Source: Clostridium sp. (lineage in GTDB: Bacteria > Bacillota > Clostridia > Clostridiales > Clostridiaceae). From it: a DNA stretch of 49,438 bases. The notes beneath the pieces were generated by a model. It did not search any database, was not told the DNA's origin, and saw nothing but the letters and a program-made list of their open reading frames with translations. The stretch lies in the NCBI GenBank assembly GCA_017435645.1, contig JAFSER010000002.1, positions 1 through 49,438 of the forward strand, written 5' to 3'. Both the position numbers and the translations under genes were made by a program. Shown here piece after piece: positions 1-49,438 of this stretch. Position 1 is the first letter of the stretch. Each line of letters opens with the position of its first letter.

Positions 1-95
1 ATAATTTATAGTATAAATATTTTTATTAAGATAATAGGAATTTAAAAGATTATATTAGAATATAAAAATACTGTTGTTTAGTGAGGTGAGATAAT

Positions 96-3000
96 ATGAA
101 CTTAAATAATATGATGAATTCAATTTTAAAGATAGGATCTAGTATTTCAGTGAAGAAAGGTAAGGAGCTTTTTAGAAATAGTTTAACAACAAAGATAAGT
201 GCTAAGAAAATTAATGATATATATCATATTTATGGTAGGGTTATAGATAATGTAAATGAATGTAGAACTCATATTAAGTTTAGTTTAGATGATAAGGTTA
301 TTAAAGTTAGGTGTACTTGCGATAAATATGAAACTAATAGTAAAGAAATAAGAGACTATGTTTGTCCTCACATAATTGCAACTATGTACAACTTTTATTA
401 TAAAGTAAATAAAAAAATAGAAAAAAATAAAGCAAGTAAAGAAGTTAGTATTGAGAATAAATTAGCTAACAATATAAATTTAGATATTAAGGATAATAAT
501 AACTTATATAAAAGTATTAATAATAAAAATAATATTACTTTACATAATACATATGATAATTCATTAGAGCAGAAAAAATTAGTAAATATAAGCAATAACA
601 AAGTAGAAGGATTTAAGAATAGTAATATACATGAATATGATAAGTATATAAATTTAAATATTAATAATTATAGTAATTTAATGATAAAAAAAGATAAGAA
701 AATAAGTAATACTAATTTATATATTGATAGAACAAATAAAGCAGAGATAAAAAATAATATTTCTACTATTAAAAAGGAAAATATATCAGCAGTAAAGCTA
801 GAAATTAAGATAAAACAAGTAAAAATTACTGGTAACAATGAATATTATATTGAATTAAGAATAGGAAAAGAAAATACTATAGCTGTTGAATCAATAGGAA
901 AACTTTTGTTTATTGATGATAATAAATTTAAATATAGAGACTTTAAAATTATAGAATTTTTAAGAGAGAAGGCTAAAGATGACAAATCTAGAATAGTTAA
1001 TAGTAGATATTTTAAAATTTATGAAAATGAATTAAGAGATTTTTTAAGTTTAATAGATAATAAAAAAACTATTACAATTACTTATGATTACATGAATTAC
1101 TTATCAATAATTAATAAAGAAAACATTCCTTTAATATTTACTATAAAAAAGAGAGATAACTTTATAATAGTAAAAGCACAAAAGAAAAGTATTATACCGT
1201 TAAGCAATAATAAGGATGTTTGGATATATGATAAAAAAATATATATTCCATCTAAAAAGCAAGTAAAATACTATAAGGATATTTACAAAGAATTATTGAT
1301 TAAGGATTCACTAACTTATAAATATACAGAAGAAAATTTAAAAAGGCTATTAATAATATTAGGAGAAATAGCTGGAGATATTATTATAGATGAAAGTATA
1401 AAAGAAGATGTTAATAGTATTAATAAGCCTAAGTTTTATTTTTATAAGAAAGAAAATTTTATTTATTGTGACTTAAAAATAGATTATGCTAATAAATTAA
1501 AGGGAATAAAAGATAGTAGAAGCTTGGAAAAGTTAGAAATGCTTCTTGAAAGATATAAGTTTATAAAAAAAGATGAGAATTTTATTTTTATAGGCAATGA
1601 AGAAGAAGAGTATATTTTCTTAAAGGAAGGATTAGTGTTTTTAAGAAGTCAGGGGAAGGTGCTATTAGATAAAACTTTTAAAATTAATAGAATAATCAAT
1701 TCTAAAGATATTACAAGTTATTTAAAAGAAAAAAATGACGGTATTTATTTTAGTTATGAAATAGAAGAGCTAGATTATGAAGAGTTAGGCTATGCTTATG
1801 ATGAATATAAAAAAGGGAGAAATTTTTATAAAACTAGAAATAATAATTTTTTAGACTTAAGAGATAATGGAGTAAGAGAATTTTTATTAACAATTGAAGA
1901 GTTAAACTTCCTATATAATGTGCATAAAAAAGAAGTATATGTGGATAAATTTAATTTATTACATTTAGAAAATAAAATAACAAATAATAAGATTCCTTAT
2001 ATAAATGGTAGTGAAGTAATAAATAGTATATTTGATAAGCTAAAGGGGAAAAGGGATAGAGAGTATAGAATTCCAGAAACTTTAAATGCAAGTTTAAGAG
2101 ATTATCAAAAAAAGGGATATTCTTGGCTTAGAACTATAGAAGAATTAGGTTTAGGTGCTATTCTTGCAGATGATATGGGACTTGGGAAAACTATTCAAAC
2201 TATAACATTATTATTATCAAAGCCTGAGAAAAAAAGCTTAATTATTACACCTACGGTAGTATTGTATAATTGGAAAAGTGAATTTGAAAAATTTGCTCCA
2301 AGTTTAAAGGTTGGAATTATTCATGGTAGCTTGAAGGAGAGAAGAAATATTATAAATAATTATAATGATTATGATGTTTTATTAACCACCTATGGTACCT
2401 TTAAAAGAGATTTGGAGTTATATGAAGGAATAGTATTTGATTTTTGTATAATAGATGAGGCTCAAAATATTAAAAATAAATCAGCTAATGTTACTAAGGC
2501 AGTTAAGGAGATTAAGGCTAATTGTAAAATAGCTTTAACAGGAACTCCTATAGAAAATAATCTTTTAGAATTATGGTCTATTTTTGATTTTATAATGCCA
2601 CAGTATTTATTTTCAGAAGAAAAATTTAAAGAAAAATTCATTAAAGGTACTGAAAAGGAGCTGTTGGAATTAAAAAATATGATTTCTCCTTTTATATTAA
2701 GAAGATTAAAAGAAGAGGTATTAGAAGAACTACCAGAAAAAATAGAAAAAGAATATATAGTTCCTATGTCAGCAAAGCAAAAGCAACTATATACTAGATA
2801 TCTAAAAGAGGTTAAAAAGAAATTAAAGGAAGATAAACATAATAAGGTAGTTATATTTTCTTATTTAACTAAGCTTAGGCAGCTATGTTTAGATCCATCA
2901 ATATTAATAGATGATTTTAAGGAAGGAAGCTCTAAAATTAAAGCTGTATTTGAAATAGTTAAAGAATCCTTGGAAGCAAATAAGAAGATAATTATATTTT

Positions 3001-3446
3001 CTCAGTTTACATCAGTGTTAAAAAAGATAGGTGGCAAACTAGAAGAGGATGAAGTTAAGTATTTATATTTAGATGGTAGTACAAAAGCAAAAGATAGAAT
3101 TACTTTAGTTAATGAATTTAATAATGAAGATAAAAATATATTTTTGATTTCATTAAAGGCTGGAGGTGTAGGGCTTAATTTAACAGCTGCAAATATTGTA
3201 ATTCACTTTGATCCTTGGTGGAATCCAGCAGTTGAAGATCAAGCAACAGATAGAGCTTATAGAATTGGTCAAAAAAATATAGTTGAAGTTATTAAATTAA
3301 TAGCAAAGGACACTATAGAAGAAAAAATTGTTGCATTACAAGAAAATAAAAAAGAATTAATAAATAAAATAATAGATGAAAATTTATTAACAGGTGATAA
3401 ATTAAATTTAATTGAAGAGGAGGAGCTACTAAATCTTTTTATTTAG
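96..3446 (+). CDS. SWIM zinc-finger SNF2-family DNA-dependent ATPase/helicase
   Basis: A 1116-residue bacterial SNF2 (Swi2/Snf2, Rad54-like) translocase, presumably acting on DNA or nucleoprotein in the cytoplasm. The N-terminus carries a SWIM-type zinc motif (CTC near residues 73-75, then CPH near 90-92). An Asn/Lys-rich linker of about 130 residues follows, then the SNF2-associated region, then the helicase core. Visible motifs are Walker A ADDMGLGKT (about 690), Walker B IDEAQ (about 786), the TGTPIEN motif III, and a C-terminal RecA lobe with IIIFSQFTSV, LDGST, AGGVGLNL and DRAYRIGQ (about 965-1070). The start has a GTGAGGTGAG ribosome site upstream. A DUF488 gene follows after 9 bases. 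The family is sure; the cellular role is not known. Confidence 0.93.
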   Translation: MNLNNMMNSILKIGSSISVKKGKELFRNSLTTKISAKKINDIYHIYGRVIDNVNECRTHIKFSLDDKVIKVRCTCDKYETNSKEIRDYVCPHIIATMYNFYYKVNKKIEKNKASKEVSIENKLANNINLDIKDNNNLYKSINNKNNITLHNTYDNSLEQKKLVNISNNKVEGFKNSNIHEYDKYINLNINNYSNLMIKKDKKISNTNLYIDRTNKAEIKNNISTIKKENISAVKLEIKIKQVKITGNNEYYIELRIGKENTIAVESIGKLLFIDDNKFKYRDFKIIEFLREKAKDDKSRIVNSRYFKIYENELRDFLSLIDNKKTITITYDYMNYLSIINKENIPLIFTIKKRDNFIIVKAQKKSIIPLSNNKDVWIYDKKIYIPSKKQVKYYKDIYKELLIKDSLTYKYTEENLKRLLIILGEIAGDIIIDESIKEDVNSINKPKFYFYKKENFIYCDLKIDYANKLKGIKDSRSLEKLEMLLERYKFIKKDENFIFIGNEEEEYIFLKEGLVFLRSQGKVLLDKTFKINRIINSKDITSYLKEKNDGIYFSYEIEELDYEELGYAYDEYKKGRNFYKTRNNNFLDLRDNGVREFLLTIEELNFLYNVHKKEVYVDKFNLLHLENKITNNKIPYINGSEVINSIFDKLKGKRDREYRIPETLNASLRDYQKKGYSWLRTIEELGLGAILADDMGLGKTIQTITLLLSKPEKKSLIITPTVVLYNWKSEFEKFAPSLKVGIIHGSLKERRNIINNYNDYDVLLTTYGTFKRDLELYEGIVFDFCIIDEAQNIKNKSANVTKAVKEIKANCKIALTGTPIENNLLELWSIFDFIMPQYLFSEEKFKEKFIKGTEKELLELKNMISPFILRRLKEEVLEELPEKIEKEYIVPMSAKQKQLYTRYLKEVKKKLKEDKHNKVVIFSYLTKLRQLCLDPSILIDDFKEGSSKIKAVFEIVKESLEANKKIIIFSQFTSVLKKIGGKLEEDEVKYLYLDGSTKAKDRITLVNEFNNEDKNIFLISLKAGGVGLNLTAANIVIHFDPWWNPAVEDQATDRAYRIGQKNIVEVIKLIAKDTIEEKIVALQENKKELINKIIDENLLTGDKLNLIEEEELLNLFI

Positions 3447-3455
3447 TAAATAATT

Positions 3456-4088
3456 ATGAATATATATACAATTGGTCATTCAAATTACACAATGGAAAAG
3501 TTATTATATATGCTAAGATATTTTAACATTAATACTGTTGTAGATATTAGAGGAACGCCTTATTCGAAATATAATATTCAATTTAATAAAGAAACAATTA
3601 AATATAATTTAACTAAAGAAGGATTTATTTATATTTATATGGCAAAGGAGTTTGCAGCTAAAAGAATTAATAAAGTTTCATATAATAATGAAGGATATTC
3701 TGATTTTGAAAAAGTGGTAGAAGAAAAGGACTTTAAAGTAGGGATTGATAGGCTTAAAAATGGATGTAAAAAAGGATATAGAATAGCACTTTTAGGGGCT
3801 ATGCAGGATCCTATAAGATGTCATAGAAGTATTTTAGTTGGTAGAGCTTTAAGTAAAGAGGGCTTTAATGTTATTCACATATTAGATGATTTAAGTATAA
3901 AAAATCAAGATTATATAGATGAAAGATTGCTTGATAAATATTTTCCTAATAGATATGAAGTAGCTATGAGTTTTTTCTTAGAAAATGAAATGAGTAGAGA
4001 AGAAATGATAGATGAAGCTTACAGAAAAGCTAATAAAGAGATTGGATATAGAGTAGAGAATTTATCGGTAGATAAAAAGAAAATTTAG
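3456..4088 (+). CDS. DUF488 family protein
   Basis: A 210-residue protein of the DUF488 family. Typical signatures are TIGHSN at the start, DIRGTPYSKYN around residues 30-42, and DPIRCHRS near 117-124, which carries the conserved Cys-His pair. The family's biochemical role is unknown. The gene begins 9 bases after the SNF2 ATPase stop with no strong ribosome site of its own, so translation is probably coupled to the upstream gene. The start ATG sits directly before the conserved TIGHSN strand, which fixes it. A C-terminal tail of about 40 mostly charged residues follows the conserved core. Confidence 0.85.
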   Translation: MNIYTIGHSNYTMEKLLYMLRYFNINTVVDIRGTPYSKYNIQFNKETIKYNLTKEGFIYIYMAKEFAAKRINKVSYNNEGYSDFEKVVEEKDFKVGIDRLKNGCKKGYRIALLGAMQDPIRCHRSILVGRALSKEGFNVIHILDDLSIKNQDYIDERLLDKYFPNRYEVAMSFFLENEMSREEMIDEAYRKANKEIGYRVENLSVDKKKI

Positions 4089-4241
4089 TATTATAACTAG
4101 TATTGATTATTTTTTATTAAGATTTTATTTGCAAATTTAATATTAATATAAAAAGTAATCATAAGAAATTTACATAAAACTATTAATATAATTCTTTATT
4201 TTAATAAATAAGAGATTTTTAATTAAAGAAAATATAATAGT

Positions 4242-4278
4242 AAATATATAGGACGCTAAAATTGCGTCCTATATATTT
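4242..4278. terminator. perfect inverted repeat, likely bidirectional terminator
   Basis: Two perfect 15-base arms (4242-4256 and 4264-4278) around a 7-base loop, with GGACGC/GCGTCC at the apex and A/T runs on both sides. It overlaps the stop codon of the minus-strand gene and lies about 150 bases past the plus-strand DUF488 gene, so it can end both convergent transcripts. Confidence 0.75.
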
Positions 4279-5260
4279 AAACTATTTTCCAAGATTCTTC
4301 TACTTTTTCTTGAATTATTGAATATTCAATTTGCCTAGTAGTCTCTTTGGAAAGCTTAAGTTTTTTTAGCTTATTATTGAATTCTTCACTAAATGACTTT
4401 AAAGTTTTTCCAATATTTTTTGTGGAATTATTAAAAACTTCCAAAGGTGTTAAGAATTTTTCGCTATTTCTAATAGGATTTAAATGTATAGAAGAGGAAT
4501 CAGCAACATTGGAAGCAATAGTGCTAACATCTTCTATAAGATTATTATTAAAGCTTTCAGGGAATTTAACTTCAATTATTATTTTATAAGTTACAGTTCT
4601 TTTTTGCTTACATGGAATTTTTAATGTCAAATCATTTCCTTCAATTTCACCTAAGTAATTTACAACAGTATCATTTCTTTCTTCAGGAATATCAACAGAA
4701 GTCAAAACTTTGCTATAAATATACTTAGTTTCATTATTTTTAAATTCTTTTCTAGTTAAAATTAAAGTTTCTTTCTTTGAATCAGATGTTTCTTCTGAAT
4801 TACTTCTATAGCATACAAAAGAATCTACTTTTTTTATATCTAATCCAAAATAAACCCAAGTACCTCTAAACCAACGTAATCCAGAAATACTCCTGTTATC
4901 AACATTTAATAAAAAAGCCCAATAGGATTTATTTCCTTTTTCCCATATATAAGTAAACTTATATAGGCAAAAGCTTATAGTTCCAGGGTTTACGGCTTTA
5001 GAATTATTTCCTTTATCCTTATGTTCCTTATATTTTTTATTTTTCTTATCAGGTTCATGATTAAGTTTTTTAACTCCAGAGCTATTTTTTTCAGGTGTAA
5101 AGTTAGGAGGAGAACCAACATTTAAATAACTACCTTGACTTGGCCCACCAGGAAAGCCAGGTATTGGATTAGGGTTAAAGGATTGAAAGCTAGAAAATGA
5201 ATTAACCCTTAAGTTAGAATCATCTTCATAAAGATTAGAATCATTATCGTTAAAATTCAT
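4277..5260 (-). CDS. Pro/Gly-rich clostridial protein of unknown function, possibly spore surface
   Basis: A 327-residue protein with no signal peptide or membrane segment. The first 25 residues are Asp/Asn/Ser-rich. A low-complexity Pro/Gly stretch containing IPGFPGGPSQG and PPNFTP follows (about 30-60), then a Lys-rich spacer (about 65-85). The compact core (about 90-260) is aromatic-rich, with ISFCLYKFTYIW and RWFRGTWVYFGLD, and the C-terminus is a charged coil. I do not recognise a named family. The layout recalls clostridial proteins with a PGFPGG-type leader and a Trp/Tyr-rich core; a spore coat or exosporium role is an inference from composition only. The start has an AGGAG ribosome site. 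It is transcribed divergently from the surface-protein block and is monocistronic. Confidence 0.7.
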   Translation of the reverse strand: MNFNDNDSNLYEDDSNLRVNSFSSFQSFNPNPIPGFPGGPSQGSYLNVGSPPNFTPEKNSSGVKKLNHEPDKKNKKYKEHKDKGNNSKAVNPGTISFCLYKFTYIWEKGNKSYWAFLLNVDNRSISGLRWFRGTWVYFGLDIKKVDSFVCYRSNSEETSDSKKETLILTRKEFKNNETKYIYSKVLTSVDIPEERNDTVVNYLGEIEGNDLTLKIPCKQKRTVTYKIIIEVKFPESFNNNLIEDVSTIASNVADSSSIHLNPIRNSEKFLTPLEVFNNSTKNIGKTLKSFSEEFNNKLKKLKLSKETTRQIEYSIIQEKVEESWKIV

Positions 5261-5530
5261 AGGTAAACTCCTAAATAGTATTTTATAGTTTATTATAGGG
5301 AAAAATTTTAAGAATGTTACATATATTAGGTGTTAATTAAGAAGTATTAATTTTAAAGTTAGGGGATATTTCTTTTGAGGTAAATATTAGATCTACTAAG
5401 TTAAGAGATTGTAAAATTATAAGTAGTATTTTTAATGATTTGCTTTTATATCATGTTAAGAATAGATGAGATACTTATAATGTAGAAAGAAAAGTAATTT
5501 ATAAAAGTTATTTAATAGAATAATACATAA

Positions 5531-5568
5531 AAAAAGTAGAAGGAATATTTTTCTCTCTACTTTTTATA
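5531..5568. terminator. hairpin 3' of the 45-residue minus-strand gene
   Basis: AAAAAGTAGA (5531-5540) pairs with TCTACTTTTT (5556-5565). A-runs and T-runs flank both sides, so it can work on either strand. It lies about 30 bases past the stop of the small minus-strand gene at 5597-5734. Confidence 0.6.
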
Positions 5569-5596
5569 CCTTATAAAGTGAATTGTATTTAACAAA

Positions 5597-5734
5597 CTAT
5601 TGTTTGTTTTTATCTTCTTCGTTACTTTTATAAATATTTTCATATTCATTTTGTTCATCATTCATATTTTTTACGATTTCTTCTGATTTCTCTTTTCTAC
5701 ATTTTTTATTAAGAGCACATGCGATTCCGTCCAT
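5597..5734 (-). CDS. small hypothetical protein (45 residues)
   Basis: A short reading frame of 46 codons including the TAG stop. It begins MDGIACALNKKCRKEKSEE and ends in a Glu/Asn/Lys-rich hydrophilic tail. The ATG has a good AGGAG ribosome site (AGAAGGAGTGTTGT) and a hairpin terminator follows, which together support a real gene. The two early cysteines (Cys6 and Cys12) are the only notable residues. There is no signal peptide or membrane segment and I do not recognise the family. Its promoter must lie in the AT-rich stretch it shares divergently with the 6122 gene. Confidence 0.55.
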   Translation of the reverse strand: MDGIACALNKKCRKEKSEEIVKNMNDEQNEYENIYKSNEEDKNKQ

Positions 5735-6121
5735 ATACAACACTCCTTCTATATATTTTATTTAAGATTATTATACTATAATATGTTTAATAAATCAACA
5801 ATAATAATTATTAATTAATAACTATTATTAGTTATTTGGTTGTTATATTATTATATACTTTAATAAAGATATAATATTTATACTATTATAAGTTATTATT
5901 TGAATAATTTACAAAATATTTTTAATAATAATCATATATCATTATGTAAATTAATTGAAATTTTATTAATATTAACGAAAAATAATTTAATTAAATTTAA
6001 ATTAGCAAAATAAAACAGGAGTAAAAATGTTGAAATAAGTCGAAATATAGTATAAAATCATCTTCGGAAATAAATTTTATAAGTCGTTTAAGTTAAACAA
6101 CAAATAAATGGAGGAAAACAT
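5735..6121. promoter_or_regulatory. 387-base divergent intergenic region
   Basis: Very AT-rich spacer between the 45-residue minus-strand gene and the 6122 surface-protein gene. The only elements I can support are the promoter at 6030-6058, a repeated ATAAGTCG (once just inside that promoter and again near 6080), and a GGAGG ribosome site just before the ATG at 6122. The long untranslated leader (about 55 bases) has no recognisable riboswitch. Confidence 0.5.
6030..6058 (+). promoter_or_regulatory. sigma-A-type promoter for the 6122 gene
   Basis: TTGAAA (6030-6035), a 17-base spacer, then TAAAAT (6053-6058), a near-consensus vegetative promoter. It is the only good match upstream of the small secreted protein and fits that gene's codon pattern of high expression. 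Confidence 0.6.
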
Positions 6122-6697
6122 ATGAAGAAAAAAGTATTATCATTATTAATGGCAGCAGCAGTAGTTGCTACAGTATCAGCTCCAGCTAGCGCTCAAACTT
6201 ATGAAGCAAATAGTACAGAAACTATTGATGCTAACGTAACAGTAACAGGTACAGTAAGTGATATTCAAGGTACTGCACCAGCAGGAAAAATCCAAGTTGA
6301 AGTTCCAACAACTTTATCATTTACTGTTGACCAAGATGGAAACTTTAAAGCACCTACATACACAATAACTAACAAAAGTGCAGAAGCTGTACAAGTTTTA
6401 GTAGGAAGCTTCCAAGAAACAAACATTGGAGGAGGAATTACATTAGTAGGACATGCTGATGATTTAAGCACTGCAGATAGATCTAGTGTTAAATTAGCTT
6501 TAAAAGGAAATGCTGGATATGTTGATTTAGCAGCTGTAGATACTACTACAAAAATCAGTGTAATAGAATCAAATGATACTGACAATATTCAATTATTAGG
6601 AGTATCTGGTTTACAATCACAAAACGGAACAACTGTAGATGATAACGGAGCATCAGAAGACTTCAACCTAGTATTCAAAATAAAGAAGAATAACTAA
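6122..6697 (+). CDS. small secreted surface protein, candidate major subunit
   Basis: A 191-residue protein with a classical Sec signal peptide (KKK, a hydrophobic core, and cleavage likely after ASA at residue 24). The mature part of about 167 residues looks all-beta: IQVEVPTTLSFTVD, YTITNKSAEAVQVLVGSF, and a final strand FNLVFKIKK. There is no cysteine or tryptophan, sortase motif or lipobox. The whole mature region is closely copied at the C-terminus of the 688-residue protein at 7533 (shared ETxDANVTxTG and GKIQVEVPT). Codons are richer in AAC, TTC and ATC than in the neighbours, like the glycolytic genes, which suggests an abundant product. A GGAGG ribosome site and its own promoter and terminators make it monocistronic. 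Function unknown; I infer a structural subunit of a surface layer or fibre. Confidence 0.8.
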   Translation: MKKKVLSLLMAAAVVATVSAPASAQTYEANSTETIDANVTVTGTVSDIQGTAPAGKIQVEVPTTLSFTVDQDGNFKAPTYTITNKSAEAVQVLVGSFQETNIGGGITLVGHADDLSTADRSSVKLALKGNAGYVDLAAVDTTTKISVIESNDTDNIQLLGVSGLQSQNGTTVDDNGASEDFNLVFKIKKNN

Positions 6698-6718
6698 TTA
6701 AATGCAATAAAATATAAG

Positions 6719-6748
6719 ATTAAGGAGATGTTGCAACATCTCCTTAAT
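6719..6748. terminator. 30-base perfect palindrome after the 6122 gene
   Basis: ATTAAGGAGATGTTG (6719-6733) is followed immediately by its reverse complement (6734-6748). The RNA hairpin would have a GGAGATGT/ACATCTCC core closed by a TGCA loop. The 3' tail is A-rich rather than T-rich, so its termination efficiency is uncertain. The terminator of the giant gene at 21043 has the same layout. Confidence 0.6.
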
Positions 6749-6820
6749 TAAAAATGTGGAATGTGAAAAGTAGAATTATTTATGTAATTCAAAATTAGTT
6801 ATAGAAAATATGTATTTTTA

Positions 6821-6859
6821 GAAACTCCTAGTGGAGTTTCTTATTTAATTTTATATTTT
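6821..6859 (+). terminator. intrinsic terminator
   Basis: GAAACTCC (6821-6828) pairs with GGAGTTTC (6833-6840) around a TAGT loop, followed by a T-rich tail. It separates the small secreted protein from the next surface gene. Confidence 0.75.
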
Positions 6860-6942
6860 CAATGCTCATTTTACATTGTGCGACAGCACTAAATATATAG
6901 AGTTGTTTGTAGTATTAAATATTTATTAAGGAGATTTAAGTT

Positions 6943-7464
6943 ATGGAAAATAAAAAACCTGTAATATCTAAAAATAAAAAACTTGTAATATCTATATGTT
7001 CTTTATTATTAATATTCTTAACTGTTGGAACAATAATATATGTTAAGAATAAATCAGATAATAATACAGGAAAAGGCTTATCAGGATATATTCTTTCTAC
7101 TGGGATAGAGCCAGATTTAACAGAAGAAGAAATTGCAGCCTTATTACAAAAGCAAGTAGATGAATCTAAGGTTGTTTTTAGTATATATACTGAGCCGGTA
7201 TTTGAAGGGAAAACAGGAACTATAATGTTTGCTAATCCACAAAATAGTGCTCATAATATAGATTTATCTGTTAAAGTAGATGGAAAAACAATTATTAAAA
7301 CAGATAAGATAGCTCCTAATCAATATATTGAACAAATTGAACTTATGGGAAAAGCCTTAAAGAAAGGTACACATAAGGGGGAAGCTTTAATTACAGCTTA
7401 TAAGAAAGATACTGGAGAAATGGTTGGACAAGTAGCTGTGGAATTAGATATAACATCTAAATAG
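6943..7464 (+). CDS. membrane-tethered accessory protein of the surface block (paralog of 9671)
   Basis: A 173-residue protein with a single N-terminal membrane segment (about residues 13-34, after a Lys-rich start, so type II with the C-terminus outside). The external beta-rich domain contains GIEPDLTEEEIAALLQKQ, VDESKVVFSIYTEPVF, a NPQNSAHNIDLSVKVDG strand pair, a PNQYIE turn, and a final GQVAVELDI strand. The 168-residue protein at 9671 has the same plan with matching motifs (GIIPGYTEDEI, DESTFSFEI, PPYHYIE, LKAGEYDA). I recognise no named family. Its place next to secreted subunit-like proteins suggests an assembly or anchoring factor; that is inference. An AAGGAGA ribosome site fixes the start. 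Confidence 0.75.
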   Translation: MENKKPVISKNKKLVISICSLLLIFLTVGTIIYVKNKSDNNTGKGLSGYILSTGIEPDLTEEEIAALLQKQVDESKVVFSIYTEPVFEGKTGTIMFANPQNSAHNIDLSVKVDGKTIIKTDKIAPNQYIEQIELMGKALKKGTHKGEALITAYKKDTGEMVGQVAVELDITSK

Positions 7465-7532
7465 AAATATTGCAAAAAAATTTATTTTTATAATTCTTCT
7501 TAATTATTCTAATACAAAGACAAGGAGGGGAA

Positions 7533-9599
7533 ATGAAAAAAGTAAATGATACTTCAAGAGAAGTAAATAATACTTCAAAGAGAATTGCTTTATTTCTAGG
7601 TGGAAAAAAAATAATTCAAATATTTTCAATTATCGTTATATTACTATTCTTTCCAGTAGCTAAATTTATACATGATAAAGTTTGTGATAATCATAATGGA
7701 GTAAATGAAGGGGCTACTGACTCCCTTGATAACAAGAATTTAACTCAAGGAACAATATATACAGATGTAGAGAATTCTAAGAAAGAAGATGAAAAGATTT
7801 CGAAATATACTCTTGGAGATGGGTATAGTGAAGTAGAGAATTCTACTCATCATAATAATAGCGTAAGCAATGGGGAAAGTTCATCTTCTTATATTGATTA
7901 TTCTTCATTAAGTGGAAGTAGTATAACTATTTTAGAAGGTGATTCTTTTGAACCAATAACTACTTTGAATTTAAATGCTACAGATAAAGATGGAAGTAGT
8001 ATAAGTGATAAAATTATAATTACAGAGAATAATGTAAATGTTGAAAAAGCAGGTTATTATACAGTTTCAGCAAGTGTAAAGTTAAGTAGTGGTCAAACTC
8101 TTCAAAGAGTATTTAGTGTACAAGTAAAGGCTAAAAAGCTAGATGTTACTGTAAATTCATTTAAAGCTATAGAAAGTAAAGTAACTAAAGGAGAAAAAGT
8201 AAACTTTACTCTTGATATTACATCATCAAAAAGTTATGTAAAAGCTAGTGCTGTAAATATAAATGGAAAAGATTATTCAGTATATCCAGATGGAGATAAT
8301 TTAAATTCAAAGAAGCAAAAGTATAAGATTGAAGCAAGTAGTGGAGATTTAATAGGAGCTCAGGATTATAAGATTTCTTATATAAGAATGTCTGATAATT
8401 CTATAATAAATGTAGATAAAACAGCTACTGTAGAAATATTAAAATCTGAGGCAAAAGTAAAAGATTTTAAATATGAAACTAATTCCGCAGGAAAGAATAT
8501 AACTATGAAGTTTAATCTTGAAGATATAGATAATTCAGCTTCTAATTTAAGACTTGAAGTGTATAAAGATAATGAATTAGTTGCTACAAATAATCTAGAT
8601 AGAAAAGAATTATACGAAGAAAAAGTTATGACATATACTAATGGTATTTATGAAATCAAGGTTTTAGCAGATATAAATCTTAATTCTACTGTAAATGAAG
8701 AAAATACTATTTTAAATAAGGTTCTTTTATCAGAAAGTATAAATGTTACTAATGTTGATGAAACTTCACTAACTGGAACTGATATAGAAATAGTTGAAGG
8801 TGATGAATTTAACATTAACTTACTAAATATTGAAGCTAGAGATGTAGATGGTGAAGATATAACAGATAAAGTAATAATTAGATATAACAATGTTAATAAT
8901 AATATTGCCGGAAGTTATAAAGTAATAGTTAACGTTACTAATAAAAAGAATAGAAAGATTGAAAAAACATTTAAAGTTACAGTAGTTAAACCAGTAATAA
9001 CAGAAGAATCAGATAACAATAATGATTTAGAAACAGATTTATCTACTACTTTTGTTTTGGATAGAAATTCAAATGAAGTTAAAGCAAGTAGATCTTTAAC
9101 TAATGGTACTATTTCTGGAAATGCTACAGAAACTTTAGATGCTAATGTTACTATAACAGGTAATATTACAAAAGCTGATGGTACAGCTGCAAGTGGAAAG
9201 ATTCAAGTAGAAGTTCCAACAAGCTTAGCATTTTCAATAGATCAAGCCGGAAACTTCAATGGAACTGTATTTAATATAAAAAATTCTAGTGATACAGAAA
9301 TATCAGTATCAGTTGGTCAATTTAAAGAAACTAAATCTAGCTCTGGAATAACAGTTAGACCTTTAAGTCAAGATTTAACTAATATGGACAGATCAAATGT
9401 TCATTTATATCTTCAAGGGGATATCCTAATAGATTTAGGAGAAACATTAGTTTCAGATAAAGAATTAATAGCGATACAAGCATCAGACTCAAAAACAGTG
9501 CAATTACTTGGAAATGCAGGTAAGAGTAGTGGAACTGAAGTTGATACAAATGGTGCAAGTGAAGAATTTAACTTAGTATTTAAAATTAAAAAAAGATAA
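7533..9599 (+). CDS. membrane-anchored Ig-like surface protein with C-terminal subunit-like domain
   Basis: A 688-residue protein. A hydrophobic segment at about residues 27-46, after a Lys/Arg-rich N-terminus, has no clear cleavage site and probably acts as a membrane anchor. A Ser/Asn/Gly-rich stalk follows to about residue 120. Two Ig-like domains of the DUF5011 type (about 126-200 and 412-490) flank a beta-rich, fibronectin-like middle. Residues about 524-688 copy the whole mature 6122 protein, including DANVTITGN, GKIQVEVPTSLAFSID and the final FNLVFKIKK. It lies between the two accessory proteins, 68 bases after the first. Ending a tethered stalk in a subunit-like domain suggests a base or docking protein for the 6122 product; this is inference. 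AGGAGGGG is the ribosome site. Confidence 0.8.
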   Translation: MKKVNDTSREVNNTSKRIALFLGGKKIIQIFSIIVILLFFPVAKFIHDKVCDNHNGVNEGATDSLDNKNLTQGTIYTDVENSKKEDEKISKYTLGDGYSEVENSTHHNNSVSNGESSSSYIDYSSLSGSSITILEGDSFEPITTLNLNATDKDGSSISDKIIITENNVNVEKAGYYTVSASVKLSSGQTLQRVFSVQVKAKKLDVTVNSFKAIESKVTKGEKVNFTLDITSSKSYVKASAVNINGKDYSVYPDGDNLNSKKQKYKIEASSGDLIGAQDYKISYIRMSDNSIINVDKTATVEILKSEAKVKDFKYETNSAGKNITMKFNLEDIDNSASNLRLEVYKDNELVATNNLDRKELYEEKVMTYTNGIYEIKVLADINLNSTVNEENTILNKVLLSESINVTNVDETSLTGTDIEIVEGDEFNINLLNIEARDVDGEDITDKVIIRYNNVNNNIAGSYKVIVNVTNKKNRKIEKTFKVTVVKPVITEESDNNNDLETDLSTTFVLDRNSNEVKASRSLTNGTISGNATETLDANVTITGNITKADGTAASGKIQVEVPTSLAFSIDQAGNFNGTVFNIKNSSDTEISVSVGQFKETKSSSGITVRPLSQDLTNMDRSNVHLYLQGDILIDLGETLVSDKELIAIQASDSKTVQLLGNAGKSSGTEVDTNGASEEFNLVFKIKKR

Positions 9600-9617
9600 T
9601 TTTATAAAATTATCTTT
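9592..9617. terminator. perfect palindrome at the 3' end of the 7533 gene
   Basis: AAAGATAATTTTA and its reverse complement lie back to back, overlapping the stop codon. It is all A/T apart from one pair, so as a terminator it would be weak; partial read-through into the 9671 gene is likely. Confidence 0.4.
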
Positions 9618-9670
9618 ATGGAAGCAGAATATGTATTATAAAACATATTTGAATAGGAAGTGATAAATAT

Positions 9671-10177
9671 ATGACTAAAAAGAACATATATACATTTAAA
9701 AAAATTATAATCTTAGGAATTATAATAGCCATAGCTTCCTTTGTGATTATAAATATAAACAAGAAAGATAAAGCAAATGTAAAAGGAGGAATTATTTCCG
9801 AGGGAATAATTCCTGGATACACAGAAGATGAAATTAAAGAAATATTACAAAGAAAAGCTGATGAATCTACATTTTCCTTTGAGATTAACTCAAGACCAGT
9901 TTTTAAAGATGGTGCATCAGAAGGTAATCTTAGAATTGCTAATCCACCATATAATAAATATTCCATAGAAGTAGATATAAGATTAGATGAAAATAATCAA
10001 GTGGTGTTTGAATCTGGAGAAATACCTCCATATCACTATATTGAGAATGCAAGGCTAAGTAAAAAATTAAAGGCAGGAGAGTATGATGCAACTGCAACAA
10101 TAAGCGCATTTGATTTAGAAACTGGAGAATTTAAAGGGAAAAGTACAGCTAAATTAGTTATAAAAGTTGAAAACTAA
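9671..10177 (+). CDS. membrane-tethered accessory protein of the surface block (paralog of 6943)
   Basis: A 168-residue protein with one membrane segment at about residues 11-28 after a Lys-rich start, then an external beta-rich domain. Motifs shared with the 6943 protein are GIIPGYTEDEIKEILQRKAD, ESTFSFEINSRPVF, a NPPYNKYSIEVDI strand, PPYHYIENARL, LKAGEYDAT, and a terminal KLVIKV strand. The ribosome site is AGGAAGTGA. The 10196 gene starts 18 bases after its stop, so the two are probably co-transcribed. Having one accessory protein just before each of two secreted or tethered subunit-like groups suggests each serves a specific partner, like a dedicated chaperone or anchor. No named family is recognised. 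Confidence 0.75.
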   Translation: MTKKNIYTFKKIIILGIIIAIASFVIININKKDKANVKGGIISEGIIPGYTEDEIKEILQRKADESTFSFEINSRPVFKDGASEGNLRIANPPYNKYSIEVDIRLDENNQVVFESGEIPPYHYIENARLSKKLKAGEYDATATISAFDLETGEFKGKSTAKLVIKVEN

Positions 10178-10195
10178 ATATTGGGAGACAAATTT

Positions 10196-10888
10196 ATGAA
10201 AAAAAATAAATTGAAATATTTAATATTTATAATTGTTTTGTTTATAGCTAATATTCCAATTACTACATTTGCAGAAACTACAAATAACACAACTACTATT
10301 CCACAAACTGGGAATACTATATTAGATGGTGAAATTGGTGAGTGGGATCCTAATATGGATGATACTCCTGATTTTGATCAAGTAACGGATATAGAAGGTA
10401 GCATACCAACTGAAGATGAATACTTTACAATATCAGTTACAGTTCCAATAGATATGGAGTTTTATGTACTACCTAATAGTCAGTTAGTTTTTGGTAGTTT
10501 TTATTCTCCAGAGTACACTATAAAGAATAATGGAAGTAAAACAGTAGTTGCTAAAATTAATTCATTTTCTATGGATAATAGTGGAGAAAGCGATACTAAC
10601 ACTCCATTATATATAGAAGAAGTTGTTGGTGGAGATGGAAAAACTCAAATGGAGCTTAAGATGTGTGCTGTTGAGAATTTAGATTCAATTGGAAAGCAAA
10701 AAGAAGTAAATTTAACTGAACTTAATACTTTAAGTGATGAAGAAAAAACATTATATGAACTTCAAACTAATGAAGTTAAAAAAGTTAAATTTATTTCAGA
10801 AAAGTGGGAGTCACCAACATATGAATCTAAAAAAGATACTGCATCCTCAAGCTACACTGCAAGTTTTGAATTTTCAATAAAAGAATAA
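10196..10888 (+). CDS. secreted protein with divergent subunit-like domain
   Basis: A 230-residue protein. I chose the ATG at 10196, which is 8 bases after GGGAGA and directly begins a Sec signal peptide (MKKNKLKYLIF, cleavage likely after TFA near residue 26), over the TTG at 10181. The first 60 mature residues are acidic and Pro/Thr-rich, with DGEIGEWDPN and DTPDFDQVTD. The rest is beta-rich and resembles the 6122 fold in order of elements (FTISVTVPIDMEFYV, EYTIKNNGSKTVVAKINSF, and a final ASFEFSIKE strand). There is no anchor motif. It sits between an accessory protein and the giant adhesin, so a linker or minor subunit role is plausible but unproven. Confidence 0.75.
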   Translation: MKKNKLKYLIFIIVLFIANIPITTFAETTNNTTTIPQTGNTILDGEIGEWDPNMDDTPDFDQVTDIEGSIPTEDEYFTISVTVPIDMEFYVLPNSQLVFGSFYSPEYTIKNNGSKTVVAKINSFSMDNSGESDTNTPLYIEEVVGGDGKTQMELKMCAVENLDSIGKQKEVNLTELNTLSDEEKTLYELQTNEVKKVKFISEKWESPTYESKKDTASSSYTASFEFSIKE

Positions 10889-10896
10889 ATTATGAT

Positions 10897-10929
10897 GCTA
10901 TTGCAAAATAAAAATTGTTTTATGATAGC
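10897..10929 (+). promoter_or_regulatory. hairpin upstream of the giant gene
   Basis: GCTAT (10897-10901) and ATAGC (10925-10929) enclose a second CAAAAT/ATTGTTTT pairing. It has no strong T-tract. It could terminate the upstream transcript in part or shape the leader of the giant gene, whose GGAGG ribosome site begins about 90 bases further on. Nothing else is visible in the 147-base gap. Confidence 0.35.
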
Positions 10930-11035
10930 TTCATATATGCCTCATAATTAAATAATATTTTATGAATTAATATAAATGAGATAAGCATTATATTATATCA
11001 TAATAAATTTTATAGAGAGGAGGAAATAGTGTTTA

Positions 11036-14000
11036 ATGAGACTGAGAAAAGTTATCTCTACTATCTGTTTAGTGGTTTTAATGACACAAAACATACCAGT
11101 AAGTGCAATGACTATCCTTTCTGAAAATAATGATATAGTTGAAAATGACAATTCTCAAGAGCTTCATAATGAAATATTAAATGAAGAAATAATAGATTCA
11201 GAAAATATGACAAAGGATGAGGACAATAAAGATGAAAATAATGGTTCTCAGCCGCTAGATGATAAAACATCAAAGGAAGAAGTCATAAATTCAGAAAATA
11301 TTGTGAATAATGAGAGTGATATTAGTAAAGAAGAAATATCTAATTCAGAAAGCACTGAAAAGAAAGAAGATAGTATAAATGCTATTACTAAAATAACAGG
11401 CTCTGAAAATATAACAATTTATTTAGGGGAAGAAATAAATTATAAAGATGGAATAAAGGCTACAGATACTAATGGGAATGATATAACTGATTTAGTAACT
11501 GTAGAAGGAAAAGTGGATAATTCCAAACCAGGAACTTATGAGCTTAAATACTCTGTTAAAGATGAGCTTGGAAATATAGCTAACTTAGTTAGAAAAGTAA
11601 AAGTTATTGAGAAAAATACGTTTAACTTTTATGTTGAAAAAGTAAATGAAGTAACAAAAGAAACAACAAAAGAAACTTTGTTTACATTTTATCTTGATAA
11701 TGAAAATTCGAAATTTGTAGTTGAAAATCAATCTTCTAATATGATAGATCCTTCTAAAGAGAATGAAATAGCTTTAGAAATTAAAGTAATAGATAAAGAT
11801 AATAAAGAAAAGCTAAGAATAGAACTTTTAGGAAAGGATACTGGCAATTCTAACAAATTAGAGGCATTAAAAGAATTAAAATATTCATATGGAGATTATA
11901 TACAAATAAAGCCGATGAAAATTGGATTAAGTATTGAAGGGCCTATATTAGGAGATATCAATACTGAAAAAGAAGATTATTCAGATGGAATTGATAATCT
12001 AGATTACATTAATAATGTAAGATTTAAAATTGTAGAAGATGGAATAGAAGCTATATATAATGAAGCTCCTGTCATAAATGGATTATCTGATATAGAAAAT
12101 TCAGAAGAAAAATCTATTGATCCTATTATAGGAATAAGTGTTACTGATGATCATGATGGAGTTATAGACAATTCTAAAGTGAAAATAGACGTAGCAAAAA
12201 AAGAAGACTCATATATTATATATAATTATACTGTAGAAGATAGTTGGGGAAGAAGTACAAGTGGTACAAGAAAGATACCAACTACTATAGAATCAAATGA
12301 GGAAAATATATCTGAAAATAAAAATGTAAAATCATTAGATCAAAATATAATAAAAGTAGAAGGTGTATCATATTTTGGCAATACTACAGAAAGATTTAAA
12401 ATAAAGTTAGATCCTTCAGCTAGAGAAATTCAGATAATTGATGCAGATGGAAAAGTTATGAGTAACACTATAAAAGGAGAATATTTTAAGTTTGAATTAT
12501 ATGATAGATATATGGAACTTAAGACTTCAGTTACTTTATTAGGTACTGACAAAAGTGACTCTACAAAACTAAATGCTATAAAAAATTATCTTTTTGAAGA
12601 AGGTGATTATATAGCTATTTGGCATGCAGAATCTGATAGTAAACTTAAGATAGAGGGTAGTATAAAAACTACAGTTAATCAAAATGGAGAAGCAGTAGCA
12701 GATGGAGGAACTGTAGATTACTCAAATGGTTTACAAAAAGCAGATACTTCAAGCCGTAGATTTAGAATAACAAAACTAGGCTTAGAAGAGGTGAAAAATG
12801 AAGCTCCAATTATTGAAGAATTACCTACTATTTCTATAGAGAGAGGTGGAGAGATTGACTTATTAACAGGCGTTTTAGATAAGATAAACGACGATTTTGA
12901 TGAGTTTAATGAAGAATCTATAGAGAATGGTACTGTATCTTTAACTCATACTACCTTTGATAATACTAAAGTTGGAAATCAAACAATAGTTTATACAGCC
13001 ACAGATAGTTGGGGAAGAACAAGTACTAAAAATAGAACAGTAACAGTTACTTCTCAAAATCCACTAGACACTACTTATATAGAGTTTATGAATAGTGAAG
13101 GTGGTACTGAGGAGAGTCTATTTAAAATAGGACTAGATCCAGTATTAAAGGAAATAGTAGTTAAAGATATAGATAGTATTCCTGATACTCAAGTAGATCC
13201 AACAAGATCTTCATCTATATTTAAATTAAAAATATACACTCAAGGTGGAGTTTTACAAAAAACGCTAAATATAAAAGGTACTGATAGATTAAAAACAGTA
13301 CTTAGAAAAATAAATGGTTATAAATATTCTGATACTGATCGTATAGAATTATGGTCCAATAATCCTAAAAATATTAAGGTTATTGGGGCAGTAGTTGGAA
13401 ATACAGGTGAAAATGCAGAAGACTATACTGATGGTATAGATGACCATGATTACATGAGAAATGTAAGATTTGAAATAACTCCAAATAGTTTAAAGTATAT
13501 ATACAATGAAGCACCTAAATTCATAATAGATAATGACTTAACAGTTATTAGAAATGGTAATATAAATTATCTTGATGGAATTAGAGCAACAGATGACCAT
13601 GATAATGAAAGTGAAATAACAAGTAAAATAACTCATGGAACAGTAGATACTAATACTATAGGAGAAAAATATGTAGAATATAGTGTAACAGATAGCTGGG
13701 GGAGAAGTACCCTTGTAAAAAGAAAGGTTATTGTCTATCCATACAATGAGCTAGAGTATAACTATATTAATGTCAAAAATGATGAAACTAATGAGACTAT
13801 TTTATCAATAAACTTTGATGAAGAAACTAAAAAGTTCAAAGTTAATAAAGTAGATTCTACCAAACTACCACATTATTTAACAAATGATGATATGGTATTT
13901 GAACTTAGCATCATTAGAAGTAATGGGCAAAAAGAAACTGTAAGCCTTACTAAAGCTGATATAATAAGAAATATTGAGAGTAAGTTAGATGAAATTAATA

Positions 14001-17000
14001 ATCTTTCATATCAGTATGAGGATTATATTTCATTAAGAGTGTATGACCCAGTTAATGGTATATATATATCTGGTAATTCATCAATAATACTAGGTGGCTT
14101 TTCTGATGATGATCAAATGTATAACTCAAGATTTAAAATAAAGCCTGAGGGATTAGAAATTGAATATAACATTGAACCTAGAATAGATGGATTACATCAG
14201 ACATTATACATATATAAAGGTGATACTTTAACACCTGAAAAAGCTATGGAAGGAATCCTTATAGAAGATGATAAGGATGGAACTATAGATTTAGACAGTA
14301 ATAGAATACAAATTACAGATGTAGATTCAAATGATTTAAATGATATTGATACAGATAGAGTTACTGAAATTCAATTGTACTATGAAGTAACAGATACCTG
14401 GGGTAGAAGTTCAAGTGGATACAGAGTTCTGTCAATATTATCAAAATCTGTATCAAATGATATTGAATTCTATGATGAATCAGGAAATACTAAGTTGTTT
14501 TCATTAAAATATAACCCTGTGGCTCATGAATTTAATGTGAGTAGAGATACAAAAAATATAACTACTACAAAATTAACAAAGACTAAAAGTACACAAAATA
14601 CGACGACCGAAGAAATAGTATTTAAATTAGGTGTATATAATGCTAATGGAGTAGAAGTTGGAGTGTTTGAACTATCAGAAAGTGATATATCTAATAATAA
14701 CTTTACCGGTATAGAAAATATATCAGTTTATGATGATTATTACTTTAGTGTGTGGAGTAATAATCCAGAAAGAATAAAAATTCAAGGATATATGACAGGA
14801 AATGATAAACTAGGTGAATTGGAAAATCAAGAGGAAAATTATGCAGATGGTATAAATGACTCTGATAATATGGATAATGTTAGATTTAAAATGAAAACAG
14901 ATGGTTTAGAAGCTGTATATAATAAGGCTCCTAAGATATATATAAAAAGTAAGAATATACTTACTGCATATGCTGGAGACCCAATTGACTATTTATCCAA
15001 TGTTGTTGTAGAAGATGACTATGATGGTGTAATACCAACAGAAAATGTAAAAGTAGATATAGTTGAAGAAGATAGAGAAGAGAGCTTAATAATAGGTGAA
15101 AATACTATTAGATTAACTGTAAATGACAGCTGGGGGAAAGAAACTAGCATAGAAAGAGATATATTAATACTTAACGGTATAGAGAAAAATAATATGATAG
15201 TTTATCAACATGTCGGCCCTGATACAGATAAAGAAGATAGAGATAAAGTATTAGAAATGAAGTTCAATGCTGATACTATGCAATTAGATGTATCTACTTA
15301 TGATAGAAAACTTAGACAACTACCTAATGGATCAGAAAATATAGTGGACTATTTTATAATTACTGTTAAAGATAAAGATGGTAATATAAAACCAATCGTT
15401 AATGATTCTACTATGAGAAGAGTTAGATTTAACTCGGAAGAAGAAGTGAGAGATAACGATATAAGAATAATAAAATTAAGAGAGTTTCAATTTGACTATG
15501 ATGATACTATAGAGATTACACATAGACATACACATAGGTTTGCTATAGAAGGTAATGTAAAAGATGCAAGAGAAGATTATTCTGATGGTACTGATAATCC
15601 TGAACACATACTAAATGTCAAGTTTAAGGTAACAAAAAGCGGATTAGAAGCAATATATACTGATCCAGATGAGAATAATGTGACTGGCAATAAAGTTATG
15701 TTTGGACCAATGGCACCAGAAGAATTCCCATTTAAAATAGAAGTAGACACTAATAATAGAATATTCAGAATATTAAATGCGACAAACACTAGTATATGGT
15801 ATAAATATTCTGGAGTAGATGTATACAAATTAACTTTAATAGACGCAAATGGAGAAAAGAAATTAGAAACTACGCTTCAAGGAAGAGATACAGTATCTAC
15901 TGTAAGAAATGACGGCTGGGATAATTACCAATTCGAATATGGCGATGCTCTTCATATATGGCATCTTGACCCAAGTAGATCTATAATAAAAGGTATCATA
16001 AAAGATCAAAAAGAAGATTACTCAAATGGTGTAGATAACCCAGATTATATGAACCATGTTGTATTTAAATTAACAGCAGATGGAGTACAATCTATATATA
16101 ATGAAGCTCCTGTTATACACGGTGTAGAGGATATTGATATATATCAAGGCCAACCTTTTGATGAAATGAATGGTGTAAGTTATACAGATGATCATGATAA
16201 TGGATACTTGGTTACAAATGTTACTGGTACAGTTGATGAAAATACACTAGGAGAGCAAATTATTACTTATACAGCAACTGACCGTTGGGGTAAAACTACT
16301 ACAGTAGAAAGAAAAATAACTGTAAGACCTAATCTATATAAAAATATATTTAAAGTATTTTCTGATGAAAACATTTCAGAAACAGTATTTGAAATAGGAT
16401 TTAATACTGTAGATAACAAATATAGAGTATTTAATCAAAAAAATAATAGATTATCTAATACTTATTTAGAAGATACAGCCTTTGTAATAGAAATAGATGA
16501 TGAAGATGGAAACGAAAAGGTATATATTTCCTTAAAAGGTAGTGATAGAGGGGATTCCCCTATATTAAATGAATTAAATGAAGTAACTTATTCTGAAGGA
16601 GATATTATAAGAGTATATAGAAGTAATCTTCAGGGATTAAGTATTGTAGGAAATGTAACTGGAGATATACCATCAGAAGATGATATGTCAGATGATATGA
16701 ATAAGTTTGAATATATGACCAATGTAGGATATGAGGTAAATAATGAAGGATTAGAAGCTATATATAACCATGCTCCTATCATAGAAAATATTATTGAAGA
16801 TTCTACTATTAGTAAGGGAACTACTATAAACTTACTAGACGGATTAGAAATAAAAGACGATATGGATGAACTTGATATAGATGATATCAATGTATATATA
16901 AATGGTGAATATATAGACACAAGAAGCTACACTTTTAATAGGTTAGGTACTTTTGATATAGCCTATGCTTTAACAGATAGTTGGGATAGAACAAGCATGT

Positions 17001-20000
17001 ACTTAGTTACTATAACTGTAGAATCTAAAGTTAGGGAAAATAGTATTGAAGTTTATGGACCAAATCAAAGATTAGCATTTAAGATTACATTTGATACAGG
17101 TGAAAATAAGTTTTTACTAACTGATGGTACTTCTTCAAATAATATTAATTCTGTTTCAAATCAAAATAAATACTTTGAAATGATAGTAAGAAATATAAAG
17201 GGAGAAGTAAAGTACACAGTAACTTTAAATGGCGATATTGACCATGATAGAGCACAGTTAGCCTCTTTACATGAAGCGAATTTCTCTAGATATGATACTA
17301 TAGCCTTATATGGTGAATTACCTGAAACTGTTAAGATACAAGGAGATATTATAAAAAATGGTATCTTAAGTAATCATAACTACGCTAATGGATTTGGAGA
17401 TAACGATAGATATTCAGAAGTTAGATTTAAAATAACTGATGATGGTCTTGAAGAAATGGTTAAAAAGAATCCAACAATCTCTGGAATAGATAAAAAGACT
17501 ATAAAAAGAGGAGATGACATAGCTTTATTGGAAGGTGTACTTGTAGATGTACATGATGAAAATAATCAAGACTATGTAATAGAAGTAGATGATAGTGGTT
17601 TTAACAATTTAGTTGAAGGTGATTATACTATAACATATATAGTAACTAATAGCTGGGGCTTGGAAGTTAGAGAAAATAGAATCATAACTGTTGAACCTAG
17701 AACAGAATTAGAAACTGTTAAACTTAACTTAAAAAATACTAGAAATCAAAATATATTAACAATAGGTTTTGATTCTATAGATAAAAAACTTAGAGTTATA
17801 CACCATACTGAGAATGCAACTATTGATGCGAATGATAGTAATGTAGCATTTGCTATAAATGCTTACGATTCCTTAGGAAATACCTTAGGTACTATTGAAA
17901 TAAAAGGTAATCAAATAATAACCCAGGATATAGTAGATAGATTAAATAATTTTGCTTATATAGAGGGTTATAGAATCAGTATATGGTCTAAAAATCCTAC
18001 TACCCATATGAGTGTAGAAGGTAATATAAAAGATAATCCTAAAAATGAAACTTCAGGATTAACTGAATTTGATAAAATGGAAAATGGTAGATTTGAAATA
18101 TTAAGTTATGGTCTAGAGTATATTTATAACAAGGCTCCAGAAATAACTGGAGGTGATGGAATTATAGATTATTACAAAGGAAGTATATTAAGTACACCAA
18201 GTGATATATCTGTAAGTGATGACCATGACACTATAAGCAATAACCAAGTTACTATAAATGATGACCAAGTTGATTATGATGAGCTAGGAGAATATGATAT
18301 AACATATATAGTTGAAGATACTTGGGGAAGAGTTGGAACTAAAGATGGAAAAATAAACGTAATATCATCTATAGGTAAAAATGAAATTAATATATTCACA
18401 ACTACAGATAATCCAAATAACCTTGGACATAAATTTAAAGCATTTGGTATAAAGTTTGAAAGAAAAACTGATACAAATAAAATAATAATAGAAAATCCAG
18501 ATACTTTAACATTTAATCCAAACGGTGGAACAGACAGATTTATGACTATAAATATACACAATGAAAATGGAGAGATATTAGAATCATGTGAACTTTTCTC
18601 TAATGAAAATGCAGCTGGTCATACTGAATTAAATAAATTGAATGGCTATGAATTTGATTTAGGTGGTTATATATCTATAGATGGTATAACAAATAATACA
18701 AAGAAATGTGTAAAAATAGTTGGAACTGTAGTTAATCAAAAAGAAGATTATTCAAATGGTATAGATGAACTTTACTATATAGATAATGTAAGATTTAAGG
18801 TTACAGATTTTGGTCTTGAATCAGTATATAATGAAGCTCCTCAAATAACAATTGATAGTAATATACAATTCAATTATGTTAAAGGTGATGATATACCTTA
18901 TATGAGAGGGGTAAAACTTAGAGATGACCATGATAACTTAACTTCAGCTAATGTAGAAGTAACTTGGAATCCAGAGGAGATACCTAGTGAAGAATATGAA
19001 CCATATAACGATACTATAAAAGGTGTAGCAAAAGTTGGAGTAAATACACTTCATTATAAGGTTACTGATAGTTGGGGAAGAACTTGTGAAGGAAGCAGAA
19101 CAGTAAATTTAACTAATGGTATATTAGATAATGAAGTAATATTTAGAACACGGGGTTACACAGAAGCAGTTAAATTCCGTTTCGTCAAAGAAAGTAACAA
19201 CCAAGAGAATGAAGTTACATTAAAAGTAGATGTTTTAAATACTACTGAAACAATTGCACAAGGAGGATATTCTTATTATTATACAGTAAAGATAACTTTA
19301 AATAATGAGAACAATGATGTGTTTACTAGACGAATTTATAGTGAAGATAAGTATTCTAATCAGTTTGAGTATTTCAATAATTTGAAACTACCTTATGGTT
19401 CTACAATTGAATTTATAGATACTGGACATCCAGACAGACTTATTATCAATGGGCCAGTTAGAGATCAAAGAGAAGATTACACTGATGGAGCTACAAATCC
19501 AGATAACTTAAGAAGTATAAAATTTGTAGTTACTGACTGTGGACTTAAGTCTGTTTACGTGGAAAAAGATAATCTAGAAGAAAATCAAAATATTATATCA
19601 TTAATGTCAAAGGAATCTATTCCTTTACAGTTTAAGATAGATTCAACAACTAGAGAAATAGATGTATATTATTCAAATCATGTAACTCTATATTGGGAGC
19701 TGAGAACAGGTGAAAATGATACTGTACTACCTGAAATAGAGGTATTTAGAATGACATTAACAGGAGAAAATGGCGAAGTTAAAGCTGATGTTAGTGGTGA
19801 TGCACGTGATAAAGGTAATAGTAATAAGTTTAGAGCTGCATTCCATGATAGGTCTTATGATATAGGAGATACACTGACCATTTGGCACTATACACCTAGT
19901 AGAGTATCTATAAAAGGTAAGAAGATAAAGGGTGCAAGAGAAGATTACTCTAATGGAGTAGATAATAGTGCAAATCTTACAGAAGCTGTATTTAAATTAA

Positions 20001-21013
20001 CAGAAGATGGATTAGAGGCTATATATAAAGATCCACCTGAAATAAGAGGAGTAAAAGATGCTAAAGTATTAGTGGGTGAAAAACTTGATTTAGTAGAATT
20101 AACTTCAGAAATAGAAGCTATTGATAATATTGATGGAGTTATTACAGATAGTATACAATTTGATGATAGTGCTGTAAATACTGATGAAGTTGGTATGTAT
20201 GAAATAACATATGACGTTACTAATAGTAATGACCGCACTAGTAGGAAAGTAAGTACTATACTTGTATATGATAATCCTAAAATTGTAGCAAATAGCAAAA
20301 GTGTAATTGAACTTAACTCAATTGAAAATAATGATTCAGTAATAAAGGAATATTTAAAGACTGCTGTAGATGTTAGTGATGGGGATGATAATCTCTATGG
20401 TAATGAAACTAAATTAGAACTGTTATCTCACAATGTAAATCCTAATGAAGAAGGTAGATATACCGCAACTTATAGAGCTACAGATTTATATGGAAATGTA
20501 ACAGAAGAAACTATAGATATAGATGTAACTAGAACAATAAGTGTATCAGTGCCTGTAGTTATACCATTTCAAGTAGTAACAAACTTAATGGATAAAAATG
20601 AAGATCCATTTATAGCTGGAATGCTTAGTATTTCTAATAATAGTACTACAAGTGCTGTAGATGTATCTTTAAAATCATTTGAAAAAATTGATGATAGTGG
20701 AGAACTTGAAATAGTTTCTCCGGACACTTACAGTGATTGGAATACTTTATCAGAAGAAGAAACTATGACAAAGATGGCTTTAGGTATGTATAGTAAGTTA
20801 GGATTTAATAATACTAGTATTACTGAAGACTCGCCATTATGGCTTGAAAGTAATATTAATATTACTGATCCACTTTATATAGGTCAATTATCAAAGGCGA
20901 CTAGCATAGATTCACCTGAAACTGGGAAGTTAAGCTTTGTTAGTAAGCATGGTAATAAGTTTATAGGTGGTAGAAGCAAAGCTAAATTTAGGTTAGTATT
21001 TGAATTTAATTAA
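11036..21013 (+). CDS. giant secreted multi-domain adhesin with mucin/carbohydrate-binding-like modules
   Basis: A 3325-residue protein. The signal peptide is about residues 1-24 (cleavage after VSA). An acidic Asn/Glu/Ser-rich stretch runs to about 115, then a first DUF5011-type Ig-like domain. From about 200 to 3000, thirteen modules of about 150 residues resemble the putative mucin/carbohydrate-binding domain found in enhancin-like M60 proteins. Their signatures are GDxIxIW, EDYSNGVDN, NVRFKIT and GLEAIYNEAP. Most are separated by Ig-like domains carrying a DSWGRST-like strand; modules 6-7 and 12-13 are directly adjacent. Two more Ig-like domains follow, then a C-terminal domain (about 3165-3325) that resembles the small secreted subunits (ISVSVPVVIPFQVV, final FRLVFEFN). 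No protease HExxH, LPXTG or S-layer motif is seen, so it looks like a pure adhesin. Family assignment is from memory of motifs. Confidence 0.85.
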   Translation: MRLRKVISTICLVVLMTQNIPVSAMTILSENNDIVENDNSQELHNEILNEEIIDSENMTKDEDNKDENNGSQPLDDKTSKEEVINSENIVNNESDISKEEISNSESTEKKEDSINAITKITGSENITIYLGEEINYKDGIKATDTNGNDITDLVTVEGKVDNSKPGTYELKYSVKDELGNIANLVRKVKVIEKNTFNFYVEKVNEVTKETTKETLFTFYLDNENSKFVVENQSSNMIDPSKENEIALEIKVIDKDNKEKLRIELLGKDTGNSNKLEALKELKYSYGDYIQIKPMKIGLSIEGPILGDINTEKEDYSDGIDNLDYINNVRFKIVEDGIEAIYNEAPVINGLSDIENSEEKSIDPIIGISVTDDHDGVIDNSKVKIDVAKKEDSYIIYNYTVEDSWGRSTSGTRKIPTTIESNEENISENKNVKSLDQNIIKVEGVSYFGNTTERFKIKLDPSAREIQIIDADGKVMSNTIKGEYFKFELYDRYMELKTSVTLLGTDKSDSTKLNAIKNYLFEEGDYIAIWHAESDSKLKIEGSIKTTVNQNGEAVADGGTVDYSNGLQKADTSSRRFRITKLGLEEVKNEAPIIEELPTISIERGGEIDLLTGVLDKINDDFDEFNEESIENGTVSLTHTTFDNTKVGNQTIVYTATDSWGRTSTKNRTVTVTSQNPLDTTYIEFMNSEGGTEESLFKIGLDPVLKEIVVKDIDSIPDTQVDPTRSSSIFKLKIYTQGGVLQKTLNIKGTDRLKTVLRKINGYKYSDTDRIELWSNNPKNIKVIGAVVGNTGENAEDYTDGIDDHDYMRNVRFEITPNSLKYIYNEAPKFIIDNDLTVIRNGNINYLDGIRATDDHDNESEITSKITHGTVDTNTIGEKYVEYSVTDSWGRSTLVKRKVIVYPYNELEYNYINVKNDETNETILSINFDEETKKFKVNKVDSTKLPHYLTNDDMVFELSIIRSNGQKETVSLTKADIIRNIESKLDEINNLSYQYEDYISLRVYDPVNGIYISGNSSIILGGFSDDDQMYNSRFKIKPEGLEIEYNIEPRIDGLHQTLYIYKGDTLTPEKAMEGILIEDDKDGTIDLDSNRIQITDVDSNDLNDIDTDRVTEIQLYYEVTDTWGRSSSGYRVLSILSKSVSNDIEFYDESGNTKLFSLKYNPVAHEFNVSRDTKNITTTKLTKTKSTQNTTTEEIVFKLGVYNANGVEVGVFELSESDISNNNFTGIENISVYDDYYFSVWSNNPERIKIQGYMTGNDKLGELENQEENYADGINDSDNMDNVRFKMKTDGLEAVYNKAPKIYIKSKNILTAYAGDPIDYLSNVVVEDDYDGVIPTENVKVDIVEEDREESLIIGENTIRLTVNDSWGKETSIERDILILNGIEKNNMIVYQHVGPDTDKEDRDKVLEMKFNADTMQLDVSTYDRKLRQLPNGSENIVDYFIITVKDKDGNIKPIVNDSTMRRVRFNSEEEVRDNDIRIIKLREFQFDYDDTIEITHRHTHRFAIEGNVKDAREDYSDGTDNPEHILNVKFKVTKSGLEAIYTDPDENNVTGNKVMFGPMAPEEFPFKIEVDTNNRIFRILNATNTSIWYKYSGVDVYKLTLIDANGEKKLETTLQGRDTVSTVRNDGWDNYQFEYGDALHIWHLDPSRSIIKGIIKDQKEDYSNGVDNPDYMNHVVFKLTADGVQSIYNEAPVIHGVEDIDIYQGQPFDEMNGVSYTDDHDNGYLVTNVTGTVDENTLGEQIITYTATDRWGKTTTVERKITVRPNLYKNIFKVFSDENISETVFEIGFNTVDNKYRVFNQKNNRLSNTYLEDTAFVIEIDDEDGNEKVYISLKGSDRGDSPILNELNEVTYSEGDIIRVYRSNLQGLSIVGNVTGDIPSEDDMSDDMNKFEYMTNVGYEVNNEGLEAIYNHAPIIENIIEDSTISKGTTINLLDGLEIKDDMDELDIDDINVYINGEYIDTRSYTFNRLGTFDIAYALTDSWDRTSMYLVTITVESKVRENSIEVYGPNQRLAFKITFDTGENKFLLTDGTSSNNINSVSNQNKYFEMIVRNIKGEVKYTVTLNGDIDHDRAQLASLHEANFSRYDTIALYGELPETVKIQGDIIKNGILSNHNYANGFGDNDRYSEVRFKITDDGLEEMVKKNPTISGIDKKTIKRGDDIALLEGVLVDVHDENNQDYVIEVDDSGFNNLVEGDYTITYIVTNSWGLEVRENRIITVEPRTELETVKLNLKNTRNQNILTIGFDSIDKKLRVIHHTENATIDANDSNVAFAINAYDSLGNTLGTIEIKGNQIITQDIVDRLNNFAYIEGYRISIWSKNPTTHMSVEGNIKDNPKNETSGLTEFDKMENGRFEILSYGLEYIYNKAPEITGGDGIIDYYKGSILSTPSDISVSDDHDTISNNQVTINDDQVDYDELGEYDITYIVEDTWGRVGTKDGKINVISSIGKNEINIFTTTDNPNNLGHKFKAFGIKFERKTDTNKIIIENPDTLTFNPNGGTDRFMTINIHNENGEILESCELFSNENAAGHTELNKLNGYEFDLGGYISIDGITNNTKKCVKIVGTVVNQKEDYSNGIDELYYIDNVRFKVTDFGLESVYNEAPQITIDSNIQFNYVKGDDIPYMRGVKLRDDHDNLTSANVEVTWNPEEIPSEEYEPYNDTIKGVAKVGVNTLHYKVTDSWGRTCEGSRTVNLTNGILDNEVIFRTRGYTEAVKFRFVKESNNQENEVTLKVDVLNTTETIAQGGYSYYYTVKITLNNENNDVFTRRIYSEDKYSNQFEYFNNLKLPYGSTIEFIDTGHPDRLIINGPVRDQREDYTDGATNPDNLRSIKFVVTDCGLKSVYVEKDNLEENQNIISLMSKESIPLQFKIDSTTREIDVYYSNHVTLYWELRTGENDTVLPEIEVFRMTLTGENGEVKADVSGDARDKGNSNKFRAAFHDRSYDIGDTLTIWHYTPSRVSIKGKKIKGAREDYSNGVDNSANLTEAVFKLTEDGLEAIYKDPPEIRGVKDAKVLVGEKLDLVELTSEIEAIDNIDGVITDSIQFDDSAVNTDEVGMYEITYDVTNSNDRTSRKVSTILVYDNPKIVANSKSVIELNSIENNDSVIKEYLKTAVDVSDGDDNLYGNETKLELLSHNVNPNEEGRYTATYRATDLYGNVTEETIDIDVTRTISVSVPVVIPFQVVTNLMDKNEDPFIAGMLSISNNSTTSAVDVSLKSFEKIDDSGELEIVSPDTYSDWNTLSEEETMTKMALGMYSKLGFNNTSITEDSPLWLESNINITDPLYIGQLSKATSIDSPETGKLSFVSKHGNKFIGGRSKAKFRLVFEFN
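11630..20035 (+). repeat. protein-level tandem array of 13 binding modules and interleaved Ig-like domains
   Basis: Module ends can be read from the recurring tail NVRFKIT..GLEAIYNEAP and the following Ig-like signature DSWGR, DTWGR, DRWGK or DSWDR. The copies are well diverged at the DNA level, so this is an old, selected array rather than a recent duplication. The two closest to canonical are modules 7 and 13, which both keep IWH plus DYSNGVDN. Confidence 0.75.
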
Positions 21014-21042
21014 TAACAAGTTGTGCTATTAATTTTTGATTT

Positions 21043-21067
21043 GGAGCTGTTGCGACAGCTCCTTTTT
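21043..21067 (+). terminator. intrinsic terminator of the giant gene
   Basis: GGAGCTGT, a TGCG loop, ACAGCTCC, then five T. This is a strong canonical terminator 30 bases after the stop codon. Confidence 0.9.
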
Positions 21068-21328
21068 CTATGCTTTAGTAATTTATCAATAACTTTCCAT
21101 AAATTCCCTACTTAACTGAGAAGCTAAATTTATAATTTATTTATTTAAAGTTATATATAAATACATCTTATAGGTCTTTCCTTTAGTATAAGACGAGATA
21201 AATTTTGTATTAGGGACACTTATAGTTTATGACAGAGCAATGAATAAGATATTTAATTAATGAATTTTTAATGAAAAATTACAAATAATATTATGTGAAA
21301 TAAAGTTAATATAAAATAAAGGAGATAT
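21068..21328. other. 261-base intergenic region
   Basis: AT-rich stretch between the giant gene's terminator and the 21329 gene. I see no gene or recognisable riboswitch, only an AAGGAGA ribosome site at its end. It must hold the promoter for the 21329 gene, but no clear -35/-10 pair stands out. Confidence 0.4.
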
Positions 21329-21814
21329 ATGAGGAATTCAAATAATGTAAAAAAAAGAATAGAAAAAAGAAAACAAATGAAAAAACAAACTAAAATATTA
21401 GCATTTATTTTTATACCTTTAATTTTAGTTTGTCTGATATGTATATTTAATAATAAAGAAAGTAATATGGGAAATGACGTAAAAGATTTACCCCTTAAGA
21501 TAGAAACAACACCTGTAACTTTTAATATAGTAGAAGAAAATAAAACTAAAGTTTTAAAAGCTACTTTTAAAAATGATTCAGAAGAAACTATTTCTAAAAT
21601 TACATTAGAAGTTAAATTAAAAGATACAGGCGAAGTCATACAAATGAAATATAACGAAGCTGTAGAACCGGGAGCCACATCTAATGCCTTTTCTGGTAAA
21701 GCTCCTAAGTCAGGTAAGTTAGAAGATGTAGAAATATTAAAATATAAAATTGCTTTAAGAAGTGGAACTTATATGGAATATGATACAGAATTAAAGCAAT
21801 ACAATTGGTCATAA
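21329..21814 (+). CDS. small membrane-anchored protein at the end of the surface block
   Basis: A 161-residue protein with a strongly basic N-terminus (about 24 residues, many Lys/Arg), one membrane segment at about residues 25-41 (ILAFIFIPLILVCLICIF), and an external beta-rich domain with KATFKNDSEETISKITLEVK and PGATSNAFSGKAPKSG. The domain resembles general FxLYD/DUF4352-like extracellular beta-sandwich modules, but I would not name it. It is shorter than, and not clearly related to, the 6943/9671 pair. The ribosome site is GGAGATAT. Its own terminator follows. Position suggests membership of the surface block; function unknown. Confidence 0.65.
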   Translation: MRNSNNVKKRIEKRKQMKKQTKILAFIFIPLILVCLICIFNNKESNMGNDVKDLPLKIETTPVTFNIVEENKTKVLKATFKNDSEETISKITLEVKLKDTGEVIQMKYNEAVEPGATSNAFSGKAPKSGKLEDVEILKYKIALRSGTYMEYDTELKQYNWS

Positions 21815-21838
21815 TAAAATTATTATTTTTGGTATAAA

Positions 21839-21915
21839 AGGAGATAAAGATCCTATTAAAGCGACTTTGAGTTTATCAGGTAGCAAAAATAAGATATTTA
21901 TCTCCTATTTTTTAT
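21839..21915 (+). terminator. terminator with long structured loop
   Basis: AGGAGATAAA (21839-21848) pairs with TTTATCTCCT (21897-21906), followed by ATTTTTTATTATTTT. The 48-base loop has its own small AAAG/CTTT hairpin. It ends the 21329 transcript. Confidence 0.7.
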
Positions 21916-21955
21916 TATTTTACAATTTTTATAAATTAATAAAAATAAAATAGAA

Positions 21956-21985
21956 GATACGTAAATTATAATTTTGTCATATATG
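21956..21985 (+). promoter_or_regulatory. possible sporulation-sigma promoter for prkA
   Basis: CATATATG (21978-21985) resembles the -10 of mother-cell sporulation promoters (CATAxxxT) and GATACGT lies about 15 bases upstream. The -35 match is poor, so sigma-E versus sigma-K cannot be decided. The expectation rests on the known sporulation control of prkA/yhbH/spoVR in Bacillus. Confidence 0.25.
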
Positions 21986-22029
21986 GAGAAGTAAGGTGAA
22001 TATATTTTATAAAAAAGGGGGGAGTCATT

Positions 22030-23952
22030 TTGAATTTCAAAGAATTTATAAAAGCTGATAGGGAAAGCAGAAATAAAGAAAAATTTGAAGGGACATTTCT
22101 AGATTATTTGGAATTAGTAAAGAGCAATCCTGATATAGCAAAGCTTTCACATAAAAGAATATATGACATAATAATTAATAAGGGTGTAGAAGTATTAAAA
22201 AATGACGATAATCATAGAATAAAGAAAATTTACGGAAATGAACAAATTAAGAAATATGGATTTTTTAAAGATGATTTCTTCGGTATTGATAAGGTTATTA
22301 TGAAATTAGTAAATTACTTTCATTCTGCCTCTATGAAGGGAGAAGAAGCAAGGCAAATATTGTATTTAATTGGGCCGGTTGGAGCAGGTAAGTCATCGTT
22401 AGTAGAAGTTTTAAAGAGGGCATTAGTTGAAGCTGAGCCTATTTATTCTCTAAAAGATTGTCCTATGCATGAAGAGCCTCTACATTTAATTCCTAATCAT
22501 TTAAGAAAGGATTTTGAAAATATGTTAGGAGTTAAGATAGAGGGTGATCTATGCCCTGTTTGTAAATATAGATTATTACATGAATATAAAGGTAAATATG
22601 AAAATTTTTTAGTAGAGAAAAAGAACTTTTCTATAAGATCTAGAAAAGGCATTGGAGTTGTACCACCTGTAGATGCCAATAATCAAGATACTTCAGTTCT
22701 TAATGGCTCTATAGATATTTCAAAAATGGATTTGTATCCGGAAGATGACCCAAGAATTTTTTCATTAAATGGTGCTTTTAATGTTGGAAATAGAGGGTTA
22801 GTTGAGTTTATAGAAATATTTAAAAATGATGTTGAATATCTTCATACTATAATTACTGCAACACAAGAAAAATCTATTCCTTCACCAGGAAAGGGAGCAA
22901 TGATTTATTTTGATGGAGTTATTGTAGCGCATTCTAATGAAGCAGAATGGAATAAATTTAAGTCAGACCATACAAATGAAGCTATATTAGATAGAATAGT
23001 AAAAATCGAGGTTCCTTATTGCTTGGAGTTAGATGAAGAAGTAAAAATATATAAAAAAATAATTGATAAGAGTAATTTTAATCCACATATAGCACCTCAT
23101 ACTCTTGAAATTGCTGCTACATTTGCAATCCTCTCAAGAATAACACCTTCAGCAAAGGTTGATCCTATAACTAAGGTAAAAATATATAATGGGGAAGAAG
23201 TAGTTGAAAAGGGTGGAACTAAAAGAATAGATATAAATGAATTAAGAGAAGAAGCAGGTTCAAGTGAAGGTATGAAGGGGATAAGTACTCGATTTATTAT
23301 TAAATCTATTGATAATGCTTTATCTACTTCAGAAAATAACTGTATAACTCCTCTTAGTATAATGGATAGTCTAATTAAATCTATTAAGGAGTTGGATATT
23401 GCAAATGAAGATAAAAAAAGATATATAGGATTTATTCAGGATATAATTAGAAAAGAATATAATAAAATTTTAGAAAAAGAAATAACAAAAGCATTTATAT
23501 ATTCTTTTAAGGAACAGGCTGAAAGTATCTTTAATAATTATTTAGATAATGCAGAAGCTTATGTTAATAAAAGTAATATAGTGGATGATTCAACAGGAAA
23601 GGAATTGATTCCAGATGAAGAATTTATGAGAAGTATAGAAGAGCAGATTGGTATTTCTGAAAATTCAGCAAAGGGATTTAGAGCAGATATAACATCGTAT
23701 ATGTTTTATTTAGTTAGAAATGGAGGACAAATAGATTATTCTTCATATGAGCCATTAAAGGAAGCTATTGAAAAGAAATTAATATCTTCAGTTAAGGAGT
23801 TATCTAGAATTATAACAAAGGCTAGAGTCAGAAATTCTGAGCAAGCAGAAAAGTATAATTCTATGATAAGTGAAATGAAAAAGAATGGATACTGTGAATA
23901 TTGTTGTGATGTAATTCTTAAATATGCAGCAAATAATTTATGGAGGGATTGA
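22030..23952 (+). CDS. prkA: PrkA-type AAA+ serine protein kinase
   Basis: A 640-residue protein of the PrkA/YeaG family. The AAA+ core has Walker [10 protein letters not shown] at about residues 115-123. A zinc-like knuckle [12 protein letters not shown] lies near 178, and family blocks include [13 protein letters not shown] and [13 protein letters not shown] (about 257-297). The C-terminal kinase-like region is complete. Length matches the family (about 630-645). The start is TTG at 22030, seven bases after a run of G ending in GGGGGGAG. The next two genes are yhbH and spoVR, the conserved partners of this kinase. In Bacillus the three act in sporulation, in enterobacteria in stress responses. 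Expected cytoplasmic. Confidence 0.95.
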
Positions 23953-23956
23953 TGTA

Positions 23957-25135
23957 ATGGCAATCTTTAGAGTAAATTCAGAGAATTCATTACAACATGA
24001 TAGATCTATTGAAGACAGAAAAAGGCATAGAGATTTAGTAGAAAAATCAATAAAGGAGAACTTAGGGGATATTCTTTCAGAAGAAAGTATAATAGGTGAA
24101 AATCAAAATAAAAAATATAAGATTCCTATAAGAGGAATTAAGGAATATGAATTTATATTTAAAAAAAATAATAAAGGTGTTTTAACAGGAACAGGTAATG
24201 AAAAGCGTGGACAAAAAATAGGTGATGGAAGTAATAGTATAAGTAATTCTAAAGAAGATTTTAATGCTGGTAATATGGTGGGAGAGGATGTTTATGAAAC
24301 AGAAATTACTTTAGAAGAGCTTTTAAATTATATAGTAGATGACATAGAATTACCTAATTTAGATAAAAAAAAATATTCAGAAATAGTATCTGATGGATAT
24401 GGAAGAAAAAAAGGGTATCAAAGGTATGGAATTAAGCCAAGGCTTTCTAAAAAGAAAACAGTAATTAGAAAGATAGCAAGAAAGCAAGGGCATAAGAGAG
24501 TTTTAATGGAAAATGGGATAACTAAAAAAATAGAAAGATTTCCATTTAAAGAAGAAGATTTAAGATATTATAAGCTTAAGAAAAAGCCAAGGCAGGAAAG
24601 TAACGCAGTAATGATTTTTATAATGGATATTTCAGGATCTATGGATAATAGTAAAAAGTTTATGGCTAGGTCATTATTCTTTGTATTATCAAGGTTTCTT
24701 AAGAGAAAATACAATAATATTGCTTTTGAATTTATATCACACACAACTATAGCAAAAGTAGTTAATGAATTTGAATTTTTTCATAAAGCAGAATCAGGAG
24801 GAACATATATTTCTAGCGGTATAAATAAGGCTTTAGAATTAATAGAGATAAAATATCCAGCAAACATGTGGAATATCTATCCTATCTATGCTAGTGATGG
24901 TGATAATTGGGCTGAAGATAATGATAAAGCTATGGAAGCAGTAAAAAAAATATGTGAAATAAGTAATATGTTTGGATATGCAGAGTTATTACCTTCAGCT
25001 TATTCAAAAACTATGTATTATAAGTTTAAAAAAGCAATATCCTGTGATAATTTTGTTGCAGTTATTGCTAATGAAAAAAAAGATTTATGGTTAGCTATTA
25101 AAAAAATGCTATCTCAAGATTTAAAGGAGGGATAG
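23957..25135 (+). CDS. yhbH: YhbH/YeaH family protein (DUF444, VWA-like)
   Basis: A 392-residue protein. I chose the ATG at 23957, 10 bases after GGAGG and 4 bases after the prkA stop. A longer frame opens at 23924 inside prkA but lacks the conserved [10 protein letters not shown] start. The N-terminal region is charged with a basic patch ([17 protein letters not shown], about 167-185). The C-terminal half is a von Willebrand-like fold with a metal-site motif DISGSM (Asp224), and SGGTYIS and ASDGDNW further on. It functions with PrkA and SpoVR; the mechanism is unknown. The last codons contain the ribosome site of spoVR, so translation of the two is coupled. Confidence 0.93.
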
Positions 25136-25137
25136 TT

Positions 25138-26373
25138 ATTAATGAATTAGAAAGATGGAATGAAATTATAGAAAATAAAGCTAAAGAATTTGGCTTAAAC
25201 TTTTATGAGCAAGAATTTGAGATTGTTGATTTTAATGAAATGTTAAGTTGCGAGGCATATTTAGGTATACCTACTAGATATCCTCATTGGAGTTATGGAA
25301 AAGCATATGACAAGAAAAAAACTTTATATTCATTAAATATAGTTGGACTACCTTATGAGATGGTTATTAACTCTAACCCGTGTTTAGCTTATCTAATGAA
25401 GAATAATACATTATTATTACAAATTCTCACCATGGCTCATGTATATGGGCATAATGATTTTTTTGCTAATAACAGAATGTTTTTAGAAGGTACTAAGGCA
25501 GAAAATACTATAGAGAAATTTAAGCTAGATGCAGAAGTTATACGAAGATATATTAATGATTATAATATAGGTTATGAAAGGGTGGAAAAAATATTAGATG
25601 CAGCTCATTCTATAAGATATCAAATTCCAAGAACAATAGGTTTTAAGGGATTGTCAAAGGATTTGATGACATTTATTATTGAAAATAGCCCCTTAGAAAA
25701 TTGGGCTAAAAATATATTAAAAATTGTAAAAAGAGAAACAGAATATTTTATACCTCAAATAGAGACTAAAATAATGAATGAAGGATGGGCAAGCTTTTGG
25801 CATTATAATATTTTAAATTCTTTAAATTTAGAAACTAAGTTGCATATAGAATTTTTAAAAAGGCATAATGATGTAGTAGCACCAGTAATAGGGACAATTA
25901 ATCCTTATTATGTAGGTTTTAAAATATTTCAAGATATAGAAAAGAGATATGGGAGAGAAAAAATTTTTGAAGTTAGAAAAAATGAAAGAGATAGCTCCTT
26001 TTTAAGAAAATATTTAACTAGAGAATTATGCGATGAAATGAATTTATATCAATATGCGAAAAAAAGCTTTGATTATATTATTAAGGAAGTAGCTGATGAA
26101 GATGGATGGATAGAGATTAGAAATTATTTATCAGATACTTGTGGGGTTGCAGATATTCCCTATATTGAAGTTATTGATTTTGATAAGGGTAATTTAGCTT
26201 TAAGGTTAGAGCATTGCTTTGATGGTAGGGAATTAAAAATGAATTATGCTAAGGAAACATTAAAATATATTAAGGCTTTATGGGGAAATAAGGTTATTCT
26301 TAAGACTAAAAATAAAGATGATAAAGAAATAGAGATAGTTTGCGATAAAGAAGGTAAGGTATATATTAATTAG
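25138..26373 (+). CDS. spoVR: SpoVR family protein, apparent AUU start
   Basis: SpoVR/YcgB family protein, about 411 residues from the proposed start. Conserved blocks include IPTRYPHWSYGKAYD, INSNPCLAYLMKNNT, MAHVYGHNDFF, and NEGWASFWHY with the conserved Trp/His. The first in-frame ATG (25240) would cut into the conserved N-terminus, but the frame stays open upstream and encodes family-like sequence (NELERWNEII, FYEQEFEIVDF). No ATG, GTG or TTG occurs there. An AGGAGG site ends at 25130, seven bases before an in-frame ATT at 25138, which I propose as the start. Alternatives are a sequencing or assembly error, or a truly shorter protein. In Bacillus the family affects spore cortex formation. 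Confidence 0.88.
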   Translation: MNELERWNEIIENKAKEFGLNFYEQEFEIVDFNEMLSCEAYLGIPTRYPHWSYGKAYDKKKTLYSLNIVGLPYEMVINSNPCLAYLMKNNTLLLQILTMAHVYGHNDFFANNRMFLEGTKAENTIEKFKLDAEVIRRYINDYNIGYERVEKILDAAHSIRYQIPRTIGFKGLSKDLMTFIIENSPLENWAKNILKIVKRETEYFIPQIETKIMNEGWASFWHYNILNSLNLETKLHIEFLKRHNDVVAPVIGTINPYYVGFKIFQDIEKRYGREKIFEVRKNERDSSFLRKYLTRELCDEMNLYQYAKKSFDYIIKEVADEDGWIEIRNYLSDTCGVADIPYIEVIDFDKGNLALRLEHCFDGRELKMNYAKETLKYIKALWGNKVILKTKNKDDKEIEIVCDKEGKVYIN

Positions 26374-26460
26374 GTTAATTTATTATAAAGTATTCTAAGT
26401 TCACAATTAAATATAGAAGTGCATAAATTATAAATGTATATAAATTTATAGGAGAATATA

Positions 26461-27003
26461 ATGGATTTAAAAGGAAGTAAAACTGAACAAAATCTTTATA
26501 GGGCCTTTGCAGGAGAGTCAAGAGCTAGAATGAAATATGATCTATATGCTGAGAAAGCAAAAAAAGATGGATATCAGTGGATTGCAGAAATTTTTAATGA
26601 GAATAGTAGAAATGAATTAGCTCATGCTAGAGAGATAGTAGAAAAATATCTTAATTTAATAGGATGTACAAAGAATAATTTATTAGAAAGTGTATTAGGA
26701 GAAGGTACTGAGGCTGATAATATATATAAAAAATTTGAGCAAGATGCAAGAAATGAAGGGTTTAACGATATAGCAGATTTTTTTAAGGAATTATCAGAAG
26801 TAGAAGAAGAACATTCAAATAGATTTAAAGAATTATATGATAAGTTTGAAGATGGTACTATTTTTAAAGGGCCAGAGGATTCTTTATGGGCATGTATGAA
26901 TTGTGGATATATTTATAAAGGAGAAGAAGCACCGCTAGTATGTCCTTTATGTAAATATCCAAGAGCATATTTTAAACCTTATTGTAATAATCAAAATGAA
27001 TAA
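26461..27003 (+). CDS. rbr: rubrerythrin
   Basis: A 180-residue rubrerythrin, a cytoplasmic non-haem iron peroxidase that reduces hydrogen peroxide in anaerobes. The N-terminal four-helix diiron domain shows the spaced Glu and His ligands (AGESRARMKYD, NELAHAREI, VEEEHSNRF). The C-terminal rubredoxin-like iron site has CMNCGY and CPLCKYP (about 155-172). Length is typical. The ATG is preceded by AGGAGAATATA. Two small genes follow at 11- and 15-base gaps and are probably co-transcribed. The donor, likely a rubredoxin or its reductase, is not in the window. Confidence 0.95.
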   Translation: MDLKGSKTEQNLYRAFAGESRARMKYDLYAEKAKKDGYQWIAEIFNENSRNELAHAREIVEKYLNLIGCTKNNLLESVLGEGTEADNIYKKFEQDARNEGFNDIADFFKELSEVEEEHSNRFKELYDKFEDGTIFKGPEDSLWACMNCGYIYKGEEAPLVCPLCKYPRAYFKPYCNNQNE

Positions 27004-27014
27004 GGAGGTAGAGT

Positions 27015-27722
27015 ATGTTTATTTCAATACCAAAGGAGTTTTTTGTTCCAGTATTATTTAGTGAAGAGTTTAGATATAATCGTGAAAATAATTCTATGGA
27101 ATATGATAGTGAATATGAAAAAACCAGATATGTAAATGATAGAAAAAGACTTCAAGATATAGACTGTAGAGATGATGATAATACTATAACAGAAGAATAT
27201 ATAGAAAGTTTAATTAACATAGATGATAAAATGATAGAAGAACAAATCTCAAATTATTCTAAAAGCTTTTTGAAGTTTATAGAAGATTTAAAAAATGCTA
27301 ATTGTATTGATAAGAGCAAAATAAATTTAGGAGAATTATTAGATTATTATGCTAGAAGCTTTAGAGAATTATATAATAATTATAGAAGCTTAGTTAGAAA
27401 TATTAGTATGCCTATTTCTAAAGCAGATGAAGAAGGAATATTAGATAAATATATAGGAGAACTTGAGGATATTTATAATAAAAATTTACAGGAAATTAAT
27501 TGTAAAAACTTAGATTATAATGAGATAGAAAATATAACAAATCAAATGTTTGAAGATGCAAGAGATATTTTAAAAGAGGAAATAAAAAATATTAATTGTG
27601 ATATTATAAATATTAATGATACTTGTGAAAATGTAGAAGTAGCAAAAAAAGATTTTGATACAAGTTCTAAGATTTTTAATAATTTAGATAATGAATATAT
27701 AGCTGAAAGTATAAAAAAGTAA
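27015..27722 (+). CDS. hypothetical acidic helical protein downstream of rubrerythrin
   Basis: A 235-residue soluble protein that I do not recognise. It is rich in Asp, Glu, Asn and Ile, with likely long helices (about 65-230) and five cysteines, four of them in an NC context (NCIDKSKI, NCKNL, NCDII, TCENV). There is no signal peptide or membrane segment. The start is a good ATG with AAGGAGG 8 bases upstream, 11 bases after rubrerythrin. The next gene, also helical, starts 15 bases after its stop. Context suggests a link to oxidative stress or to sporulation, but nothing in the sequence shows it. Confidence 0.7.
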   Translation: MFISIPKEFFVPVLFSEEFRYNRENNSMEYDSEYEKTRYVNDRKRLQDIDCRDDDNTITEEYIESLINIDDKMIEEQISNYSKSFLKFIEDLKNANCIDKSKINLGELLDYYARSFRELYNNYRSLVRNISMPISKADEEGILDKYIGELEDIYNKNLQEINCKNLDYNEIENITNQMFEDARDILKEEIKNINCDIININDTCENVEVAKKDFDTSSKIFNNLDNEYIAESIKK

Positions 27723-27737
27723 AGTAGTAGGTGATTT

Positions 27738-28091
27738 ATGACTTACAGACACTTAGTAGAAAATCAATATAATGAGGTAAACAACCTTACCTCATTATTA
27801 AATTCTTTAGTTAATTCTTATAGATTGTTAATAGGTGGAGCTTACGAGCTTAATAATATATCTGAAGCTAAAAAAAGTGATGTTAAGGAAGCAGTAAAAA
27901 GAGCAGATAATTTAGGTGAGATAATAGATGAAGTTATAAAAGCTTTAGATGATTGCAATACACCATATGTTAAATACTGCAAATTAAAAAAGAGCTTTAT
28001 AGATGATAAATCTATTAAAGATAATATTTTAACTGAAATTAACAATGAAATAGAATTTACAAATTCATCTGATAGAGAAGATGAAGAATAA
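27738..28091 (+). CDS. hypothetical small helical protein
   Basis: A 117-residue soluble, mostly helical protein with an acidic tail (SSDREDEE). No family is recognised. The ribosome site is a weak GTAGGTGA 7 bases before the ATG. A perfect 11-base-arm hairpin lies inside the first 20 codons. It probably forms the last gene of the rubrerythrin transcript and ends just before a bidirectional terminator shared with pssA. Confidence 0.65.
   Translation: MTYRHLVENQYNEVNNLTSLLNSLVNSYRLLIGGAYELNNISEAKKSDVKEAVKRADNLGEIIDEVIKALDDCNTPYVKYCKLKKSFIDDKSIKDNILTEINNEIEFTNSSDREDEE
27770..27797 (+). promoter_or_regulatory. perfect hairpin inside the 27738 coding sequence
   Basis: TAATGAGGTAA (27770-27780), loop ACAACC, TTACCTCATTA (27787-27797). 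Eleven perfect pairs close to a weak ribosome site could lower translation or terminate part of the transcript. It could also simply be chance. Confidence 0.35.
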
Positions 28092-28103
28092 TACATTAAT
28101 ATT

Positions 28104-28142
28104 AAAAGGTCTATAGCATTAATTTAATGTTATAGACCTTTT
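28104..28142. terminator. bidirectional terminator between convergent genes
   Basis: AAAAGGTCTATAGCATT pairs with AATGTTATAGACCTTTT (one G.T pair) around a small loop. A-runs and T-runs at both ends let it stop both the rubrerythrin transcript and pssA. Confidence 0.88.
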
Positions 28143-28146
28143 AATA

Positions 28147-28677
28147 TTATACTTTTTTTAAAGAAAAAGTACTTACCATAAGATATGAACCTATAAGTGA
28201 TAAAACAATAGGAATCCATGGTGTTATATTTTTTTCAATTGTAAAAAATGCAAATATTGCAAGAAAACTACCTGCGATAGTTATTGGAACACCAGTAAAT
28301 ACTCCATCAAATGTAGAAGTATTATATCTAGCTAATCTATAAGCTCCACAAATAGGGAAAGATAATAAAACGATTATTCCAATTATTCCAAAAGGATCAA
28401 CTGCATTAAGCTCATACATTAAAAAGAATAAAATAGATGGTGCTACACCAAATGACACTAAGTCAGCCAAAGAATCTAATTCTTTTCCAAGTTCACTTGA
28501 AACATTTAGCCATCTAGCAACTTTTCCGTCATATCTATCTACAAGTGCTGCTATTAATATAAAAAAGCATGCAAATAAATAATTTTTATTAAATGTGTAT
28601 AAAATAGAGATTATGCCACAAGATAAATTAATAAATGTAAAGATATTTGGAATACAACTTTTTTTCATAATAATCAC
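28147..28677 (-). CDS. pssA: CDP-diacylglycerol--serine O-phosphatidyltransferase
   Basis: A 176-residue integral membrane enzyme that makes phosphatidylserine from CDP-diacylglycerol and L-serine. It has the CDP-alcohol phosphatidyltransferase signature: DRYDGKVAR (about 47-55), then GKELDSLAD (about 64-72), spaced as DxxDGxxARxxxxxxxxGxxxDxxxD. About six hydrophobic helices follow in order. Length fits the short clostridial/Bacillus PssA type rather than the PgsA type, and the N-terminal IPNIFTFINLSCG strand supports PssA. The ribosome site AGGAGTGA lies before the ATG. It is transcribed alone on the minus strand. Confidence 0.9.
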   Translation of the reverse strand: MIIMKKSCIPNIFTFINLSCGIISILYTFNKNYLFACFFILIAALVDRYDGKVARWLNVSSELGKELDSLADLVSFGVAPSILFFLMYELNAVDPFGIIGIIVLLSFPICGAYRLARYNTSTFDGVFTGVPITIAGSFLAIFAFFTIEKNITPWIPIVLSLIGSYLMVSTFSLKKV

Positions 28678-29016
28678 TCCTGGTATAAAGGATTTTTAAT
28701 AAAATGGTTAATATTAAGTTAATAATATAATATTAAACTTAATATTAATACTTAAATGATATTAAAAATCCTTATTATCAATGCAATATATTATAACATA
28801 AAATAATTTAAAATATAAGTTACTTAATATATTGTAAATATATTTTTTCAAAATTATTAATATAATATTAAGGTTTTTATAATGTTAGTTATTTTAAATT
28901 ATAATAGAAATATAGTAATATATTATAGTATATATTTGATTTTATAAATATATTTTATTATAGATAATATTATTTAATTTAAGGGTAGAATTAAATAGAA
29001 GAAGTGAGGGATAAAA
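28678..29016. other. 339-base AT-rich divergent intergenic region
   Basis: It separates pssA (minus) from the lipid kinase (plus) and must hold both promoters. It contains many TATAAT-like stretches, so no single promoter can be chosen with confidence. No gene or RNA element is seen. Confidence 0.4.
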
Positions 29017-29901
29017 GTGAAAAAAGTAAAGTTTATTTATAATCCATACTCTGGAGAAAATATAATATTAGATAAATTAGATAAAGTAATAAAAATACAT
29101 CAATTAGCAGGATATACTATTGTCCCATATAGAATAGATGCTGGAGTTGATGTTATAAATGCTTTTGATGATTTTAGGGATGTAAAGTATGAGTATGTTT
29201 TAATTGCTGGTGGAGATGGAACTATAGATAATGTAGTTAATGCTATGGCTAAGGCTGGAGTAGCAGTACCAATAGGAATTTTACCTGTAGGAACAGCAAA
29301 TGATTTTGCTAAATTTTTAGGAATGCCTTCAGACATAATTAAAGCATGTAGGCAAATATTATCTTCAAAGGTAAGAACAGTAGATTTAGGAAATATAAAT
29401 GATAAATATTTTGTTAATGTTGCGAGTACTGGTTTATTTACAGATGTTTCTCAAAAGACAGATGTGAATTTAAAAAATACTATAGGAAAGTTAGCTTATT
29501 ATTTAAAAGGAATAGAAGAACTTCCTAACTTTAGAAAACTTTCTATAAAAATTGATTCTAAAGAAATGAAATTTGAAGGTAATATGTATTTTATGTTGGT
29601 ATTTAATGGACAAACAGCTGGTAATTTTAAGTTAGCAGGAAAAGCAGATGCTACAGATGGTCTTCTTGATGTTATCATATTTAAGGCTGTACCATTAATT
29701 GAGCTTATACCTCTATTTGTAAAAGTATTAAAAGGAGAACATTTAGATTCAGAAAATGTTATTTATTTCAAAACGGATAAAATACATATTGAGTCAGATG
29801 AGGATATTGTTACAGATATAGACGGAGAAAAGGGACCAGATTTTCCTTTAGATATAAAATGTATTAGAGGCGGACTAAAAGTTTTAGGAGTTAAATTATA
29901 A
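29017..29901 (+). CDS. diacylglycerol kinase family lipid kinase (YegS/DgkB type)
   Basis: A 294-residue cytosolic lipid kinase. The catalytic motif AGGDGTIDNVVNAM (about 65-78) and LPVGTANDFAKFL (about 90-102) are the nucleotide-binding signatures of the DAGK catalytic domain. The C-terminal lobe contains DGLLDVIIFKAV, FKTDKIHI and TDIDGE, as in YegS and DgkB. The substrate (diacylglycerol or another lipid) cannot be settled. The start is GTG with GTGAGGG upstream. Next to pssA, it fits phospholipid turnover, though the genes are divergent and share no transcript. Confidence 0.88.
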   Translation: MKKVKFIYNPYSGENIILDKLDKVIKIHQLAGYTIVPYRIDAGVDVINAFDDFRDVKYEYVLIAGGDGTIDNVVNAMAKAGVAVPIGILPVGTANDFAKFLGMPSDIIKACRQILSSKVRTVDLGNINDKYFVNVASTGLFTDVSQKTDVNLKNTIGKLAYYLKGIEELPNFRKLSIKIDSKEMKFEGNMYFMLVFNGQTAGNFKLAGKADATDGLLDVIIFKAVPLIELIPLFVKVLKGEHLDSENVIYFKTDKIHIESDEDIVTDIDGEKGPDFPLDIKCIRGGLKVLGVKL

Positions 29902-29932
29902 AAATAAGGTATTAAATATATATTTATTATTT

Positions 29933-29994
29933 GAGTTGTGATTGTATTATTCTTTTTATAGGTAAGCTATTTTAAGCTAGTACAGTTACAACTC
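29933..29994 (+). terminator. 14-pair stem-loop after the lipid kinase
   Basis: 29933-29946 pairs with 29981-29994 over 14 continuous base pairs, two of them G.T. The 34-base loop contains a small AGCT/AGCT hairpin. The tail TAATTTTG is a poor T-tract. It could be a terminator or part of a structured RNA in the long gap before the next gene. Confidence 0.45.
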
Positions 29995-30144
29995 TAATTT
30001 TGCTTAAATTATTACAAAATTTTTATGCATTTTATTAATTAATAAGTTGCCTTTTAAGTTAAATTTAATATAATATAATATTGGAGAGAATATATTTTTA
30101 TAAAAATATATTGTAATTAATTTCAATAAACAAGGGGTGAATTT

Positions 30145-30266
30145 AAAATGGAGGGTGTCCCTCAGAGTAGCAATTTATTAAAAGTGAATAATAAGTTTTT
30201 AGAGGAGATATGCTTCGTTATAAATTAACATCTTTAAAGACTCCTCTAAAAGTGAGGAGGAAATAT
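30145..30266 (+). promoter_or_regulatory. switch-like structured leader of the MgtE_N/CBS gene
   Basis: TTTTAGAGGAG (30197-30207) can pair perfectly with CTCCTCTAAAA (30241-30251). The same CTCCTC (30241-30246) can instead pair with GAGGAG (30254-30259), which is the ribosome site. The two folds exclude each other, so the first frees and the second hides the ribosome site. A GAGGG/CCCTC hairpin (about 30152-30165) lies further upstream. I cannot match it to a known riboswitch class, and it does not look like the M-box. Confidence 0.5.
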
Positions 30267-31535
30267 ATGAAGAATACGAAAAAACTATCAGTATTTTTAT
30301 ACACCAATATCCTAAACAAGAAAATCTATGATGAATTTGATGAAAGTATAGGAGAACTTAGAGATATTTATGTAACTACTGAAGATGGTTATCCTAGAGT
30401 TATTGGTTATAAGGTAAAGAGAGATGGTTCAACATTTCATTATGAGTTTAGAACTATTAATTTTTATCAACAGGAAGGAAATAAAATTAAGATAGTTATA
30501 AGAGGAAGTAAGGAAATCCTACCAAGGACCTATTCTTATTTATTATCTGAAAATCTGTTAGATAAAAAAATAGTAGATATAAATGGTAAACAGGTAGTTA
30601 GAGTTGATGATTTAAGAATAGCTGAAATTGCTGGTGAGTATAGAGTTATTGCAGTTGAAACAGGGCCTTTTGCAAGATTTAGAAGGTTAAACTGTGCAAA
30701 GGTAGGAAGTTTTTTATATAAGCTTTTAAAAAAGGATTATGAGGATAGAGTTTTAATGTGGGATGATGTTGAATCTTTAGAAATGGTAAATAATAATTTA
30801 CAAATTTCAGTTCCATACAAGAAGCTATCCACACTTCATCCAGCAGATTTAGCAGATATATTAGAAAATTTAGATGCAGGTCATAGAAAGCAAATATTTG
30901 AATTTTTAGATGAAGATTTAGCAGCAGATACATTAGAAGAAATAGAACCAGAATATAAGGGAAGCATAATAAAAGAATTAAGTGAAAGTAAAACTGCAGA
31001 AGTTTTAGAAAATATGTCAAATGACGAAATTGCTGATATATTAGATGAATTAGATGATGAAGAGAGAGAAAAAATATTAGTAAATTTAGAAAAAGAAGAT
31101 GCTGATGAAGTTAAGGAAATTCTTGAATATGAAGATGAGGCTGTAGGAAGTATAATGAGTACAGACTTTATATCTTTCAATTTAGATATATCAGTAGGTG
31201 AGATTATTGAGATACTAAGAGAAATGGAAGAATTAGAAGAAGAAGAGCTCTATAAAATTTATATAACTGATGAAGAAGAAAGAGTTATAGGCTCTATTAC
31301 AGCAGCTGACTTAATATTGAATAAGCCAGAAGTTAAAGTTAGAGAAATAATGACAGGGGATATAGATGTTATAAGAAATGATGTGGATATAGATGAAGCA
31401 ATAGAGCTTATAGCTAAGTATGATTTATTAACTATCCCTGTTATTGATGAAGATCAGAAATTAATAGGTGCAGTTAATGCACATGATATTATAGATGAGA
31501 TTTTATACCCTATTTGGAAGAAAAAATTTAAGTAG
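30267..31535 (+). CDS. cytoplasmic PRC-like / MgtE N-domain / CBS-pair protein
   Basis: A 422-residue soluble protein. I chose the ATG at 30267, after GAGGAGG, over the ATG at 30210, which has a poor site and would put the leader's pairing region in the coding sequence. The N-terminus is PRC-barrel-like (GELRDIYVTTEDGYPRVIGY and a second similar strand set). The middle is an MgtE intracellular N-domain of short helical repeats (LHPADLADILENLD to VGSIMSTDF, about 190-300). A CBS pair closes it (IMTGDIDVIRN, LLTIPVIDE). The transport domain of MgtE is absent. Family knowledge suggests it senses Mg2+ or nucleotides; the partner is unknown. The acidic N-domain likely binds divalent metal. Confidence 0.85.
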   Translation: MKNTKKLSVFLYTNILNKKIYDEFDESIGELRDIYVTTEDGYPRVIGYKVKRDGSTFHYEFRTINFYQQEGNKIKIVIRGSKEILPRTYSYLLSENLLDKKIVDINGKQVVRVDDLRIAEIAGEYRVIAVETGPFARFRRLNCAKVGSFLYKLLKKDYEDRVLMWDDVESLEMVNNNLQISVPYKKLSTLHPADLADILENLDAGHRKQIFEFLDEDLAADTLEEIEPEYKGSIIKELSESKTAEVLENMSNDEIADILDELDDEEREKILVNLEKEDADEVKEILEYEDEAVGSIMSTDFISFNLDISVGEIIEILREMEELEEEELYKIYITDEEERVIGSITAADLILNKPEVKVREIMTGDIDVIRNDVDIDEAIELIAKYDLLTIPVIDEDQKLIGAVNAHDIIDEILYPIWKKKFK

Positions 31536-31654
31536 TTTAAATAGAATTTATAAGAACTAATATTAAACTTATATTTTATTTAGATAATATTGACAATTTG
31601 AAATTAAAGCATATAATATAAATATAAAACTTAGTAATATACTCGGAATTAAAA

Positions 31655-31900
31655 ACTATGAAAAAGAAGAGTAGTATAGAGGAAGGTTACAGAGAGAAAA
31701 GAAGGATGAGAACTTTTCACCTATAATTTATATGAAGTGCCCTTTTGAGTTGAGGTTTGAAATAGTAGTAGGACTTTCCGGAGTCATCCGTTATCATGAA
31801 GTAGATTTACAGAAAGTGAGGCTAATTCAAGATTAGCCTAATTAGAGTGGAACCACGGAACTTACTTCGTCTCTAGATTTATAGAGACGAAGTTTTATTT
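31655..31900 (+). promoter_or_regulatory. T-box riboswitch, cysteine specifier, ahead of cysK
   Basis: A T-box leader. Stem I contains AGAGAGAA and the GGATGAGAAC...CACC distal part. A TGC codon in the loop GAAGTGCCC is the likely specifier, and TGC reads cysteine, matching cysK. The T-box sequence AGAGTGGAACCACGG (about 31846) is close to the consensus. The terminator has 12 paired bases (31864-31875 with 31882-31893) and then a T-run. Uncharged tRNA-Cys should allow read-through into cysK-cysE. Confidence 0.9.
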
Positions 31901-31941
31901 TTATATTAAAGTATATTTTATTTCTATAATTGGAGGGAAAA

Positions 31942-32850
31942 ATGATTTATAACAGTACGTTAGATTTAATAGGAAATACACCTATTTTAAAATTAAATAA
32001 TTTAACTGATAAGGATAGTGCAGAAATTTATGTTAAATTAGAGAAATATAATTTAGCAGGAAGTATAAAGGATAGAGCAGCTTTAGGTATGATAGAAAAA
32101 GCTGAAAAAGAAGGATTATTAAAAAAAAATTCAGTTATAATAGAGCCAACTAGTGGAAATATGGGAATAGCCTTAGCTATGATAGGAAAACTAAAGGGTT
32201 ATGAAGTTATAATAGTTATGCCTGATAGTATGTCTAAAGAAAGAAGAGATTTAATTAAAGCTTTTGGTGCTAAGCTTATTTTAACAGAAGGTTCTAAAGG
32301 GATGAATGGAGCAATTGAGAAAGCAAGTGAGTTAGCAAAAAAAGAAAATTACTTCATGCCACAGCAATTTCAAAATATAGCAAATAGAGAAAAGCATTAT
32401 GAAACTACAGCAGAAGAGATTTATAATGATATAAATGATTTAGATGTATTTATTGCCGGTGTTGGTACTGGAGGAACTGTTTCAGGTATTGGGAGAAAGC
32501 TTAAAGAAAAGATTTCAAATATAAAAATAGTTGCAGTAGAGCCTAAAAGTTCCCCTGTATTAAGTGGAGGAAATGCAGGAGCTCATAAAATTCAAGGCTT
32601 AGGCTCAGGTTTTATACCAGATATATATGATTCAAAAAGCGTTGATGAAGTTGTTAATGTTTCAGATTTAGAAGCTTTTGAAACAACGAAATTAATAGCA
32701 GAAAAAGAAGGGATATTACTTGGAATATCTTCAGGAGCAGTAATTTCAGTAGCTATATCTATGGCTAAGAAGATAGGAAAAGGCAAAAAAATATTAGTTA
32801 TAGCTCCAGATGGTGGAGAAAAATATATATCTATGGGAATTTTTAATTAA
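31942..32850 (+). CDS. cysK: cysteine synthase (O-acetylserine sulfhydrylase)
   Basis: A 302-residue pyridoxal-phosphate enzyme making L-cysteine from O-acetylserine and sulfide. The PLP lysine is Lys43 in AGSIKDRAA. PTSGNMGIALA (about 65-75) and GTGGTVSGIG (about 175) bind substrate and phosphate. I chose the ATG at 31942, right after GGAGGG, over the TTG at 31930. Length is typical. The T-box just upstream controls it by tRNA-Cys. cysE, which makes the substrate, follows after 31 bases, completing the pathway. Confidence 0.95.
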   Translation: MIYNSTLDLIGNTPILKLNNLTDKDSAEIYVKLEKYNLAGSIKDRAALGMIEKAEKEGLLKKNSVIIEPTSGNMGIALAMIGKLKGYEVIIVMPDSMSKERRDLIKAFGAKLILTEGSKGMNGAIEKASELAKKENYFMPQQFQNIANREKHYETTAEEIYNDINDLDVFIAGVGTGGTVSGIGRKLKEKISNIKIVAVEPKSSPVLSGGNAGAHKIQGLGSGFIPDIYDSKSVDEVVNVSDLEAFETTKLIAEKEGILLGISSGAVISVAISMAKKIGKGKKILVIAPDGGEKYISMGIFN

Positions 32851-32881
32851 ATAAGTAATATATGTTAAAGGAGGTAGGGGT

Positions 32882-33466
32882 ATGTTTAATAAATTAAAAT
32901 ATGATATAAATAATATATTAGAAAATGACCCAGCAGCAAGAAGTAAAGTTGAAGTGTTTTTGTTGTATCCATGTGTTCATGCTTTAATAGCTTATAGATT
33001 AGCACACTTTTTATATAAGCATAAAATGTTTTTCATGGCTAGATTAATTTCTCAGATCTCTAGATTTTTAACAGGCATAGAAATTCATCCTGGTGCAATA
33101 ATAGGGAGAGGTTTATTTATTGATCATGGTATGGGAGTTGTAATAGGAGAAACCACTGAAATAGGTGATAATGTTACTATTTACCATGGAGTGACCTTAG
33201 GAGGAACAGGTAAAGAAAAAGGAAAGAGGCATCCGACAGTAGAAGATAATGTAATAGTAGGAGCAGGAGCTAAGGTATTAGGACCAATAGTTTTGAAAAA
33301 GGGAAGTAGAGTTGGAGCAAATACTGTTGTTTTAAAGGATGTGCCTGAAGGAGCTACAGTAGTTGGATGTGCAGGAAGAAATATTGTAAGAAATAATAAT
33401 GATATAATAGAAATAATAGATAAAAATGGTAATAAAAAAACTATATATAATCAAATGACAATTTAG
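32882..33466 (+). CDS. cysE: serine O-acetyltransferase
   Basis: A 194-residue cytoplasmic enzyme acetylating L-serine with acetyl-CoA, the first step to cysteine. The left-handed beta-helix hexapeptide repeat is clear ([55 protein letters not shown]). Catalytic His residues lie in DHGMG and YHGVT. It has the short N-terminal helical domain of the Firmicute form rather than the longer E. coli type. The strong ribosome site AGGAGGTAGGGG precedes the ATG. Co-transcribed with cysK under the T-box. Confidence 0.94.
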
Positions 33467-33476
33467 AGGACTATTT

Positions 33477-34463
33477 ATGAAAAAAGAAGATATTATTAAT
33501 TTTTGTAATTCTATAGGCTTAGATACTCTAGGTTTTATAAAATGTAGGAAATTTGAAGAACTTTATCCTTTCCTTAAAAATAGGAAGGATAAAGGGATTG
33601 AAAATGAATTTGAAGAAAAGGATATAGAAAAGAGAATTAATCCTTTTATTTATATGGAAGACGGGAAGACTATTATTTCAATAGCTTTCCCATATCTTCA
33701 TAATGTTACATACGTTGATAATGGATTTTCTTATTATACAAGAGGGGAAGATTATCATAAGGTAGTAAATTTTTATCTTGAAAGAATATGTGAATATATT
33801 AGAGAAAATGGTGGTAAGGCACTAGCTTTTGTAGATAGTAACTTTCTGCCTGAAAGATATATTGCTTATTTAGCTGGAGTTGGTTTTGTTGGTAAAAATT
33901 CTCTTATAATAACTGAAAGGTATGGATCATATGTATTTCTAGGTGAAATAATAACTAATATTGAATTTGAAGTTGATGAAAGAGATTATAAAGAAATAGA
34001 AAAATTTAAAGAGTGCAATGACTGTAATATATGTTATAATAATTGTCCAACTAAATCTATAAATGCATATAGAAAAAATTCTAATATTTGTTTATCTTAC
34101 TTTACTCAGAAAAAGAGTTTAAATGATAAAGAAATGAAATTGTTAAAGGGAAGAATATTTGGTTGTGATAGTTGCCAAAGTTGTTGTCCATATAATAGAA
34201 ATATTATATATTCTAATATTGATAGGTTTTATCCATTAGAATTTATGAATATAGAAAATAGTGAAATGTTAATTAATGCAAGTACTAAAGAATTTAAAGA
34301 AAGTTTTTTTAGAACATCTTGTGGATGGAGAGGAAAAAATGTTTTAAAAAGAAATGCATTAATAAAAATTAATAATGATAATGGGGATATTAGTAAAATA
34401 AAAAGTGATTCTCCTTATTTAAAAGATTATGTTGATAGACTTTTAAGCAACAATAAAATATAA
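33477..34463 (+). CDS. queG: epoxyqueuosine reductase
   Basis: A 328-residue cobalamin-dependent iron-sulfur enzyme for the last step of queuosine tRNA modification. The two [4Fe-4S] motifs are visible: CNDCNICYNNCPTKS (about 179-193) and CDSCQSCCPYNR (about 229-240). N-terminal blocks include FPYLHNVTYVDN and AYLAGVGFVGKNS. It is shorter than the E. coli and Bacillus enzymes (about 380), lacking most of the C-terminal helical region, as some clostridial members do. It starts 10 bases after cysE with AGAGGA. Whether it is read from the T-box transcript is unclear, but no terminator is seen before it. Confidence 0.86.
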   Translation: MKKEDIINFCNSIGLDTLGFIKCRKFEELYPFLKNRKDKGIENEFEEKDIEKRINPFIYMEDGKTIISIAFPYLHNVTYVDNGFSYYTRGEDYHKVVNFYLERICEYIRENGGKALAFVDSNFLPERYIAYLAGVGFVGKNSLIITERYGSYVFLGEIITNIEFEVDERDYKEIEKFKECNDCNICYNNCPTKSINAYRKNSNICLSYFTQKKSLNDKEMKLLKGRIFGCDSCQSCCPYNRNIIYSNIDRFYPLEFMNIENSEMLINASTKEFKESFFRTSCGWRGKNVLKRNALIKINNDNGDISKIKSDSPYLKDYVDRLLSNNKI

Positions 34464-34495
34464 TGATAGATGAATAGACTAGGAAGTGAGGGGAA

Positions 34496-35203
34496 ATGAT
34501 GTTATCACCAGCAGTAGTAAAGGTAATTAATATATTGCCAGAATCATTAGTAGTTAAGATAACAAAATCATTAGTTAATAAGTATTTTAAGAAATATGCA
34601 AATATGAAAGTTGAAGGATTTGAAAAAGTTGAAAGTGTAGAAGGTCCTAAGATATTTATATGCAATCACTTAAGTAATGCGGATGGTTTGATATTAGACA
34701 AGGTTCTTAAAGAAAAGTATGATCCAACATTTGTAGCGGGAATTAAGCTTTCTAATGATCCTGTAACTAAACTTGGAACTATGATGGTTAAGAATATTGC
34801 AATTAAGCCAAATTCAGCAGATAAAGAAGCAATAACAAAAATAGTTAAATTAGTTAAGAGTGGAGAAAATCTTATGATTTTTCCAGAAGGAACTAGGAGT
34901 AGGACAGGTGCTATGATAGAAGGAAAAAAGGGAATACTATTAATAGCAAGACTTACTAAAGCTACAATAATACCAATTGGTATGACTGGAACAGAAATTC
35001 TTCTACCAATAAACAAAGACGGCGATATGGGAGAAGAAAAATTTAATTATGCAGATGTAAATATTAAATTTGGAGAGCCTATTACATTGCCTAAAAAAGA
35101 AAAAGAAGAAGATAAGCATGAATATGATGATAGATGTATGGAATACATAATGAAGTCTATAGCAAACTTATTACCTAAAGAGTATAAAGGAATATATAAG
35201 TAG
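34496..35203 (+). CDS. plsC: 1-acyl-sn-glycerol-3-phosphate acyltransferase (PlsC-like)
   Basis: A 235-residue acyltransferase making phosphatidic acid. The catalytic NHxxxxD-like motif appears as CNHLSNADG (His and Asp kept), with FPEGTRSRTG (about 123-132) as the substrate block. ITLPKKE near the C-terminus is usual. The N-terminal hydrophobic part is weak, so it is probably a peripheral membrane protein. The ribosome site GAGGGGAA precedes two ATGs; I took the first. nth overlaps its end closely. Confidence 0.88.
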   Translation: MMLSPAVVKVINILPESLVVKITKSLVNKYFKKYANMKVEGFEKVESVEGPKIFICNHLSNADGLILDKVLKEKYDPTFVAGIKLSNDPVTKLGTMMVKNIAIKPNSADKEAITKIVKLVKSGENLMIFPEGTRSRTGAMIEGKKGILLIARLTKATIIPIGMTGTEILLPINKDGDMGEEKFNYADVNIKFGEPITLPKKEKEEDKHEYDDRCMEYIMKSIANLLPKEYKGIYK

Positions 35204-35212
35204 GTGTTTTTT

Positions 35213-35851
35213 ATGAAAAAAAGAACTAAAGCTATTTTAGATATCTTAAAAGAAGAATATCCTGATGCAAAATGTGAATTAAATCATGAGTCACCATTTC
35301 AATTACTAGTTGCAACAATCTTGTCAGCACAAACAACTGATAAGAAGGTTAATGAGGTAACTGAAACTCTATTTGTTGATTATCCTGATTTAGATGCTTT
35401 CTTAACTTTATCTACAGAAGAATTGGAAAAAAGGATAAAGCAAATAGGTCTGTATAGAAGTAAAGCTAAAAATATTATTATGATGTGTAATCAACTTAAA
35501 GAGAAGTTTAAAGGTGAGGTTCCTAAAACTATGGAAGAAATAACTTCATTAGCTGGTGCAGGAAGAAAAACTGCTAATGTAGTTTTATCAAATGCTTTTG
35601 GAGTACCATCTATTGCAGTTGATACCCATGTTTTTAGAGTATCTAATAGACTGGGACTAGCTGATTCAGATAATGTTTTAGATGTTGAAAAACAGCTTCA
35701 AAAGGAATTACCAAAAAGAGAGTGGAGCTTAACTCATCACTTACTAATTTTTCATGGAAGAAGATGTTGTATAGCTAGAAAGCCAAAATGTGACTTATGT
35801 AGATTAACTCAGTATTGCAAATATTACAAAGATGCTGTTAAGAAAAAATAG
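35213..35851 (+). CDS. nth: endonuclease III (DNA glycosylase/AP lyase)
   Basis: A 212-residue repair enzyme that removes oxidised pyrimidines and cuts abasic sites. The helix-hairpin-helix motif LAGAGRKTANVV carries the catalytic lysine (Lys119), and IAVDTHVFR carries the catalytic aspartate (Asp137). The [4Fe-4S] cluster motif C-X6-C-X2-C-X5-C is complete (CIARKPKCDLCRLTQYC). The ATG at 35213 is preferred; a GTG at 35204, directly after the plsC stop, would add only three residues. Confidence 0.95.
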   Translation: MKKRTKAILDILKEEYPDAKCELNHESPFQLLVATILSAQTTDKKVNEVTETLFVDYPDLDAFLTLSTEELEKRIKQIGLYRSKAKNIIMMCNQLKEKFKGEVPKTMEEITSLAGAGRKTANVVLSNAFGVPSIAVDTHVFRVSNRLGLADSDNVLDVEKQLQKELPKREWSLTHHLLIFHGRRCCIARKPKCDLCRLTQYCKYYKDAVKKK

Positions 35852-35867
35852 AATATAAATTAATTAG

Positions 35868-35931
35868 GCACAATATTGATTTTTCTTGTTTATATATTAA
35901 AATATAATAAGAAAATTAATATGTGCTTTTT
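35868..35931 (+). terminator. intrinsic terminator after nth
   Basis: A long imperfect stem (GCACAATATTGATTTTTCTT against AAGAAAATTAATATGTGC) followed by TTTTT. It ends the cysK-to-nth gene run. Confidence 0.8.
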
Positions 35932-36040
35932 ATTAATTATAGATAGTTTTTATGGAAATTTTGAGAAATTAATCATAACTTATATAGTGATATAATTAAG
36001 TGAATATTAATTAAATATAGGTCAATATTGGAGGAGTAAT

Positions 36041-36940
36041 ATGAAAGTTGGAATACTGATGGGAGGAATATCTTCAGAAAGAGAAGTATCATTAAATAGT
36101 GGTAATTCTATAATTCAACATATTAATAAAGAAAAGTATGAAGTAATTCCAGTTGTTATAGATAAAAAAGAAGATTTAATAGAAAAAGTAAAGGGGTTAG
36201 ACTTTGCTTTATTGGCATTACATGGAAAGTTTGGTGAAGATGGAACAGTTCAAGCTGTGCTAGAAACATTAGATATACCTTATTCAGGTTGTGGGCCTTT
36301 AAGTAGTGCTTTATGTATGGATAAAGATTTAACTAAAAGTACATTAAAGTCTAAGGGGATTAGAACTGCAAGATGGATAAATGTATCATCAGTTGAAGAA
36401 ATAGATTATAAAGCTATTGAAGAAATGAAATATCCTGTATTTATTAAACCTACTAATGGTGGTTCAAGTGTTGCTACTTTTAAAATTAATAAAAGAGAAG
36501 ATGTAGAAGAGGCAGTTAAAGAAGGATTAAAATGGGATAAGGAGGTAATGATTGAAGAATTTATAAAGGGTGACGAAATTACATGCCCTGTATTTGATAA
36601 TGAGTTATTTCCTGTGTTAGCTATAAAAGCTAAAACTGATTTTTATGACTATGAACAAAAATATTCAGCTAATGGAGCAGATCACTATGCTATTGATTTA
36701 GAGCCGACAGTATATGATGAAGTTAAGAGAATGGCATTAGATACTTATAAAGCCTTAAAGTGTTCTGTTTATTCTAGAATTGATATGATAATAACAAAAG
36801 AAGGAGTACCTTATGTTTTAGAGGTAAATACATTACCAGGTATGACTGCAACAAGTCTTTTCCCGCAAAGTGCAGGAGAAAAGGGAATAAATTATACACA
36901 ATTTATAGATATGATAATAGAATATTCATTAAAAAAATAA
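36041..36940 (+). CDS. ddl: D-alanine--D-alanine ligase
   Basis: A 299-residue ATP-grasp ligase forming the peptidoglycan dipeptide. Blocks include GGISSEREVSLNSG (about 8-21), ALHGKFGEDG, YSGCGPLSSALCMDK, IKPTNGGSSVA and LEVNTLPGMT (about 268-277). The omega loop reads FYDYEQKY. That tyrosine fits D-Ala-D-Ala specificity; VanA-type D-lactate ligases carry histidine there. So it is a normal Ddl, not a resistance ligase. GGAGG precedes the ATG by a good distance. It lies upstream of an envelope-type two-component system, but a 279-base gap separates them. Confidence 0.94.
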   Translation: MKVGILMGGISSEREVSLNSGNSIIQHINKEKYEVIPVVIDKKEDLIEKVKGLDFALLALHGKFGEDGTVQAVLETLDIPYSGCGPLSSALCMDKDLTKSTLKSKGIRTARWINVSSVEEIDYKAIEEMKYPVFIKPTNGGSSVATFKINKREDVEEAVKEGLKWDKEVMIEEFIKGDEITCPVFDNELFPVLAIKAKTDFYDYEQKYSANGADHYAIDLEPTVYDEVKRMALDTYKALKCSVYSRIDMIITKEGVPYVLEVNTLPGMTATSLFPQSAGEKGINYTQFIDMIIEYSLKK

Positions 36941-37219
36941 TATAGAATGTATTTTTTATTAAAACTAAGATAGAGTAAAGTATACTGATATAATAATTTA
37001 AATTTATAATTTGCTTAATATAAAATATTATTGTAATAAAGTATTAGTATAGTAGAATCTATTTTAGTTTTTTTATTATATCATTTTAAATTAAAGAAAA
37101 TAGTATCCTAATTAAGATTTTTTTAAGAAATTTTATATTCAATAATTAAGAGATTTTTATTAGGATAAAATATATCAAGATTATAAAGATACTGTATGGC
37201 TTAAAAAGGAGTCGATATT
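36941..37219. other. 279-base AT-rich intergenic region
   Basis: Between ddl and the two-component system. I see no gene. It presumably holds the promoter of the regulator gene, but no candidate is clearly better than background in such AT-rich DNA. Confidence 0.4.
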
Positions 37220-37930
37220 TTGGATAAAGAAAAAATATTAATTGTAGATGATGAAAAGGAAATAAGAGATTTGATAGAGATATATTTAAAGGGGGAAGGT
37301 TATAGAGTTATTAAAGCAGAAAATGGGGAAGAGGCACTTAATATTTTAGAAAGTAATGATATTGATTTAATAGTTCTAGATGTTATGATGCCTAAAGTTA
37401 ATGGAATAGATACTTGCTTAAAAATTAGAGAAGAAAGAGAAATGCCTATAATAATGTTATCTGCAAAATCAGAAGATATAGATAAAATTTTAGGATTAAA
37501 CACAGGAGCAGATGATTATTTAACAAAGCCATTTAATCCACTAGAATTAGTTGCAAGAATAAAATCTCAGCTTAGAAGATATAAAAAGTTTAGTAATGGA
37601 AATATAGTTGAGATTAAAGATAAAAAAGATAAAATATTAGAAATAGATGAGCTTATTATTAACTTAGAAACTCACGAAATATTTAAGTGCGGAGCGGAAA
37701 TAAAATTAACTCCTACTGAATTTGATATTTTAGTTTTATTAGCTGGAAATAGAGGAAAAGTTTTTAGTATAGAAAATATTTATAGTAGTGTTTGGAAGCA
37801 AGAATTTATGCAATCGGATAATACTGTTATGGTACATATTAGAAAGATTAGAGAGAAGATTGAGGACAATCCAAGAAGTCCTAAATATATAAAAACTGTA
37901 TGGGGAGTAGGTTATAAAATTGAGAGATAA
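37220..37930 (+). CDS. OmpR/PhoB-family response regulator
   Basis: A 236-residue regulator. The receiver domain has DDE at residues 10-12, the phosphorylation site Asp54 (VLDVMMPK) and the conserved lysine in YLTKPF. The C-terminal winged helix has KLTPTEFDILVLL, VHIRKIREKIED and WGVGYKI. It resembles VanR-like regulators of cell-wall stress. The start is TTG with AAGGAG upstream. Its stop overlaps the kinase start by 11 bases, so the two are coupled. No target can be read from the sequence. Confidence 0.93.
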   Translation: MDKEKILIVDDEKEIRDLIEIYLKGEGYRVIKAENGEEALNILESNDIDLIVLDVMMPKVNGIDTCLKIREEREMPIIMLSAKSEDIDKILGLNTGADDYLTKPFNPLELVARIKSQLRRYKKFSNGNIVEIKDKKDKILEIDELIINLETHEIFKCGAEIKLTPTEFDILVLLAGNRGKVFSIENIYSSVWKQEFMQSDNTVMVHIRKIREKIEDNPRSPKYIKTVWGVGYKIER

Positions 37931-39575
37931 TAAAATAACAAATGAGGAAAAGGTAAAGAAACAAGGTTTTAAAAAAAGGATAAAGAACTTTTTTATGAAG
38001 ATATTTTATAGATTTAGTAATTCAGTAATATTTTTAAAGGGAAAAGAAATATTTAATTGGATCTTAAAAAATGTAAGGAAGAGCATTAGATTTGAACTTG
38101 TAGTAGTCTTTGGAATATGCTTTTTAGTAGCCTTTATATTTTATGGTGTGGCTAATAATATACTTTCTGAAGTCAAAGCAATTACAACTATTGAATATGA
38201 TTATGAAAGATTAAAAGATAAAGCTAGTAGCTTAGCTAAGACTCTTAGCCAATCTTATTCTGAAGAAGTCAATATTTCAGAAAATGGAGGTAATCAATAT
38301 TTTGATGGATCAAATCCCTATCATGAAGTAAATGATGATAATAAGTTAATAACTGGAATAGATGATAAAGAAGGGATTATGAATGTATTGGAAAATTATG
38401 TTAATGATAAATCTAAAATTTATTTAACTGATTTAGATGGGAAAATATTATATAAAGTAAATGGAGAAGCTGAAGAAAAGTTAGATATATATATGATTTT
38501 AGATAAAAGTAATAGCATTTTACAAGATGGTAGTGAAGCAATTTATTTATATCCAGTAAAAATTAATGACTATAGAGCATATCTAATATATTATCAAATT
38601 CCAACAGCATATATTTCAAATGATTATTATACAGATACTAATTCATTTTTAGCATTAATTTTATCAGTTATAGTTTTTATCTCTATTTTTATTATAATTA
38701 CAAATAAGAAAATGAAATATATTGATGAAATAGCAACTGGAGTTAGAATAATATCTAGTGGGGATTTATCTCATAGAATTCAAGAAAAAGGTAAAGATGA
38801 AATTGAAGGATTAGCTAAGAATATAAATAATATGGCTTGGGAAATTGAAAATAGAATAGAATCTGAAAGAAGTGCTGAAAAAACTAAAGCTGAATTAATA
38901 ACTAATGTATCACATGATTTAAGAACACCATTAACTTCAATTATGGGTTATATAGGATTAGTTAAGGATAAAAAATATCAAAACGAAGATATGATGATGG
39001 AATATTTAAATATAGCCTTTAATAAATCTAATCAACTTAATGAATTAATTGAAGATTTATTTGAATACACTAAAATTAATAATAATGGTATTATATTGGA
39101 AAAAGTAATGGTAAATATTGTAGAGTTTTTAACTCAAATGATAGAAGAATATATTACATTATTTGAAGAAAATAATATAGAAATAGTTAAAAATTTTTCT
39201 TGCGATAAATCAATAGTAGAAATAGATGCAAGTAAAATGGTAAGAGTTTTTGAAAATTTATTTTCTAATGCTATTAAGTATTCACATAAGCCAGGAAAGG
39301 TGTTAGTTTCAACCTATATTAAAGAAAGTGATGTTATTATAGAAGTTAAAAACAAAGGAGATAGTATACCAAAAGAAAAGATAGAAAGGATTTTTGATAG
39401 ATTTTATAGAGTTGATGAAGCAAGAAATTCTAATATTAAGGGAAGTGGGTTAGGTCTTGCTATTTCAAAAAATATAATAAAGCTTCATGAAGGAGATATT
39501 TGGGCTGAAAGTAATGGTAAATATATTAGTTTCTATATTAAATTAAAGTTGATAAAAAATAAAGTAACCTTTTAA
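37920..39575 (+). CDS. membrane sensor histidine kinase
   Basis: A 551-residue partner of the preceding regulator. It has a long basic N-terminus, a membrane segment at about 62-85, an external sensor of about 155 residues with no recognised fold, and a second membrane segment at about 240-262. A HAMP linker follows (KGKDEIEGLAKNINNM), then the phospho-accepting His332 in VSHDLRTPLT, and the ATPase boxes NLFSNAIKYS, DRFYRVDEAR and GSGLGLAISK. Start TTG at 37920, inside the regulator's last codons. The VanS-like layout suggests an envelope stimulus; this is inference. Confidence 0.93.
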   Translation: MRDNKITNEEKVKKQGFKKRIKNFFMKIFYRFSNSVIFLKGKEIFNWILKNVRKSIRFELVVVFGICFLVAFIFYGVANNILSEVKAITTIEYDYERLKDKASSLAKTLSQSYSEEVNISENGGNQYFDGSNPYHEVNDDNKLITGIDDKEGIMNVLENYVNDKSKIYLTDLDGKILYKVNGEAEEKLDIYMILDKSNSILQDGSEAIYLYPVKINDYRAYLIYYQIPTAYISNDYYTDTNSFLALILSVIVFISIFIIITNKKMKYIDEIATGVRIISSGDLSHRIQEKGKDEIEGLAKNINNMAWEIENRIESERSAEKTKAELITNVSHDLRTPLTSIMGYIGLVKDKKYQNEDMMMEYLNIAFNKSNQLNELIEDLFEYTKINNNGIILEKVMVNIVEFLTQMIEEYITLFEENNIEIVKNFSCDKSIVEIDASKMVRVFENLFSNAIKYSHKPGKVLVSTYIKESDVIIEVKNKGDSIPKEKIERIFDRFYRVDEARNSNIKGSGLGLAISKNIIKLHEGDIWAESNGKYISFYIKLKLIKNKVTF

Positions 39576-39623
39576 GAATACAATTAATAAATTAATATAG
39601 AGATTATTTTTCTTGGAGGAAAA

Positions 39624-40565
39624 ATGCAAAATAAAAATCCTAATAGTACTTTTGGAATAGATTTAAATGAGTATAGTGAAGGTGTTAATTTTGAAACTTT
39701 AGCAAGAACTATAGATTTTTTATATTTAAGATCTTCTGGATCTGGATCAGGAAGATTTAGAGTAGATAAAAAGTTTTTAGAATATGCAAAGTTAGCAAGG
39801 AGTTATGGTATACCTGTTGGAGCTTATCATTATGCAATGCCTTCTTACGATTTAACTACAGCTGATTCACAATGCAATGATTTTATCAACATACTTCAGG
39901 AGGGCTTTGGAAATAGGAATTATGGAGATTTATTTCCAGTGTTAGATGTAGAAGCACCTGTAGATAATAAAATTAGTGTAAAGGCATTAATTAATTGGAT
40001 TGAAAGATTTAGAAAATGCTTTGAAAAGAAGACTAGAAGAAGACTTATGATTTATACTGGAACATTCTTTATTGAACTTTATAATGATTTTAAGCTTCCT
40101 GATGGAAGTCAACCTTTAAAAAGTATGCCATTATGGATAGCTATGTATACAAATATACCAAATAATCCTCCTTATCCACCAAATGTTGGAGGTTGGAGAC
40201 GTTGGAGAATATGGCAATACAGTGAAAATCAACAGGTTCAAGGTGTTAAAAATCCTGTAGATGCTAATTGGGGACCAGATAATTTAGATATTTTAATGCA
40301 ACCTAGTCAAGTTAGAAACTTTAATGTAGTTAAACAAAATGGAAAGTTAAAGGCTAATTGGAGTAAGAATACAGACTCAGATCTTTTAGGTTATAATTTA
40401 TTTGAAAATGGGTATTGGATAGGAACTGTAGATAAAGATGACAATAGTTTTGAAATTAATTTATCAGAATTACCTGTTAAGACCAATGTTCCTGTTACAA
40501 TATCAATAGAAGCTTTTGATTATGATGGAGAAACCTCACAAGTGCGAAGTAAGGTAATTATATAA
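39624..40565 (+). CDS. GH25 family muramidase with C-terminal Fn3-like domain
   Basis: A 313-residue lysozyme-type hydrolase cutting the N-acetylmuramyl bond of peptidoglycan. GH25 residues are Asp13 (FGIDLNEYS) and Asp108/Glu110 (VLDVEAP), with MPLWIAMYT and WRIWQYSEN matching the family's late strands. The last 85 residues form an Ig/Fn3-like domain (RNFNVVKQNGKLKANWSKN). There is no signal peptide or membrane segment. So it is either released on lysis, exported in a non-classical way, or acts in the spore, as the clostridial cortex muramidase SleM does. The ribosome site is GGAGGA. It has its own terminator. Confidence 0.88.
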   Translation: MQNKNPNSTFGIDLNEYSEGVNFETLARTIDFLYLRSSGSGSGRFRVDKKFLEYAKLARSYGIPVGAYHYAMPSYDLTTADSQCNDFINILQEGFGNRNYGDLFPVLDVEAPVDNKISVKALINWIERFRKCFEKKTRRRLMIYTGTFFIELYNDFKLPDGSQPLKSMPLWIAMYTNIPNNPPYPPNVGGWRRWRIWQYSENQQVQGVKNPVDANWGPDNLDILMQPSQVRNFNVVKQNGKLKANWSKNTDSDLLGYNLFENGYWIGTVDKDDNSFEINLSELPVKTNVPVTISIEAFDYDGETSQVRSKVII

Positions 40566-40571
40566 GATTAG

Positions 40572-40603
40572 ACTCTAGGAAAATATCCTAGAGTTTAATT
40601 ATT
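40572..40603 (+). terminator. intrinsic terminator after the GH25 gene
   Basis: ACTCTAGGA (40572-40580) pairs with TCCTAGAGT (40586-40594), followed by TTAATTATTA. Six bases after the stop codon. Confidence 0.78.
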
Positions 40604-40660
40604 ATAAAAATAATAAATATTGTTTAAATTTTATATTAAAATTATTTAGTAAATATAATA

Positions 40661-40686
40661 TAATAATATAGTATAATAATATAGTA
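40661..40686 (+). repeat. 13-base perfect tandem duplication in a promoter region
   Basis: TAATAATATAGTA occurs twice head to tail, ending 37 bases before the GTG of the VanW-family gene. Each copy contains -10-like sequence, so copy number could change the promoter. Confidence 0.55.
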
Positions 40687-40723
40687 TACATATAATAAAG
40701 GTACTTAGAAAGGAAGTGATAAA

Positions 40724-42208
40724 GTGAAAAAAATTATAAATAATAAGGCAATAATAATATCGATTACTGTTGTTACATTAATTTTTATAGGAATTATAGC
40801 ATATGTTTTTTCTATTAATAATAAGGTTAAAGCTTGGGAAGATAAAATCTATCAAGAAGTGTATGTTTATGGAATCGATATTGGAGGATTAGATAAAGAA
40901 GAAGCCACACAAAAATTAAATGAAAACTTACATAATAGAATTGTGGACAAGACTATTAAGGTTACGGTTGGAGATAAAAGTTTAGAATTAACTTATGATG
41001 CTTTAAATCCTTCATATAATATTGAAGAAATAGTTTCAACAGCGTTAGCTTATGGAAAAGAAAAAGGGGTATTTGAAAAGAATGCCTTAATAAAAGGTAA
41101 AGATAGGATGGACTTATCTGTAGATATAACATATGATGAAGAAGCGTTAGCAGCTTTTGAAAATAAGGTTGTAGAGGAAGTTGAAGTAAAAGCTGAGAAT
41201 GCATCTATTAGTATAAATTCAGGAAATATTTCTATTATTCCAGAGGTTTCTGGAAAAACTATTAATAAAGAGGATTTACACAATAAGCTTGTTGAAAATA
41301 TTAATGGTAATTCTGAAGATGTAGTTGAATTAACTTTTGAATTACAAGAACAAGAAGCAACTATTAAATCAACAGATTTAGAAAAGATAAATGGTCAAAT
41401 AAGTAGTTATAGTACTAATTATACAGATTCAGGTGATGGAAGAGTTAAAAATATGCAGATAGCTGCACAAACAGTTAGTGGAACTATAGTTATGCCAGGG
41501 GAAGAGTTTAGTTATAATGCATTAATTGGAGATACTACACCAGATAAAGGCTATGAAAAAGCAAATACTTATGTAGGAAATGAAATAGTACCTGATTATG
41601 GTGGAGGTATTTGTCAAGTTTCTACAACATTATATAGAGCTGTTATGAGAGCTAATATAAGATCAACAGAAAGATCAAATCATTCTTTAACAGTTTCATA
41701 TGCAGAGCCTGGTTTAGATGCTACAGTGTCAAATGGAGTTGTAGATTATAAATTTATAAATACTTATGATTTCCCAATATATATCCAAGGATATGTTAGT
41801 GGGGGAGTAGTTAATTTCTCAATATACGGAAATACTGAAGCGTTTGGCAATAAAACATATGATCTTGTAAATGAAATTTTAGAAACCTATAAGCCAGAGG
41901 TTAAATATGAAAAAGATTCAACTATGGCAGAAGGAACTGAAAAAGTTGTATCATATGGAATGACTGGATATAAAGCAAATTCTTATTTAGTAACCTATGA
42001 AAATGGTGTTGAAGTTAATAGAGAGTATATTGATACAGATATATACTTAACAACTGAAACTATTAAGAAGAAGGGGACTAAGAAGAAAGAAGCAAGTAAA
42101 GAAGATAAAAAAGAGAATAGTAGTAATAGTAGTACCCAGGGAACAAAACCAACTACTGAGGGAACAAAGCCAACTACTGAAGAAACAAAGCCGACTGAAG
42201 AAAATTAG
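40724..42208 (+). CDS. VanW-family membrane protein (PG-binding-like and VanW domains)
   Basis: A 494-residue protein with one N-terminal membrane segment (about residues 9-29) and an external body. The first half holds two PG_binding_4-like segments (GIDIGGLDKEEATQKLNENL and IIPEVSGKTINKEDLHNKL). The VanW domain follows, with VMPGEEFSYN, GGGICQVSTTLYRA and RSNHSLTVSYAEPG. A G5-like segment (about 395-450) comes next and a Lys/Thr/Pro-rich tail with three 7-residue repeats. VanW proteins occur in glycopeptide-resistance and in ordinary clostridial envelopes; their activity is not known. Start GTG with AGGAAGTG upstream. Confidence 0.9.
   Translation: MKKIINNKAIIISITVVTLIFIGIIAYVFSINNKVKAWEDKIYQEVYVYGIDIGGLDKEEATQKLNENLHNRIVDKTIKVTVGDKSLELTYDALNPSYNIEEIVSTALAYGKEKGVFEKNALIKGKDRMDLSVDITYDEEALAAFENKVVEEVEVKAENASISINSGNISIIPEVSGKTINKEDLHNKLVENINGNSEDVVELTFELQEQEATIKSTDLEKINGQISSYSTNYTDSGDGRVKNMQIAAQTVSGTIVMPGEEFSYNALIGDTTPDKGYEKANTYVGNEIVPDYGGGICQVSTTLYRAVMRANIRSTERSNHSLTVSYAEPGLDATVSNGVVDYKFINTYDFPIYIQGYVSGGVVNFSIYGNTEAFGNKTYDLVNEILETYKPEVKYEKDSTMAEGTEKVVSYGMTGYKANSYLVTYENGVEVNREYIDTDIYLTTETIKKKGTKKKEASKEDKKENSSNSSTQGTKPTTEGTKPTTEETKPTEEN
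42140..42202 (+). repeat. three 21-base repeats in the VanW-family tail
   Basis: Units at 42140-42160, 42161-42181 and 42182-42202 encode GTKPTTE, GTKPTTE and ETKPTEE. The first two are almost identical. Length could vary between strains. Confidence 0.75.
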
Positions 42209-42287
42209 TAATAGTAATGAAATATTGTAAAAAAAGTATAAGAATAAGTTGTATATGATTAAAAATAATATTAGGTAAAAAAGATTT

Positions 42288-42371
42288 ATTATCCTTATAA
42301 TTTTAAAAACTATAAGGATAATTATTAGTAGAGATAGTCAGTAGAAATTTAGTTTTTTACTGGCTATTTTT
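42288..42371 (+). terminator. two hairpins ending the VanW-family transcript
   Basis: First: ATTATCCTTATA (42288-42299) with TATAAGGATAAT (42311-42322), no T-tail. Second: ATAGTCAGTA (42334-42343) with TACTGGCTAT (42357-42366, one G.T), followed by TTTTTAT. The second is the better terminator. Confidence 0.75.
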
Positions 42372-42491
42372 ATATGTAATAAATAGTATAGTAAAAAATT
42401 TTAAAAAATTATTGTAGTTATCAATATAAATGATAAATGGTTTTGACTAATGACTTTTCATATAGTATTATTTTTAATATGGTGTTAATTG

Positions 42492-42519
42492 AAGTAAGGT
42501 ATTATATCTTACTTTTTTG
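42492..42519 (+). terminator. terminator-like hairpin in the trmL leader
   Basis: AAGTAAG, a 9-base loop, CTTACTT, then a T-run, ending about 10 bases before the GGAGG of trmL. A promoter upstream of it would be subject to attenuation; otherwise it is a third terminator of the preceding gene. Confidence 0.5.
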
Positions 42520-42535
42520 TTTGGAGGTCATCAAA

Positions 42536-42997
42536 ATGAATTTAAATATAGTTTTATATCAACCAGAAATTCCACAAAATACTGGAAATATTGCAAGAAC
42601 TTGTGTCTTAACTAATTCTACATTACATTTAATTAAACCAATGAGTTTTAAAATAGATGATAAACAAGTTAAAAGAGCTGGTTTAGATTACTGGAGTGAA
42701 TTAAAGCTTGAAATCCATGAGAGTTATGAAGATTTTATGGAAAAGTATGGAGATAAAAAGATTTTTTTAGCTACAACTCACGGAGGAGAACATTATGATG
42801 AAGTTTCCTTTAATTCAGGAGATTTTATTATGTTTGGTAGAGAATCTTCAGGAGTTCCAGAAGAAGTACATAATGCTCATGAAGGTATAAGAGTTCCTAT
42901 GATAAAAACAAGTACAAGAAGTTTAAATATCTCTAATACTGTAGCAATTATTGCGTATGAAGCATTAAGGCAAATTGGATTTCCTGAAATGAAGTAA
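42536..42997 (+). CDS. trmL: tRNA (cytidine(34)/uridine(34)-2'-O)-methyltransferase
   Basis: A 153-residue SPOUT methyltransferase that methylates the wobble ribose of tRNA-Leu. The knot motifs are IPQNTGNIARTCVLT (about 13-27), IMFGRESSGVP (about 97-107) and PMIKTSTRSLNISNTVAII (about 118-136). I chose the ATG at 42536, after TTGGAGG, over an upstream in-frame ATG at 42437, which would translate the terminator-like hairpin and add non-family residues. Length then matches TrmL (about 155). Confidence 0.94.
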   Translation: MNLNIVLYQPEIPQNTGNIARTCVLTNSTLHLIKPMSFKIDDKQVKRAGLDYWSELKLEIHESYEDFMEKYGDKKIFLATTHGGEHYDEVSFNSGDFIMFGRESSGVPEEVHNAHEGIRVPMIKTSTRSLNISNTVAIIAYEALRQIGFPEMK

Positions 42998-43013
42998 TTA
43001 GGGGGAATAATTT

Positions 43014-43850
43014 ATGGAAAAAATAAAGATAGTAACAGATAGTTGTTTGGATATACCAGAGGAATTAATACAAAAAAATAATATCGATATATTACCTGTA
43101 TTAATAAATTTTGGAGAGAAAAGTTATATTGATAGAACAGAAATAAACTTAGAAGAAATGTTAGATAAAATGGAGAGAGAAAATATTTTACCTACTACAG
43201 CTCAAATTACTCCAAATAGATTTGAAGAATATTTCAAAAAAGCATTAGATGATGGATATAAAGTAGTAGCTATATTAATGTCTTCTAATATGAGTGGAAC
43301 ATATAACTCAGCATGTATAGCTAAAGAAATGATTGAATCTGATGATATTACAATTATAGATACACAAGTAATAACATCTGCTCAAGGATTATTAGTTTTA
43401 AAGGCTTGTGAGTTAAGAGATAAAGGATTAAGTCCTTTAGAAATAAAAGAAGAAATAGAAAATATTATACCGAGAATTCAAGCATCTTTATGTTTTGAAT
43501 CTTTAGAAAATCTAGTAAGAGGTGGGAGAATATCTAAGACAGCTGGAGTTATTGGAACAGCTTTAGGACTTAGAGTTATAATAGGTTTTGAAGAAGGTAT
43601 GATGGTAGCTAAGGACAAGGTAAGAGGCAATAAAAAGGTTATTAAAAAAATAATTTCTGAATTTGAAAACTCTAATAGAGATGAAAATGAATTAGTAGCT
43701 TTAATTGAAATCGAGAGTTCTGAAATTAAATCAGAATTAAAGAAATATCTAGATGATAATAATATTAATTATATAGAAACTACTCCAGGGTGTGCTGTAG
43801 GTATACATTCAGGATTAGGAGCAGCGGGATTATTTTATATAACTAAATAA
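43014..43850 (+). CDS. DegV family fatty-acid-binding protein
   Basis: A 278-residue cytosolic protein. DegV signatures are IVTDSCLDIPEELI at the start, PTTAQITPNRFEEYF (about 60-74), SSNMSGTYNSACIA (about 91-104) and the lipid-site region RGGRISKTAG (about 169-178), with CAVGIHSGLGAAG near the end. Family members bind fatty acids and, in some firmicutes, work as the FakB subunit of fatty acid kinase; no FakA is in view. It starts 17 bases after trmL with AGGGGGAA, so the two share a transcript. Confidence 0.92.
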   Translation: MEKIKIVTDSCLDIPEELIQKNNIDILPVLINFGEKSYIDRTEINLEEMLDKMERENILPTTAQITPNRFEEYFKKALDDGYKVVAILMSSNMSGTYNSACIAKEMIESDDITIIDTQVITSAQGLLVLKACELRDKGLSPLEIKEEIENIIPRIQASLCFESLENLVRGGRISKTAGVIGTALGLRVIIGFEEGMMVAKDKVRGNKKVIKKIISEFENSNRDENELVALIEIESSEIKSELKKYLDDNNINYIETTPGCAVGIHSGLGAAGLFYITK

Positions 43851-43929
43851 TAATATTACTTTATTATATTAAAGTATATTAAATATTATTAATTAGTTCC
43901 TATTAAGTTTTTAATTAAAATGATGCAAT

Positions 43930-43982
43930 AAGGATATGAATGGATGTTTTATGACATTATTTCATATCCTTTTATTTTTTAT
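43930..43982 (+). terminator. intrinsic terminator after the DegV gene
   Basis: AAGGATATGAA (43930-43940) pairs with TTCATATCCTT (43961-43971), followed by TTATTTTTT. Confidence 0.85.
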
Positions 43983-44408
43983 AAGCATCTTTTCTAGTTC
44001 TAATGGTAGTTATTTTTATAAATTATATTTTCTTTTATTAAGATGATGAAATCAATTTATATAATAAATAAGAATGAAAATATAATATACATTAATTTGA
44101 TTAAATTTATAGATTGAATTCTGAAATTTAACTATTTTTAGTTTGATTTTACAACTAGCTAAAATAAAAAAATTTAAAGTCAAGTATATTAAATAATTAT
44201 AGTGAAATATTAATATATTAGAAATATAGGGAAGTGATGACTACAAAATAATAAATAAAAGAAAGATAGTAGAATAATATTTAAATAAATTAGGAAAGTT
44301 ATTAATAGATAGTTAAGCAAATTCTAATTAAATATTATATTTTCTTTGTTATAAATATTAGATAAATTTTAAATTTATAAAAAATTTCGCATTATTTTAA
44401 GAAAATAC
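43983..44408. other. about 430 bases without a gene
   Basis: AT-rich stretch between the DegV terminator and the cggR promoter. I find only a weak TAGTT/AACTA hairpin near 44140 and short open stretches without ribosome sites. No RNA gene or mobile-element trace is visible. Confidence 0.4.
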
Positions 44409-44475
44409 TTTTAAATTCCATGGAAGTGTTTTATAATAATAAATGTGGGACATATAAATAATATGTGGGACGTTT
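44409..44475 (+). promoter_or_regulatory. cggR promoter and CggR-type operator
   Basis: TATAAT at 44432-44437 with a weak TTTTAA 17 bases upstream. Downstream lie two direct TGTGGGAC repeats whose GGGAC cores (44447-44451 and 44467-44471) are exactly 20 bases apart. That is the spacing of the two half-sites of the known Bacillus CggR operator, also placed just after the promoter. It implies autoregulation of the glycolytic operon. Confidence 0.78.
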
Positions 44476-44497
44476 TTAGACCAAGGGAGGGTTGAGT

Positions 44498-45541
44498 GTG
44501 CAGGAAATGTTATCATTACAGAAAAAAATAGTTCCTGAACTTGTAGAAGTCCTAGAGAAAAGATATAGAATCATGAGGACTATATATTATAATCAACCTA
44601 TCGGAAGACGTGTTTTAGCAAATAAGTTAGATTTAAGTGAGAGAATAGTTAGAACAGAAATAAATTTTCTGAAATCACAAAATTTAATTGAAATTAATAC
44701 TCTGGGGATGACAGTAACTCAAGAAGGACAAGAAGTAGTGGATAAGCTCAAAGATTTTATACATGAAATAAAAGGCTTATCAGATATTGAAGAAAGTATA
44801 AAGGATTTTCTAGGACTAAGAAATGTAATAATAGTACCTGGGGATATAAAAGACAATGAGATTATACTAAAAGAAATAGGTAAAGCTACTGCTAATTATT
44901 TAAAATCTATTATAAAAGATAATATTATTATTGCTATTACAGGTGGTAATACTATTAAAGAATTTGTTGAAGCAGTACCTAGAATAAGTAATCTTGAAGG
45001 AGTGCTAGTTGTACCTGCAAGAGGTGGTATGGGCAAGAAGGTTGAGATACAAGCAAGTACTTTAGCTGCATCGTTAGCTCATAAATTAAATGGTTCTTAT
45101 AAATTGCTTCATATTCCAGAAAATCTTAGTTTAAGTCTTTTAGATACATTATTAAAAGAAAAGGAAATAAAAGAAGTAATAGACAATATTCATAATGCAG
45201 ACATACTTATTTATGGTATTGGTGAGGCTTTAGTAATGGCTGAAAAAAGAGATGTTTCTAAAAAAGAGTATGATAATTTAAAAGCTCTTGGAGCTGTGGG
45301 TGAAGCATTTGGATGTTATTTTAATAAGGATTCAAAAGTAGTTTCACAAAATACTTCTATTGGAATTAATATTAATGAAGCAAGAAAAATTAACACACAT
45401 ATTGCTGTTGCCGCTGGAGAAAATAAAGTAGATGCTATTATTGCAACTATGAGAAATAATTATAATGCAGTATTAGTAACAGATGAAGCAGCAGGTAAAA
45501 AGATTGTGGATTATATTAAAGAACAAAATGAATTAGCTTAA
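44498..45541 (+). CDS. cggR: central glycolytic genes regulator (SorC/DeoR family)
   Basis: A 347-residue repressor of the gap operon, released by fructose-1,6-bisphosphate in Bacillus. The N-terminal winged helix (QPIGRRVLANKLDLSERIVRTE, about 33-54) binds DNA. The C-terminal sugar-binding domain has AITGGNTIKEFVEA, VVPARGGMGKKVE and GAVGEAFGCYF. I chose GTG at 44498, 7 bases after AGGGAGG; the TTG at 44492 lies too close to the ribosome site. gap follows 47 bases after the stop, and the operator lies just upstream. Confidence 0.94.
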   Translation: MQEMLSLQKKIVPELVEVLEKRYRIMRTIYYNQPIGRRVLANKLDLSERIVRTEINFLKSQNLIEINTLGMTVTQEGQEVVDKLKDFIHEIKGLSDIEESIKDFLGLRNVIIVPGDIKDNEIILKEIGKATANYLKSIIKDNIIIAITGGNTIKEFVEAVPRISNLEGVLVVPARGGMGKKVEIQASTLAASLAHKLNGSYKLLHIPENLSLSLLDTLLKEKEIKEVIDNIHNADILIYGIGEALVMAEKRDVSKKEYDNLKALGAVGEAFGCYFNKDSKVVSQNTSIGININEARKINTHIAVAAGENKVDAIIATMRNNYNAVLVTDEAAGKKIVDYIKEQNELA

Positions 45542-45588
45542 AATTTTTAAAATTTTAAATATAACTATTTTTTAGGAGGTAATTGCAA

Positions 45589-46587
45589 ATGGTAAATGTA
45601 GCAATTAATGGTTTTGGTAGAATAGGAAGATTAGCATTAAGATTAATGATTGAAAACCCAGAGTTCAACGTGGTAGCAATCAATGATTTAACTGATGCTA
45701 AGACTTTAGCTCACTTATTTAAATATGATTCTTCTCAAGGAAGATTCAATGGAGAAATCGAAGTTAAAGAAGGAGCTTTCGTAGTTAACGGAAAAGAAAT
45801 AAAAGTTACTGCAGAAAGAAATCCTGCTGACTTACCATGGAAGGAATTAAATGTTGACGTAGTTTTAGAATGTACAGGATTCTTCACATCTCAAGAAAAA
45901 GCAGGCTTACACTTACAAGCTGGTGCTAAGAAAGTTGTTATATCAGCTCCTGCAAGTGGAGATATCAAGACAGTTGTATATAACGTAAACAATGATATAT
46001 TAGATGGATCTGAAACAGTTATTTCAGGTGCTTCATGTACTACAAACTGCTTAGCTCCAATGGCTAAAGTATTAAATGATAAGTTCGGAATCCAAAAAGG
46101 ATTTATGACTACAATCCATGCTTACACTAATGACCAAAATACATTAGATGGTCCTCATGGAAAAGGAGACTTAAGAAGAGCTAGAGCTGCTGCTGCTAGC
46201 ATAATTCCTAACTCAACTGGAGCTGCTAAAGCAATTGGATTAGTTATTCCAGAATTAAAAGGAAAATTAGATGGTGGTGCTCAAAGAGTTCCAGTTATCA
46301 CTGGTTCATTAACTGAATTAGTTGTAACTTTAGATAAAAAAGTAACTGTAGAAGAAATCAACGCTGCTATGGCTGCTGCTGCTAATGAATCATTTGGTTA
46401 CACTGAAGATGAAATAGTTTCAGCTGATATCGTTGGAATTACTTACGGTTCATTATTTGATGCAACTCAAACAAAAGTTATGACAGTTGGAGAAGAACAA
46501 TTAGTAAAAGTTGCTGCTTGGTACGATAACGAAATGTCATACACTAACCAATTAATCAGAACTTTAAAATATTTCGTAACTAGATAA
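45589..46587 (+). CDS. gapA: glyceraldehyde-3-phosphate dehydrogenase, type I
   Basis: A 332-residue NAD-dependent glycolytic enzyme. The Rossmann motif [13 protein letters not shown] is at the start, the catalytic Cys150 lies in [12 protein letters not shown], and HAYTNDQN carries the active-site histidine. The Asp in INDLTD at the end of the second strand favours NAD over NADP. I chose the ATG at 45589, after AGGAGG. Codon use is strongly optimised (AAC, TTC, GGA), as expected for an abundant protein. Confidence 0.97.
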
Positions 46588-46628
46588 TTTAATAGTTTAG
46601 TAATTAATTGAAAATGAAACAATAAATT

Positions 46629-46672
46629 TTGGTCTGGTTTTATAGAAACTCTATGAGGCCAGACCAATTTTA
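46629..46672 (+). terminator. strong hairpin between gap and pgk
   Basis: TTGGTCTGG (46629-46637) pairs with CCAGACCAA (46659-46667), with an inner ATAG/CTAT stem, then TTTTAAATT. It is likely a partial terminator or an mRNA-stabilising 3' end for gap, allowing gap to exceed pgk in amount. Confidence 0.7.
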
Positions 46673-46725
46673 AATTAAGAATATAAATTTTTATAATTTA
46701 AAAATTAAATTAAGAGGTGAAATCA

Positions 46726-47904
46726 ATGAGCTTTAATAAGAAAACTATTGAAGATATAGATGTTAAAGGTAAAAAGGTTTTAGTAAGATGTGACTTTAAT
46801 GTTCCACTAAAGGATGGAGTAATAACTGATGAAAACAGATTAAATGGTGCATTACCAACAATTCAATACTTAGTAAATAATGGTGCAAAAGTTATTCTTT
46901 GTTCACACTTAGGAAAAGATGCATCTAAATCATTAGCTCCAGTTGCTAAGAGATTAAGTGAAATGCTTAACAAAGAAGTAGTATTTGCAAGAGATGAAGA
47001 AGTTGTAGGAGCAAATGCTAGAGCTGCTGTAGAAGCAATGAAAGATGGAGATGTTGTTTTATTAGAAAACACAAGATGCAGAAAAGAAGAAACTAAGAAT
47101 ATTGAAGAATTCTCAAAAGAATTAGCTTCTTTAGCTGATATATTTGTTAATGATGCTTTTGGTACAGCTCACAGAGCTCACTGCTCAACAGTTGGAGTTA
47201 CTAACTTCTTAGATACAGCTGTATGTGGATACTTAATTCAAAAGGAATTAAAGTTCTTAGGTGAAGCAGTAAACAATCCAGTTAGACCATTTGTTGCTAT
47301 ATTAGGTGGAGCTAAGGTTTCAGATAAAATAGCTGTTATAAACAACTTATTAGAAAAAGTTGATACATTAATAATCGGTGGAGGAATGGCCTACACATTC
47401 TTAAAAGCTCAAGGATATGAAGTAGGATCATCTTTAGTAGAAGCAGATAGAATTGACTATGCTAAAGAAATGATTGAAAAGGCAGCTGAAAAAGGAGTTA
47501 AGTTCTTATTACCAGTTGACCACAGAGTTGCTACAGAATTCAAAGATGTAGAAGCAGTAGTAACAGAAGATCAAAATATACCAGCAGGAAGCATGGGATT
47601 AGATATCGGACCTAAGACTGAAGCGTTATATGCTGATGCAGTAAAAGATGCTAAAACAGTTATATGGAATGGACCAATGGGAGTATTTGAATTTGAAAAC
47701 TTCAATAAAGGAACAATTGCAGTTGCTAAAGCTATGGCTGAAGCAGATGCAACAACAGTTATCGGTGGAGGAGACTCAGCTGCAGCTGTTAATATATTAG
47801 GATTCGGAGATAAGATGACTCACATATCTACAGGTGGTGGAGCTTCATTAGAATTCTTAGAAGGTAAGGCTTTACCAGGAATAGAAGCCTTAAACAATAA
47901 ATAA
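46726..47904 (+). CDS. pgk: phosphoglycerate kinase
   Basis: A 392-residue glycolytic kinase. Blocks include [12 protein letters not shown] (about 21-32), CSHLGK, LLENTRC (about 112-118), [24 protein letters not shown], and the nucleotide site GGGDSAAA. I chose the ATG at 46726, after AAGAGGTG; a GTG at 46717 would add three residues. Codons are optimised, as in gap. It follows gap by 138 bases with a hairpin between. Confidence 0.97.
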
Positions 47905-47953
47905 GATATAGATAAATAGATTAATGGGTGAATAGATAGATGATGTAAGGTGG

Positions 47954-48033
47954 AATTAAGAGGTAGAGTTAATAAATTAAGAATTATTTTAAATTAATAA
48001 ATACTTAGATTAATTTTCCTCTTAATTTTTATT
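47954..48033 (+). terminator. large-loop hairpin between pgk and tpi
   Basis: AATTAAGAGG (47954-47963) pairs perfectly with CCTCTTAATT (48018-48027) and is followed by TTTATTATT. The 54-base loop is AT-rich. The same AAGAGG recurs in the tpi ribosome site at about 48048, so the downstream arm could also pair with that site and affect tpi translation. Confidence 0.5.
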
Positions 48034-48061
48034 ATTAATTATTAATAAGAGGTGATTATAT

Positions 48062-48808
48062 ATGAGAAAACCAATAATAGCTGGAAACTGGAAGATGCAT
48101 TATACTCCAGTAGAAGCCGTAAAAGTTGTAGAAGAATTAAAACCATTAGTAGCTAATGCAACATGTGATGTTGTAGTATGTCCTACTTTTGTTTGCTTAG
48201 ATGCTGTATTAAAGGCTGTAGAAGGATCAAACATTAAAGTTGCTGCTCAAAATATGCACTTTGAAGAAAAAGGAGCTTTCACTGGAGAAGTTGCACCTGG
48301 AATGTTAGAAGCAATGGGAGTTAGCTATGTTATTTTAGGGCATAGTGAAAGAAGAGAATATTTTAATGAAACTGATGAAGCTTTAAACAAGAAAGTTAAA
48401 GCTGCATTTGCTCACAATTTAACTCCAATTCTTTGTTGTGGAGAAACTTTAGAGCAAAGAGAAAATGGAACAACTAACGAAGTTGTTGGAGCTCAAATTA
48501 AAGCTGATTTAGAAGGTTTATCAAATGAGTTAGTAGAAAAAGTTGTAATTGCTTATGAGCCAATTTGGGCAATAGGAACAGGAAAGACTGCTACTAATGA
48601 ACAAGCTAATGAAACAATAAAAGCTATCAGAGATGTAGTTGCTGAAATGTTTGGAAAAGAAGTTGCTGATAAAGTAAGAATTCAATACGGTGGATCAGTT
48701 AAGCCAAACACAATTAAAGATCAAATGGCTATGTCAGATATAGATGGAGCTTTAGTTGGTGGAGCTAGTTTAGTTGCTGCTGATTTTTCTCAAATAGTTA
48801 ACTTTTAA
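48062..48808 (+). CDS. tpiA: triosephosphate isomerase
   Basis: A 248-residue TIM-barrel enzyme interconverting dihydroxyacetone phosphate and glyceraldehyde 3-phosphate. Catalytic residues are Lys11 (GNWKMH), the histidine in GHSERREYF, and the glutamate in [10 protein letters not shown]. The phosphate-binding end has QYGGSVKP and GGASL. Length is typical. The ribosome site AAGAGGTGA lies 8 bases before the ATG. Confidence 0.97.
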
Positions 48809-48814
48809 TTAGAT

Positions 48815-48850
48815 AAAGGGACTGTCTTTAAAGGGGATAGTCCTTTTGAA
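48815..48850 (+). terminator. terminator after tpi
   Basis: AAAGGGACTGTC pairs with GATAGTCCTTTT (one bulged G, one G.T), followed by a short T-run. It separates tpi from gpmI, which has its own promoter. Confidence 0.75.
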
Positions 48851-48902
48851 TTATATTATATATTTTATTTAAATGCAAAGGTTTACCTAAGTAGTACATT
48901 TA

Positions 48903-48931
48903 TTGTTTAATTACATTTATTATAGTATAAT
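48903..48931 (+). promoter_or_regulatory. promoter for gpmI
   Basis: TTGTTT (48903-48908), a 17-base spacer, TATAAT (48926-48931). It lies about 100 bases before the gpmI ATG, after the tpi terminator. Confidence 0.6.
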
Positions 48932-49033
48932 ATAAGGGAAATTAAGAAATATAATATTATATAAGTTATAGAAGATATTTTAATCTTGAATAAATTAGAT
49001 TTCAAATATATGTTAAAAATTTTGGAGGGAATT

Positions 49034-49438
49034 ATGGCGAAAAAACCTGTAATGCTAATGATATTAGATGGATTTGGAATAGCACCAAAATCAGATGGAA
49101 ATGCTGTAGAAGCAGCAAAAAAACCTAACTATGATAAATTAATGGCAAATTATCCACATACACAATTACAAGCAAGTGGATTATATGTAGGATTACCTGA
49201 TGGTCAAATGGGTAATTCAGAAGTAGGTCACTTAAATATTGGTGCAGGAAGAATTATATATCAAGAATTAACAAGAATAACAAAAGAAATAAATGAAGGT
49301 GGATTCTTTAAAAATGAAGCTTTAACTTTAGCTATTAAAAATGCTAAAGAAAATAATTCATCATTACACTTAATGGGATTATTATCAGATGGAGGAGTTC
49401 ACTCACATATAGATCATTTAAAAGGATTATTAAATTTA
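49034..49438 (+). CDS. gpmI: 2,3-bisphosphoglycerate-independent phosphoglycerate mutase, 5' part
   Basis: The first 135 codons, cut by the window end. The metal-binding Asp12 ([11 protein letters not shown]) and the catalytic Ser62 ([13 protein letters not shown]) are in place, and [15 protein letters not shown] near the end holds the substrate-site histidine. This is the manganese-dependent, cofactor-independent mutase common in spore formers. The ribosome site is GGAGGGA, 7 bases upstream of the ATG. It completes the lower glycolytic cluster. Confidence 0.96.

Follow-up and report, generated by a model that had tools for sequence, protein, structure and literature searches.

In a 49,438-nucleotide stretch of Clostridium sp. 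DNA, referred to here as the window, seven plus-strand genes in succession (6122 to 21814) encode two families of exported proteins, and we read them, with a probability of about one half, as a surface adhesin-display cassette. In this cassette, as judged from sequence comparison, subunits sharing one domain (S) would be coupled by exchange of N-terminal strands and accompanied by membrane-anchored partners (ACC). The S domain makes up the 6122 and 10196 proteins and the C-terminal ends of 7533 and 11036, and the ACC family comprises 6943, 9671, and 21329. Both families are absent from the libraries searched, occur in bacteria from human and honey-bee sources and on plasmids, and would have a common adhesin-presenting role. 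In the genome from which the window comes (1.29 Mb, 79% complete), the cassette is flanked by a minus-strand gene (4277) on one side and by PrkA, DUF444, and SpoVR genes on the other. The gaps between its genes are 18 to 315 bp, and an open reading frame (ORF) check revealed no additional plus-strand ORF of at least 90 aa between 6122 and 21814. Each of the seven proteins has a single N-terminal hydrophobic segment, with no second one above the threshold used, which bears out the initial annotation in that these genes code only for exported or membrane-anchored proteins.

The first gene (6122..6697) encodes a small secreted subunit, S1, with a signal peptide followed by one S domain; a motif scan of this protein placed VTVTGTV, its N-terminal strand motif, at about 6236-6256. 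Next come ACC protein 1 (6943..7464), a paralogue of 9671 with an N-terminal membrane anchor and an extracellular region of ~130 aa, and a tether (7533..9599) consisting of an N-terminal membrane anchor, Ig-like modules, and a C-terminal S domain (9099-9596), with a strand motif of its own at about 9147-9167 in the same scan. ACC protein 2 (9671..10177) is the best conserved cassette protein, at 90% to Clostridium sp. MAG28 and 71% to Romboutsia. The second small secreted subunit, S2 (10196..10888), starts with an ATG inside a TTG-started ORF at 10181; its S domain was recognized by profile comparison, and its strand motif, TILDGEI, was found at about 10316-10336 by motif scan. It is followed by a giant adhesin of 3,325 aa (11036..21013), with a signal peptide, Ig-like and mucin-type modules, and a C-terminal S domain at about 20534-21010, and by a third, divergent ACC-family protein (21329..21814), with E 3.3e-6 to 6.7e-7 against ACC profiles. 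Pfam recognizes Ig-like modules in both the tether and the giant and, in the latter, also PF03272 mucin/carbohydrate-binding modules; nothing exceeds the cut-off in the other five proteins, and no NCBIfam model matches any of the seven above cut-off. A promoter-like site on the plus strand (TTGAAA-17-TAAAAT, 6030..6058) precedes 6122; sites of this kind are no more frequent than in shuffles (105 vs 117.5, sd 11.5). Two plus-strand hairpins (6719-6748 and 6820-6841) separate the 6122 gene from the rest and possibly mark a transcript end after the small subunit, but the number of terminator-like elements in the region does not clearly exceed that in shuffles (6 vs 3.2, sd 2.3).

A related domain had been proposed for 6122, 10196, and the C termini of 7533 and 11036, with the links of 10196 and 11036 graded as weak. 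Profile comparison with hhalign shows that all four are homologous and that the weaker links are real. S1 (6122 together with the 7533 C terminus) matches S2 (10196) at E 2e-9, S2 matches S3 (the giant's C terminus) at E 4.5e-10, and S1 matches S3 at E 4e-5. S3 also matches S4, the subunits of two mobile-element-like loci, at E 9e-11. By the same method, S1, S2, and S3 compared with the tether's middle and with the Ig and mucin-type modules of the giant gave E of at least 0.3, and the S groups reached a best E of 0.046 against ACC. No Pfam or NCBIfam family matched the S family, and its profiles had no match at E ≤ 1 among solved structures. For the S domain we consider a beta sandwich probable, with the completing strand supplied by another protein.

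That 6943, 9671, and 21329 form one family is a point absent from the initial annotation. The first two are 33% identical, and hhalign links ACC to 21329 at E 2.9e-6, improving to 6.7e-7 when the profile is deeper; with only the three Enterococcus-type ACC proteins as reference, 21329 gave E 0.0096, which is not significant. No Pfam or NCBIfam family matched ACC. Searched against solved structures, its profiles gave no match at E ≤ 1, and a wider ACC profile reached a best E of 0.023, also not significant. A secreted, otherwise soluble neighbor on the same strand lies within 400 bp of 34 of the 44 ACC genes; for the remaining genes of these loci the figure is 95 of 547. The ACC count includes one false call (by our reading a FliF-like gene, in L020) and is too low where an antisense ORF displaced the true neighbor (L056 and L058).

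The genes co-occur elsewhere, as the initial annotation had asked one to check. All seven are present in the same order in the nearest relative with the cassette, Clostridium sp. MAG28, where they are divided between two contig ends, presumably those of neighboring contigs. Romboutsia timonensis has six genes in order, with the giant absent; there, the cassette adjoins CheW, CheR, and response-regulator genes, not PrkA, and a sortase gene lies ~520 bp after it. Trios of ACC, small S, and large S-ended genes are found in C. tarantellae and in three further loci (L022, L056, and L106), that of L056 lying between ParA/ParB and a DUF6017 protein, and on four Enterococcus and Melissococcus plasmids, a set that leaves out other plasmid matches, mostly same-species records. 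All three gene types, large, ACC, and small S, are present on megaplasmids of Enterococcus raffinosus and E. gilvus and on one plasmid of Melissococcus plutonius, and these Enterococcus-type loci match the window at E 4.7e-29 (ACC) and 10196 at E 1.4e-6 (small S) and 7.6e-7 (large C terminus). Relatives of a WxL-bearing genome (G815) have the complete trio in five loci (L137, L138, and L140-L142), and only ACC and small S are present in a sixth (L139) and on a Leuconostoc plasmid (L145). Thus, the system recurs in further Clostridia and Bacilli, but its description as a seven-gene unit needs amending, since the giant is a dispensable add-on, lacking in R. timonensis, and the core is S plus ACC. 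Within its family, a search detected the 6122 protein in 3 of 206 genomes, its own included. For ACC, a single-sequence search was positive in 7 of 200 genomes, and profile searches in 22 of 391 genomes across the class, 10 of 398 across the phylum (a few matches contain stops), and 6 of 29 in the family of a WxL-bearing genome.

The giant is the most variable component. Profiles built from its own repeats detect 13 Ig-like and 13 mucin-type (PF03272-like) modules between residues 118 and 3171, and likewise 13 plus 13 in the MAG28 giant. The two giants are only 36% identical, whereas identity between the window and MAG28 is 89 to 90% for the ACC proteins, 85% for the PrkA-like protein, and 70 to 76% for the S-domain, 21329, and DUF444 proteins. 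The giant is therefore the fast-changing part, as expected if it faces outward, and it may bind mucin. C. tarantellae has a small version of 742 aa, with three Ig and two mucin-type modules.

In small subunits, the S core, which starts with a conserved I-x-V-x-x-P, is preceded by a short segment, [VI]x[VI]xGx[IVL]. Within the 60 residues before the S core, a relaxed form of this motif occurs in 22 of 23 small subunits and in all three tethers but in only 4 of 15 large proteins, which are near background (182 of 1,256 tiled 60-residue windows from 18 loci). This distribution lends support to the shaft, base, and tip logic that had been suggested for the locus. Two of the four large-protein matches are 43 and 60 residues away from the S core. 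The other two are at a distance like that in small subunits: the one in L106 (10 residues) looks like a real strand, and the one in the window giant (17 residues) is TDLYGNV, residues 3149-3155, the sole strand-like motif upstream of the giant's S domain. It falls inside the last, weak Ig-like match (E 0.0014) and is missing from the MAG28 giant. A stricter motif is present in 84 of 1,405 tiled 36-residue windows and in seven of the eight mini-proteins described below.

In 8 of 11 S-type loci, a protein of 75 to 124 aa with an LPXTG-like terminal signal adjoins the small subunit. The 11 are L126-L128, L144, and L145, on named Bacilli plasmids, and L137-L142, from relatives of G815; L143, from the same search, was left out because its subunit is of another type (S5). 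A mini-anchor was flagged in 19 of 53 loci overall, among which L056, L072, L095, and L106 were judged chance, L098 was assigned to neighboring genes, and L074 is ambiguous. The N-terminal part of the mini-protein's exposed region resembles the small subunit's N-terminal strand, as in E. raffinosus (IPVTGVL vs IPVNGTL), M. plutonius (EITIDGML vs DITVEGTL), and L139 (NVNGESQGQMRVTGTL vs NVNGENKGEMKVRGSL). The best ungapped 9-mer falls at the subunit's N-terminal strand in seven of eight minis, where ~5% of positions would qualify, and just before the strand in the eighth. The subunit's N-terminal 45 residues outscore its remainder in all eight minis and outscore ACC in seven (one tie), the eight loci being related to each other and not independent cases. 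Compared with the 740- to 860-aa large protein, the subunit's N terminus wins in four of seven, and the mini scores slightly better in the large protein in three. The summed mini/strand score is 209 versus a maximum of 173 in 500 shuffles (P 0.002); for single loci, P ranges from 0.002 to 0.24 and is weak in two of eight (0.16 and 0.24). The own partner subunit is the best match for four of the eight minis. Local alignment with full shuffles is too noisy for single pairs, with 4 of 12 below 0.05. In the window and Romboutsia loci, no such LPXTG protein was detected. The earlier statement that LPXTG and WxL motifs are lacking is thus correct for the window, whose S domains have neither a sorting signal nor a W-x-L pair, but does not extend to its relatives, which carry the LPXTG-like mini.

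These distributions can be compared with known fibers. In chaperone-usher pili (FimA/FimH; Csu/SCPU), the tip adhesin is an acceptor only, while shaft subunits are both donor and acceptor, and sortase-assembled pili divide the labor between shaft, base, and adhesin. We propose, from the genes, that S loci resemble the former in having an acceptor-only adhesin and donor-plus-acceptor shaft subunits, and the latter in their division of labor. Unlike the subunits of sortase-assembled pili, those of the window have no C-terminal sorting signal (IPQTG in 10196 and SPETG in 11036 are followed by no membrane segment), and no sortase match was found in the 79% complete genome. In the arrangement we favor, the small subunit would offer its N-terminal strand as donor and its S domain as acceptor. 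The adhesin (the giant, in the window), whose C-terminal S domain mostly comes without a strand across loci, would be an acceptor only and hence the outer end. The base would supply a donor strand, which in Bacilli-type relatives would come from the tiny wall-anchored LPXTG protein, a strand plus an anchor and so a donor only, and in the window from membrane tether 7533, with both strand and domain. With no LPXTG mini found in the window or the Romboutsia cassette, the tether is, by analogy, the likely base. ACC, in the membrane, would hold or load open subunits, as TapA does for TasA, as far as the available text of PMC10151520 goes, and as is predicted likewise for WxLIP. Along with fiber formation by S subunits, we infer the fold, strand insertion, assembly direction, chain length, chaperone role of ACC, and wall anchoring.

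WxL (Csc) clusters consist of CscA/WxLIP (DUF916-DUF3324), CscB (small WxL), CscC (large WxL), and CscD (mini-LPXTG), the last common though not present in every cluster. The likeness to WxL loci noted in the initial annotation is evident in S/ACC loci, where a small one-domain subunit is clustered with a membrane-anchored partner and with a large protein that has host-facing modules followed by a C-terminal copy of that domain; some relatives of the window cassette also carry an LPXTG-like mini-protein. There are also differences: ACC is anchored at its N terminus and WxLIP at its C terminus, and the window cassette further includes several ACC genes and a membrane tether that itself bears an S domain. 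PF13731 (WxL) has no match at E ≤ 1 in the seven cassette proteins and none at E ≤ 0.01 in five genomes, and Pfam finds no DUF916-DUF3324 in the cassette. Of the two Trp-x-Leu motifs typical of the WxL domain there is no trace in S: Trp is absent from 6122 and the tether, 10196 has no W-x-L, and the giant's three W-x-L triplets (residues 1642, 2207, and 2887) are all outside its S domain. Membership of S in WxL was rejected (hhalign, E of at least 0.0045), as was that of ACC in WxLIP, for which hhalign aligns only the membrane helix (E 0.0001 to 0.0084); the 21329 group gave E 0.0018 to 0.0085 with WxLIP over its first 80 residues, which is not significant. Because S/ACC lacks the defining WxL sequence features and shares the gene logic, we set it beside WxL as a variant.

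Sharing between mini and small subunit is also seen in WxL clusters. A Y-x-S-N-G-x-x-x-F block is present in four of six WxL-cluster minis (L121 and L147-L151), a comparison that leaves out L146 and has the minis of L120, L122, and L123 outside the scoring; of 14 small WxL proteins examined, 10 have the block at their start. The minis of L121 and L150 lack it, and the four with it are all from Enterococcus. Among 88 ORFs of these six and two further WxL loci, the block occurs 15 times, in 4 minis and 11 small WxL proteins and nowhere else. NCBIfam model NF053819 matches all 10 minis scanned (six from S loci, three WxL, and one S5), with the WxL minis and one S-locus mini passing its cut-off and five of the six S-locus minis below it, but it spans the sorting signal, and part of its matches are the signal alone. 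We suggest tentatively, as a possibility short of even odds, that S/ACC and WxL/WxLIP, which have no detectable sequence relation, share one coupling principle, with N-terminal strand exchange, an acceptor-only adhesin tip, a membrane-anchored chaperone partner, and CscD as a wall-anchored donor strand fixing the chain to peptidoglycan. If strand exchange is true, one principle would cover both systems and would bear on the binding partner of CscD, the very short peptide anchored to the wall. CscD peptides were described in 2006, in the available text of PMC1534035, as having very low mutual similarity and anchoring other Csc proteins via "as yet unknown" interactions. The available text of two WxL papers of 2022/2023 (PMC9772566 and PMC10599100) proposes a rearrangement of the N-terminal strand and predicts a WxLIP strand inserting into WxL, and contains no link between CscD and a strand. 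Among the literature titles listed, with subscription literature outside the scope, none ties donor strand or strand complementation to WxL or LPXTG; in the available text of PMC3796261, donor-strand/complementation, WxL, and LPXTG terms co-occur, in unrelated places only.

The main rival to a donor strand is a shared docking peptide, in which the N-terminal segment of small subunits and minis is a tag read by ACC or WxLIP during export and anchoring. It would account for the same sequence facts, including the near neighbors of ACC genes and a segment that is found in small subunits, tethers, and minis and is mostly absent from large proteins. However, large proteins would then need other handling, and tethers keep the segment despite being membrane anchored themselves; we consider such a tag unlikely. 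Doubtful as well is a wall-binding platform, where S domains would bind peptidoglycan or a wall polymer, small subunits forming a carpet and the giant being held by its own S domain, with no exchange of strands. The gene logic is as in WxL clusters, for which direct peptidoglycan binding has been proposed (PMC9772566, available text), but a platform leaves unexplained why the mini starts like the subunit's N terminus and why this start is scarce in large proteins, and no sequence relation between S and WxL was found.

The hallmark of TasA/TapA systems is a TasA/camelysin family protein whose operon also encodes a signal peptidase of the SipW type. A matrix fiber of this kind, in which S would make up most of an extracellular matrix, with the giant as just one of its decorations, is improbable, since Pfam and NCBIfam show no TasA/camelysin match at E ≤ 1 in the cassette proteins and large S-ended adhesins recur in the trios. 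It would fit a Gram-positive system with a small secreted subunit and a dedicated membrane-anchored partner gene, as in the TasA/TapA filaments of Bacillus, and 21329 has a weak match to the TapA model (E 0.022), below cut-off. According to the portions available, strand complementation has been shown for TasA, with TapA as its partner (PMC10151520), and TasA/CalY with CapP is a sortase-independent chaperone-like system (PMC13082335). Unlike these filaments, S/ACC loci combine the subunit with an adhesin ending in S and with a putative anchored base. Finally, secreted proteins are common and some of the gaps are wide, yet two homologous families and a gene order conserved in another genus make a chance neighborhood of unrelated secreted proteins highly improbable.

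Many other Clostridia loci have, next to ACC, a shorter protein (S5) with the pattern YTVTIP...AGxYxGTLTF. Its relation to S gave E 0.0041-0.071, 0.0074-0.011, and 0.016-0.089 in successive profile comparisons, which do not establish S5 or S7 subunits as homologues of S, and the likeness to mini-proteins, seen in 5 of 10 S5 loci, is weak. For four of the 17 S5 members, NCBIfam also gives a match to an unrelated model, NF053514 (best E 3.1e-5), which we take for signal-peptide similarity. Two of the 17 match SCPU in Pfam, with one member above cut-off (22.7 bits vs 22.4). In a search of the PDB, a Csu pilin heads a nonsignificant list, with Csu chains at E 0.04-0.09. A link to SCPU/Csu is thus suggested for S5 only, and as no more than a lead: a deeper S5 profile puts an S8 protease first (E 0.0017) and one SCPU chain at E 0.16, and the AGxYxGTLTF pattern common to both looks generic. 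S itself has no match to SCPU/Csu pilins in Pfam or among solved structures. A plasmid search with the ACC protein of L056 as query gave no match, and the viral contigs searched contain no relative of 6122; one unannotated contig labeled 'Bacteriophage sp.' has one ACC match, at E 4e-16.

Six of the eight LPXTG-like mini-proteins encoded beside the small-subunit gene in subunit-type (S-type) loci have no N-terminal signal peptide, and the genes for these six are separated from the small-subunit gene by just 17 to 29 bp. They are found on Bacilli plasmids (L126:16624-16869, L127:14999-15241, L128:13008-13277, and L144:8634-8906) and in relatives of the WxL-bearing genome (L137:5821-6057 and L138:10087-10314). 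Export of these proteins would need N-tail translocation or a similar route. The YxSNGxxxF block of small WxL partners recurs in the mini-LPXTG proteins of four WxL clusters (L147:3822-4211, L148:3801-4169, L149:5392-5700, and L151:1424-1807). As judged from sequence, this block, common to the minis and the small WxL partners, possibly explains CscD, the mini-LPXTG protein of such clusters. In the G636 genome, which has several WxL matches, a WxL gene lies ~2 kb from a broken gene for the membrane-anchored partner (ACC) in locus L098 (G636:C1:1532011-1532256).

The giant adhesin (window 11036-21013) and its counterpart in the other Clostridium-type genome both retain 13+13 modules at 36% identity, whereas the compared neighboring genes are 70 to 90% identical between the two genomes. 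In Clostridium sardiniense (L009:1086-7317), genes for ACC and a subunit-domain protein shortly precede a gene for a polysaccharide lyase of family 8, and the C terminus of the subunit-domain protein weakly resembles the mucin-type module of the giant (E 0.0079).

The ACC, small-subunit, and large-subunit genes of L056:6505-12831 and L022:6964-10180 sit in settings that are mobile-element-like, putatively so in L022, and with ParA/ParB and a DUF6017 protein encoded on the flanks in L056. Another ACC match (L129:2469-2867) is on a contig from human feces deposited as an unverified phage (MT837548.1). Since this match adjoins ParB-like and replication-initiator-like genes and a gene for a long secreted protein, the contig may be a fragment of a mobile element instead of a phage.

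Around the cassettes, the minus-strand gene at window 4277-5260, whose product has a Pro/Asn-rich N terminus, is kept upstream of the Clostridium sp. MAG28 cassette (L008:7617-8579), with intervening genes present. In Romboutsia timonensis, a sortase gene (L053:12212-12889) starts ~520 bp past the end of the cassette. Window 96-3446, directly ahead of a DUF488 gene, encodes an SNF2-type helicase that matches the NCBIfam pilus-regulating Snf2 model below its cut-off.
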